Assembly: GCA_963931925.1 (NCBI GenBank)
Contig: OZ007567.1
Location: forward strand, 95,982,176-96,046,175
From: Onchidella celtica
Lineage: Eukaryota > Mollusca > Gastropoda > Systellommatophora > Onchidiidae
DNA length: 64,000 nt
Direction: 5' to 3'
Each line of letters starts with the position of its first letter. Position 1 is the first letter of the stretch. The notes under the pieces are model-generated. The model made no database searches and was not told the DNA's origin. It saw only the letters and a program-made list of their open reading frames with translations. Shown piece after piece: positions 1 to 64,000 of this stretch. A program made the position numbers and the translations under genes.

Positions 1-448
1 GTATGCTTATTCCCCTCTTGTGATTTTCTTACACTATATGTGCTTTATGGATGCCCCCACAATTATAGGCCTAGTGCCTGCACTTGATATTTGCGGGTGC
101 TGCACTTGGGTACTAAACAATGTCACTCTGTCGTCACATGGGAAAAGCACTTTCACCATTTTCAAATCATTTAGCCCCAATTCCCTGAAGAACTGCGATA
201 GACTTCGGAATGCATCTCATGCCAACGCTGCTAGATGGCACCTTTTCATGTACCATACTTGGCAGTTAATTGCCAAGCCAAGGGTTACCTATAAAAAACA
301 TGTCGATGGAGGACTAACTCGCCATGGAGGCTCTGCCCACTGTGACAACCCCCCCTACCCCCGAATGAATTCCGGTCCTCCCAAGAATTAAGTACAGCTG
401 TTATTTTTTTTTTTTTCTTTGGCTGCAGGGCAGAATAACAGGGTTTGA
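1..448. other. No gene seen before copy A
   Basis: No convincing coding region, RNA gene or repeat is visible. Its last part (about 402-428) is a T-rich tract ending in CTGCAG, which looks like a splice acceptor for copy A of the 2H-phosphodiesterase array. Any upstream exon of copy A would lie left of the window or further inside this stretch, and I could not find one. Confidence 0.5.
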
Positions 449-466
449 GAGACATTGTATGATTTC

Positions 467-1129
467 ATGGCCAAGCTGAATAATCAAGGTGAATATTTGC
501 CATTTTATGACTACACCACTGTGAGCATGGTAGAGGGTGATTTCCAGCCTGTTGAAGATTTCATCAAGAAGAGTCCTCTCCTGAGCAAGCATGTGTCTGC
601 CCTGCCATCATCTTCCTACCATGTCACCATCTTCAATATCTTTACACACCGCAGTGTGCCACAAAAGTACAGACCAAAATCAGGTATCATTCCATTGGAT
701 AGATGGCTTGATCTGGAACTACTGTATCCTGACATGTGTGCGGCTCAAAGACTATGTGATCAATTTCAAGGAGACATAACTATGAAGAAGGAGTCGTACT
801 TCCTTGGGAAGTTGCCAGGCCAACCATTGCTTTTTGAGGTCAACTTATCAAATCTAGAAGAGGTTACCAAACTGCGCAAAGAATGTTCACAGATCTTTCA
901 GAAACCAGATCCTTTAAAATTTCATGTTACCATGGGATATGTATTCAAAGAAATCAGTCAAAATATGGCTCATGAAATGAGTAGTGAGTTACGTTCATTA
1001 TGGGAACTGATCCAACATGAGTACTCCCTTGCCAGGCCCAGTGTTTGCTTCTTTGAATCTATGAAAGAATTTATTCCATTTGATACAGTATTGAAAACCA
1101 CAGGTTTTAAATCAGAAGATAATATGTGA
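467..1129 (+). CDS. 2H phosphodiesterase (DUF1868-type), copy A, terminal exon
   Basis: Encodes a complete 2H-phosphodiesterase domain of about 220 residues. The two signature motifs are YHVTIF (first H-x-T) and FHVTMGY (second H-x-T), which supply the paired histidines of 2H phosphoesterases. Family members hydrolyse cyclic or 2'-linked phosphodiesters; the substrate here is unknown. It is the most divergent copy. The acceptor CTGCAG at 428 would open the exon in the same phase (1) as the other copies, but then an in-frame TGA at 446-448 precedes the domain. Either translation starts at the first ATG (467), a weak acceptor at 448-449 is used (also phase 1), or the copy is dead. The domain itself is undamaged, which argues for use. 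No membrane segment is encoded here. Upstream exons were not found. Confidence 0.75.
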   Translation: MAKLNNQGEYLPFYDYTTVSMVEGDFQPVEDFIKKSPLLSKHVSALPSSSYHVTIFNIFTHRSVPQKYRPKSGIIPLDRWLDLELLYPDMCAAQRLCDQFQGDITMKKESYFLGKLPGQPLLFEVNLSNLEEVTKLRKECSQIFQKPDPLKFHVTMGYVFKEISQNMAHEMSSELRSLWELIQHEYSLARPSVCFFESMKEFIPFDTVLKTTGFKSEDNM

Positions 1130-4100
1130 AAACATCCTTGCCATAATAACAATTTAGGTGCTTTCATTTCGATCAGATTTAGGGCACAAAAAAAAGTATT
1201 CAAGTCTGTAATGGCAAAGCTGAAAATGTAGTTCGTCTGTAACAAAAGTAGGTTACTGAAGTCACAAATATGAGTCAAAAAAGGTGCTTTAGACCAAATT
1301 TATGAATAAGTCGCAATTGGGCAGCATCAAACTGAGTGTAAAAGCTAAACACTGGCATGTTGGCACATCAAACATCATAGAATGTGAAGCAATGCTCAGA
1401 AAATTCATAGCAAGACATTTCTGATTTCATGAGAAATTCCAATTTTCAGGATCAATTTTTTAACAACAGTCTTTTTGTGACTTCACTTAGCGCTAGGTCT
1501 TCAATTTCAGGTTTATGTTGCCAGCAAAAGTACACGCTGTCAGTTAAAACAGCTTTGTTTTTTTCTGTTCAAGTGAAAATTTTTATTATATATTATTATA
1601 TATCGACGGTGAAACTCGCAAACCATGTAACTCTAAATTCCATTGTTTTGAGAAAATGGCAAAAAACTATTTTGATGTTCAAATGCAGTCTGAGAACCAC
1701 TCAAGTAAACACATGACTAAAACAAAGGTTTCTATTGGTGTTTTATCACAGAATATTGATGAAGATGGTGCACAATTGTCATGTGATGCCATTTAGCAAG
1801 AAATCAGAGTTGACCTACTTTTGGACTTACACGGTTTGCGAGTTTCACCATCGATATGTTAAGTAATAACCATTTTAGCATTCTCATCAATTAAACCAGA
1901 TATCTACTGGACTCATTTCCATATTGATCATTGTCTGTAATTTCCAATCTATTCCCAGTATAAAAAAAAATGACAAAACTGACAAATAAATGATGTCTAG
2001 AAAGAATATTTCATGAACAAGTAGCAAGAAGGAAATAAGACGCATAGGGCCCACACCGGTTCAATACATACATAATATTATTCTAATATTTATATGTGCA
2101 GAAATCTCTGTGCTTCTGGCTACTTTCAGGTCAAAGGCAGCAGTATCACTATGAAGCCAAAAGAAAAAAATAGATTAGCCACTTTGAAAACTTTACTGGC
2201 ATTACATCGGTGCAGCATTGTCATTTCATTACCGTGGTCCTCATTATATGAACAAGTCCCAGGTGAACTACATGTATGTGTCTAGAGAGTAACATTGCCA
2301 TCATTTACATTTCTGTACATTTACAGTACTTATCTATTCGCAGTTGTTCTTGTGAAATGTTTCAAACAGTTATGATAAATTATTTGAGACATATGGGTTT
2401 ATCCAGAATGAAAAATTAATTCTATGTCATTATGCATGTAAATAAATGATATATGTCAAAAGGTTATCATGTAGGGGCTCCAATGAAAGATAATGATAAT
2501 TCGCACTTTACCTTGCAGTATAAAGAGAAGTAGATGCATTGGGTTTGAAACAGTGAGTTGCTGACAGTGACAGTTTTGTAAATTCATGACACCCTAGAAG
2601 CAATGTTTATAAAATTACTATCCAAGGTTATTCGTCAATCTGTTGAACAATGTCCACCCAATGCTGGTGAATATTGTAGGAGGTGTTTGTATACATGTAT
2701 CTGGAGTTGTATACTATACTTCAAGCATAGTACATGTATAGAATTTGAATGGTGTGAAATGAGCATCAAAGGGTTCACAGAACACATGGATTCACTTTAG
2801 TGTTGGGAGTTTCCACCAAATACATGTAGTATTTTCTTAGTTTTTGCTGTCAAGTGTTATTCATTCCATTATTCATCACGTGACTTTATTTTGATGTGTT
2901 TTTCAAAAATGCATTTAATATTGATGATATAAATCACATTATTCCTGCAATAAACTTCCTGTAAGAACAGTGCTTCTCGTTTGTTTGAGTTACCAGTCGG
3001 TATCATGCCAGACTGTCAGGAGCTATTTTCTGTCTGTTTGTGTTTTATTGTTTTATCCAGCTGTGGAGAACGCATCATTTATTTCTAGGTATCTGTTTGG
3101 TATATCAGTTGCAGAAGAAGTAAAATATATCATCATAATATTCTTGATGCTAAGCAAGTTATCCTTTGGTCACAGGTCTTTGTGATCACCACTTCACATG
3201 CATCTATGCGGTTCAGTGAAAAAAGTTGCCGATATAATGACAGTATATGTAATATATACAACAAATACACAAGCAACAAAAAAAATGAAAAAAGTAAATA
3301 CATAATAAAAAAATTATAGTGCAGAATCTGTGTGTATTGTGATGCACACTATTTTAATCTTTGGCAGCATGATGAAACACATTGCATGAATAATGAAAAT
3401 GTAAAATAAAATTTATTCTCATCAAAATTTATGTCAGTTCTACCTAACTGTCAACAGTTCTTTTTTGAAAATAGTAATTTCAGTTACTACATGTATATTA
3501 ATATTTGTCATGGCCAAGCACATAATTTGGTTCAGGTATCAGTTATCCTAATTACTCAAACACAGCTTTTCAAAGTAATGACCAGCAGCGCAGTATAATT
3601 TCAAGAGGTAGGCTTTGCTGCGCACAGCTACACATCATTATGATCACTTCTAAAAAGATATCAAGAGAGTTGGCCATAGAAAGGCCTTCACTTGAACAAA
3701 AGATGATAAAGGGGAGTTATGAAACTGCATTTTGAAATGAGACCTCCAACCACAACAGGTTTTGGTACAGTAACAGTATGTATAGCTTATCTGTTGTACT
3801 GCAGATAACGTAATCAAACTAAGATGTGTTGTGTGACACAAATAACCTGGTTCAATCCATTTTTGTTGTACCGCAAAGATGAGAAAGTTGAAGCATACAT
3901 TGTACATGTATATATTTTACCACATATAATGGGAAAGATAAAATAGTGTGTGTTAATAAATCCTATGTAAGATAACAAAAACATTGTATAGTGTATCACT
4001 ATCATAGATAAGTTAGTTAATACAGCATGAATTATATGACTGACAGGTAAAAACATGCACTGTGTACAGTTAAAAACCAGTTAAGACGATTACTTACTGT

Positions 4101-4483
4101 ATCATAAATAGGAAAGCAACTTGTTGTATAATATTATTATATGCGACAATTTATTCTGGAATGTTTGTAGGTTGCCTAAGGTTGCAGTGCGTTTGACCAT
4201 AGCTATCAGTCCACCAGCAACTGTGTAGGACAGAAAGGGTTTGGTCTGACAACTTGATCAGCGCACTGTAAAAGGGGAAGATGAAGCTGTAAAGTGATAT
4301 TTCACTGAATGCTGTTTCAGAAGCTTATAATTATATTTAATTATCTACTCTGTATGTAATTCAGTGTGCAACCTGCTGTGTTTTCTATACAACTTTTGTT
4401 TTCTCATTGCTATTGTGATGATGCGATCAGGTCTAAAGTTGTTGTTTTTTTTTAACGACTTATTTTTTCTCGGCTACTTGCAG
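1130..4483. other. Intergenic, AT-rich, one short DNA transposon
   Basis: No coding region is supported. Besides the 30-bp terminal-inverted-repeat element at 1601-1856 there is only AT-rich sequence with scattered TACATGTA-type words. The end of the stretch is a T-rich tract and CAG (4481-4483) that reads as the acceptor in front of the anchor exon of gene B, so a 5' UTR exon of gene B probably lies somewhere in here. Confidence 0.5.
1601..1856. mobile_element. Short TIR element (mariner-like MITE)
   Basis: Positions 1601-1630 and 1827-1856 are inverted copies matching at 28 of 30 bases (core GGTGAAACTCGCAAACC). If the outermost TA on each side is the target duplication, the element is about 252 bp and of Tc1/mariner type. 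It has no coding capacity. Confidence 0.75.
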
Positions 4484-4516
4484 AATATACCCGGTAGGCC
4501 TATCATATAATAACCA

Positions 4517-7500
4517 ATGACAGGAGGGACTATGCAAGGTGTCCAGGTCCATCGGGGTGCAGTGATCATTTGCTTCTTTGCAACCACTTTGGCCATCTAT
4601 ATCCTGTATAGCTACTGGACAGGTGATTTTATAGCAGTTTCATTCTTGAACAGTGAAAACCATTTTGCTACAATGCATTATACAATTGCCTGCTTTGATT
4701 TGTTTTGTGTCCTCACTGTGGAGAGATGAAAAGATTGACATGATCCTTTAGTCTTTTTCTGAAAATCACAGAAAACATATGAAAAATAAGACTTCTGTGC
4801 CCTGTAATATATGGAAAACACATCAATGGATCCAAATTCTAAGACAAGCTTGAATTCCAAAGAAAATACATGTAAAAAAAAAGTAGGATAATTCAGAATA
4901 CCGCAGAAAATTAAGCAAAGATCTATGTCATTGGTCGCCTGTTGGAACGTTGTTGAAACTAGTTGAAGGTGCTGTTCTTAGGGACTGTCGTATTTTACAT
5001 AGAAAGCTATAACTAAGCAGTGAACACAACTCAGTATTTTCTCTATTTGGCTTTATAATTACACTACACTCCCCTAACAACAGCTTCAAAGAGCAGTTTT
5101 AAAGAGCTTACAACAGCTGATCAATGATATGTCTTTGCGTTATAGGCAAGTGAAGTACATGTACAGTGGGAAACTAAAGTAACTCATTGTACACGTGTGC
5201 TGTGATTCAGAATGTCAAAGGCAGAGAGCCAGAGGTTTTAGAGGAAGATATAAAGTATATATATGTAAATATTTTGGGTTTGATCAGAGAGTATGTATGT
5301 TTAGAGAGGTGTCACTATTGGTCAATTTACACTGCGTGACACAGGAGGCTCCGTGAAACCACTATTAGCATGGAGCAGAAAGTAGGTCGCTGCGGTAAAC
5401 AATACCCGTTTGTGCATTTCCACGGGGCGTAATAACTTACAAACGGCTGTAAATAGTTTCAGTCAGCCCAAAATATATGAATAAACCACACTAAACAGAT
5501 ATGCACACTATCTTTGCCGAAGAAGGTCTCTTTCAATTCTTCAATTTCTTGTTTACCGCAGCGACCTAGTTTCGCCATTTGGCGGAAGTGAGATCTCTCT
5601 ATACATCTATATTCTTTGGTTTGATTTACAGTTTTCTACAGTAGTAATCCATTAGTGGGCTCAAGGATGACGTAGTTTCAAAGAATTCTGGAGGTTTCTG
5701 TTTGTACAGCCTGCTTTACATGTATGATTAAAATTTAATAAAATTAATGTTTGTGTATGTAGGCTGATACTGATGAGCTGCACGGAATTCAGTGGTTGTC
5801 AGAATTTTTACCTTTGAGTCCCCCTTGCAAAGAGTAATCCAGGCAAGATGCACAAAATCAGACTTGACTATCAGAACTTAATGTGTTAGAACTGTTAGCC
5901 GCTCACATGTACCGGCAAGAGACACGTATGAAAAGCCAAAATAGTGCAGTGCTTAGATGGGATTGGGTTTTAGGGTTAGTTAAAGGTTGTAGTTTGTGAA
6001 GTGATTTTGTATTTCGTTTCAATGAGAAGAAGAGGAGACTTTATCTGATGATGCACAAACACATGGCAGATGGACAATTCCCAGAAAATGCTCTATGAGA
6101 TAGTATTTTGCTGCACATGTTGGATTGATGAAAGATTATAAGCAGAAACCAATGTCAATGAAAGAGGTGAATATTTCTTGCATTTCAGTATTGTGTATTG
6201 ATTGAGTTAGTGAACATTTTGTTATTGTTTTTCAGCTTCACAACAAACAATGGAAACTATGCAGACTAAAGATGTAAAAGGTGAGTAAAGTACTTTTTGT
6301 GGCTCAGAATCACATTAGCCGCCAATTTTTGCTTTCCACTGTTGCAAGTGAATTCTGCTGGTAGAAAATAAAACTGACTTACTTTACTTCAGATTGCTTT
6401 TGTGCACCTAGATAAATATATAAACACTAGCTGAGTACCCGTTCGATGAACAGGTTTGTGTAGGTATTTTTTTTTTTTGGTAAAACTTAAGACGCCTTTG
6501 AACTAAGAAAGGCATTAATGCCGCATAGATGGCTTATAAGAAGAGATGCAACAACAAAGGACACCACTTCAGACCGAAGGGAATGAGAACAAAAGCCAAG
6601 ATGCATAGGGTCATCCCCAAAACTTGTGATAGGACAGTACACAGTGCAGTGGTGCGCACCGAAAATTTTCAGGAAGTGATGATGTCATGGGCCTTTAATG
6701 CGCATGCGCAGCTTCACTGAAACCTTAAAATGGCGAACCATGACTCGAAATAGATCTAAATGATGCTTAAACAACGAAAAATGAAACGTAGAAGCCTGAA
6801 CATTTCATAATTTCTAATATAGCCCATGTTACTTTCAGATTGATAATATGCCATTGTGCAAAGTTTGAAGCCTGAGTGTGACGCGGTTCCTGAGCTTCAG
6901 GTGACCAAAGTTTTGAGTTACCAAAATAATATAATAAGGAAACAAAGCATGCAGGCAGGAATGTGGTCCACAGATTGATAAAGTAACTGGAATTTTGAGA
7001 GAAGTTTAAGATTGTCCTGTGATGGTGCTTCCACGCAGAAAAATTATGATTGGATTGGGTTGTTGTTTTTTTCGACCACCCCACAATTGGAAAAAAGTTG
7101 TTCAGAGAATGTGATCTGTGATGTCAGAAAAATGCCATTTTTGGGGACAAAAAATGCAACAAGATGCCACAAAAAATGCCAAAAAATGCCACAAAAAGAC
7201 AAACAATGCCGCAAAAAATGCCACAAACGACATCACAATGTCATAAGTAATGCAATGAAGACTGCCAAATATACAGTAAACAAACCAAAAATGGTTAAAA
7301 GTACAGTGCCACTACACATGGAATGACGATGATGGACCCGTGGTTGCAGTCAAGAGATTCTAAATTCTGATTCTGAACACAAAAAGAAAGCGAAAGTAGG
7401 GGTGGGTGTGCTCGCTTGGGTAGTAGAAATTTTCGCTTTCATGAATAATTACTTATGGTATCCGGATATTGATCTAACATGAATTTTTGAAGGTTATCAA

Positions 7501-9324
7501 TGGTTGTGCTTTAAAATTTTTGGACTCGGATACGGGTACTTTCCGGATAATAACAGTCCTAAAAGATAGGAAGTGGCCATTTTTTCTCCAAACGAAGCCA
7601 TAAAAAAAAAAGCAAAAATGCCAAAAAAAAAAAAAGCAAAAAAAAAAAAAACGTTTAAAAAATGCGGAAACATCAGAAAGTGCGGGAAAGAGTGCGGAAT
7701 GCCAAAAAGTGCGGCCGCATTTTCCTGACATCACAGAATGTGATACCTTCCAACATGATTAAAAAAAAAGTATTGATTCTTTCTAACTTACCTACCTGCA
7801 TTTGGTCATATCTTTAACACAACAATCTCTCAAAACACTGCACAAGACCAAATAAACTTTTCATCATTATATGGGGTGATAATCAAAAGAGTGCTGTTAA
7901 ATGCATTTGCTCGTCTGTAGGAATGAAAGGGACCGTACAAAGAGATCGCAGCCCAGTTACATAGTGGAAGAAAACTGAACTAACTATTGAAGAACCAACA
8001 GTAGTTTGATCTGCCAAGAGCATCTGTCATGTTATTTTTCTAATTTAGAACATATTACATGTGTTTATCACATTGTGACTCCTCATACACCTCTTTGTTT
8101 ATAGATGCGTAATAAATTTGTGGTGTAGCTATATATATTAACCATACCTTAGCTTTCCACACAGTAGGTTTGTACATTAGGTCAGCTGCATTTTATCTGA
8201 AGCTCAAAGAGACATGATGCTGAAAGACATTTTCTTAAAAGTTGTCAGTGTTTGGGCAGTAATATGTACTATTATTCAAGTACTTCTAAGACCTGTTTTT
8301 ATTAATGTGTCCATTGCTATATAATTGTATATCTGTAACAAAGAAAGGGTATAAAAAGATATGCTGAAAGTGTTGATCACAAATTTCCTAATAAGACTGA
8401 CTGCCATTTTCACATTTCCACAAAAAAGTGGAAATAGCCAAGGCATTTATCCTATAAATTTTCAGCACTTTATCCATTTTGAAAACTGGCTGTGCCTAAC
8501 TATTTGGACAAGATGCAAATATAATATCCTTTCAAAATTCATTCATTGTCATTGATTTCAAATACCCAACTAACTTTTTTGTGCGGAAAAAAATTACCAT
8601 CGCATAAGTGCGAAGAAGCTACTTTCTATTAGCATACTGTCTTTATCAATTAATCACAGATGGGGTGCAACAAGTCAGAAGTGCACAGAAGATAGATGAA
8701 AATGGATTCTTCCTTCCATTTTTTGGTTACACGATCATCAGCATGGTTATTGACCCTCCCATTGGGGTTGAGAATTTCATACGGGGGACAAAGACATTGA
8801 GCAAATATCTCACCGCTCTTCCTGCATCCTCTTATCATGTCACCATGTATGACATTTTCACCGAGAGGAGAGTCATCCAAAAATATGTCCCTAAATCTGG
8901 CTTGGTGCCATCCACCCACTGGTCACAAGTCATGAATGCTCTGCAATCAGATCTCAGAGAAGCTCAGAAGCAGTGTAATCAAGTAAACAATGAAATAGTT
9001 TTCAAAAAACACAACTTCAGGCTGAACCATACAAGGAAGCGAGCATTTTTGTTGGAAGGAAGTGTTACCAATCAGCAACAGATATCTGTGTTTAGAGACA
9101 AATGTCATTCCATTTTTGGAAAGGATGATGGAGATCGAATCTTTCATGTCAGCTTGGGTTATACATTTAGAGACATTGATGAAGTGGCAGTGAAGAACAT
9201 TGAAAAGGAACTAGAACAGTTGTGGGACAGGATTGAACCAACTTTTAATCTTCAACCACCATCTGTATATTATTTTGAAAACATGACAAAATTCATTCTA
9301 TTCGAGAGTCAATTTGCATCCTGA
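4517..9324 (+). CDS. Membrane-anchored 2H phosphodiesterase, gene B (3 coding exons)
   Basis: Coding exons 4517-4622, 6236-6280 and 8660-9324 join as phase 1/phase 1 and give 271 aa. Exon 1 begins at an ATG preceded by two in-frame TAA codons and follows a CAG acceptor at 4483. It encodes a short N-tail and one hydrophobic segment (about residues 14-32), then AG|GTGATT. Exon 2 encodes a 15-residue polar linker and ends at AG|GTGAGT. Exon 3 carries the whole catalytic domain with YHVTMYDIF and FHVSLGY (H-x-T and H-x-S). The family hydrolyses phosphodiesters in cyclic or 2'-linked nucleotides; the real substrate is unknown. The hydrophobic segment followed by a polar linker suggests a type II single-pass protein with the enzyme outside the cytosol (inference). 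Intron 2 holds an 8-bp-duplication hAT-like element and a CTAGCTGAG repeat; intron 1 holds a TIR element. Exon joining is my prediction from splice signals. Confidence 0.75.
5383..5568. mobile_element. Short TIR element (TA-type MITE) in intron 1 of gene B
   Basis: A perfect 20-bp inverted pair lies at 5383-5402 and 5549-5568 (GGTCGCTGCGGTAAACAA after an outer TA). The outer TA dinucleotides fit a Tc1/mariner-type target duplication. The 186-bp element has no coding capacity. Confidence 0.8.
6428..6930. repeat. Interspersed repeat of the CTAGCTGAG family
   Basis: It starts with CTAGCTGAGTACCCG and shares, at about 6718-6758, an almost exact 40-base block with the insertion at 16134-16596. 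Both copies also share weaker similarity further on (TTTGAAG.CTGAGTGT). It lies in intron 2 of gene B. The class is unresolved and the right edge is approximate. The short open frame inside shows nothing gene-like. Confidence 0.5.
7116..7736. mobile_element. hAT-like MITE with 8-bp target duplication
   Basis: The 621-bp element is flanked by a perfect 8-bp direct repeat AATGTGAT (7108-7115 and 7737-7744). Its ends are inverted copies, CTGTGATGTCAG and CTGACATCACAG, extended by about eight similar bases. The inside is A-rich with many copies of an AAAAATGCC-like word on the left and related words on the right, so the element is internally repetitive. Eight-base duplications are the mark of hAT-type insertion. 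No transposase is encoded. Confidence 0.85.
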
Positions 9325-9648
9325 ATGTCTTGCATGAGGCATTGTTAAATTTGTAAGAAATTTTTGGTAACTATCTGAAAAATGGGGCTTTTTGTGAAAT
9401 AATGCACGAAAACTTTTTTTTTTTTACTTGCAGAATTCTGTGTGCTTTTGTTGTCTGAGTGTGGGATCATATGACAAGTTGTTAATGTTTCATGTTGTTA
9501 TTGCAAAATAATGCAAAATTTTCAAAGAGAACTGTATGTTCATTCGGTCAACATATGTAGATACATGTATAATTAATAACCCATATGTAATAACATTTGA
9601 AAAAAAATTCATGCACAGCCTTTTGCTTGTGTCTGTTCTACTTCACAG

Positions 9649-10637
9649 TAAGCAAAAATCCTACACTATTCGCATGTTCCGATAAAATTGGCGCAAATGG
9701 GCAGTACCTACCAATTTTTGGATATACAATTATCAGCCTGGTTTTAAACAAGAGATGAGGGCATGGCCATTGAAAATTTCATCTGCAGCACAAGAACTCG
9801 GAGCAAATACATCTCCCCCCATCCTGCATTTTCCTGTCATATAACTATCTTTGACATCTTTACTCAGAGAAAAGTCCCATGCAAAAATGCTGCCAGATCT
9901 GGCACAGTGCCATCGTATCACTGGTCAGCTGCCCTGAGTAAACTGCACCAGGACTGTATTTCAGCTCAAAAAGCGTCTGATCAGATGCGCTTACATAACT
10001 TGGGGAAAATATCCAGGTCAAGGTCTTATTGTGCATGGACATGTGTCCGATTCTGGTCATGTCACAGAGCTGAGACATCAGTTATTCTCTATTTTTCCCA
10101 GTGCCAACTAGAAAGAGGTGATATTTTGCCTGAGCAAAATTAAAATTAATATATTAAAATTTATCCCTATTCCCCCCCCCCCCCCCCCCCAACCAAACCA
10201 CCCAAAATTTATTATTCTTTATAAAATATATATTAATATATATTCAAATATTATTATAATACTTTTATTATCATACTTTATAATACAGTTGTGAACTGCG
10301 CTTAACAGGCTGTGTAACAGTTTCCTCTGAGATTGAGAGAGGGAGAGAGAAAGAAAGAGAGAGAGAGATGCGAATCGAGAGAACAAGACTTTCTGTAAAG
10401 CCCTTAGAGCAAACTTGTTTGGATTAGGTGCTATATAAATGATCTCCATTATTATTGTTATTATTATATTTCATTTAAGTCTAGGCTATATCTACAGAAA
10501 GATTGAAGAGAGAGATTTATAAGATATCAAAACAGAATTGGACCAACTATGGAAATTGATACAGCACGGTATCACCTAGAACCACCATATGTCCACTATT
10601 TTGAGAAATGGAACAGTTCCCTACCATTTTGAAACTA
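9649..10637 (+). pseudogene. 2H phosphodiesterase copy C, broken and interrupted
   Basis: It begins after the acceptor ACTTCACAG and follows the family sequence through the first motif, where the usual tyrosine is cysteine (CHITIF). Early frame damage is visible around 9746-9760 (AAACAAGAGATGAGG against AAACAGAGATGAGG in intact copies) and more changes follow near the CACTTACATAA block. At 10123-10467 about 340 bp of foreign sequence splits the exon just before the second histidine motif. The rest (GLGYIYRKIEERD-like region to the stop) resumes at about 10468 and ends near 10637. The copy cannot make a full domain. Confidence 0.85.
10123..10467. mobile_element. SINE-like insertion in copy C
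   Basis: The insert separates GATATTT from CATTTAAGTCTAGG, which are adjacent in intact copies; ATATTT is repeated at both sides (target duplication, about 6 bp). Its left part (GCAAAATTAAAATTAATA ... poly-C) resembles the 3' half of the tRNA-derived SINE at 54041-54518. Its right part ends in GGTGCTATATAAATG followed by (ATT)n, a tail type common in invertebrate SINEs and LINEs. A GA-rich stretch lies in between. It may be a composite. Confidence 0.6.
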
Positions 10638-11671
10638 AACATAGGAACATTTTCATTTATTCTCCATATTACAATGAACAGGGAGCTCAGTTAACAAGCG
10701 TTTTTTTCCATAAGAAATGACATGTACTGTAACTTGTTTATAGGTGCAACGAAGGCAATTGTGGAAAACAAAGCGAAGTTGAATTTTACCTTTGTTTGTG
10801 CATTGAGCTCAGAACATCAAGACTCGGTTGCTCAGTGGGTCTCAGACTGAAACACTTAAGGCAAGACTTGCTAATTCTTTAAGATAAAAAGTATGTTCAG
10901 TTTTTCTCGTAAGGGAAATAATTTTTCTATGTCATCTCAGAACATGGCATAATTTCCCTTACCTCAAGCAGTCACATTGACATTAGATAGCGGGCCATAC
11001 TTTATATACTTCAGTCATAAATTTACAGTTACAGGAGCCAATTTTGTTGTAGTTGCTTTCTTTAAAATGACATTGGCGCATACTATGATTGTTTTATTTC
11101 ACATTCAGATATGTTATTTACTTACAAAATAAAATGCCTAGTTTTTAATCAGACGAAATAGTACTTTCCTTTATATGTGAAGCTCTTTTGGGCATATTTT
11201 ACTACTAAGTATAACACTTTTGTATTATTATGTCTAACTGAAGAGTAAAAAGATAATGGTTGTTATATTTATTACAGTTCAGCCCAGCCTAACACTTTTC
11301 ATTAACAGCTTTGGTGCTTTTTATTGTTGTTTTTTGCTGTTTCTTTTTTAAGTTATTTTAAGTACATTCCAAAAATATTTCCTGAATTCACTGCATATAA
11401 CACATGGTGTTACTGGCAGAAAAGTCGGGGTTTTTTGTGAAATAGTGCTTGGTAACTTATTGTAATTTTTTGCAGCCACAATTTTGTATGCTCTAAGTTT
11501 TGGAGTTACAAGTTGATGTACAGTTTTCAGAAAACTAATTTGCTCATACAATGAACCCAACTATCAATACTATCCCAGTAGAATTTTAAATATATCTTTA
11601 ATAAAAATTTGAAGAAAACTCTGCAAACAAAACATGTACCATCTTTTGGTGTACTCTGTTCCATTTTACAG

Positions 11672-12593
11672 AAAGCAAGAAACCTTCATCATCAGCACGC
11701 TTCGATAAAATTGACGCAAATGGGCACTATCTACCTTTTTTTTTTTATACAGGATTATCAGCATGATTGTAAACAGAGATGAGGGCACAGCAATTGAAAA
11801 TTTCATTCGCAGCTCAAACACTCTGAACAAATACGTTTGCCCCTTTCCTGCATCTTCCTATCATGTAATCATCTTCAGCATCTTTACTCAGAGAAATGTT
11901 CCATCCAGATATGCTCCCACATCTGGCACAGTGCCATCACATCACTGGTCAGATGCCCTGGGTAAACTGCAACAGGATTGTACATCAGCTCAGAAAACAT
12001 GTGATCACATCCATTTAAATAATTTGACTTTTTACAAAGGCAAACTTAATCTGGGAAAATATCCAGGTCACGGTCTTACTGTGTATGGACATTTGTCTGA
12101 TTCTGGTCATGTCACAGATCTGAGACAGCAGTTATTCTCTGTCTTTCCCAGCGCCAACAAGAAAGAGCAGAAATTTCATATGGGTCTAGGTTATACATGT
12201 ATGTACAGGCAGATTAAAAAGGGAGATTTACAAGATACCAATAGAGAATTGGACTGTAATAAAGTAACTCTTGTATACTTTAATTAATGATGTATAATAA
12301 CCACAGTTATATCCCTGTGATCCTAGACAACTGTTCTTTGACTGTAGAATTATTAATTATGCAGTTATGGCTCTTGCTATAAGAATGCCTTGAATGTATT
12401 TCTGACAATAAAGAGTGCAGTTTGAAAAAGTCATGGCTGCTTGATGTTTTGAATCCACGTGCTAGGTTAACAATAACCTCAAAGTCATCACATGGACCAA
12501 CTTTGGAAATTAATAGGAGAGCAGTATCAGTTGGAAGCACCAAGAGTCCACTATTTTGACACAATGGAACAATACCTGCCCTTTCAAAATTAA
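11672..12593 (+). pseudogene. 2H phosphodiesterase copy D, broken and interrupted
   Basis: It follows the acceptor CCATTTTACAG in the family phase. Near 11735 an 11-base T run replaces the segment coding PFFGYT and changes length by two bases, breaking the frame. The remaining frame reads HVI at the first motif (threonine lost) and FHMGLGY at the second (serine/threonine replaced by glycine), so it would be catalytically suspect even if read. At about 12253-12492 roughly 240 bp of foreign sequence splits the exon after the RELD codons, and the C-terminal codons resume at TGGACCAACTTTGG and run to a TAA at 12591-12593. Confidence 0.85.
12253..12492. mobile_element. Unclassified ~240-bp insertion in copy D
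   Basis: Compared with copies E, F and G the exon is interrupted here; the target bases TGGAC occur on both sides (5-bp duplication). It does not end in AG, so it is not a simple intron. The ends (TGTAATAAAG and, inverted, TGTGATGACT) are only weakly similar. No coding capacity. Confidence 0.55.
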
Positions 12594-13407
12594 ACAGAGA
12601 AACACTTTCATCTGTTCTTCATATTAAAATGAACAGCTAGTTCAATTAGCAGGTGTTATTTTCCCTAAGAAATTCATGTATTGTGACTTATTTATAATTA
12701 CATGTACATGTAATGTAACATGTTTATAGGTGCAATGAAGACAATTGTGGAAAACATAGCGCAGTTGAATTTCACCTTTGTTTGTGCCTTGAGCTCAGAG
12801 CATCAAAACTAGGTTGCTCAGTGGGTCTCAGACTGAAACACTTAAGGCAAGAATTGCTCAATTTTAAAAAAAAAAAAATATGTTCAGTTTTCTCTTAAGG
12901 GAAATAATTTTTCTATGTCAACTCAGAACATAGCATGATCTCCCTTACCTCGTGACACTGACAGTGGATAGTGGGCCATATTATTTTGTATATTTCAGTC
13001 ATAAAGTTACAGTTACAGGAGCCAATTTTGTTGTAGCTGCATTCTTTAAAATGACATTGACACATACTATGGTTGTTTTATTTCACATTCAAATATATTA
13101 TTTACTTACAAAATAAAATGCCTAGTTTTTAATCAGATGAAACAGTGCTATTCCTTTATGTGCGAAGCTTTTCTTGGGCATATTTTACCTGTACTTATAA
13201 CACTTTTGTATTATGCTCTCTGACATGAGAGAAAAAAGATGATGGTTGTTATATTTATTACAGTTCAACCCAGTTATGTAGCAAATGCCTTTGTAAGCCA
13301 CACTAGCCTTTACACTTTTCATTAACAGCTTTGGTGCTTTTTGTTGTTGTTGTTGTTTTATTGCTGTTTCTTCTTTAAGTTATTTTAAGTACATTCCAAA
13401 AATATTT

Positions 13408-13685
13408 CCTGAATTCACTGCATATAAGACATGGTGTTACTGGCTGAAAGGTGGGGCTTTTTTTTTTGTGAAATAGTGCTTGGTAACTTGATTTGATGCA
13501 ATTTCCTGAATTCACTGAATATAACCCACAGCGTCACTGGCTGAAAGGTGGGGCTTTTTTGTGAAATAGTGCTTGGTAACTTGATTTGATGCAATTTCCT
13601 GAATTCACTGAATATAACCCACAGCGTCACTGGCTGAAAGGTGGGGCTTTTTTGTGAAATAGTGCTTGGTAACTTGCTGTAATTT
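13408..13685. repeat. Three tandem copies of a ~93-bp intron segment
   Basis: Just upstream of exon E the segment CCTGAATTCACTG ... GGTAACTTGATTTGATGC is present three times, with a 93-bp period in the last two copies, which are almost identical over the shared part. Related two-copy versions occur at about 17050 and 19905-20075. These are local duplications of the intron part of the array unit. The open frames they create on the minus strand are by-products. Confidence 0.85.
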
Positions 13686-13893
13686 TTTGCCACCACAATT
13701 TTGTATGCTCTAAGTTTTGGAGCTACAAGTTGATGTACAGTTTTCAGAAAACTAATTTGCTCATACAGTCAACCCATGTAGGCCCCTACCAATACTATCC
13801 CAGAATTTTAAATATGTCTTAGATTAAAATTGGAAGAAAACTCTGCAAACAAAACATGTACAGCTTTTTTGTCTACTCTGTTCCATTTCACAG

Positions 13894-14564
13894 AAAGCAA
13901 GAAACCTTCATCATCAGCACGCTTTGATAAAATTGATGCAAATGGGCACTACCTACCATTTTTTGGATACACAATTATCAGCATGGTTGTAAACAGAGAT
14001 GAGGGCACGGCAATTGAAAATTTCATTCGCAGCTCAAACACTCTGAGCAAATATATCTCCCCCCTTCCTGCATCTTCCTATCATGTAACAATCTTTGACA
14101 TCTTTACCCAGAGAAAAGTCCCAGCCAGATATGCCCCTAGATCTGGCACAGTGCCATCGCATCACTGGTCAGATGCCCTGAGTAAACTGCAACAGGATTG
14201 TACATCAGCTCAGAAATCATGTGATCAGATCCATTTAAATAATTTGACTTTTTACAAAGGCAAATTTGACCTGGGAAAATATCCAGGTCACGGTCTTACT
14301 GTGCAAGGACATGTGTCTGATTCTGGTCATGTCACAAATCTGAGACATCAATTATTCTCTATCTTTCCCAGCGCCAATAAGAAAGAGCTGATATTTCATT
14401 TGAGTCTAGGCTATATCTACAGAGAAATTGAAGAGGGAGATTTACAAGGTATCAACAGAGAATTGGACCAACTTTGGAAATTAATTGGAGAGAAGTATCC
14501 GTTGGAACCACCAAGAGTCCAATATTTCGAGACAATGGAACAATTCCTACCACTTCAGAAGTAA
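13894..14564 (+). CDS. 2H phosphodiesterase, copy E, terminal exon (open)
   Basis: This 671-nt exon follows a good acceptor (TCTGTTCCATTTCACAG) in phase 1 and stays open to a TAA at 14562-14564, giving 223 codons of its own. Both signatures are present, YHVTIFDIF (H-x-T) and FHLSLGYIY (H-x-S), with the family landmarks FDKIDANG, LPASSYH and a C-terminal RVQYFETMEQFLP. It lacks an ATG or membrane segment and needs an upstream exon; the only phase-matched coding exons visible are those at 4517-4622 and 6236-6280. The enzyme class is phosphodiesterase of unknown substrate. Its first half is almost identical to copy G, while its 3' flank is divergent, which suggests gene conversion. It is the best candidate for a working enzyme inside the tandem array. 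Confidence 0.8.
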
Positions 14565-15016
14565 ACAGACAAACATTTCCTTCTATTTTGGTGCAGCTAC
14601 TTTATTTAAATTGACACTGATCTATATTTGTAATTGATTTATGTCAAACCCATGTCACACCCAAGATATTTTTTATTGTTATAAAACAGAATCTGGTTGG
14701 TTTTCTAATCTGATGAAACATAGTTTTTTTATGTGAAGCTTTTGGAGGATAATTATTAGAATAGCTGTGCCTGAAGGCAATTTTTTTGTGTGTATGTTCT
14801 TCAATGTGAGAGAAAAAAGATTATGGCTGTTTTATATAGCATAATGTGTATTTATGTACATACATGTTATAGATGCTGGTATAAACCTTGATAATTTTAA
14901 CACGTTTTTTCTAACAGCCTAAGGATTTTTTTATTTATATTTTTTGTTTGGGAAAAGGTGGGAGGGTCTCTTGTTTTTCTTCAGTTTATTTTTAAGTTTA
15001 TTTCCTGCATTTGCAG

Positions 15017-15688
15017 AAAGCCAAATGCCGTCACCATCAGCACGCTTTGATAAAATTGACACAAACGGGCACTACCTACCATTCTTTGGCTACACAATTA
15101 TCAGCAAAGTTGTAAACAGAGATGAGGGGACGGCCATCGAAAATTTCATTCGCAACGCAAACACTCTGAGCAAATACGTCTCCCCCCTTCCTGCATTTTC
15201 CTATCATGTGACCATCTTCAGCATCTTTACTCAGAGAAATGTTCCACCCAGATATGTAATATGCCCCCGGATCTGGCAAGGTACCTTCACATCACTGGTC
15301 AGATGCACTGAGTAACATGCAAGAGGATTGTACATCAGCTCAGAAAGCATGTGATCAGATGCACTTACATAATTTGTGTTTCTACAAAAGTAAATTTAGT
15401 CTGGGAAAATATCCAAGTCTTACCATGGATGGACATTTGTCTGATTCTGGTCATGTCACAGAGCTGAGACAACAGTTATTCTCCGTCTTTCCCAGCAGCA
15501 ACAAGAACGAGCTGGAATTTCATCTAACTCTAGGCTATATCTACAGAAAGATTGAAGAGAAAGATTTACAAGATAACAATACAGAATTGGACCAACTATG
15601 GAAATTGATAGCGGAGCGATATCAGCTGGAACCACCAAGAGTCCACTATTTTGAGTCAATGGAAAAATTCCTGCCTTTTCAAAACTAA
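15017..15688 (+). pseudogene. 2H phosphodiesterase copy F, single frame break
   Basis: It follows TTTGCAG in phase 1. It reads normally through FSYHVTIFSIF, then carries a 7-base gain near 15257 (TAATATG repeated) that shifts the frame before the DALS region. The downstream part remains open from 15317 to a TAA at 15686-15688 and keeps FHLTLGYIY (second H-x-T). Apart from this lesion the exon is well preserved, so inactivation is recent, or an intact allele may exist. Its 3' flank carries two further insertions (16134-16596 and 17092-18152). Confidence 0.8.
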
Positions 15689-16133
15689 ACAAAGAAACAC
15701 TTTCATCTATCCTCCATATATTAAAATAAACAGCTAGTTCAATTAGCAAGTGTTATTTTCCCTAAAAATTACAGGTATTGTAACTTGTTTATAGGACTGT
15801 GCAATGAAGGCAATTGTGCAGAACAAAGTGCAGTTGAATTTTACCTTTGTTTGTGCATTGACCTCAGAACATCAAAACTAGGTTGCCCAGTGCGTCTCAG
15901 ACTGAAACACTTAAGGCAAGACTTGCTCAATTTTTAAAAATAAAAAGTATGCTCAATTTTTCTCTGAAGGGAAATAATTTTTCTGCGTCAACTCAGAACA
16001 TGGCATAATTTTCTTTACCTCAAGCAGTGATATTGACATTGGATAGCTTGCCATAATTTATATACGTTCTTCAGTCATAGATTTATAGTGACAAGAGCTA
16101 ATTTTGTTGTAGCTGCATTATTTAAGACTAGCT

Positions 16134-16596
16134 GAGGTCCCCGGCCCTGCCCGGGATAAATCGGTTTGAATATTGGTTTCAGTTCTGGGTGGTTATTATG
16201 GACCTGCTTCATCTGGCCTGTTCCTATTTGTTTATTCTATTTTTGTTTGTTTGTTTTTAAATAAGTCTTACTGCTCTGCCTTTGTGAGTTGACAACCTGC
16301 GCATCCCGTACAACAGCATGATTTGCGCACGGGTTAGTGTGTTTGATAGTGAACACATCGGAGGAAGTGATAACGAAACCTTAAAATGGCGAACCATGAC
16401 TCGAAATAGATCTAATAATGGCGAAACAATAAATTTCCAATAAAAAAAACTACACTGATTTGAGACTTCTATTAAAAACTGTGCACACTTACATCCATTC
16501 TGATGCACCATATAAAATTTGAAGTCTGAGTGTTGAGTGGTTCAGAAGCCTTTTGCAACGCAAAATCTCAAGTCCACAAATATATACAGTATAGTA
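16134..16596. repeat. CTAGCTGAG-family insertion in the flank of copy F
   Basis: Array units read TTTAAAATGACATTGACAC at this point; in copy F the block is split between TTTAAGA and AGATGACAGTGAC by about 460 bp. The insert starts CTAGCTGAGGTCCCCGG and shares a 40-base block (starting GAAACCTTAAAATGGCG) with the repeat at 6428-6930. The target duplication is short and unclear, and the class is unknown. Confidence 0.65.
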
Positions 16597-17091
16597 TAGA
16601 TGACAGTGACACATACTATCATTGTTTTATTTCACATTCAGATGTGTTATTTACTTACCAAATAAAATGCCTAGTTTTTAATCAGATGAAACAGTGCTTT
16701 TCCTTTATATGTGAAACTCTTTTTTGGCATATTTTATCTGTATTTATAACACTTTTGTATTATGCTCTCTAATATGAGAGAAAAAAGATAATGGTTGTTA
16801 TATTTATTGCAGTTCAACCCAGTTATGTAACAGATGCCTTTGTAAGCCACACTAGTCTTTACACTTTTCATTAACAGCTTTGGTGCTTTTCGTTGTCGTT
16901 GTTTTATTGCTGCTTCTTTGTTAAGTTATTTTAACTTGTGTTAAGTACATTCCAAAAATATTTCTTTAATTCACTGCATATGACACACGATGTTACAGGC
17001 TGAAAAGTAGGGCCTTTTTTGTGAAATAGTGCTTGTTAACTTACTGTAATTTCCTGAATATTTCCTGAATTCACTGAATATAACACATGGT

Positions 17092-18152
17092 CAGGGGCGA
17101 AGCGTGGCCCTCTGCCGAGGGTAATCAGAATTTAAGCTAGTAAGATCCTCATAATAGGACGCATCGCTACATCATAATTATGTACATAAATGCAGCGACT
17201 AAAACAATGGAAAGGTTGCTAGGCACTGCAAAAATCTGAAGAGCGGACTATTCTTGTCAACAGGACAGGAATGCAGCAATTTACAAGCCAAACTAATCTG
17301 AAAAACTATTCATTCATACTAACAGACTTATAAACGCATATTTTTCACCCATTTTTAAAAATATAATTTGAACAGCACGTTTTCATTGTCATATTCATAG
17401 CCAGAGATTTTGTTATTCTACCATCTCATAAAGTTTCTCGGAAAGGACCCATTAACATTAAATGGTAGAAAGTGCTTAAATGGCATCTCTGTGACACAAC
17501 AATGTGTAGCGATTTCGGAGAAGCGGCTATCTGCCGTTGCGGTTTAGGTTCGAGCGACCTATCAAGTGAATTGATGTTCTTAATACGTTCGACTGATTTT
17601 GATCACAGTTATATCTAGATCTAGACTATAATAATTATCATTCTTTGATAGCTCTTGCTGTGCGTAGTGTAAATTATTCTTAGATTACCTCAAACAAACA
17701 AAAAAAAAGATCCACACAAACTCTTTCACTCTACTCTTTACCTTTCGATTGGGATGAAAACGACCACACAGTGAAAAACCTGCATAAGTATGTAAAATCA
17801 GGTCAAACCTTGAGTACAAAGTTGTTTTTTTTCCCCACTATTTTGCTGTCTGCGTCGCCGCTTTGAAGAAAACAGGCTATGCTCAAGCTCGCTTCTGGGT
17901 GTAGTCAAGTCTTCTTTGTCTTTGTTAATCACTGATTTTGGACCAGTTCATATGGTGTAAGTCCCTACAAAGATGCTTTTCGGTGAGGGGTGTTAGACTA
18001 TAACAACAAACCCAAAATATCAACGTAGAATAGAATGCTGAACTGACTAAATGGACTTGGAGTTGGGCTCCATCTGAAAAGCGTAGTAATTCTAGAATTA
18101 ATATTCGAAGGGTAATCACTGATTATTTGATTATGAGGAAGCCTCGCCCCTG
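17092..18152. mobile_element. hAT-like non-autonomous element, perfect 8-bp duplication
   Basis: The 1061-bp element is flanked by CACATGGT on both sides (17084-17091 and 18153-18160). Its ends are inverted, CAGGGGCGAAGC and, read on the other strand at the right end, CAGGGGCGAGGC. CAGNG-type ends with 8-bp duplications are typical of hAT transposons. It split the ACACATGGTGTTACTGG intron block of the array unit upstream of copy G. No transposase frame is recognisable. Confidence 0.9.
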
Positions 18153-18425
18153 CACATGGTGTTACTGGCTGAAAAGTGGGGCTTTTTTGTGAAATAGTGC
18201 TTGGTAACTTGCTGTAATTTTTTTGCCACCACAATTTTGTATGATCTTAAGTTTTAGAGTGACAAGTTGATGAACAGTTTTCAGGAAACTAATTTGCTAA
18301 TGCAGTCAACCCATCTACCAGTACTATCCCAGGAGAATTTTAAATATATCTTTAATAAAAATTGGAAGAAAATTCTGCAAACAAAACATGTACAGCCTTT
18401 TTGTCTACTCTGTTCCATTTCACAG

Positions 18426-19095
18426 AAAGCAAGAAACCTTCATCATCAGCACGCTTTGATAAAATTGACGCAAATGGGCACTACCTACCATTTTTTGGAT
18501 ACACAATTATCAGCATGGTTGTAAACAGAGATGAGGGCACGGCAATTGAAAATTTCATTCGCAGCTCAAACACTCTGAGCAAATATATCTCCCCCCTTCC
18601 TGCATCTTCCTATCATGTAACAATCTTTGACATCTTTACCCAGAGAAAAGTCCCAGCCAGATATGCCCCCAGATCTGGCACAGTGCCATCACATCACTGG
18701 TCAGATGCCCTGAGTAAACTGCAACAGGATTGTACATCAGGTCAAAAAGCATGTGATCAGATCACTTACATAATTTGATTTTTTACAAAGGCAAATTTAA
18801 TCTGGGAAAATATCCAGGTCACGGTCTTACTGTGTATGGACATTTGTCTGATTCTGGTTATGTCACAGAGCTGAGACAGCAGTTATTCTCTATCTTTCCC
18901 AGCGCCAATAAGAAAGAGCAGAAATTTCATATGGGTCTAGGTTATATGTACAGGCAGATTGAAGAGGGAGATTTACAAGATATCAATAGAGAATTGGACC
19001 AACTTTGGAAATTAATAGGAGAGCAGTATCAGTTGAAACCACCACAAGTCCACTATTTTGAGACAATGGAACAATTCCTGCCTTTTCAAAACTAA
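18426..19095 (+). pseudogene. 2H phosphodiesterase copy G, single frame break, mosaic
   Basis: It follows CCATTTCACAG in phase 1. The first 115 or so codons encode the same residues as copy E, including YHVTIFDIF. One base is missing near 18764 (GATCAGATCACTTAC where F has GATCAGATGCACTTAC), which shifts the frame into an early stop. The second half is open in another frame (18775-19095), but it resembles copy D, not E: VYGHLSDSG and FHMGLGYMY, in which the second motif is H-x-G and lacks the catalytic serine/threonine. It looks like a conversion mosaic that is both broken and catalytically altered. Confidence 0.8.
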
Positions 19096-20339
19096 ACAGA
19101 GAAACACTTTCTTCTATTCTTCATATTAAAATGAACAGCTAGTTCTATTAAGTGTTATTTTTCCTAAGAAATTACATTTATTGTAACTTGTTTACAGTTA
19201 CATGTATTGTAACTTGTTTATAGGTGCAATGAAGGCAATTGTGCAGAACAAAGGGCAGTTGAATTTTACCTTTGTGTATTGACCTCAGAGCATCGAAACT
19301 AGGTTGCTAAGTGGGTCTCAGACTGAAACACTTAAGGCAAGAATTGCTCAATATTTTAAAATAAAAAATATGTTCAGTTTTCTCATAAGGGAAATAATTT
19401 TTCACTGTCAACTCAGAACATAGCATGATCTCCCTTACCTCAAGCAGTGACATTGACTTTGGATAGTGTGCCATAATTTATGTACCACAGTCATAAATTT
19501 ACAGTTACAGGAGCCAATTTTGTTGTAGCTACAATCTTTAAAATGACATTGACGCATACTATGATTGTTTTATTTCACATTCAGATATGTTATTTACTTA
19601 CAAAATAAAATGCCTAGTTTTTAATCAGATGAAACAGTGCTTTTCCTTTATATGTGAAATCATTTGGGCATAATTTACCTGTATTTATAACACTTTTGTA
19701 TTATGCCCTCTAATATGAGAGAAAAAAGATAATGGTTGTTATATTTATTACAGTTCAACCCAGTCATGTAGCAAATGCCTTTGTAAGCCACACTAGCCTT
19801 TACACTTTTCATTAACAGCTTTGGTGCTTTTTGTTGTTGTTGTTGTTGTTGTTTTATTGCTGTTTCTTCTTTAATTTATTTTAAGTACATTCCAAAAATA
19901 TTTCTTGACTTCACTGAATATAGCACATGGTGTTACTGGCTGAAAGGTGGGGCTTTTTTGTGAAATAGTGCTTGGTAACTTGCTGTAATTTCCTGAATAT
20001 TTCCTGAATTCACTGCATATAACCCACAGCGTTGCTGGCTGAAAAGTGGGGTTTGAAATAGTGCTTGGTAACTTGGACCCCAATGTTGCTGGAAAATCAC
20101 TTTACATTCTGATCCCCGAGCAACAAAAAAATACATATAACACACACATGCAACTGCCACCCCAAATCAAAGAAGACATTTTAAATCAACATCCAAATAA
20201 ATAACATGACATTTGGAAAGGCTTTAATATGAGGTGAGACCAGTGAAAGTATCTTAACCTCTGCATCCTCACATATTTACAGACCTGGTCCTTATGTATG
20301 AAAGGTTGCCTGTGCCAGATCTAGCTGGTTACTATTGAC

Positions 20340-20720
20340 TTAAAGACATGATTCAGTGGCTGTTATTTTCCCATAAAAAAAGAATGGTAACTTGTCTGTT
20401 GGTGTAGTGTATGCAGCTGTGGGGGAAAAAATTGAATTTCATCTGTAATTGTATATTGAGCACAGAATTAGTGTAATCTCCCTTACTTGAAACAGTAACA
20501 ATGACATTGAACAATGTGCCATTTTATACTTAAGAAATCATATATATATTTCTTATCAGAGGGGCTTATTTTTAGGTGCAGTTACATTATTTTAAATGAC
20601 ATTGATGTATGTTCATTGTTGATTTTTATGTTGCATTCACAAACTGTTTTTGTTATTCACCAAATAAAACTAGTGCTTTTATTAATAACCTTTGCCTTTA
20701 GAAATGTATATTAATATGTA
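20340..20720 (+). repeat. Orphan 3' flank of a ninth array unit
   Basis: The landmarks of the unit's 3' flank recur in order and in diverged form: GTTATTTTCCC, AATTGAATTTCA, ATCTCCCTTACTTGAAACAG, TGACATTGAACAATGTGCCA, TTTTAAATGACATTGATG and CAAATAAAACTAGTGC. No terminal exon remains upstream of it; the stretch 20076-20340 shows no motif of the domain. It is the relic of an older duplicate. Confidence 0.7.
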
Positions 20721-22630
20721 TGGAATTATGACCTTTTACAGCTTCTGTGTCCATTGAGCTTGAGCACATAATTGACGTGCTTATTTCTTCATTGTCTTTG
20801 ATCATTTACTAATGATATTACATGTATATATGCTCATTGGATAAGACACAATTAATGTATCATTCCATATTTCTACTTTATCACTTCGTTGATTTGCAAT
20901 GGATGGTATATAATGTATTGATTGTGTTTGTAAATTGTTAATGTTGTCGTTGCCGTTATTGAGAAGTCAGTGTCTGTCTTTGGCAACAATAAAATTTGTG
21001 ACACAACTATTGAGGAAGAGTATTTTCGTGCCAAATTCTGCCAGTTTGAACGGGGATTCCAGCCAAAAAAAAGCCCATTTTGTGTCGTTTTATGAGCCTG
21101 TGTAATCCATCGTTTTGACTGCTTTCCGATGCAGTAGCTACTCAGATAGCCCGTAAACGAACGAATGAAAGGTTTATTGCAGATTAAACCTGCAAGGTTT
21201 ACCCCAGGAAAGACGACTGTGCAGTGTCCTTGTTTCACCAGTGATGTGGTATTGGTGTAACCTTTGGGATAAACATTGCGAAAACACTGTGCATTATCAA
21301 TCGCACCGGTACTTTGATCTAGAGTGGATTTTGACTTCAGGTTTAGGGCGCGCCAGCACGATCCATTACGTTTCGGTCCGTAACAGTTAACTTCGCTGAA
21401 GAACAGGAGAATGTGCAGTTTGCATGGGGGGGGGGGGGGGGGGGGGAATCATCAAATTCAGCAAAATGTCCATGCCTGTAGCCGCAACGTTTAATCTTGT
21501 CCAAAACAGTAATTGAGCAGTTCAAGGAAAGAGCCCTTCAAAATTTAAGGAAAACACATTGACAGTGGGGCCGGTACACAATTTGTGTACATGTCATCGC
21601 TAGACATTGTTAATTAATTTGTTGTTGTGTCTGCCAGATGTCTGTGTACTATGCTAGCAAACTTTTTTTTTTCCTGATAATTTGCGTTTTGGTGAAGATA
21701 GTCTCTCATTCTTCAGCATGCATCATAACTTGTGAGATTTGACAGACGCAAAGTTTTGCACTGGATCACGAGATATGCGCTGTCATGGCCCACCCGTATT
21801 CATTTTAGATCTTATTTTTCTAATTGCATTGTCATCTAATTATGAACAACAGAAACAAAAGGAGATTATGATGATGTGGGTCATAAGTGTTTCATTATGA
21901 AAACATCGTAAAGAGTACTGCTATGTGTATGCTAATTTTCAGGTAAATTAGCAACCTTTTAAAGACGTCATTTAAAAGACGCTATAGATTTAGTCATCCA
22001 TTTGAGAGCCATATTTTTTGGGCATCAAAAAGAAAACGAGCAAGCTAATTACTGGTCTTTGTTTGTCATTTTTATGTATTGTGTGTGAGAGTTTGTGCTA
22101 AAGAACCCATGCTACTGAAAATGCTGCATTTGAAGATAATTCATCCTAATATTCAAAAAACATTTTATATTGTTTTTGCGATGGTTGAAATTTCATGATC
22201 TTGGTTGCAGTAACAATTAATTAAAGAAGGGGTGGCTACAGATGTATAATTTGCCAAAGTAATCCAGTTGTACATTATTCAGTCAACTGTGTAGATCTGT
22301 GATACAGCTAATTAATGCATTCATTTGTGTACAAATTAGCTATTTTATTTTTAGTGGAAAGAATCCCATGAAACTAAAAATTTATTTTTTTTAATTGCCA
22401 TGTACTGCCCGTGGGATTTTATTTTGTAATATTTTATCACCATCAGACTATACTATAATGGAGGTACCAGGTGAACATGTAAGCACATACAACTGAATGT
22501 CTACGTGTACAGAAGCCAAAATGAAGAAACGTTATTGACTGCCTCAATTTTTTTATGATAAATTACGTGGACCTATCCATTTTTGGATAAACTTCAATGT
22601 TTAATAGTTTAATTTAATATTACCTGACAG
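20721..22630. other. No gene; long G run
   Basis: AT-rich sequence without supportable coding regions. A run of about 20 G residues lies at 21427-21447. No terminal inverted repeats were recognised. Confidence 0.45.
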
Positions 22631-22930
22631 AGTCCAGCAGGCTATCAAAAAAAGAGAACGGCGCAAGAAAAGGCCCAGTGGTACTGAACCAACGGAGCAC
22701 TCTTGTCATTTATGCGGAAGGGTCTGCAGGGCAAAAATAGGACTTATCAGTCACATGAGAAGCCATAAGTCATGAAAGAACAGTCTTTCCATTCTGTCCT
22801 CTGTGTCCTTTAGTTCTCTTTATTGTCCATGTGTTGAAATTCTCAACAATTTCTGTTCTTTATTCCTCTGGTGTTGTTAAGGTCATCATCATACCTGATG
22901 GACGAACTATTATTATTATTATTATTTATT
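22631..22930 (+). mobile_element. LINE 3' end with C2H2 zinc finger
   Basis: A short frame ending at TGA 22773-22775 encodes a basic KKRERRKKRP-like stretch and then a C-x2-C...H-x4-H finger (CHLCGRVCRAKIGLISHMR). This arrangement is the usual carboxy terminus of several invertebrate endonuclease/reverse-transcriptase LINEs. It is followed by about 130 bp of 3' UTR containing CATCATCATACCTGATGGAC and an (ATT)n tail at about 22908-22930. The element is strongly 5' truncated. Confidence 0.7.
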
Positions 22931-25106
22931 TACGATTTTTTTGGGGGGGGGGGAAAGCGCGGTTGTGTTGGGTTTGTAACTTCTGGAATTTTCGTTCTTC
23001 TCTAGATGTGCTAGTTAGCGTAATAAGAGAGGCACGGGTCTGTTATGTGTTGTTGTTTTTTTTATTTTGTTCTTATACATCATGGTTGTGGGTTTTCTAG
23101 TGATGGCATTTACTTTGCTGTAGTTATATGCTTCATATGTTTGTTACGTTTTGTTGTTGAAGTAGAGGGATAACGACGAAAGATTCTTGCTCTTCTTATC
23201 CCATATATCTGGCTGACATCTCTGTTACACGTTTGTGCGATGATGAACTGGATTTCTCCTCCTAAATTAAAATAGTAGTGAGTTAACCCATGGTGGAATG
23301 ACGGTCTCCGTTAAGTAATTTAAGTAATTTACTGTGTTTAGTCACGAACTTTTGACAGTATGATCATTATGTTGTGATTGCCTTGACATGTCAGTGAGGG
23401 GGGAAAAGGTGGGGGGTCGTAATTATCATCTTGGGTGGCCTAGATCACCGCGCCATCGCCTAACGGGGTAGCAAAATGTAATAAAACTTTATTATCTCCA
23501 AACAAAAGCGAACTCTGTCATTGCCTGTCTTGTAAAATAGTGGCCTCCCCCTCTCTCTCTCTCCAGTTGCAAGCGAATTCTTTTGTCACCTAAATGAAAA
23601 TCCACGATGAAATGTTGTTTCATACACCAGAAGAACAAAAATTGTATGGGTTTATTTTCTTTACCTCGGCTCCAGCAGAGCATTACTGTGTAACTGTAAA
23701 AAGCGTTTCAATCTGTTTGGGTCCTGCCATGGGGAGATAACCTACTTCACTTATGTGAATCCAAGCATACTTCGTGTAGAAGATAAGAAATTAAGGCAAA
23801 TAATGGAATTTAGTTGTATAATATTTGAGCCCGGCGTATAATTCCCTCATCTAACCACACGAATAAAAATGTTCAGCCCATAACACTGTAAATTTCACAC
23901 CGTGGGGATACAAAGTTATAAATCATAATAATACTGAATATAAATAGCACACTTACGATCGAATTATCTACATGTTTCTTTTATTCAGCTTCAGTGCCTG
24001 TTGGGACACTATTAGTTTATTGGCAGATAAAATGATTTTTTTTCTTTTTTTGTATCTGTCTCCATTAGAGAATAACATATATGAATGTTATATATATTGG
24101 CCGTATTATTTGACCTTTTGCTCCTGTATAGTTTAATTTGATGGCTATGTGAATCTCGATTGTTGAATCAACTTACGATCACATCAGTTTGGTTATTTGA
24201 TGGTACACCTGAACCATGCAGATTTGTAGAGAACAATTAATAAAGATTTTACGGTACTCTTACCCTCGTTTATTTATTTATTTATTTATTCTTTTACTTG
24301 TTCTACTCTTCTTTCTTTTTCTTTCCTCTTTCCATTTTCGTGTGTTTCTTCTCCGTCGTCGCCACTGCTCTTCATTCTGTGGTCTCTTGAGTGCTGGTAA
24401 TACCAGGCTTAGATTTTTATACATGAATTGGTAACCCGTGTAGACACAGATAGCCTTGCATCATGCAAATCTCTCCTTGTTTGCAAGGGAACGGTAACAC
24501 AGTATACAGTAAGACAATGGTGTCTTGAATGCTTTTTCTGGGCATTCCTCTTGTTTCCCTCAGTTGGTTTGCGTTGTCGTTGTTGTAGCTGTCACCGTCT
24601 AGAGCCGTCTTAACGCATGGGCACACCGGGCAGTTGCCCAAGGGTTTAGAGGCCCCATGCATGCAAATTTACATTGGTTTTTGAAACGGTGAAGAAAATC
24701 CCGTGCATTGCAAAGAATCTGCCCAGGGACCCATAATGATGTTAGGATGGCCCTGCCACAGTCACCAATAATCTCCACGTTTTTGCTGCTTGGCTTTCCT
24801 GGTCGAGATAGTTTTTTCTCTGCTTCTCTAGTTCATTTTATTTTTAGCAAATATTTTTGATTTTTTTTTTTTTCCTCATCGAGGAGAATGTAAAAATGAA
24901 AGTTTGTGTTGTTTTTTTTTGTTGTTGTTTTTTTAATCTGCCGCATTTTATGAGAGCCCCACACAGCGTGAGAGAGCTGCTATATATATACCTATTATAC
25001 TCATTGTATACAACAATGCATTTGTGTTGCCATATCTGCCAGACAAAGCCCTAGTAAGTTAATCAACCTTTACTGTATTCTTTTCTTCCTTTGGTGACTT
25101 CCTCAG
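22931..25106. other. No gene; one small hAT-like MITE
   Basis: I searched this stretch for an anchor exon that could serve copy H and found none in the right phase. It holds T-rich and TATTTA-repeat sequence and the hAT-like element at about 24599-24760. Confidence 0.4.
24599..24760. mobile_element. Small hAT-like MITE
   Basis: The left end AGAGCCGTCTTAAC and the right end GTTAGGATGGCCCT are inverted copies with few differences, a terminal type known from hAT MITEs. Flanks GTCACCGT (24591-24598) and GTCACCAA (24761-24768) agree at six of eight bases and may be an aged 8-bp duplication. No coding capacity. Confidence 0.55.
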
Positions 25107-25807
25107 ATGCTGAATCTTCCAAGACCAAGAAAGGAGCGGACAAAATAGATCGTATAGGGCGTTACCTGCCATATTACGGATATACCGTCATCAGCTTTTT
25201 AGAAAACAGCCGTGAGGGTTCAATCCTTGAAGAATACATCAGGAAGTCGAAGACACTGAGCAAGTACTTGTCTCCTCTCCCTATATCTTCCTACCATGTG
25301 ACTGTGTTTGACATTTTCAGCCAAAGAAAAATTCCCTCTAAATACGTGCCAGCTTCGGGCTCTGTCCCTTCAGAAAGATGGTCACAGGTTATGCACGCTC
25401 TGCAAACAGACATGACTTCGGCACAGACAGTCTGCGACAACTTTCAACCAGAACTCATTTTCTTTAAAGAAAGCTTCAGTATCAGGAAACAGCGCGGCCG
25501 CGCCGTCACTGTCCGGGGAAATCTCAATACAGATGCTGTTTTGCAGTTACGGAAAGATTTACTGTCCATTTTTGGTGAGACAACCCGGCCTGATCTTCGT
25601 TACCACATGACTTTAGCTTATCTGTACCGCGATGTGGAGGATATTGACAATGATATGTTCCACGAAGAATTAACTGAATTGTGGTCTAAGGTACAGGACA
25701 GCTACAGACTCAAAAGACCGAGAGTCTGCTATTTCGAGTCAATGGCAGAATTCCTGCCTTTAAAAAAAAATCTCTTTACAGAAGACATAGTCCGCGAACT
25801 AAAGTAA
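25107..25807 (+). CDS. 2H phosphodiesterase, copy H, terminal exon (open)
   Basis: A 701-nt exon begins after a strong pyrimidine-rich acceptor (GGTGACTTCCTCAG) in phase 1 and is open to a TAA at 25805-25807 (233 codons counting the split first one). It has both motifs, YHVTVFDIF (H-x-T) and YHMTLAYLY (H-x-T), and the landmarks KIDRIGRYLPYYGYT, LPISSYH and a C-terminal RVCYFESMAEFLP with an extra 15-residue tail. It stands 5 kb away from the tandem units, shares no flank with them and is of distinct sequence, so it is an old, retained member. Like E it has no start codon or membrane segment of its own and needs upstream exon(s), which I could not locate nearby. Enzyme class phosphodiesterase; substrate unknown. 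Confidence 0.85.
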
Positions 25808-26484
25808 CATTGTCAATAATTATTATTGTAACAGTGTTGTTCTCACGGGGACCACTGAAGATGATCTTCTCATATATATATGTACATGTATAAGATATAC
25901 GTGTGAATCTATAATGTTGGACAATTTCATCAGAATGAAAACCGCCTAAATGTAAAATGTATTTTCTTATGAATATGTTGACCAAAAAGTCACTTATTTG
26001 ATAATGTTACTTAGTATTTTCCATGCCAGAATTAAAAAAAATAATAATAAAAAATTAGTGGTAATTAGCAATTAGCTATAAGTAGGACGGATATATACAG
26101 AGTGGAAAACTTATTTGATAATTATAGTTAAGATTTTATGATGGTCTTAATGCATGGGCTCCTGTATAGGACTGTGATATAACTGAATTAATACATGTAT
26201 AGAGCTTTTCAATACAGTTTAGGTCGCGAGGTGTTATGTTCACAGCTGTTCATTATTATACAGAAAGGCGGGGATTATTGCATAATTGATTTGAAATGCA
26301 AAGGGGCAAAGTTAGAGCAGACCACAGACTTCCTTTTATTGTCCTTAGTAAGTGAAGTAACACCTTCAGATCCAGCTACACTACAGATCAAAAGAAGACT
26401 TTAGTCATTTCAATCTTCTTTTTTTGTTTTAAATTATAACAAAAATTCCCAACAGAGCAGTCACGCGGATTTGACCATGACGAA

Positions 26485-27043
26485 GGAGTGACCTGTCAAA
26501 GGAGTGACAATGTAAACTGTTTCTCAGCCTGCACGCTGGTACCTCACTTCGTTTCATTCGTATACCGGTACTTTTGAACGTGTTAGCTTCGAATTCATCA
26601 GACAGTATAATTATTTTAATATCGGCAGCATAGTTGGGGGGTTTTTTTTACAGGTGCGGCTAAGGAAGACTCTGCCCACACATGGGATGGAGCCTCCGTT
26701 CATCTGCATACTTCTCAATGTGTTGCCCGCTTTAGCTTTGTGATTATTTACCAGATGTTGAAAAATTACGATGGCAATCAGAGGCTTCCATTTGCATCAA
26801 AGAAGAGGTTGGAGACATTTGAAAGTCAATTATTGTTGAGTTCATGCTCTCAGTTCTAATCACGAGCAGGATAAAATAATTTCCGAAAGTTGTTCAGGTG
26901 TGACTGAGTTAAACAACTTAATTTATTTACTTTTCCTGTCACTGACACAGTTATCGTGAGGAATGTGAGTTTTGGAGAACAAAATGAACGTATGAGATGC
27001 CATATTATATCTTTATCATGTCACTCCTTTGAGTTGTCACGCC
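26485..27043. repeat. 25-bp inverted repeat pair, possible MITE
   Basis: The left arm 26485-26509 and the right arm 27019-27043 are inverted and share the core TCAAAGGAGTGACA plus an outer GTGAC. Within the left arm GGAGTGAC is itself repeated. They may be ends of a 0.56-kb non-autonomous element; no clear target duplication. Confidence 0.45.
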
Positions 27044-27550
27044 TGGGAACGGCTCTGTCCTGAAGGCCATGAGCTGAAAGATCTCATGCGTTTCAAGGAC
27101 CTCCGATTTGGTTTTGGACTTCTCTGCCTTCGTATTTTAGAGAAAGGGACTGAAAATTTTATGACATTCGCATATCAGCTGAAAAGCCATCTTTTTACAC
27201 TTTGAATATCCACGAATGTCTTTGTTTCTGTTTTGTTTTACATGAATTTATGAAATGAATTCAAATGTATGTGTGTTCGCACGTGTGTGTGTGTGTGTGT
27301 GTCAGTGTGGGTACGAAATAAATGTTGCAAAAAGCATAATTGGGATGGAGCACTATATATAAATGCCACGAATCATTTTATTATTATCCTGTAGAATTGT
27401 TCAGTTTTGTTTTTTTTTGGCGTTCTGAACGTCTGTGCTGGTAACTTAACATCAAAATATATAATCATTCTGTTGGGGAGAGAGGTATATATATTTTTAT
27501 GCAAAGCAATCCAATTTATTTAATAAAAGTGCGATCATCATGGGATCATC

Positions 27551-28145
27551 ACTCCATTGGGATCTGGGTCAAATAGGTCTGTATACATGTGTGTCCGCGC
27601 GCGCGAGTGTGTGTGTATGTGCAAGTTTTGTTCTGGGGAGGGGGGTGGCGTTCTCCTGCACCAATGCACTATACAGAAAATGTAGTATAGACCTATGATT
27701 TATATATTATATCATCTGTCTCGAGTCACTTAATTTCTTTGATGAAAAAAAGGGGGAAAAAAAGGGAGGGAGGGGAGGGGGGTATTCTGTTGACAATAGT
27801 GAGTGTGAAGAACATGACAGTCAAGCGCTAAATTTCTCATCTGTGATTGATGATAAAGGTGACGACAGTCCATAAACATTCATTGTTGGTTCATTTCAGA
27901 ATAAAAAATATAATTTTTTCCATGATATAATGTACACGTCGTTGTTTCATATCTCTTTGCTTTCTCCACCTTTCCCCCCTCCTGTCTAATTATCGCCTCC
28001 CTCAGTCCCCCGCATGCCTCTTAGTCTTACCTCTTCTTACCTCTCTCTTTGCCCCCCCCCAGAACAAAAATTGCACATACAACATACACTCGCGCGCGCG
28101 GACACACATGTATACAGACCTATTTGACCCAGATCCCAATGGAGT
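27551..28145. repeat. ~95-bp near-perfect inverted repeat with ~410-bp spacer
   Basis: Sequence 27551-27645 (ACTCCATTGGGATCTGGG ... GTCCGCGCGCGCGAGTG ... GGGGAGGGGGG) recurs in reverse complement at about 28052-28145, differing mainly in the CA-repeat length. It could fold into a long hairpin. No transposon ends were recognised. Confidence 0.8.
27652..27713. repeat. ~60-bp direct repeat, first copy
   Basis: TCTCCTGCACCAATGCACTA and the following 40 bases (to TGATTTATATATTAT) recur at 29453-29517 with a few differences. The first copy abuts the inverted repeat; the second abuts the right end of the hAT-like element at 28943-29451. Confidence 0.75.
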
Positions 28146-28942
28146 ACTGCAATAAGATAGACCGACCACGGCAGATGTTCATTTTGACACTGAAGAAATC
28201 TGGCTTTCGACAGCGTCTCGAAACAATAATGTTCTACATCAAGAGAAGCTAGATCAAGCATGCTAATTTCATACTAATTTGACATGAATAATTCACTATT
28301 GGTGTATTTTTTGTCATGAGAGAGATTCTTCTCCCACACAGTATAACAACCCTAAATGCAGCCTACACTCATGAAGAGAAGACACACAGTTTCCCATTTC
28401 TCACTTCTAATCGGTATTGTGGCAAAGCATGAAACGAATTTCTACGTGTTGGACAGAACCCCCATTTGTTATGCCGACTTAGTTTAGTTCTACGTTTGAT
28501 ATCAGCAATGGGAAATGTGATTAAGAGTAACGTTTAATTATGTAGCCAATCAGCTGTCACATTTCTGAGGACAGATCCCAACTTCGGAAACGACTGCTGG
28601 CTTCACATGAAGTCCCCAGTCATGGTATCAAGACGTACCCTAAAAAGCGTAGCATTGGTCATTGGGCTACACAATTGTACTCTTGTCTTTCGGTAGACCA
28701 GGAAACGTGCACATAACCTTATCTCTCGCTTTCTTTCTGTATTCTCTGTCATAACAATGTGAAGAGAACTAAAAAAAGAAAAAGGAGGAGGGGGGGGGGG
28801 TCGCCATGAAAAGGTAGTAAAACAGCCGCAGTAGACGTGTTAGCTTGACTCCCCCTGCGGTGAAGACCGAGAACAGGACCCTCTGATGAATTACCTACGG
28901 TCTCACGGCGACCAACCAATAGAGCATAGTTACTGTCTCATG

Positions 28943-29451
28943 CAGTGGCGGATCTAATATGAAACTAATTAAGCTTAAAGCTTCAGGGCTCCTAATCCCT
29001 GACGGGTCCTGAAGAAACTTTTTTTATTGGAAGCGCATATCCGTACAACATGTTGATCTGCGCTAAAATATACTTGAGTGTATGTCGATCACCAATGGCT
29101 ACCCCAACCCCTTTTCGTCTGATTAGTCAATCTGACTTCCCCCCATTGATATAAACTGACTAGGCCCTCACGCCCCCAGGTCCATCTGACTATTCCAGGT
29201 GTTGTCACTTTAAATTCGTGAACACCATACCGGTACCAAGTTTTGTTTCAGCAAACCTTCACCAGTCGCGCTTTTTGGTAAACATGCTGTACGGATATGC
29301 ACTGTCCATATCCATACAACATGTTATACCGATAATACACTTCCATTTTCATTAATGAGTGAATGTTGGATGTTGCCCTGTTGTTTCTGGTTGCGAAAGA
29401 GCTCCAAAACAGTTCAAGCTTCAGGGTCCCAAAAATTTAGGTCCGCCACTG
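28943..29451. mobile_element. hAT-like MITE
   Basis: Ends CAGTGGCGGATCTAA and, inverted, CAGTGGCGGACCTAA; both are followed inward by a block with AAGCTTCAGGG. The 8-bp flanks GTCTCATG and ATCTCCTG match at six positions, consistent with an aged hAT duplication. The inside (509 bp in total) has no long reading frame. Confidence 0.75.
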
Positions 29452-30246
29452 ATCTCCTGCACCAATGCACTATACAGAAAATTTAGTAGGCCTATAGGCC
29501 TATGATTTATATATTATGCTAGTGGCCCGCTGGCTCGGAGAACACACATATAATTATGTGATTTTTAAACTTGAGTTTCGATCACACTGTGTAAAGTGAG
29601 ACGCAGAGCGAAATTTCCTATCACGCTTTTTAATTCTACTCGAAGAAAATGTTTTCAGGTTCAAAATGTCGGAACACTTTCCTCTGTTCGTCTCAGTTGT
29701 GGCTCAAAGTCAACGAAAGTATCAAAATCATTGCAAACTTAAGACCTTTTAAAATATGCCTAGGTACACCTTTACGTATGTGTATGCGCAATAATACTAT
29801 TTCGTAGAATTTAAGGCTCAGCGGTTTACATTGGAGCCCATACTTTCTTTATAATATGATATATAGCCTATATATATATCTAGCTGATGCCGTAAAGACC
29901 CCGTGTCTAGCGAGGATAATCTCTCAAGCCGTTGGAACAAAGCCCATCAAATTTAGCCTTTAAGTGTCTTCTTAACTTTGTCACAAATCCCAGACTGGGA
30001 GATGCGATGGTTATAACAGGACAACAATCACGAACGGACAAGTATAACACTTAACAGAACAACCCATCAGACTCACACTTTTATTAACATAAATATAAAG
30101 ATACAGATAAAAGTGCAATTACATACACTATACTATTGAATTTACTACCGTCCAACGGCCTTATTCCCACATGCACTCTTCCTCGGGTCCACAACCCGGT
30201 AATTACTTTCTAAAGACACTTCGGTCTCAGCTCCTCCTCTCCATGT

Positions 30247-30432
30247 CTTAATAGCACATTAATATTTCAATGGCACCGCAGTCTCTCAATAGCCCCTTCC
30301 TATTGCCATAACACATTAGCATTCCAATAGCACATCAACCTGGCAATAGCACATTAGCATTTCAATAGCACATCAACATGGCAATGGCACATTAGCATTT
30401 CAATAACACATCAACATAGCAATAGCACATCC
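30247..30432. repeat. Imperfect tandem repeats (CAATAGCACAT type)
   Basis: Alternating words TTAGCATTTCAATAGCACAT and CAACATGGCAATAGCACAT recur about four times with changes. It is a degenerate minisatellite in an A/C-rich stretch. Confidence 0.65.
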
Positions 30433-31207
30433 ACGATCATATATACGTCCCTGTCGGTGGCCAGACTGCCACTACTCATGTGCCTCTACTGTCCTGCACC
30501 GACAGCTTCCTTCCTGGCCTATGTGTGGCCTCCGGCCCTATGCTGGCCTATCCCCTGGGCTCACCGTAGGCGGCGCTCTTCGGCCCGACCCCGGCACCTA
30601 CAAGAATAACATTACATTGGTATACTACCATACCATTCCTATTCACTTCACCCCTCATTACAACTCATGAAGCGAACACACAATAGTCCACCTTTCACTC
30701 GCCACACATCCTACGGTAACACACCTCCACCGTAGTACACAATACTCACTCTCGCTACAAATCCATGAACTTAACTTACATCTATCGCTCATGGCGCACA
30801 TTGCTATATACAGTATCAAGGACTTCCACATTCCTCACATATACTTATTTACATCATGCTAATAGACGAATATTATACATCAATCATAATTATCAATCAT
30901 CGTTTCACCTACCAGTCATCACTGGAAAAACACTACTCCCAAGTCTTCCGACTGCTCTCCTTATGTTCGCCCTCTGGGGCTTTCTCCTGCGTCCGCTCTC
31001 TAGGACGTCTTAGTGTGCAGTGATAGTAATACAGCGCTCTCGCCTCATTCAGACCCCTACCACTCACAACATGCACGCTTTCCCTTACCCCGTGGCCCGT
31101 GGGTTAACTTTATTCTAACCCTCTTCTCGTAACTACTGATCCTCGCTCACTCGCTCGTGACAAACTTGTTTAGGTAGACTGATTACAAATGGGGATAGAT
31201 TTAGGTG

Positions 31208-31425
31208 AAAGTCTGAAAAACATTTCCGTCACAGTCTGAAAGACATTACCATCACAGTCTGAAAGACATTACCATCACAGACTGAAAGACACTACCATCA
31301 CAGTCTGAAAGACATTACTATCACAGTCTGAAAGACATTACCATCACAGTCTGAAAGACATTACCATCACAGTCTGAAAGACATTACCATCACAGTCTGA
31401 AAGACATTACCATCACAGTCTGATA
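31208..31425. repeat. 23-bp minisatellite, about 9 units
   Basis: The unit CACAGTCTGAAAGACATTAC plus CAT repeats about nine times head to tail with few substitutions; the first unit is the most divergent. Confidence 0.9.
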
Positions 31426-33141
31426 GGCCCCGCCAGCAGCCCTACGGAAATCCTACCCGTAGGATTGACGTCAAATGTGTACACAGTAATGACATCGTTC
31501 CTAGAACATAGATCCACTGGATACATCGCGCCAACACCGGCCGGATTTCGCTAACCCGCCCCTACTGTGATCCTACAGTCCCATAGAAATGATCTACAAT
31601 CTTAGTCGGATTGACGGAGGGATGCTGACTTGGCTGGGTGGGGGTGGGGTTGGGTGGAGGGGAAGAGGGAGAGGGCTCTCGAGAGGTGTCTTGATCCTGA
31701 TCTGAATAGCCAAAATTACTTCAAAAGACTAGAGATTCCAAAACAATATTGACATGTATTACGTTCACTCCGTCTTCGTGTGCACACAGCCTTCTTGCGA
31801 GTAATTGGACTTGCACACTGCGTTTGTTCAATGTTGGAGCGGGTCTCTCTGGGAATTTCTGGATCTCTCAGGAACTAGAGATCTTGAAAATACCATAATT
31901 TTGGTACGTAAAGTTCATCAGCTCCAGCACCTGACAAAACTGACTACTCTTGTTTCTTTAGTTCTCTTCTGAAAGAACTCCTGAGATTGTTGATTTTTTT
32001 TTTTTTTTTTGAAACCGTGTCACTGCTCGCATTGGGAACCCATTGTTTGCAAAAGTCGACGAGTTTTTCCTAGGCCTTTTCTCTTGAAAATTTATTGCTA
32101 TAATCCATACATTTAATTTTCCACAAATACTATGTGGAACGATAAATTTCAATAAATTGAAGAACTGTTTCTTTGGACAATGAAGACATAATGGAAATCG
32201 CCGTGTTTGAGGAGAGAACAGCGAAACCAAGCATCACACAAGCCTGCACCACAGAGAGTTCATGCATACATAATTCCCCAGGCTACACATTACATCCCCA
32301 ATTCAATAGAGCAACAAGGGTGATCATTGTCATGACAAAAACAACACCTACTTCTATAGTGAACGGTGAAAAATATCAGGGAAAACAATAAAATAAATAA
32401 TGCAGCGATAAAATTGGTCACTCGCGAGTATTTTTGTTAATTTTGATACGCTGATTCCGGATTTGATATCATTTGCTCAGAAGCCGTTTTCGATAACTTT
32501 GTATTAATGCCGGCAGAGAAAAGTGCTGTCAAGCGGGCTTTGAAATTTGATCACGTACACCAGCAAGGTGTCCTGATTTTCAGGACGCGACCGTCGGCCG
32601 CCAGGTCGAATTTCTACGTTTTTCATCCGGTTTCCTTACGTTGCAATTTGACTGCAGGCCGACTGACGACCAATGTGTAATCCAAAACTGATCCGGTTTA
32701 ACTGTACGTGTAATACCTCTTTTAATTCATCTGACTTGGTCCGAAGGCCACGCTTGGTCGCGGACCTACCGAGTAAAATCCTTCCCCCTCCTCCCCGGCC
32801 TTTCCCCCAACCGATGTGTCGTACATAAACTACTTTCTTTACAATAAACAAGAGACAGTAATGTTGTGTGCCACCATCGTAAATTGCGCCAGGCGGGATG
32901 ATTAATGCAAAACTTCACATGGAAGTGCACGGAGAAAATATTCTTTCCCCCGCACATCAGGTAACAGTTGGTTCGAGATTGGAGAGACAGCTGATGGCAA
33001 GCGGACGACGCTGTAGTAGGCAAACTTATTGCAGTCCTGATCGTAATTCAATTACATGTATTTCAGTATTACTGACCACATGGATAGTAATGTTAAATCT
33101 GACGCAGATCTATCTATTCGTATTTATCTGACATTGTTGTT

Positions 33142-33320
<179 letters not shown>

Positions 33321-33615
33321 ATGATTTACAGTTAAGCCTCTTTCTGAAAACAAGAAATGTAGCCTATTTGCTAATCCAGTATCTCTTACTCGGCATCACC
33401 CTCGCCCCCCGCCTTTGCCCCCCCCCCCACTCATCCTGCCACTGCCTGCCAAGAAATTTATCAAATCTATTCGAAATCTCACAAGCCGCAGTTCTGTAAA
33501 TATCGCTTAACAGGGAAAATTCCATTGCGGCCCAGCTTGCTGCATGCCTAGCCAATAAATTCAACTAAGCATAGAAATCGCAAGACGTTGAAAGAATTTA
33601 TAATAAAGATGGTGA

Positions 33616-33830
33616 TTAACCCTTTGAATACTGACGCCGTGAAAGCTAGATATTCCCAAGTCCAGTTTATATATTAAGATTCACGTATTTCAGTTATTTT
33701 CAATGGTAAATATGAATCTTAATCAGGCTATTGATCTGTGTTTAAAAGCTAGTAATGGAGGAACAAAACCTGTAAATGCTGCAGCAGTAAAGAGTTAACA
33801 GCAATGTTGTTTCAGTACTGAAAGGGTTAA
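33616..33830. mobile_element. TTAA-flanked piggyBac-like MITE
   Basis: The 215-bp element starts TTAACCCTTTGAATACTGAC and ends in the inverted form CAGTACTGAAAGGGTTAA. TTAA at both ends with CCC/GGG inside is the piggyBac signature. It lies between two mirror-image tetranucleotide arrays. Confidence 0.8.
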
Positions 33831-33837
33831 AACATCT

Positions 33838-33956
33838 AAACAGACAGACGGACGGATACATAGATAAGCAAGCACACAGACAGAAAGGTATTGACTGACA
33901 GACAGACAGAAGGATGGACGGACTGACGGACGGATAGACAGACAGACAGACAGACG

Positions 33957-34042
<86 letters not shown>
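33838..34042. repeat. (CAGA)n-(TAGA)n microsatellite
   Basis: The reverse-complement composition of the array at 33142-33320, with an imperfect GACA/GACG portion and then about 20 ATAG units. Confidence 0.95.
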
Positions 34043-34043
<1 letters not shown>

Positions 34044-35574
34044 GTTGAAAATTCCATTAAGAAGAATGGGACTTTAAGACGGTATAATCAGGATTTCGGG
34101 CCCCGACCAGAGGAAATAAGCGCTATAATAGTGTAATGAACAGTAATAATTATCACGGTCCATGTCGCCTGAACGTATTGAGACAGTCTGTTTGAGAGTA
34201 AGTGTGTAGAGTATCAAAGCTTTTGGCAGAAAACCGAGAAAGTGGTGAATATTTTCTTACCCCACCCCCGTTAAAATTGAGCTATATTATCTAAATAAAA
34301 TTGGGGACAAAATCGCGTCTACATTACGTAATGCCACCCTTTAGCCAAATATATCCGGCAGTTTCTTAGGCCCAGGGGATCACGTTAAATGAAAATACAA
34401 CAAACAAGAGTATATGTTTTAGTGCAAGGTTCAACGCTTATTATTTTGAAGAGATAAAGGAAGTTGCCCCCCCCCCCCACATACACTAATTTTAACTCCT
34501 CACTATCAAGTCTCTACTGACACAAGAATATGTTTGTTTTTATCTTTCTTTTCTGGAAGAGTTCAAAAAAATAAAATGTATATAATGTTTATATTGGCCT
34601 CATTGTTTTAAAACAAATAAGTTTGTTTAGTTGAATTTCACTTTGTAGCTCCTGGATAAGGGGGAAAATCAGTCCAGATACCTTTTTCGGCTAAAGATTC
34701 CAAAGAGATGATCCAGGCTTTGTGAAACAATTGTCTGCCACGTTTCTACTCAAAGTAAATATTGATGACTTAACTCAAACAATTATTATAAAAACTCAAT
34801 CAGCGAAAAACGAACGATTGGAATATTACAGTTATCAAGGAAACTGCTAAGGACTGCAGAGCCACTCATGTGAAACGTACAGCTGTGGTGCATAGTCCGT
34901 TCCATTGTGACAAGGGCAGCAAAGATGCGGGCATTCGTCTGTCACATTTGACAGCTCATTTAGACATTTATCATAGTCGGTGTTTCTTGGTTACTCATTT
35001 ACCCATACACCTGAGATCAAGGAACAATCTAGATTGTTTTGGTAAGCTGTATTCTTCCTATTGTGTGTTATTTACCTTTGCTAAACTAATCGCGTCGTGG
35101 GATTGTCCGCGGTTGGCAGGCAAGTAAGATATAGATCTAGATCCAGATCCTAGTATCTACATATAGATCTAGATCTAGATCTAATACTAATACGGGTTAG
35201 TCTTCCCCTTTTTCAGACACCCGAAGTTTGTAAAGAAGTTCTTACAAAATAACAATGAACACAATTAATAGCAAGAAAATGACAAAATCTCCATAGTCTG
35301 GGCTATTTTCATACAATCTTTGAAGACATGTGACAGAGTTTTGAAGAGATTTTCAAGTTTCATAAAATTTAGATCTATTTGCTTTAAAGCTCAAATGATC
35401 TGAACTAAGTTAGCATTTGTATTTTTAATTTTCCCTGTTTCTTTCGAATCAGTGCTAGCTAAAACATGTTTGCACAACGTCCATAAATAAATAAATGACC
35501 AAAGAAACAACACAATCGCATGATTATTGATGGATCAGAAAAGATCATAATTTTTATTTTAAGAGGAGCATTGA

Positions 35575-38500
35575 ATGACAGTCATTAAAGCAGAAACTCA
35601 GTTTGAAACATACATCCAGGAGCATTTTAAACCCCAGACCAGATTCCCCCCTTGCCCCGTTTGCCTAAAAAAAATGCACCTGGAAAACGAGGGCCATTGC
35701 ATGTGATAGTTGTGACTGCTGGTACCACATTGACTGTATGGGAATAAGCTCAGTAATGTATGAAGCACCAGGCAACAGCAGTGCCGCATGGGAATGTGTC
35801 CAGTGTGGCATGCCAAATTTTAGTTCCAGCTTGTTCACTGATTTTCAGTTAAACTTAGATAGAAGTAGATCAAGATCCCACAATAGTTTTGATATCTTAC
35901 AACATTTGGATATGAACAAAAGTAACACTGAAATACCAAATTTTGAACCAAAATGTTCGTCAACTCCACACCCCAAATCCAAGAAAAAAGAGCCAGCCAA
36001 AGAGAAAACTATGTTTAGAACCCAGGTTATAAATTTTCAGAGCATTTGGAACAAGAAAGAAGAACTGAGCTCATTTTTGAATGAAACTAAATCCGATGTA
36101 ATCATCGGAACAGAAACGTGGCTAAATGAAAATATAAAAACCAGTGAAATTTCAATCAGCGATGATTACGAAATCTACAGAAACGATAGGAAGAAGAGAA
36201 GGGGAGGTGGGGTCTTGATAGCAGTGAAGAAAAATTTAGTCAGTGAAAAAATACCTAGTGAGGAAGCAGCAGAAACTGTCTTCTGTAAGATTAGCGTGAA
36301 GGGTAAACCTCCTCTCGTTGTGGGTGCAGTCTATCGACCCCCTAGTAGTGACCTGGAAACTAGTAAGAACATCTGTGATGAACTTCTCAGTGCCTACCAA
36401 AAGAACAAAAAGGCTACCATCTGGATAGGAGGAGACTTCAATTTACCTGACATAAACTGGGAAGAAGGTAACGTGAAGAGTTGCCAAAATTTAAAAGAAA
36501 TAAATGACTTATTTTTAGATAGCATTGCGGATATAGGCCTAGAGCAAGCAGTAAAAGAAACCACTCGAGGAGATGCACTGTTAGACCTATTTTTTACTAA
36601 TTTCCCTAACCTTACAAGAGAGCTCAAAATTCTCCCTGGCCTAGGGGACCATGACATAGTTCAAATCGATTCAGAACTGAAACCCTTTAAAAAAAGACCT
36701 ATTAGGCGACAGATTTACCTATGGAATCAGACAGACGAAAATATACTGAAAAGAGAGGCAGCAACTTTTGGCAGTTTTTTCATGAAATACCACTCTTCAA
36801 AAACGGACGTAAACAAACTTTGGGACTGTATCAAGTTAAACCTGAATACGATCATGGAAAATGTTACAACAAAAATGTCATCCACGAAAATTCATCAACC
36901 CTGGATAAATACTTTAACGAAACGATTAGTCCGGAAAAAATATAAATGGTTAAAAAAAATGAAACAGTGCAACTCCGAACGAGTAAAAAAAAAATATCTA
37001 GAAATCAAAAGATTGACCCAGAAAGAATGCCGGAAAGCTCATAATAATTATGTCCATGAGATGATAAGTGATACAAGTGATAACAGCAAAAAACTATGGA
37101 GATATGTGAAAAGTAAAAAATAAAGAAAACTTAGGAGTAGCCACACTGAACGATGAGAGAGGACACCCACAGCAAGATGCCCAAAAAAGAGCCAATATTT
37201 TAAATGCTCAATTTTGTAAGGTCTTTTCTGACCCAGGGGGTGTCTACTCGGGAGAGCTGAGTGGTGCCAAACTGCCGGATATGGATGAAATATGTGTTAC
37301 AGAAAATGGAGTAATGAAACTTTTGGAAAACCTTAATGAAAATAAAGCTACAGGGCCTGATGGAATTACCGCCAAATTACTGAAACTTTGTGCCAAGGAA
37401 ATTGGCCCCGTTTACACTTTGTTGTTTAGAGCTTCAATTGAACAAGGAAAAATACCGGAAGACTGGAAAAAAGCAAATGTTGTACCCATTTTTAAGAAAG
37501 GAAGTAGGGCTAGTCCTGAAAATTATAGACCAGTCTCCCTGACATCAATATCTTGTAAGCTTTTAGAGCATATCTTGCACACCAGCATCATGAAGCATCT
37601 CGATAGACACTCAGTTTTAACACATGTACAGCATGGTTTTAGAAAATACAGGTCGTGTGAGTCCCAGCTGATCACAACTTGCAACAATTTCGTTAATAAC
37701 TTGAATAATACCAGACAGACGGACACCATTTTACTAGATTTCAGTAAGGCCTTCGATAAAGTGCACCATGCCAGTCTTTTGACTAAACTAAACCATTATG
37801 GAGTTAGAAACAGTACTTTGAAGTGGATTAAGTCTTTTTTAGAAAACAGAACACAAATAGTAGTCGTTGACGGAAAGTCATCCAATCCTGCACCTGTTCT
37901 CTCGGGAGTACCTCAGGGTACTGTAATGGGCCCCTTGCTATTTTTAGTTTATATTAACGATATGCCAAGTAAGATCTCTCCAGGCACTAAATTACGACTG
38001 TTTGCCGATGATAGCCTCCTCTATAGAACAATAAATTCAAAAGAAGATACGGAAATTTTACAGAAAGATTTGGACAGCCTACAAGAATGGGAGAGGGACT
38101 GGCGTATGGAATTCCACCCCAATAAATGCCAAGTCCTGAGAATTTCAAATAAACATCACAACATCACCTCAGACTACTTTATACATGGCGAGAAATTGAG
38201 TGAAACAGATGAGGCTAAATATTTAGGAGTTACATTGGACAGAAAACTTACATGGAACCAACATATTAATAGCACATGTAACAAAGCAAACGGTATACTA
38301 GCATTTCTGAAAAGGAACATCTCTAACTGTGATAGGAAAGTAAAAGAAAAATGCTATAACACCTTCGTGAGGCCCTCCCTAGAGTATGGCTGCAGTGTCT
38401 GGGACCCCCACTGTCGAATAAATATAGAACAACTGGAAAGGGTCCAGAGGAGAGCTGCTCGCTTTGTGACAAATGAGTATGCTAGAAGTAGTAGTGTCAA

Positions 38501-39055
38501 TAAAATGATGAGAGACCTCGAGTGGACACCACTAGAAGAAAGAAGAGCAAAAAACAAAGTAAAACTATTTTACAAGGGCAGGGAAGGAAATACCAATATC
38601 CCATTGAACCACCTCACCATTAATACCAGAGGCAACAGAAAGAATAACATAAAATATAACATCCCAAGCTCACGGATTAACAGCCATCTTTACTCTTTTT
38701 ACCCTAGTGTCATCAGGATGTGGAACAACCTCCCGGCAGAAGTCCAAAAACTATCGTCTGCAACGGCTTTTGGCAATGAATTGAAGAACATAATTATCCG
38801 TTGCAGCTACCATTGTATTTAAAGTGCGGGTCTATTTTTGTGCACAATCTTGGTGCCAAGAGATATTTTTAACCAGAGATATGTATATAACAAAAGAATT
38901 TACACAACGATATATTTTAAATGGTCTTAATATATATGCTGTTTTAGCCTGTTTTAGCCTCAGAGCAGTGGCGTCGAGTCGCACATGGTGCAGTTGAGGA
39001 ATCGTCTGAGTAAATAGACGAATCAACTCCATGAGAAGAAGAAGAAGAAGAAGAT
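35575..39055 (+). mobile_element. Nearly whole CR1/L2-group LINE (PHD, endonuclease, RT)
   Basis: One long frame can be followed from an ATG at 35575 to a TAA at 38820-38822, with two one-base gains in A runs (about 35667-35674 and 37112-37117). Order: a PHD-type zinc finger (CPVC ... CDSCDCWYH ... WECVQC), an apurinic endonuclease (TETWLNE, GGGVLIAVKK, VYRPP, GGDFNLPDI, GDHD), and a reverse transcriptase (LLDFSKAFDKVHH, SGVPQGTVMGPLL, FADDSLLY, KYLGVTLD) with a LINE C-terminal region (MWNNLP). The 230-bp 3' UTR ends in a (GAA)n tail at 39033-39053, as in CR1/L2 relatives. I place it in the CR1/L2/Daphne-like group on the PHD finger and tail. The 5' edge is uncertain. Good preservation indicates recent activity; A-run lesions may also be sequencing errors. 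Confidence 0.9.
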
Positions 39056-41182
39056 GTGATATTTTCCTAATCCTGGTGCACTGTAGTAATACTGCGATTT
39101 TCAAACCATTCCCCTGAATGTGACTAGAGAACAAAATTAAATTTAGAAAGAATGAAAGATTGTTCTGGAATATAGTGTGTTGCATTAACAAACAAAATTT
39201 CATGTTAACCCTCGTCCTAACACGCGAGACACGCGAGACCACTATGCGTGCGACTTGTGGCCTACATTTTCTACCCGGGTCCCACAGGAGGCCACTTTTA
39301 TGTATTATGCAGTGTCTTGTGTTTGTTTACGCAGCTGCTTCCACTGATTTGTTGTTGTTATTTCTTGCACTAATTTTGCTTGTTTATCTATCCTGCCATT
39401 GTATCTGAGAAAATGGTATTGTCCGGCAACGCAAATTATGATGAAATATGGTAACCATTCATACTCATATATTTAGTATTAATACTAATAGTGCTGACGG
39501 TTGAAGCCGGAACCAGGGAAAGTCTAGTGGAAACTTTTGGCTTTGATTCTGGTTGTCATCTCCATGTGATATGATAAGGAAGGGGCCATCTGCTATTTGA
39601 GTATTTTGAGAAGCCGTTCTATGTGTAATTATGAATTCCAGTGTACGAAATGCTGCTTAACCCTTTGTGTACCACCCACCTGACCATGTTGGCAGTTCAA
39701 AATACCCCCCCCCCCCCCCATGAGAAAACGTTCCAAATATTAGGTGTGTTCACAAAAAAAATTACATAAAATAAGTTTCTTGAAATAAACCACACAAAGT
39801 ATATATTATTTTCATGGAGGAAAATGAACACAGAAACTACTGATGTAACAAAACTGGAGACATGTATCATTCTGAAATTTATCTGATTTTTATTCTTGAA
39901 ATAGTTCAGAGCGTTAGACCCAGGCTGTTCATTGGTCTAAACGACAAAATAAATTCAGAAAAAATACTCTCCAATCTAGGAGAGCTCCATATCCGGGCTT
40001 TTCATTAAGGGAAATCACTCTATTATCGTTAGAAATGGAAGTAAACATGATAAGTTCCTGTCGCTTGCGCTACGAAAAATAAAAACACTGGGGGTCACTG
40101 CAGGCCGCTATAGCGACCTGTTGTGAATCCTGGCAGCTAAATTTGTGGTGCCGCTATAGCGGTCGGTGGTACACAAAGGGTTAAGGGTGTCTGTCGGTAG
40201 GTTTTTCATTGGGGAAAACTGGGAGAAAAACTACCAACTTTGCTGTTGGTCATCATCTTCATTTGATATGGTAATTAGGAAGGTTTTCTGTTGCTTTGTA
40301 AATGCCTTTAAAGTACATGTATATATACTGCATGAGGTGGAAATCAAATCTCTTACCAGTTATTGGTGATGAAGGAGGTTGTGATTAGAAAACAAAAATA
40401 ATGGAGGCCTGGCCTTAAATCAGTGGAGGAGGGAGAAGGCATTGTTATGATAAATGTAGTTAGTACCTTAAGCCTGGCTTAAAAAGTAATTTCTTCACCT
40501 TATGGTCTAATTAGGGACAAAAAGCACAGACCTCTGTTTTAAACGGAATGTAAATATGCAGAACATTGTTTATTATGAGCCTTGTGTTTACAATAAAAGT
40601 AATTGTATCTCATCAAAAGTACCCTATCTAAATATTATAATGGTCACTGATGATTTGTTCAGCATATTTTGTTATTTTGTGCTAAGGTAAATACGAAACT
40701 CATGTTCAAAATGACCCAGCTGACCCGACCACCGAGTTTAGTGGCAACACGCAAATGATCGGCTGACTAGCCACTGGCTATCCCTGCAACAGGCGTTGCG
40801 TGGACGAGTTCACTCAACACGGGAGGAGGGTTAATAAGAATTATGGTCATGCAGATATCTCAAGAGTTTGTGTCTCCTTATCGAGCACTTTATTGTACAA
40901 TGTAATAAGATCGCATATCTGGTATTATTGTTTACACACCCTGCTCTACCAAACATGAAGCCCACAATGGTATGTGGTTTCAGGCTTACTACTGATATCG
41001 GCATAAAAGATTGATGACTTCACTTAGTATCAGATTTCAGTTTCCTTTTGCATCTACGTGTATTTGTAATGGAGGAGAACCAGTTGCTTCCGTGCTTATA
41101 CATTTTCATGAGACTCAACATTGAATACTCTCCCACACAGCAAGATATAACTGATCACGCAGAGTATCTGTGACACAAGGCA
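39056..41182. other. Intergenic before OLAH, one TTAA element
   Basis: No coding region is supported. The piggyBac-like element at 39657-40184 is the only recognised feature. The OLAH promoter and any 5' UTR exon should lie in 40.2-41.2 kb, but no TATA box or strong core element stands out. Confidence 0.45.
39657..40184. mobile_element. TTAA-flanked piggyBac-like element
   Basis: Perfect 20-bp inverted ends, TTAACCCTTTGTGTACCACC and its complement at 40165-40184. Inside the right end is the palindromic word CCGCTATAGCGGTCG, with a second related copy (GGCCGCTATAGCGACC) about 50 bp inward. Similar words occur in the element at 56033-56750, so they belong to one family. 528 bp, non-coding. Confidence 0.88.
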
Positions 41183-44100
41183 ATGAACTGTAGATTTCCC
41201 AGGCCTGATGCAAGCACAAGATTATTTTGCTTCCCCTGGGCAGGAGGTGGTGCGAGTTTTTACACAGCCTGGGGATCACATATCACGGAAGATGTGGAAG
41301 GTAAGTGGATCACTACTCAGCCCATTTTATGTAATCCAAGAGAGCTAACAGTAACATGAAGTTGCACTGTAGTACAAGAGAAATTTGCCTTATTGGCAGA
41401 GCCTCAGATGCAAGGGTGATATTGGTTCAAAGCCTTGACAATTCAGGGGAAAGAATTTGTTTATTGCTCTGATGTAAAATCTGTGTGTTTACAGTTGAAA
41501 TTCTTGTCACACACAAGTTAAACATAGCTGATTACACTAATTCCATCAGTTCCAAAATTGGATCAGGACAGAGAAAATGATCACATGTGATGTACACAAA
41601 CATTTAACATTTTGAGAAATGTAGATTCATAGGGACATTTTCAACTTTATCAATGAAAAGATTCACCTTAATCAAATTTGTATTGCAGTTACTGGGGTTC
41701 TTAGGGGGCCAACAGCATTGCGCTGAGGCCCCCGAGAAACAAAGGATCTCAACAGTCACTGGAGTTCATCTGTTCTTTAATGCTATGATCTCATCTCATT
41801 TGAGGAAATATCTTTAATAGTCTAAAGTGACATTCTGTAATTAATAGACTAGTGGGAAATTTTGTAATGGCATTTCCCTTTTCTTGTCTTCTGTCATTAT
41901 TTCTCATTTATAACACATTTTTTATTTCCTCCATGGCTTAGTGATTGGTGTGTGTTTGCCAGGCAGAGAAAACAGATTTAAGGAGCCCTGCACTAGTGAT
42001 CCAGTGAAGACTATCAAGTGGATTGTGGATACTATCCATGATGAATATTTTGACAAACCTTTCGCATTCTTTGGTCACAGGTATTCTTCAGTTTGTTTAA
42101 CTTTTAAGAAATACCATATTTAAAAGACATCAATTTCTTGTTTTACTCATAACGAATGCCATGTATTTAAAAAGGCATCAGTTTCTCTCAGGATGCTGTT
42201 ATTTTCCTAACTACATGATTTATTTTCTATTGTTTAGTTGTGGTTCCACCACCAACCTCTATGCTTTAAACTGTGCACACTTGACACCCTTAACAACTGA
42301 GTTGTTTGAGCATAGTATAGCAGATTTGAGGGTGGTACTATCCTGGAAGACTGGGAGACCCTAGCATGATTTATGATGGCAATACTGTGGAAATGTCAAT
42401 TTATAAATGGTTGTTTAAAGTTACAGTTTTATGGTCATAATGAGTTTTTTCAAAGTGATGGTTTAGTCATTGTATGTGCATGTAATTCCTTTTTCATTTT
42501 TTTTTTTTTTTTTTTTTTTTACAAAATACCAACTTTTGGAAGTGCGCAAAGTATTTTACCCCTTGTCCTTGTCTAATTCATTAGGATAATGAAACAGAAC
42601 TTCTAAAAATATCTAATGTGAGCCAACTCCCTAGAAATAGGTAGTCCAAACTGATTTTTACTTTTTATCACAACTCACCAGTTATTGTCTAATCTGTTGG
42701 GGCTTGCTTTTCTAAGAATTTTGATACCAAATTTGTCATTCTGGCTTAAAGGGTTTGAAAGTTATGGCATTTTCAAAAGTGAAAAAACACCTCGAATTTG
42801 CTACCTTTTGCAGATTGCACAATAGTCCAACTTTGACCACCCATAAAATGACTGTTTATTGAGTCACAGCATTAAAAATTATCTGTTTTCAAGTCAAGGG
42901 GGTGTACATTACGCTCAATTTTTTTCAAGAGGTACAAATATTGTCCAAGCATCTCATTTTACTTTTTTTAATCATCAAACGTCATCCGACGTCAATTTTG
43001 TGTGAACTCTTACAAGGGAGACAAAAAATTGAAAATTAGGTCAATCTCGTTGCCATTGACTTAGCACTAAGTGTCAGGAAAAGGTGACGAAATTAAGTAT
43101 TGGGTGGGTCTATAAAAACAGTCGGCGCTTTGCGCCGAAACATGCCCTAAGTCTAATTTTGGCACACCCTGAAAATACAAAGGCTGAGGTTTATGTGCGT
43201 ATAATTTTGATCCTGATCTATTAAAGTTTCCGCCAGTTTCTCGATCAACAAACTTTTCAACAAACGATTTTTAAAGGAATTTCAACTTAAAACAGAATGA
43301 AAAATACATTTAATTAAACCTCATTTATCTGGCTTTCTGTGTGAGTTATTTTCAAACACGTGCGCTACATCGGCGCGATGCGCCAAGGTCCTTTGTTATG
43401 AGGGGGTCAAATCGGTATGTGCGACTGAGGGCGAAAATGGCAAGACTGTGTCTTGTTCAAGCAATAAAAACACATGGCTACACACATTAAACAATACAAA
43501 AGGTAATATACTTTGACAGAGGAAGTCTTGAACTTTATATTGATGTAAAATACAGGCCGTTTTACATAAACTTACAGCAGTAATAGCCTTGTAATGCTGG
43601 CCTAAAATTATGCCAAAACGGGATTTCGCCCCTTCAGCGGGGCAGTTTGGACTACCTACTAGAAAGTAAGGTATTTTTTCACAATGGTATGTTTTATGTG
43701 TAATTTGCAGAAAGAAACCAGCAGCAGGACTGGAGTTTGACTTAAAGTCAAACTTAAACTTGAATGCTTAATCAAATGATATTAAAAAATCCAGTAAATA
43801 AATCTATCTTCTGTCGTGTCCCTTTCAGCATGGGTGCGTTGCTTTCATTTTTGGTCGCCTTAGAACTAAAGCGTCTGTACAAGAAAGAGCCAGAGCACTT
43901 GTTTCTGACGGGGACCACAGCACCACATGTAAGGTTTTGTACTGATGTGTCTTTAATTTTTCTGGCTAATCAGTTTGAGACATGGCAGTCTCAGCTGCAC
44001 GATGGCAGTTGTGCGAGCCACTGTTTGGTGTTTGATCAAAAAAAAAAGTTTTTTTTCACAGTACTGCTGTAGGCCTGCATATAGTTTGTAGTGTCCATTT

Positions 44101-46439
44101 GTGAGGGAGGAATTTGTCCTGTTTAGTCTTAACAGATATATAAATGTATTCAAACATGGCTTGGATACTCTTCTTCCAATTAGATCAACACCTTATCCAT
44201 TTCAACTCCATTTGCATTTATTTTTAAGACTATTTTTGGTATATCTGCTTCTCTTTGTTGTGCAGCACTTTTTTTTTTTTTGGGTACATCTGATATGTCA
44301 ATAGGATAGGGTACTCCCATTTCTCAAGTAACTCTGACATAATTTCTTCAGGGGCAGTGGTTGTACTTTGACACATGCTCCCACTTGAAAGAAACAATAG
44401 GAGCAATTTATTTATATTTCCTGAAACTTGAGTTCATACAAGATCTGTTCATATTAATATTAGTCGTCTTTGATTTCAAATTCATGTAAATCAGTGTTAG
44501 ATTCAGTTTTCCAGTTTGCCAATTTCAGTCTCCACATCGAGCAGCCAGAACAATCCAAACAGACAATTTGACAAAGGAGGAATTTATTGAAAAGCTGAAA
44601 GAATTAGGTAAGCTGGTGATCTGGTCTGGCCAGTTGGCCCTCTTTCATGCCCTTCCTAATTCCCCAGTGAGAGTTCATGTACAGTTCAGTTTAAAAGCTT
44701 TTGAGTGGCTCAGTTTCTATTTCATATATATATTTGTTTTTTATTTTGCAATTTTTTTTGGTTTGGTAGGGCAAGACAAATTTCTCAACTGAGATATAGA
44801 AAAATTCTGATTCCCATTCAAACATCTGTGATGTGACTCTTTTGGTGAAACTGATTCAAAAACACACTTATGTATATTATATTTTAGTTTTATTGTGCTC
44901 ATCTACACAGTGGCTGTAACTTAGTTCCTCAGGAATTCAGAAACCTAGCTGTCAGTCTTGGATCACAGAAATGAGAAATTTCTGCCTATTGTCACTAACT
45001 GCTGTGTGCTCCAGAGACTAGATAGCAGCAAAGTTTGCATACATGTACATGTAGGCCTATATAGTGTGCAACCAATGCTACGGCTCTAAATTATTTCTTC
45101 TTGGATCTCAGCCAAAAAAAAAAAAAGAATACCCCATACAAACTGGATAATATATCCTGTTCTGTTCCTGAGATAACAGTGGGGCTATTGAAATCTGACA
45201 CTTAAGAGTTTACTAAATCACATGTCGGCTACATTTTGTGAATCGGGTTGTTTATTCCAATTTCTGTGTCGTTTTCATGAGTAAAACTGTGCATGACACT
45301 CAGACTGTTGTCACTAGGTAGGTTTTGTCTTTCTGCCCAGGTGGTACCCCACAAGAGCTGCTGCATAATCAAGAGTACATTGATACATTCCTTCCCTCCA
45401 TGATGGCAGATTTTCAGATGGTACCACAACTCAAGTAAGTAATACATGTAGAAAACAGTTGTCCTGTCTGTGTTCTAGAATTAATATTGGTTTTCATAAA
45501 TAGTTTTTACAAATTGCAGATCCCCTCATAAACATGAAGTCAAATTATTCTGGTAGAAAGAACAAAAGACACCAAAATATGAACATCTGTTGATTGAAAG
45601 ACTCAATTCTAAAATTATGTTCCTGAGCAGGTGATTAAAATAAATGTTGGTATTGATAAGATTGACTGTGAAGTGATAAAAGAACTAAAATTTTGTCAGT
45701 TTGGATTTGACATATTATGATAGTTGTAGAAACTAAAGCAAAAATAAACATGAATACATGAATTTTCTGTGCAGATATGAACATCAGCCAGGTCAAAAGC
45801 CTCCACTCACCTGCCCTGTCGATTTTTTTGATGGATCTGAGGACACTGACCATGACATTGACGGTTAGAGTTTATAATTTTTTTTTATTGTTGTGTGTCA
45901 TTACTCTTTTGTGTTAATCATTGACTACACGTATGAGATCAGATTCACTGTGCCAGCTGAATAAGTGCCATTTACCATGTCAGTATAATTTCTGCAATAC
46001 ATTACTTAGACTGGCAAAGTCATTTGTCTGGGGAATTTTTTTTTTTTACCGAATCTTTTTGTAATTTCACAACAGCTTTGTTTTCATTGTTTAGAGTATG
46101 TGTAATTATCTTTACAATATTCTGCTGTACAACTTTGAGTTGAGAGACACAGTGATGTCAGCTGAAGTGGGAGGAGGAAAAGGAGTTTTTTCTTCTTTTT
46201 TGTTTTCTCCTTAAAATCCACTTTACACATGACTGTTTTATATCTTGAGTATGAAATTATGGGAGATTTTTTTTTTCTTTTTTTGTCCCATTTCATCAGC
46301 TTGGAAGCAAGTGACTTCAGGCCCATTTACATTCCGCACGCTGCCTGGTGGTCATTTCTACCTTAAAGAGCCAGAAAACACAAAGAAATTGATTCACTTC
46401 ATCAACCTGAGATTTGCAGGATACCAAGATATAGTCTAG
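41183..46439 (+). CDS. OLAH: S-acyl fatty acid synthase thioesterase (OLAH type), 7 exons
   Basis: Exons 41183-41300, 41942-42080, 43829-43928, 44529-44607, 45341-45434, 45775-45863 and 46300-46439 all have GT-AG borders and compatible phases, giving 252 aa. This is a type II thioesterase that releases medium-chain fatty acids from the acyl carrier of fatty acid synthase in the cytosol. Landmarks: CFPWAGGGASFY near the N-terminus, CLPGRENRF, the nucleophile elbow GHSMG with Ser86 split across the intron 2 junction, FVGSED-like FDGSED with Asp200, and LPGGHFYL with His225, completing the triad. Human OLAH is 265 aa; the start here is an ATG preceded by an in-frame TGA (41171-41173), so the N-terminus is about 15 residues shorter unless an upstream exon exists. 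Intron 2 holds a TA-type transposon. It is convergent with POLI. Confidence 0.93.
42638..43658. mobile_element. TIR element in OLAH intron 2
   Basis: Inverted ends TAGGTAGTCCAAACTG (42638-42653) and CAGTTTGGACTACCTA (43643-43658) match perfectly, with TA as the likely target duplication (Tc1/mariner type). The 1.0-kb interior contains short palindromes (TCGGCGCTTTGCGCCGA) and no transposase frame. Confidence 0.8.
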
Positions 46440-47393
46440 ATGCATTTAGATTCATGTTATTGTTGCCCTTGTATATTATTTATTTGTGAAAATGAGATGA
46501 AAAACACTCACGTGGTTTCACAAAGGTGACTGATTCATAGTTGTATTATCATTCTGATTTGATTTTCATATTTGCCAAATACGTGAGCCAGTCACTCAGA
46601 GTGAAGGACATGGGACTTCTTATCAGGACATCTGGTCTTGTAGCTGTTGATGTTATTGACATTCTCAAGTACTTACTGTGTTTTTGATATAAAGTTCAAA
46701 TCCAAAATACTGAAGTCAGCAGTTAATTTTACAAAAACCCTGACAGTTGCTAAAGCATACATTTTGCACTGTGCATATATACAAAACTATCAACATTTTA
46801 GATTGTAAATTTTTTTATTGCAACAATGCAATCAGATTTGCAGAAGCTTTGCTTTTTTTGTTCTGGGAATGAAACTTTTACTGTAGAGTAATGCCTATGT
46901 TTATTCAATTTGTTCTGTGGACACCAATATTGACCAGCAATGCTTGTCATCTTTTACATGGGTGCCTTTCAATTGGGTTCTAACAATGTTGAGTGGTATT
47001 CAACAAAGGAAATGGACACATTACTGCATCTAATATAGTTGTAATTGTAATGTTTTGCTCCCATGTAAAAGACTAGGAATATCTAATGTTATACTTTTAA
47101 GCGATTGTAAGGTGTCATCAGCAAACATTTACAGATCAGGCTAAACACATTAGTCTTCACGAACTACGTGTACAATGAAAAAAGTCCAGATTTGATCTAT
47201 ATCTGCAATTTATAAGGATGTCAGTTGATCAGTTTTGTTTCCCCCAAATTTAGTTGTCATTGGTTGGTCTACAGGAAATTTGATTATGTCAGATTACTTT
47301 GTGACAAATTTTAACATTAGTGGGATGGAACTTCAGTAGATATGCTGTGGTGCTGTTCATCATTTTCCACACAAGTTAGGCTAAGTAGTTTGG

Positions 47394-48121
47394 TACAGTG
47401 GAACTCGGATACAATGGCATTCACGGGACCACTGCAAAACTGCCGTTCTAAGCAAAGTCCCGTTATAGGCAAGGCCAAAGGGAAAGCACTCATATAAATA
47501 CACAGGGCTTGTCCAGGAAGCAAAGAAATTTCATTGTCCCTACAAATTTGAGCTTGTTTTTTACACCCATGCCCACCTTTTCAATTAAATTTGCCTTCAA
47601 GAGAAATGCCTTTTCATTTTCTCTTCCTTATTGCTATCTTTATATCGCACTGCAGTTTCTCTTTCTCAAAAAGTAAATGGTGATGCCTTTGCTCGAAAGG
47701 TAGTGCAGCAAGTGACCACCATCTTGGTCAGGTATAGATCTACACACGAGCTCGCAGTATGACCACTCCTTTACTTTTAGATTTACACACGTGTGCCAAC
47801 CTCATGGGGCCCAGTTTACCTGTTTGGTCATACATTCACACGAAGGACTGACCACGTGCAACTTGTCTTGCATCATAGCCGTCTATGCCCATCTCCCGAT
47901 GGATATCTCAGCTCTGCAATATTTTACTCAATGTACTCCGTAACATCGGGACAAAAAATGCTGTTGCCTCAGAAGTGTAATCTATGTGCCGCCATTGTAA
48001 ACAGTTTTTTTTGGGTTTTTTTTTACTTATGAGAAGCATGTATGAAATGGGGATTTTAATTTATGCCATTGTACCCGAGGCCCTGTTCAATCCGAGGCAG
48101 TTATACTTGAGGTCTACTGTA
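47394..48121. mobile_element. Pogo/Tc1-like non-autonomous element
   Basis: The left end TACAGTGGAACTCGG and the inverted right end TACAGTAGACCTCAAG share the CAGT(G/A)GA.CTC pattern of pogo-type elements, with TA at both edges. Inside each end are matching ACAATGGC and GTTATA/TTATAC words. 728 bp, no transposase frame seen. Confidence 0.7.
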
Positions 48122-48335
48122 CCAGTATATGTGAAATGTATGTCTGGAGAGTGTTGGTTTCACTTGTGCTTGGATTTCTATGACATTTGATTTGTATTGG
48201 ACTTCTTTCTAAGGACCAGATTTCATGGACCATTGCTACATCTACAAAGTCAGCCATCATATAGCTGCTTCAATCTAAGGATGGGTGTCAGTAACCTGAC
48301 ATTAAGAGATAACTGTTAAGAACCATGAGGCATGT

Positions 48336-48504
48336 TTAACCTTCATGCTGCCACAGGGCCAGGCCAATTTATTGACTGACATCGTTCCAGCATGTTTTGC
48401 AGTCCTAATTTTATACTACTTCCTGATGTCTTTCTACCTGATAATCCATTATTCTGGAGGTATAAAAGAAGGAGGGCATTTGGGCGTAGCAGCAAAAGGG
48501 TTAA
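48336..48504. mobile_element. TTAA-flanked piggyBac-like MITE
   Basis: The left end TTAACCTTCATGCTGCCAC and the inverted right end TTAACCCTTTTGCTGCTAC are similar, and both edges are TTAA. 169 bp. Confidence 0.65.
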
Positions 48505-49017
48505 AATTGAAAATAATGTTCGATGTACCTGCGTTTACAAGCAGATTTATGTTTCAGTAATTTATTAATTTAGTTCTTTCCAAGTCAAATGGATAATTTT
48601 GTGCTTGATTAGATATTTATCAGCAGCATCTGAACCTGCTGGTACTGGCTGGTTCTTTGTCCATCACAGGGTATAAAGACTCACAAGACCTGGTTACTTA
48701 AAAGTTTGAGGAATTTTGAAGTTACCAGTAAAGGAATGGCAAACACTGCCCGATAATTTAATTTTGTGAAAAATGCTTGTGTAGATTATTTTTCAGGTCA
48801 AATTTGATGCTGTTAAAATGATGGTGCGATAGCATCACGATACCACATGGGTAATTGTGTAACAAACCAATTCAAATTTGGGCAATACAATCACTGCTTT
48901 TATTGATCATTTTGGCTGGTGCCGCTGTTTGGGCAAAAAGAGAAGTATAACATGTCAGTGACAATACAAAGCATGCATGTTTGATTATGGTGATGGAAGT
49001 GTTGTGTACCAAACAGA

Positions 49018-49023
49018 AATAAA
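49018..49023 (+). promoter_or_regulatory. Polyadenylation signal AATAAA with GT-rich downstream element
   Basis: AATAAA is followed about 20 bases later by GGTGTGTTGTGTTC, a typical downstream element. It could end a 2.6-kb OLAH 3' UTR; an earlier OLAH site cannot be excluded. Confidence 0.45.
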
Positions 49024-49660
49024 TATGTTCATTAATCAGTAAAGGTGTGTTGTGTTCAGTTCACAGTCTAACACCCTTCCCAGTAATTGTAACAAATTGA
49101 GTCTATGCTTTGCATCTACTGTACAAAGATAGCATCTAAATAACTGCTTTCTGCTAACAATATGTGTGTCCTTTACACTTCCTGTGTTATGTAAATAAAT
49201 GCAGAGTGCATTTTGTCTAATGAACACTTCCTTGAAACAGGTAATAACAAATAGTTTTTGATACACCGGATTCCTTTTTCAATGTCATCTTTTTGACAGA
49301 AAGCAGATCTTTTAATTCCAAGACATTGAATTTTATAAATTTTCACTTGCTGTGTCTTATTCATTTTCATTAACCTCCTTGGCTTTTAAACTCTCCATGT
49401 CACTTTAGTCTAAACTATTCCTCTCATCACTTTATCCCACCTTTATGCCGTCTTGACTCAAAAAAAAAAAAAGTATATACATGAAAGAATGACATACAAA
49501 ATAAATCATTTCTTCCAGTCATAATTATCTGAAGTATCTGGTATCTGTAAAAAAAAACAAAACACGGATTCAAATTAAGTGAAAACCATAACGGTGATTA
49601 TCGGTCAACATATCAGCCACCAAGAAAACAAAAATTCTTGTTGATTTTCTGTTGCATTCA

Positions 49661-52600
49661 TCATCTCTTTTTGAAGTAAGTCAGTAAAGTATTTTGGCCT
49701 TTCTTTGTAGGAGATCCTTTCTTCCTTTTCTCATTTGGTAACGTGGTATTCACATCTGTGCCACTTTCTGAGGTTCCCATCATGACATGAGCCATAATTT
49801 CACCTTGGATGTTCCGTGGTAAAGATGAAAAAACTTCAGGATCAATGTGATCGGGCAATTTTTTGTGGAAGTCTTGCCCTACATTTCTTTTATGAGTGGG
49901 TGGAGATAATTCACTAAAGAGATCTGCATGACTACCTGGTACGTTCATGGAACTCACAGTCTCTTTTTTTTCACAAGATGAAAGTGTATCTGGCAAATCT
50001 GAATTACTCTTTCTTAGGTTAGACTTTAGTGGATGACTACAGTTGACAGGTGGACTTTCAACATTTGATGAACTCCTCAGTTGATCCATGTTGGAGTGTG
50101 AAGGACTTGACGTTTCATGAGACTTACTAGAACTGGGTGTGTTATTTTGTAAATTCTGAGAACGTAATGGAGATGTGTCAGATGGAGAATTGCTTATGTG
50201 ATATTCATTCCCTCTGGAAAGTTTCAGCTCCTCTGAGCATTGCTGCCCTGTATACGAGAGTTCCAAATCTTTACCTGTTGTTGGGTCTGAACAGAGTAAG
50301 TCACAATCCCCCTTTTCTGTCTTTCTCAAAGTTACTTTGTTCTGGCCAATCATTGTTTTATTGCAGTCTGTATCGAACTGCACATTGCTTTCACTTGGGG
50401 ATGAATTTTTAATCACACTTGAATTGGCTCCCTTGTCCCTGTTGTCTTGTGACTTATCATGCTCTATTTCTGGAGCTGACAAAGCTTCTTGAGAATCTGG
50501 AATAATAAAACATTCAGTAGAAGATGTGCTTTGCCCTTCAAATTGCAACATTTTTTTACTTTTCGAAGCCTGTAATTCATCTTCAGTTTTCAGTAACAAA
50601 TTTCGTTTAGTTGCTCTCTTTTTCTTTGGACTAAAGAAAAGTTTCTTGCTTTTCACCCTCATAGTTTCTGTTGTTCTCGATCTGGTGCTTATTTTGTCTG
50701 AGAGATAAGTAAACCTTCTGCCTTCTGGAAGGTCTTCCATGAGGATTTTGTACTGCAACAATACTTCTTTCTTTATGTCATCTGGTAGCTCTGCTATTGT
50801 CTGGGCATCAACTGATTTTGGCAGTAAAGTTTGCAAGGACTTTCTTTCATCTGCCTGATCAAGGTTTTCTGGGTCTGCTTGCAGGAATTTTGAATCTGGT
50901 GCAGTAGTTGAGGTAGACTGTTGAGTTACAGGAAAATCTTTCTTCTGCTGAGATGAGCTTCCTGCAAGATGAAGAATCTCACCTGATTCTGGAGCTTTTT
51001 CTGGATCCCGATGTCGGCTTTGCACCAGGGACAACTGAGTTGTTTGTGGCATATTGTCTTGCTCCATGCTATGTGCAGATCCAAGACTATTATCATTCTT
51101 CAGAAAACTATTTTTTTGAGTATTTGTTTTCAAACTTTCGACTTCTGAAGATTTGCTTGATATGCCAGTGTTCTGAAAGAAATGCATGATTGTCTTATCT
51201 TTTCTTGACTTCTTTGTGGTACCAGAAAATTTATTTGGAGAATAGTGGGTATTCTTGGAAGTGTCACAGGTTGCTGTCAAACTGTCATCTGTGTTCTGGT
51301 TTCCACTGTCTTCAGGTAAATCCACAGCTCTGGTGAAAAATGAACTAATTTTAGCTTTCTCATCACCTGGTTTGGCTAATTTAGCAAAGCAAATGTTGAT
51401 CAATGTCAGATGAAATGGTCTGGATGAGTCCACCAACTTGGAGAACAAGCTCATGATAATGGGCATGAGTTGATCACATGCAGTTTCTGTTGAATCTGCA
51501 GGATGAAAATGAAAACACATTGTGTGAGTCATTTCACAATGTTTGTTTTACTGCAAATAACTGATAAATGTATTGGTACTTCTCTTCCACTACTTAGCGG
51601 CTTTATTATTTAGATCAGCTCATCTTCATTTTTTATTCTATTATGAAACTAAATGTACTACCTTGATTTCAGATACCACAAAAGGTTTCACATGTCTGGC
51701 TCAATTTAATCTATCGGTATTATTTAGTGCTCACAAACATGTTCATTTATGCTTCTGTTATTAACCCATACCCCGCACGCTACCCGTAAAGCCCGCTGCA
51801 GGGTCAGTGACCTTACTCACGGAGAATCTTATCTGGGGTCACTGACCCGTGCCGCTATGCGATGACCACAAACGCTGTCCGCGTGGTTCGGTTTTTATTG
51901 ATTGGTATGAAAACATTCGCTGCTATGCCTTATCATGCTTGATAATGAATTAACCAGCAAAACCTTAGTCTGTCAGTCTCTAACCAATGATCTGACTTGT
52001 GATTCCAAACTGACAGCTGTAATTTTCGTGAGAACGAAGCATGATAACTAGCCACGCCCTCCCAAGCCCTACACAAATGGTTTCATCCTGATTGACACAT
52101 ACTAATAAACCAATGTGGGCATTTGGGGCAAAGATTATTTCAGAGCTTGTTTCTGATTGGTTCTTAGATACAGACAACTCCAGATGGTGGTCAGCTTGTG
52201 AGAAAATGAGATAATATTGCAAATTTGTTGAGCAACAGTTCGCATGTCGATGTTACATCTTTTGAAAGTGTGGGGAGAGCCTTTGAAAGCTTAGTCTTTG
52301 TGATTCCGACCAGTGGTTCACTGGTTAACATGTCCATGTCACAATGCGTTTGATTTGGAAGACATACAGTGGACAATAACACGGTGGTTACGTCTCAAAA
52401 AGGTCAGTGACCTGATGCGTGAAAATACGGCTTGCGCGTGGCGCGGTCAGCTTGACCTTCCCGACTTTTGCCGCCATGCGGCGTGAGCGCTTGCAAGTAA
52501 ATACCGACAATTGCCGCCCCTCGCAGGGTGAGGGTTAACTTATCAAGACAGAGGTGGTCAGTCAGAAAGAGAAGTGAAGTGAATCTTCCTAAGCAGGTGC

Positions 52601-55600
52601 AATTTTGAATTTGTAAGTATTGAAGTTTTACTCATTTCAGAGACAAATCAATATACCGACAGCCACTCAATCTTGAAATAGGATGAATAAGTATAAAAGC
52701 TCTGGCACAGCAGCGCCTGTCAGCCAGCCATGCGGTGGAATACAGTCAAGCACGCGAAACTCGAACACACCTAAGTCGAAATCATGGATCCCACGAGCAA
52801 AGATCTAGATCCCATATTTATTTCTCAATATTCTTTGTAGTTATTTCACGCGCACCTCGAACTGTGACACAGATTTGTCGAACCAGTTTTCCAGCTGCAA
52901 GTGTGATCCAAGTAGCCTACAAGTAGAAAAGACCAAAAAAAATCAAAACCGAATGCCAGAAACTTCCTTCGGTTAGCTATAACATAGCGGCAGCCTATTC
53001 GTGGCAGGTCAGTCTGTATAGTCGCGCCCTCCCCCTTCTCCCGATATAAACAGAGACTAAAATACCTGAGACGACCGATTCGGGCAGGAAATAACCCCCT
53101 TTTTTTTTTGGTTTGTCCCGTACTCATACTCCAATAGAAAAAAAGAAAGGAAGCGCTGCTGTACGAACAGGAGTAAAGCCAAACAGAGAAAAATGGTGAG
53201 CTGTGTTCACTCTGTAGTTTATTTTATCGCTGTTGGGTTTGGCTTGGAAACGGTCCTTACCGAAGCACTTCCAAAAGGGGAAAAAAAGTGTTCGGGCACA
53301 AGGTCGCGTGCCACTGTCGCCATGCGCGTCAGTTTAATACTTGCTTCTCTTTCAACTGACCACGGGAAAGGGAGGGGGGGATTAAGGGAGACCAGGTACA
53401 TGTAATTCGTGGTACACGTTGTCAGTTGTATTATTTTCCTTGAATATACAGTAATAATACCTCATGATTAATGCTTCACGTATTCCTCAAAATTCTGCAA
53501 ACTCGAAGTAGATGAAGAAAGAGTTTTCCGTGCTCGACTGTATATGCCAATTCAAAATGTGAAAATAAAGTCATCTTGCAAGTTATCCACTAAGAGTACT
53601 AAGAAGTCAATGTAAAATGAAGTAAATGACTGACCCCAAACAGCCTATAGCAAATGAATACTTTTGCTGGCAAAACATGGTATTGGTAATATTGATCTGA
53701 TACAAAAGCTGAGAATTTCCATGCGGCAAAAACATGACCACACCGTGGTATCCGTTTATCAAAAAAAAAAAAAAAAAAGAAGAAGAAACTTTTACTTTAG
53801 CTCCACTCACTTGTTTTATGAAACTTTGTAAAAATGCTTCCTGGGACTGGGCACTGTCGACTTTCTCTGTGGTAGTTATTTAACACACGTCTGACTGTCA
53901 AACGAACAGTCTGAGGGCTCCTCCCATCTTCAGTGACTCTGACAACAACAAAAAACAATAAAAATAAAACTGGTAAACCTGTCCCTGTTTCTGTCTTCAG
54001 TCAGGATATAAATAATGTAAAATTCTGCAAGCCACTTTCATTTTTGAAAGGTGGTCTAGAGGCAAGGTGCTCGCCTCTCATGCCAAGGGTCCCGGGTTCT
54101 AAACCCGGGCAGTGCAGGCATGTTGGAAAGTGGATTTTTCTCGTATTTTCAAGTCCCTGGTCCTATTGGGGGGTAGGATCGAGTAGTTCTTGGAAATAGG
54201 ATTTTTCTCATATTTTCAAGTCCCTGGTCCTATTGGGGGGTAGGATCGAGTACCTAGTCTTCTCGGATAAGGACGAAAAAATTCGGAGGGCCCGTGTGCA
54301 CGTTGCGCACGTTAAAGATACCTTGGCAGTTGGAAATCGTAAAGAGCAGGCCGAAAGGCCGCTGCCCGGGCAAAATTGAAATTAATAGATTAAAATTTAT
54401 CCATATCATCTCCCCCCCCCCCCCCTCCCCCCCCGCCAGAACAAGAAATAATAAAACAAGTAAAGTGAGGTGTAAATGCCAAGGGCAGCGAACCTCCTAA
54501 AATAAAGACCTCAAATCGAAGCCACTTTCAATGAATTAGTCTGCGGTATAGGCGTCGAACTCCAAGACATGAGAGCAAAGTCATAGGCCTTGAGCACAAA
54601 GAAGAACTACTGATGGTAGTAACCAACAAAATATGGCATCAGAAGGTTTTTGCCTTATGCACCACAGCCTCAGGTACAAGAGGACCATAATCGTAAGTCT
54701 GAAAATGTTCTATTTTCTGGTCCCCATTGCCTCTGTGGTGAGTGTGTACACCAATTTGTGCTTAAATCTTACCTGGAGCAGATTAATACAGTACAAGTGT
54801 GATGCAGTTACCAGAGATGCCACAATTGTGGAAAATTCAGAAATTCCGCAAAAGAAGGCAAGGAATCCTGTTGACAAACCAGTACAATTTCAAAAGGATA
54901 AAACAGAGATAACACCATCTCAGAGGAGACTTTGGGATAGCCTGAAAGATGAACTAGCACCAGAGAGGCAAAAGTGAAGACTTCCTTGACTGTTATTATA
55001 GCCCATATGGGGACAAGGTGGTCTAGAGGCAAGGTGCTCGCCTCTCATGCCAAGGGTACGGGGTTCAAAACCCGGCTGGTGCAGGCATGTTGGAAGTTTG
55101 GGATTTTTCTCATATTTTCATGTCCCTAATCCTATTGGGGGGTAGGATCGAGTACCTAGGCTTCTCGGATAAGGACGAAAAATTCGGAGGGCCCGTGTGC
55201 ACGTTGCGCACGTTTAAAGATACCTTGGCAGTTGGAAATCGAAAAGAGCAGGCCGAACAGGCCGCTGCCCGGGCAAAATTAAATAAAATTCATCCCTACC
55301 ATTCCTCCCCCCCCCCCCCCCCCCCAAAGAAAAAAAAAAAAGAAACCCGCCGACCGGCGCTGCACTGTGGCGATGACGTGCCTGCTCCAGTTATAACTGG
55401 GCTGCCATGGCACAAAGGCAAAATTTCCCAAATGGGATTAAACTAAAGTGTTATACAAAATACAAATTATTTAAAAGTGAATGCTCAGTTCCATAATGTG
55501 CACATCCTTTCTTGCAATCCAATGCACCATTAAAAGTTCAGGAAATTTTCGAAGGCTTTAATGATTTCTCTGAGTTATAAACTTGTTCTGAATTAACCCT

Positions 55601-58600
55601 ACAGTGCTAGGATATCAAAGAGGAAAACATCCAAAGCACAGCAAGTATATGCTGGTAATTTTCAGGGCCTACCATTTTTGTTATTTGTCATGAAAAGTGT
55701 GGCTCAGCGCTATTAAGCAAGCAAATCCACAAAAGACTACTACCTTTTCAGAAGGCTTGTCAGTAATTCTTTGATTCGAGACTCAGCATCACTGTAATCC
55801 TTACAGCATTTAAAAGAGTCTTCATCGCTCAAGGTCTGCAATTACACACAGAAATGTTCCAAGTCACCAATAAATCACTTAAACATTTTACATTTTTTTT
55901 CAACTGAAGGAAATGAATTCACAAAACCAAAATAGGTCAAAGACTAAGGAGATTATACAAGACAAATATGGCAATGCAAACATGATGCACATATCATACA
56001 GTGGACATACCATCATACTTAACTGATAACCTTTAACCCTTTCAGTGCCACAGTCCGCCATAGCGGTCGCCAGCTTTTTCCTAAATATGTGCGCCAAGAT
56101 CGCTTATAGTGGTCGCTCGAGGATAGATTGGATCTATAATAAAGTATTAAATGTGAATACGAATGTGGGCTTTATAATTTCCTTTCCAAGAGTTTTGGGA
56201 GTGATTTCATTTGAATTTATTTCTTACTGTTGGCGCAAACAACATGTAAGTTGCAAAATATAGAAGTTTGTGCTTGTTACAAACTGAGTGAGCCAGAAAT
56301 GGCAGACAGTGAGCCTTCAAGCATTGACAGTTGGGAGTCTTATAATCAAGATTCAAATAATTCTGGTGAAGAATCTAAATCAGAAATTGAAGCTGCTACT
56401 CAAGCAGACTCTGACAGTGATCTAAATGAAGGTTTCACACCTCCTGAGCTACTGAAATGGGTGAAAGAATTACTGAGTTATACAAGTCCAAAATTTCAGG
56501 GTGTTAGACCAAATCCTCAAAATTCATACTATTTCACCTAAAAACCACAACCTGTATGAACATTCATGCTTTCGTATAATTTCATCCATTTTCCTTTAAG
56601 AAAATATATACTTTTGTAAACCCTGCTTGAATGAGGAATTTTTACTGATTTTTTTAGAAAAGTATATATGCGAATTTCTAGTCCATTCCTCAGTGGAGGG
56701 GTAATATAATTTGCCACTAGGTCCCAGGGCTTTGACGCCAAAAGGGTTAAATAAACATACTGCACCCTTCAGTTCTTGAAAGAGTGTCACCATGAATGAC
56801 TCAGTGATAATTATGTTGCAAAAATACTTACATTGCAAAATCGCATATTCAAGGTTCTCTTTTGATAGGAAATGTTCACTTTGGTGACAACTAGAAGCTG
56901 AAATGAATGGCTCTGACTCTTTCTATGTCAGCTTGAAAGGAAATTAGATGATGCCAAAATTTAAATTGCAACTGCCTGCGACAGAAAAATTGTTCCTCCT
57001 CTCAAATGGATGTGGACAGGTAGCCAATAATTCTTGAATTTTCAGTTTCACTGTTTGTTTACCTGGGGTTGACTAAATGTAACGACCGGTGTATCGTCTA
57101 TGCCAAAACTGAGTTCCTTCAACAACTGAGCCAATGGATGGCCAAATTCTCTTTCTAAAATCCTGAAGTCACAAGTCTGCAGATCTATGATGGAAGAGAT
57201 CTCTAAGGCCTGAAGTCTTCGGCTGGTTCTTGATCCTATACCTTAAGATTTAAATACCAGTTGCTGATTTTGATACATCGTCTTCAATGAGTAAATAGTT
57301 CAAATAAACATTACCCTCAACTTCATTATAAAGCAAGACTGAAGACACAAGATCCTTAAACCATTCACACTAAACCTGGCGGATGCCACTGCACACATCT
57401 AAATTTGTTTTTGTTTTAATAGAGTAATAATGTATCTTTAATAAAGGCCTTCCTCAACTTAACAATGACCAAACACTTACAATCTGAAACATAATCGACA
57501 AGTCAGAGTGTTTTTTATTTTCTGTTCTAGTATGTGTATGCATTTATGAAGTCAAGCTGCAACAAATCTCTGCTCTATCATATAGTTATCACATGCCAAT
57601 GAGACCCATGCTAAGTTTTGTGTCAAGCACAGTGGACCTAGTAGGACAGCATTTACACAGTACACTGTAATTGAACTTAAAACACATTATCCTCTTAAGC
57701 AGAACATAAACTCTACATCCACCTATAAAATCTGAGGAATTCAAATTCCCTCAAAAATCACTTTTTCTTCTACCACTATTTCAACACCCACAGACATGAT
57801 TACCAAATATATTTTTCAAAACACAAACTATTCAAAAGTGTCACGACAATTAAGCTGTTGTAATGAACTGAAAAAAAAGAAAAGATGACACTGATTTCTA
57901 CATTACCAGGTATACTGCGAACAGAGGGCAAAGATGTCACCAGTTCTAAGGCCAAATGAGGTAGGATGGCAGTTTGCTGATTAGGTTTATGAATGGAACC
58001 CGCCAGCTTGGCTAACAGTTTGTTATGAGCAATCCCAGTGCAGCAGGTAATGCCGAGCTCTTTCTGCAAAGCTTCTCGAATATCAGCTGCAATTTGTGAG
58101 CCAATCTGCATTCTGACTTCACAACCACAACCACAGGGAGCTGTGGTGGAATCTACAAAAAAGAGACAATTTCATCTTTCCTAGTGAACACAATAAAAGT
58201 CAGTGCATGCATAATTGCAGTGCCTTCCACGATCGGAAACTAAATCTTTAAGAGTCCTGCCACAGATACAAAATTAATCAAACACAAAATTTAACTTCAA
58301 TGGTGAAATATTTCCACATTACAATGCCACTGTTTTCAGGACCCACATGACAATCATTACAAAAGAATTGCATCTCATTAAAAATATTTTATAGCCATCA
58401 TCACCCCATTCCATACAACTGACATGATTTGGACAACTTCTCAGGAGAAGCAAGAAAGTGTTTACTTTTAGCATTACTGGTCTAGTGATGATGACTTTTT
58501 GAAAGTTTGCTATTCAATTATTTTTCGGCTTAGGAGTCTAGAACCAAGATCATTCGATGTGGCTTTGAGTGTAGTTGAACATAATATATAAATTGATTTT

Positions 58601-61600
58601 TTGAGTTACTACAGTCTTAGGAACGGTGATGATATTGGCCCCAATATGTACATGTAACTCAATATGTTTCTCTGTCCATCAAAGTTAAATTTTGTATGCA
58701 TAGACATATTTCTGTAAACTGGTGGAAAGGCTCTCTGTGACAAGCTTTGCAATATCATGAATATGAATAAGCCATTTAGATTCCAAATATTATTTCCAAT
58801 GAGCAAATTCTGCAAACTAGTGAGTCATAAGCTTTCAGATCTTCCTGACATACAGCGCTTTTTCATGCAATGCTGAGGGCCAAATATAATATCTATGATG
58901 ACTTGGATTAATTATTTCCTTGGCAGATGGTTTGAATTTGTTATTATATGACATTACAAAAACTTGTAATAATTTCTTTGCCATCACTGAACAGTGCAGG
59001 CTACTCACATTGATCATTTGATTCGTACACGTGGCCTACAAACTCCGACTTATAGTTGCCTTCTTCTTGCCTCCATGTGACCATCTGACTCACATCAACA
59101 AAGTTCTCATCAAATCCCAAACGTTCAACACACGGAGTGTATTGCTGTAAAAATTCTGAAATTTGGAGGAAAAATTCACAGCAGTTCAATGCAACATACA
59201 ATTAAAGAGTTGTTGTTCATATTCCTCATCAATAAAAATTGTGAATGATTTTAATCTTTATTTGTGAAGTTTCATTTTATTCAAACCTGTACAAAAATTT
59301 TCAAAACTACGTCTCATGAATTTCAAAACTCAGTCAGTTTATTTCACAGAACAGCAAAGATCTTCTTGTAATATCATTTAGTGATACAAATTTGCTCAGC
59401 AATGAATAAATATCTACACCTTCAGCCGTTTTGTCAAAAGATTTCAAATTCAACACAATATTTTACATAAAATAAATGTACCATGTTAATCAAACAATGT
59501 ACAATGGAGCCCGCAAAATTCGAAATCACCGGGAAATGGATTATACTTCGATTTACCAAAGTTCAGTTTACCTCTGAGCAGAGAAATAACCATTAGTTTG
59601 CAGTCTGCCCCATACCATACATATAATTACATCCCCTTGCAGACTCCCCACCCCCCAACATACACACACACACACACACAAAAAATGCAAAGGAACCTGT
59701 GTGTGTCATGAAATTGTTTGATTATTTTTTTTTCTTTAGAAGTGACCCTACCATTGTGGTAAAACAAAACAAAAAAAAAGGCAGTATTGAATGGCTTAGA
59801 CCTGGTAATTCTGGTCAGCAAACTGTGTTCCCTGTCTTTATCTTGGCCGCATGTATTGTGTGTGACGTCATCAATCGATAAAGACATTCTCCCGTGTATG
59901 ATGTTCAAATGCAAGACTGTAGGCCTACTTCTTTGTCCCATCTTGCTATCAGTGGCGTGGAATTACATTACGCAGTGTAACAATGCCGTACTCGTCCCCC
60001 CTCCCCATTAAGTATAGTGTGGTGAATGTGTAAACACTGCAGCGACGAATTTACAGTACTGAAGTGCTAAGAACCTCATGCAAGTGAGGTCTTTGTTCTT
60101 ACAGGGCCTTACCATAAATTTCACTTTTAATTCATGTGATGCTGTATAGCTTAGTGAGCATTACATAAGTGTGTACTAGAATGGCTGTATAAGAGTATGG
60201 TGGGCACACCGTACAGCTCGTGGTTCAACTGTGTGTATTTTATGTTCAGAATACCGTGTCTTGGCTGTACCTGTCGTGGTTTCATTAGCAATCGATAAAT
60301 TCACTGGCCAGAATGTGAGCACTGTCTCGCATATGCGTATTGTTGGCTGATATCATTGGTCATTGGGGCAGAATCACGCTGCGTGCACGGGCCCCACCCG
60401 TACCACTGCCATACTCTTCGGCATGTTTCTCACTTGGTCGAGACAGACACGTAAGGGGAAGGTTCTGCAGCCTACCCATTGCATCATTTTTGGCACGTCT
60501 ACCCTTCCCCTCGATGGCTGCTGAGAGTAGAGTTGTTGAACAGGCCTGTGTCAGTGTGTTTGTGGAAACTGATTTTCACGGCCACGGGGCTGGACATCAG
60601 AAGTTACGAGTTGACTGATGAGAGCCCTCAATCAGCTCTATTTTTTAAATCAGAACTGGGGCAGTTCGAACTTGAATTAGCAGTAAATGTTTAATAGAGA
60701 TAAAGAAGGAAAAAAGAACTCATTTCAAAGTCACCTTTATTTTTTAGCAGAAACTCGAATTATCAAAGTTCGGTTTACATGGGCTCTACTGTATAAATGT
60801 TTGTCACCATAGACAGAGATATAACATTAACCGCTGCTCGCTATTGACCTACAGTTAAAAATATACTCCCAGACAATGCAATGTATCAAAATCCTAGACC
60901 GACAATATTAAAAGTTAGCGTCTTTATAGTACCTCAATGCCATTAAAAGCAATACATAAAGTATTTTATTACCAATACACAAAGTACCTGTCAGATGAAT
61001 TAAAGTATTAAATGATGTCACACCTGAGATCTGATAGGATACTTGTCGATAATGGGTCAAGTCTTCTCCACTGACCAGGATCAACTGTGGGCATTTCTTT
61101 TTAGCATCAGTGACATATGATAGTTTTGAGACTCCCCATTTTCTCGCTTCATAATTACTGGTCACAATGATGTTCTTTTGCTGAATTCCTATAAAACATA
61201 AAATACATGTTACTCTGGCCGAAAGGCCGCTGCCCGGGCAAAATTGAAATTAATAGATTAAAATTTATCCATATCATCCCCCCCCCCCCCCCCCAGAACA
61301 AGAAATAATAAAACAAGTAAAGTGAGGTGTAAATGCCAAGGGCAGCGAACCTCCTAAAATAAAGACCTCAAATCACTCTGGTAATAGTTTTTTATGGCGC
61401 AGAAATGCTATCCTAAATTATGTTTCCTTAAAAAGCATGACACCTACCCATCATTTACATCAGTTTAAGCTGCAGAAAATCACTTGCTTAGGAGACACTC
61501 TGAAAAACAGCTTATCAGGAGATTGACCTAATTCATCAGATTATAGAATACTAATTACTACTGTAAATAGCACAAGGCTTGAACTGATGAAAAGATACAA

Positions 61601-63008
61601 ATGGCTAAAGAAGCATACAAAGCCACCCCCCTCCCCACCCCCCTCTAAATTTCCCTCAGATTTCACTTTTAATCTTCTCATTTTGGGTACACCCTTGTTT
61701 ACACTTCAGAAAGTGTTCTACAGAAAAGTCCCTGCAAATAATGCAATACACTGTATTTTGAATCAGTTCTACAGACATGCAGCTTTATACAGACAAGTAT
61801 AAGTTCCCATGAATCTTATTAGAAACCTGGAGAAAAGAAACAAATGACAAATATGACATATATAAGCCAAGTACATGTATTATGGATTTCTCACCCAGTG
61901 GTTTATCTCTTAGATCTGGGTTGCGTAGCATTTCCACCTGAGCATAAAAGCAGTCAATGTCAAAATGGATGATGGTTCTGGCATGTCCAAGCTTAGAGGC
62001 TGGAATGGTGCCTGTGAAAAGATTATGTCATTGATGGCCAACACATAATTATTAAATAAAAATATGTTATATTATATATATCTACAACCCAATGATGACA
62101 GATGCATCAGCATAATGAATAACAAATTTTTTCAAATGACCTTTATTCTGGCATAGGAGTCACTCTAACTATAAAAATAAAAGGTTATTCTGGCCAGGTA
62201 CACAAACAGGACACTCAGATTTGGTGCGCCCATTGCTCTAGTCTGCCATCTTGACATTTCAATGGCTGATTCGATACCAGTCGATGCCAAACTGGTAATT
62301 GCATTTATTGCAAGGACAACGCCGCTCCTAAAGTTGCAGGGGGTCACAGCCCCTCTGGCGAGTTAGTCCTCTACAGGGATGTTTTTTATAGTAAAGGGAC
62401 GGCTCAGTGATTCCCTGTTCAGGATAACAGATCAAAGCATCAAGAGAACCGATTCCACCGCTTTCAAATCTGCCATTTGAAGCAACATGTTGGCTGACCA
62501 AAGCGGCTGGACCACCAAACGCTATTAGTGCCACAGGATGAGCCCCATGCCAATTACAATGAGTCTACGCTGTTCCCCAGCCTGGACATTTTAATCAAAA
62601 TTTTTCTCTGTTTGATAGATGTGTAAAAGCTTTTTGCCGTGATTACACAGTTAACTTTAATCCCAGTCAGTGTTGGGTCTTGCGCACAGTAAACTGGGAT
62701 AGTATAGGCTTTCAGCACAGAATCTGGGGATAGGTTCACGGCTGATACTCCAGTCACTGGGGCCTAAAATTTCAAATTACATAAAGATCTAGATCTAGAG
62801 TCTAGATCTAGTTTTCTAGACTCTCTAGATCTCTAGTTCTAAATTAGATTGACCTATGGTGGCACTGATCTAAAACGCACGGAGGTGAAACTCAGCACTA
62901 ACCCAGGTCCAGGTTAACATCGCGGAAATCGGACCGGTCCACAATTACAGCCCCTGATGTAAATGGTAATGTCCAGCTTTCGTCGGCGTCTATATCGTCT
63001 TCTTCCAT
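49661..63008 (-). CDS. POLI: DNA polymerase iota (Y family), 9 coding exons
   Basis: Exons in gene order: 62903-63008, 61895-62011, 61024-61188, 59009-59155, 57907-58152, 57063-57241, 55744-55835, 53811-53938, 49661-51495. All have GT-AG borders and compatible phases, giving 1004 aa. This is a translesion polymerase in the nucleus. Catalytic residues: HFDIDCFYAQVE (Asp53) and ERLGFDENF (Asp145-Glu146). The fingers and thumb follow (KLLAKLAGS, PNQQTAILP, GIGSRT), then the little finger (TVRLTVRR ... RESRQCPVP ... FHLTLINICF). The last exon encodes a long disordered tail with two ubiquitin-binding motifs (about 622-643 and 944-963, both with the LP core). PIP-like motifs are KAKISSFF (440-447, where the human one lies), DKTIMHFF (493-500) and QNTLLTYF (994-1001, canonical). 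Human POLI is about 740 aa; the extra length is all in the tail. Confidence 0.95.
51761..52538. mobile_element. TTAA-flanked piggyBac-like element in POLI intron 8
   Basis: The edges are TTAACCCATACCCCGC on the left and, inverted on the right, TTAACCCTCACCCTGC. GGTCAGTGACC palindromes recur near both ends (51803, about 51839 in variant form, and 52403). 778 bp, non-coding. The subterminal palindromes differ from those of the CGCTATAGCG family. Confidence 0.7.
54041..54518 (+). mobile_element. tRNA-derived SINE with target duplication
   Basis: The head has an A box (GGTCTAGAGGC) and a B box (GGGTTCTAAACCC) of a tRNA promoter. A body with GTGCACGTTGCGCAC, a poly-C run and a tail ending AAATAAAGACCTCAAATC follow. 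AAGCCACTTTCA flanks it on both sides (54029-54040 and 54519-54530). A segment of about 67 bp (TTGGAAA ... GGTAGGATCGAGTA) is duplicated inside. It lies in POLI intron 7, on the opposite strand. Confidence 0.85.
54633..54977 (+). CDS. Hypothetical 114-aa frame between two SINE copies
   Basis: An ATG-initiated frame inside POLI intron 7 on the other strand. The first half contains one hydrophobic segment (about residues 25-48, FYFLVPIASVVSVYTNLCL); the second half is charged and ends KDELAPERQK. I recognise no family. The residue make-up of the second half looks more protein-like than most chance frames, but there is no supporting neighbour, promoter or splice evidence, and a GTGAGT at about 54737 could be a donor. 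Chance remains the simplest reading. Confidence 0.2.
   Translation: MASEGFCLMHHSLRYKRTIIVSLKMFYFLVPIASVVSVYTNLCLNLTWSRLIQYKCDAVTRDATIVENSEIPQKKARNPVDKPVQFQKDKTEITPSQRRLWDSLKDELAPERQK
55013..55330 (+). mobile_element. tRNA-derived SINE, second copy
   Basis: It matches the SINE at 54041 from the tRNA head (B box GGGTTCAAAACCC) to the poly-C run, but without the internal 67-bp duplication. It diverges after the poly-C, so the right edge is uncertain. It is in POLI intron 7. Confidence 0.75.
56033..56750. mobile_element. TTAA-flanked piggyBac-like element with a short acidic frame
   Basis: The left end is TTAACCCTTTCAGTGCCAC; the right end has GCCAAAAGGGTTAA, with a GACGCC word just inside. Subterminal CATAGCGGTCGCC and CTTATAGTGGTCGCTCG words match those of the element at 39657-40184. 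Between the ends, on the plus strand, an ATG at 56299 opens an 80-codon frame rich in Ser, Asp and Glu (DSDSDLNEGF), to a TAA at 56539-56541. Acidic N-termini are usual in piggyBac transposases, so this may be a transposase remnant (inference). It lies in POLI intron 6. Confidence 0.75.
59500..60793. mobile_element. Pogo-like element in POLI intron 3
   Basis: The left end TACAATGGAGCCCGCAAAAT and the inverted right end TACAGTAGAGCCCATGTAAA, both with outer TA, match the CAGT.GAGCCC pattern of pogo-type termini. Inner words (TTCGAAAT/AATTCGAG, CAAAGTTC) also pair. Length 1.29 kb. The interior has no transposase that I recognise and includes GC-richer sequence at 60300-60620 unlike the surrounding intron. 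Confidence 0.65.
61219..61374 (+). mobile_element. 5'-truncated SINE copy
   Basis: Nearly identical to the 3' third of the SINE at 54041-54518, from GCCGAAAGGCCGCTGCCCGG to the same end CTCAAATC. ACTCTGG flanks both sides (61212-61218 and 61375-61381). This fixes the true 3' end of the SINE and shows insertion by reverse transcription. In POLI intron 2. Confidence 0.85.
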
Positions 63009-63448
63009 GTTCAGACATCAATAACAGCTGAACTCCACGCCAAGTGCTGCCTCAGCAAACATTACTGTACATCAGTTGAATAGCCTTGTATTGTTTGTCC
63101 TACTTTCGTTTCCCGCAATAACAACTCACACTTATTAAAAAATTCGCTGTTTTATCAATAACATATCTGGTGTTTTAAACATTTGTGTGGATTGTGCCAG
63201 AGCCTTTTTCTTGTTGTTTTAGTCATCATTTCACATACGTTTTAAAGTTCATCATTTTATTTCGAGCTCATGAAGGGTAATGATAAATTCTCACAAATTC
63301 CTCATTCCAAAGAAAAACGAGAATGGAAAATGGACGTATACGTATCACCGGAAGTCAAGAGTGAGTTGAGCTAGTCAACTTTCGCTTTTCACATGTACAC
63401 GATGGTTCTAGTACTTCTAGTCTAGTAGTCAATGGATGAGACACCAGC
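63009..63448. promoter_or_regulatory. Head-to-head promoter region of POLI and the next gene
   Basis: About 440 bp separate the POLI start codon (minus strand) from the predicted start at 63449 (plus strand). No TATA box stands out on either strand. The arrangement suggests a shared bidirectional promoter, but both 5' UTRs are unknown. Confidence 0.45.
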
Positions 63449-63572
63449 ATGGCACAGAAACGCGTGTCCATTTACAGGGCCGTTACGTCATTTCTCTGGA
63501 CAGCATTTGTGAAGGAGCATTTGAGAGTAATATCTTGGTTTCTGATAATTGCCGCATATGTGGCATGCGTTG
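63449..63572 (+). CDS. Predicted first coding exon of an unidentified membrane protein
   Basis: An ATG opens 41 codons plus one base and ends at a strong donor, G|GTAAGG (phase 1). The peptide starts MAQKRVSIYR, has a basic segment around KEHLR and then a hydrophobic stretch (ISWFLIIAAYVACV, about residues 28-41) that looks like a signal anchor or first transmembrane helix. The rest of the gene lies beyond the window. I do not recognise the family. An overlapping frame from ATG 63436 is also open across the same bases, but it is polar and ends at a stop just after the donor, so I prefer this one. It is divergent from POLI. Confidence 0.5.
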
Positions 63573-63757
63573 GTAAGGACTGAGCCGGTTTAGATACTAC
63601 GGTTTACTAAGGTGATCCTGTATTTCACCGGCGCTTCTTCTCATGCCCGGCATATCACGAAACGGAGTAACTATCCGCCGATACTGACGGATAAAATTTC
63701 CTCTAGGATTTTTTTTATCCCCCAGCATAAATTTTGCATTGTGAGTGATACCTATAC

Positions 63758-64000
63758 CTATGGATACCTATGGATTAATGGGTCTGGATAGCTAATGCTA
63801 GTAAGTGACCCATCTCGATGTTTCCAATATCTGTCAAGCCTGTTTTTAAATGAGTTGATACTATCGGCTTGGACGATGTATTCTGGGAGTGAATTCCAAG
63901 TGCTTATCACTCTTTGGCTAAAAAAGTATTGCCTTGGGAGGCGAGCACACCTTCTTTTTGCCAGTTTTAGGTTGTGGCCTCTAAGGTGTAGGCTTGTGGA
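63758..64000 (-). mobile_element. CR1-type LINE, 3' end of RT frame, cut by window edge
   Basis: Read on the minus strand, the sequence encodes the C-terminal region of a CR1-like reverse transcriptase: LRGHNLKLAKRRCARLPRQY, FFSQRVISTWNSLPEYIVQA, SFKNRLDRYWK, ending at TAG 63758-63760. A CCATAGGTAT-type tandem word spans the stop. The frame is uninterrupted over the 81 visible codons. The rest of the element lies right of the window. It is a different LINE from the one at 35575-39055. Confidence 0.85.

Follow-up and report, generated by a model that had tools for sequence, protein, structure and literature searches.

The layout in which one shared leader serves alternative downstream exons is already known, from PGRP-LC and pip. 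The alternative exons of pip code for the catalytic portion of a type II enzyme of the Golgi, and in the hybrid RNAs of CYP3A43, the leader exon is joined to exons of neighbouring paralogues. In PGRP-LC of Drosophila and Anopheles, an invariant part is spliced to a PGRP ectodomain chosen from three, directly after the transmembrane segment lies an optional short cassette, and each mosquito PGRP domain comprises one common and two variable exons (PMC2715215, in excerpt). Drosophila pip (pipe) has a shared leader and alternative 3′ exons, which the excerpted paper words as 3′-UTRs, and competing RNA structures are reported there (PMC9013439). Common 5′ exons are joined to alternative 3′-terminal exons in Drosophila mod(mdg4), where the joining is in trans and the promoters are independent, and trans-splicing also takes part in lola (PMC12692577, in excerpt). 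CYP3A43-CYP3A4 and CYP3A43-CYP3A5 RNAs are named in the excerpted text of PMC5793191.

The locus compared with these systems lies in a window (the whole stretch of DNA analysed, 64,000 nt) that corresponds to 95.98-96.05 Mb of contig C1 in an animal-type assembly of 1.14 Gb and 43 contigs. It contains a single start with a membrane leader upstream of several intact homologous exons, which are start-less and share one phase. The sequence modestly favors a shared anchor, and the known layout would then extend to the 2H-phosphodiesterase family. The 45-nt exon at 6236-6280 recalls the optional cassette of PGRP-LC. The differences are equally plain: PGRP-LC is a peptidoglycan receptor and pip a sulfotransferase, neither being a 2H enzyme; the PGRP-LC isoforms were shown with RNA, whereas those proposed here are read from genomic sequence; each terminal exon here would supply a whole domain, unlike the divided mosquito PGRP domain; and, in contrast to mod(mdg4), nothing demands joining in trans. 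The original prediction called the arrangement unfamiliar for 2H phosphodiesterases. The layout itself is known from Drosophila, and a limited literature search found no 2H-phosphodiesterase gene built in this way.

Anchor, Cassette, and Terminal Exons

From 0.4 to 25.8 kb of the window, the + strand carries eight copies (A-H) of one 2H-phosphodiesterase (PF08975) exon (Table 1). Copies A, B, E, and H are open, and C, D, F, and G are broken by frameshifts or insertions. The array of catalytic terminal exons that had been predicted therefore stands for the three intact members of B-H (three of seven) and falls for the other four. Each of the seven is preceded by an AG acceptor and begins in phase 1 at the same position of the domain, as predicted, and the acceptors of C, D, E, F, G, and H all outscore that of B. 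There is no ATG upstream of the conserved domain in B, E, or H, and each therefore needs a leader.

Table 1. Features of the 2H-phosphodiesterase locus (positions in the window; broken exons are described relative to the intact copies where stated)
Feature	Positions	Strand	PF08975 score (bits)	Description
Copy A	449..1129	+	19.2	Open 2H domain; 5′ layout unlike B-H; absent from the original prediction
Anchor exon 1	4517..4622	+		ATG, short N-terminus, one transmembrane segment, phase-1 end
Cassette (stem) exon 2	6236..6280	+		45 nt; phase 1 at its start and at its end
Terminal exon B	8660..9324	+	25.2	Intact 2H-phosphodiesterase domain; acceptor 4.2 bits, the weakest of the set
Tandem array C-G	9367..20075	+		Units of terminal exon, 3′ flank, and intron, no anchor
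Terminal exon C	9649..10638	+		Broken: frameshifts, internal deletion, ~340 bp insertion at ~10130-10465
Terminal exon D	11672..12593	+		Broken: frameshift, ~240 bp insertion, motifs altered to HVI and HMG
Terminal exon E	13894..14564	+	27.1	Intact, both H-x-T/S motifs; acceptor 10.9 bits; purifying selection
Terminal exon F	15017..15688	+		Broken by 7-bp insertion vs E; both motifs kept
Terminal exon G	18426..19095	+		Broken: 1-bp deletion vs E; motif 2 is HMG
Terminal exon H	25107..25807	+	26.9	Old paralogue, intact, with both motifs; AATAAA at 26046

The Pfam model PF08975 (2H-phosphodiest, DUF1868) belongs to the 2H phosphoesterase superfamily and has a curated cut-off of 21 bits; B, E, and H score above it and A below. 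Of the 116 model positions, the match takes in no more than roughly the first 66-90. The superfamily is defined by H-x-T/S motifs (PMC5283653, in excerpt). The first motif is HVT in A, B, E, and H, the second is HVT, HVS, HLS, and HMT, respectively, and both histidines are invariant. In D and G, the Thr/Ser of the second motif is gone, and D has likewise lost that of the first. By score and motifs, B, E, and H are assigned to the 2H phosphoesterase superfamily and PF08975, with putative activity and fold; they differ from other members in the membrane anchor that predicted splicing would add. No relative of solved structure was found by sequence with H as the query, none of the prokaryotic and viral relatives was confirmed among 28 and 24 matching stretches in short-pattern scans, and Rfam returned nothing at gathering score for window positions 1-30000. 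Amino acid identity among the open copies is 38-47% in multiple alignments; B and H share 39-49% with A, E, and each other and are classed on sequence divergence as old paralogues.

The anchor exon (106 nt; best 19-residue hydropathy 2.01) and the cassette exon both end in phase 1, and splice-site scores now add support to this part of the original prediction; all such scores come from approximate matrices typed from general knowledge and untrained. The anchor donor, CAG/GTGATT, ranks in the top 0.6% of GT sites on the + strand of the window. An in-frame TAA at 4511 precedes the anchor ATG, and a 5′UTR exon farther upstream is suggested by a strong acceptor-like site (9.4 bits) whose exon would start at 4484. 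The acceptor of the cassette is in the top 1.5% of AG sites and its donor, AAG/GTGAGT, in the top 0.03%. It is the sole phase-1 internal exon in 1-26000 with an acceptor of ≥7 and a donor of ≥8.5 bits; the same scan of 20 simulated sequences gave a mean of 0.45, with at least one in 8 of 20, so one such exon per 26 kb is not unusual alone. The cassette has phase 1 at both ends and is therefore skippable in frame. Joined to B, E, or H, the anchor and cassette give open frames of 271, 273, and 283 aa; without the 45-nt exon, the frames are also open, at 256, 258, and 268 aa.

Copy A is organized differently. Between ATG 467 and the one strong acceptor of A (exon start 429, 12.9 bits), the frame of the domain contains a stop at 446-448, and no upstream exon can therefore be joined in frame at that acceptor; an alternative acceptor in phase 1 (exon start 450) has a score of -9.9 bits. 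Translation of A probably starts at ATG 467, and the enzyme made from it would then lack an anchor. The 30 kb upstream of A offers three distinct candidates for a first exon with a transmembrane segment and a phase-1 end. One of these candidate anchors, ~3.4 kb before the window, falls in T- and G-rich sequence and was rejected as unconvincing.

The original prediction gave each terminal exon a polyadenylation site of its own, an idea that the signals leave unsupported for B and support weakly for E. Between B and C there is no AATAAA or ATTAAA, only AAGAAA at 9355, and the first canonical signals past B are ATTAAA at 10139 and 10153 and AATAAA at 11128. E likewise has no AATAAA or ATTAAA before F; TATAAA occurs at 14680 and 14880, along with weaker variants. 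The canonical signal of H is given in Table 1.

Tandem Units and the Selection Acting on Them

The C-G units are nucleotide repeats, ~75-92% identical in aligned stretches, with a more diverged E-F gap (62-67% identity). The first of them, the C unit, begins ~43 bp past the B stop codon, at ~9367. At the DNA level, B matches E and G over only ~290 bp at 70%, and H has no match. The proposal that the tandem units were duplicated without the anchor is thus upheld for C-G, but B and H lie outside the nucleotide-level array. The homology of the B 3′ flank to the unit introns shows only where the C unit starts and does not establish B as the array's source. The 5′ halves of E (13894-14230) and G (18426-18763) share 98% aa identity and their 3′ halves 78%, and the best tree of the units differs between the exon halves. 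Together, these observations indicate conversion or exchange between units, which in the 5′ halves of E and G is read as recent gene conversion or unequal exchange.

Other repeats were recorded in the window. In the intron before E, a stretch of ~93-97 bp occurs three times (13404-13685), and two of the three copies hold an ATG and a strong phase-1 donor, probably by chance. A common repeat element, at 67% identity, is present at 6719-6933 in the intron before B and at 16375-16586 in the F-G gap. Window positions 10027-10461, comprising ~100 bp of the C exon and its inserted element, are 80% identical to a locus on contig C9 (L033 5012-5460), as if the element inserted in C took a flanking piece to another chromosome. 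The start of this element recurs at 54363 and 61231. Farther along the window are an inverted repeat of 94 bp (27551-27643 and 28052-28145; 96% identical, arms ~0.4 kb apart), a LINE-like element at 35669-38822 with two overlapping frames (PHD finger and endonuclease, then reverse transcriptase), and, on the - strand at 49661-58171, exons resembling those of a Y-family DNA polymerase gene, with an IMS match (57800-58171) and, at 49661-51547, a frame of 628 aa that carries ubiquitin-binding UBM motifs.

The private N:S changes of the five units were 7:7 for E, 20:14 for F, 43:13 for C, 14:4 for D, and 3:0 for G, against a reference of ~3.6:1 for sites. E and F together differed from C, D, and G (Fisher p=0.016), as did E alone (p=0.046). 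Direct comparison of E and F by the Nei-Gojobori method gave dN 0.117 and dS 0.417, a ratio of 0.28. In a codon model, the tips of E and F had an omega of 0.41 (p=0.0006 vs 1) and C/D/G one of 0.68 (p=0.09 vs 1), each value being tested against 1 and not against the other; taken singly, E gave 0.37 (p=0.027) and F 0.43 (p=0.010). The signal is stronger in the first half of the exon (E and F, omega 0.26, p=0.0006) than in the second, 3′ half (E and F, 0.57, p=0.12; E, 0.42, p=0.076; F, 0.83, p=0.75), and conversion between units makes all of these omega values approximate. Purifying selection acted on E, and formerly on F, after the tandem units arose; for F, this applies to the branch as a whole. 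At least E and F would have been in use after the array formed, without a recognizable leader of their own. Constraint on E and F in units of this kind favors a shared upstream leader as the simplest account.

Leaders in the Window and in the Assembly

The 64-residue leader was searched against the 1.14-Gb assembly (E-value up to 10). The anchor exon was found only once (5.7e-17), and the remaining matches were exon 2 (0.095) and one sequence with three stops (0.345). No second anchor copy was detected in the 30 kb upstream (best E-value 0.66). The terminal exons are similarly confined. In protein searches of the assembly with E as the query, 15 of 16 matches lay in the cluster, the other being a 37-residue fragment on C9, and all matches were in the cluster with H (10 of 10) and with A (10 of 10). 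A scan with the Pfam model placed six of eight matches in the cluster (five above the cut-off, A below) and two outside, both below. These genome-wide searches cover one assembly, and the protein search scores the best candidates only, such that weak relatives may escape.

Competing leaders within the locus were sought by a scan for ATG-initiated first exons that encode a transmembrane segment and end at a phase-1 donor scoring ≥3 bits; the thresholds were chosen with knowledge of the anchor. Besides the anchor, the scan of the first 26 kb returned two weak exons, 21638-21731 (donor 5.4 bits) and 24216-24396 (4.8 bits), both upstream of H. These two candidates are near chance level: 40 simulations at the same thresholds gave a mean of 0.55 per simulated 15.8 kb, and elsewhere in the window, one such exon was found on the + strand (38 kb) and four on the - strand (64 kb). 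No phase-1 transmembrane first exon between 9.3 and 25.1 kb has a donor matching the strength of the anchor's. The earlier statement that this interval (9-25 kb) holds no other phase-1 anchor is tempered to this extent, since two weak ones can be written. Small leaders of other kinds can also be written, a non-membrane one before H (ATG 22458, donor 8.1) and, upstream of E, ATG 13496 and 13589 in two of the repeat copies, with a 10.1-bit donor. The B-C gap has no phase-1 leader donor above 0.5 bits and the E-F gap none above 4.1 bits; the C start is 324 bp past the B stop, and the F acceptor is 452 bp past the E stop.

Proposed Splicing of One Anchor to B, E, and H

The sequence is best explained by one anchor that serves the alternative terminal exons B, E, and H, a reading considered somewhat probable. 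In the proposed mechanism, a single transcription unit would have one translation start, the anchor exon, and the optional stem exon, and its phase-1 donor at 6280 (or 4622) would be spliced to the acceptor that precedes B, E, or H, each an alternative 3′-terminal exon supplying a whole 2H-phosphodiesterase domain. Use of E or H would amount to skipping B, the owner of the weakest acceptor. The predicted products are single-pass proteins of 271-283 residues, most likely type II, that would have a common anchor and differing catalytic domains. Terminal exons would duplicate, stay under selection for a while, trade sequence with one another, and degenerate, as in C, D, F, and G, with no need for a start of their own. 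The central claim of the original prediction, that one anchor yields several enzymes, survives in this form for B, E, and H, where it is the preferred interpretation: they have no ATG upstream of the domain and no rival leader above chance, and selection is seen on E and F; it does not extend to the four dead exons of the seven. Competing RNA structures like those reported for pip were not seen in a simple test of the longest exact complementary run between the ≤500 nt before an acceptor and the initial 600 nt in each of the anchor introns; the runs of 8-12 nt in 14 comparisons equaled the range of shuffled sequences (8-12 nt, three shuffles each).

The principal alternative is a row of separate tandem genes, in which the anchor belongs to B only, and E and H have their own promoters and a 5′ exon that is hard to recognize (short, non-membrane, or distant). 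The weak leaders that can be written before H and E speak for this arrangement, as does the distance of 18.8 kb between H and the donor at 6280, and a leader of unrecognized form (short, lacking a transmembrane segment, or divided into several small exons) could also underlie the selection on E and F. However, the transmembrane candidates are near chance, those of E are inside a tandem repeat, the short distances from E to F and from B to C offer scant room for a leader, and the genome has no second anchor copy; separate genes are regarded as unlikely. It is more improbable still that C-G, with E among them, are functionless terminal-exon copies without 5′ parts and that the real gene is anchor-B only, perhaps with H separate. 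Such debris is in keeping with how common partial tandem duplications are, with the damage to four of the five units in C-G, and with the lack of a canonical polyadenylation signal between B and C. Against it, E keeps an open frame of 222 codons and both motifs, and it was under purifying selection after duplication.

A further variant would keep the anchor common to several enzymes but supply it in trans, with E and H as start-less acceptor RNAs from promoters of their own and the anchor exons on a separate RNA, as in mod(mdg4). The terminal exons are indeed start-less with strong acceptors, and a precedent exists in the fly (PMC12692577, in excerpt). Against this, the exons are all in order on one strand, so cis-splicing suffices, and the variant is considered very improbable.

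Shared use of the anchor by B, E, and H thus remains the preferred reading. A broader proposal is offered more tentatively and may well claim too much: one promoter and anchor would serve at least three, and formerly at least four, catalytic 2H-phosphodiesterase exons, in cis or trans, as start-less cassettes with their own birth, selection, conversion, and death, and a membrane enzyme would be diversified through its last exons rather than through genes. If true, last exons and not whole genes would be the unit of duplication, selection, and decay, and the layout of PGRP-LC and pip would reach the 2H-phosphodiesterase family. Automatic annotation would tend toward one gene and several "fragments" at such a locus. 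If RNA confirms the predicted junctions, gene counts and single-gene models would overlook the diversity of this enzyme family.
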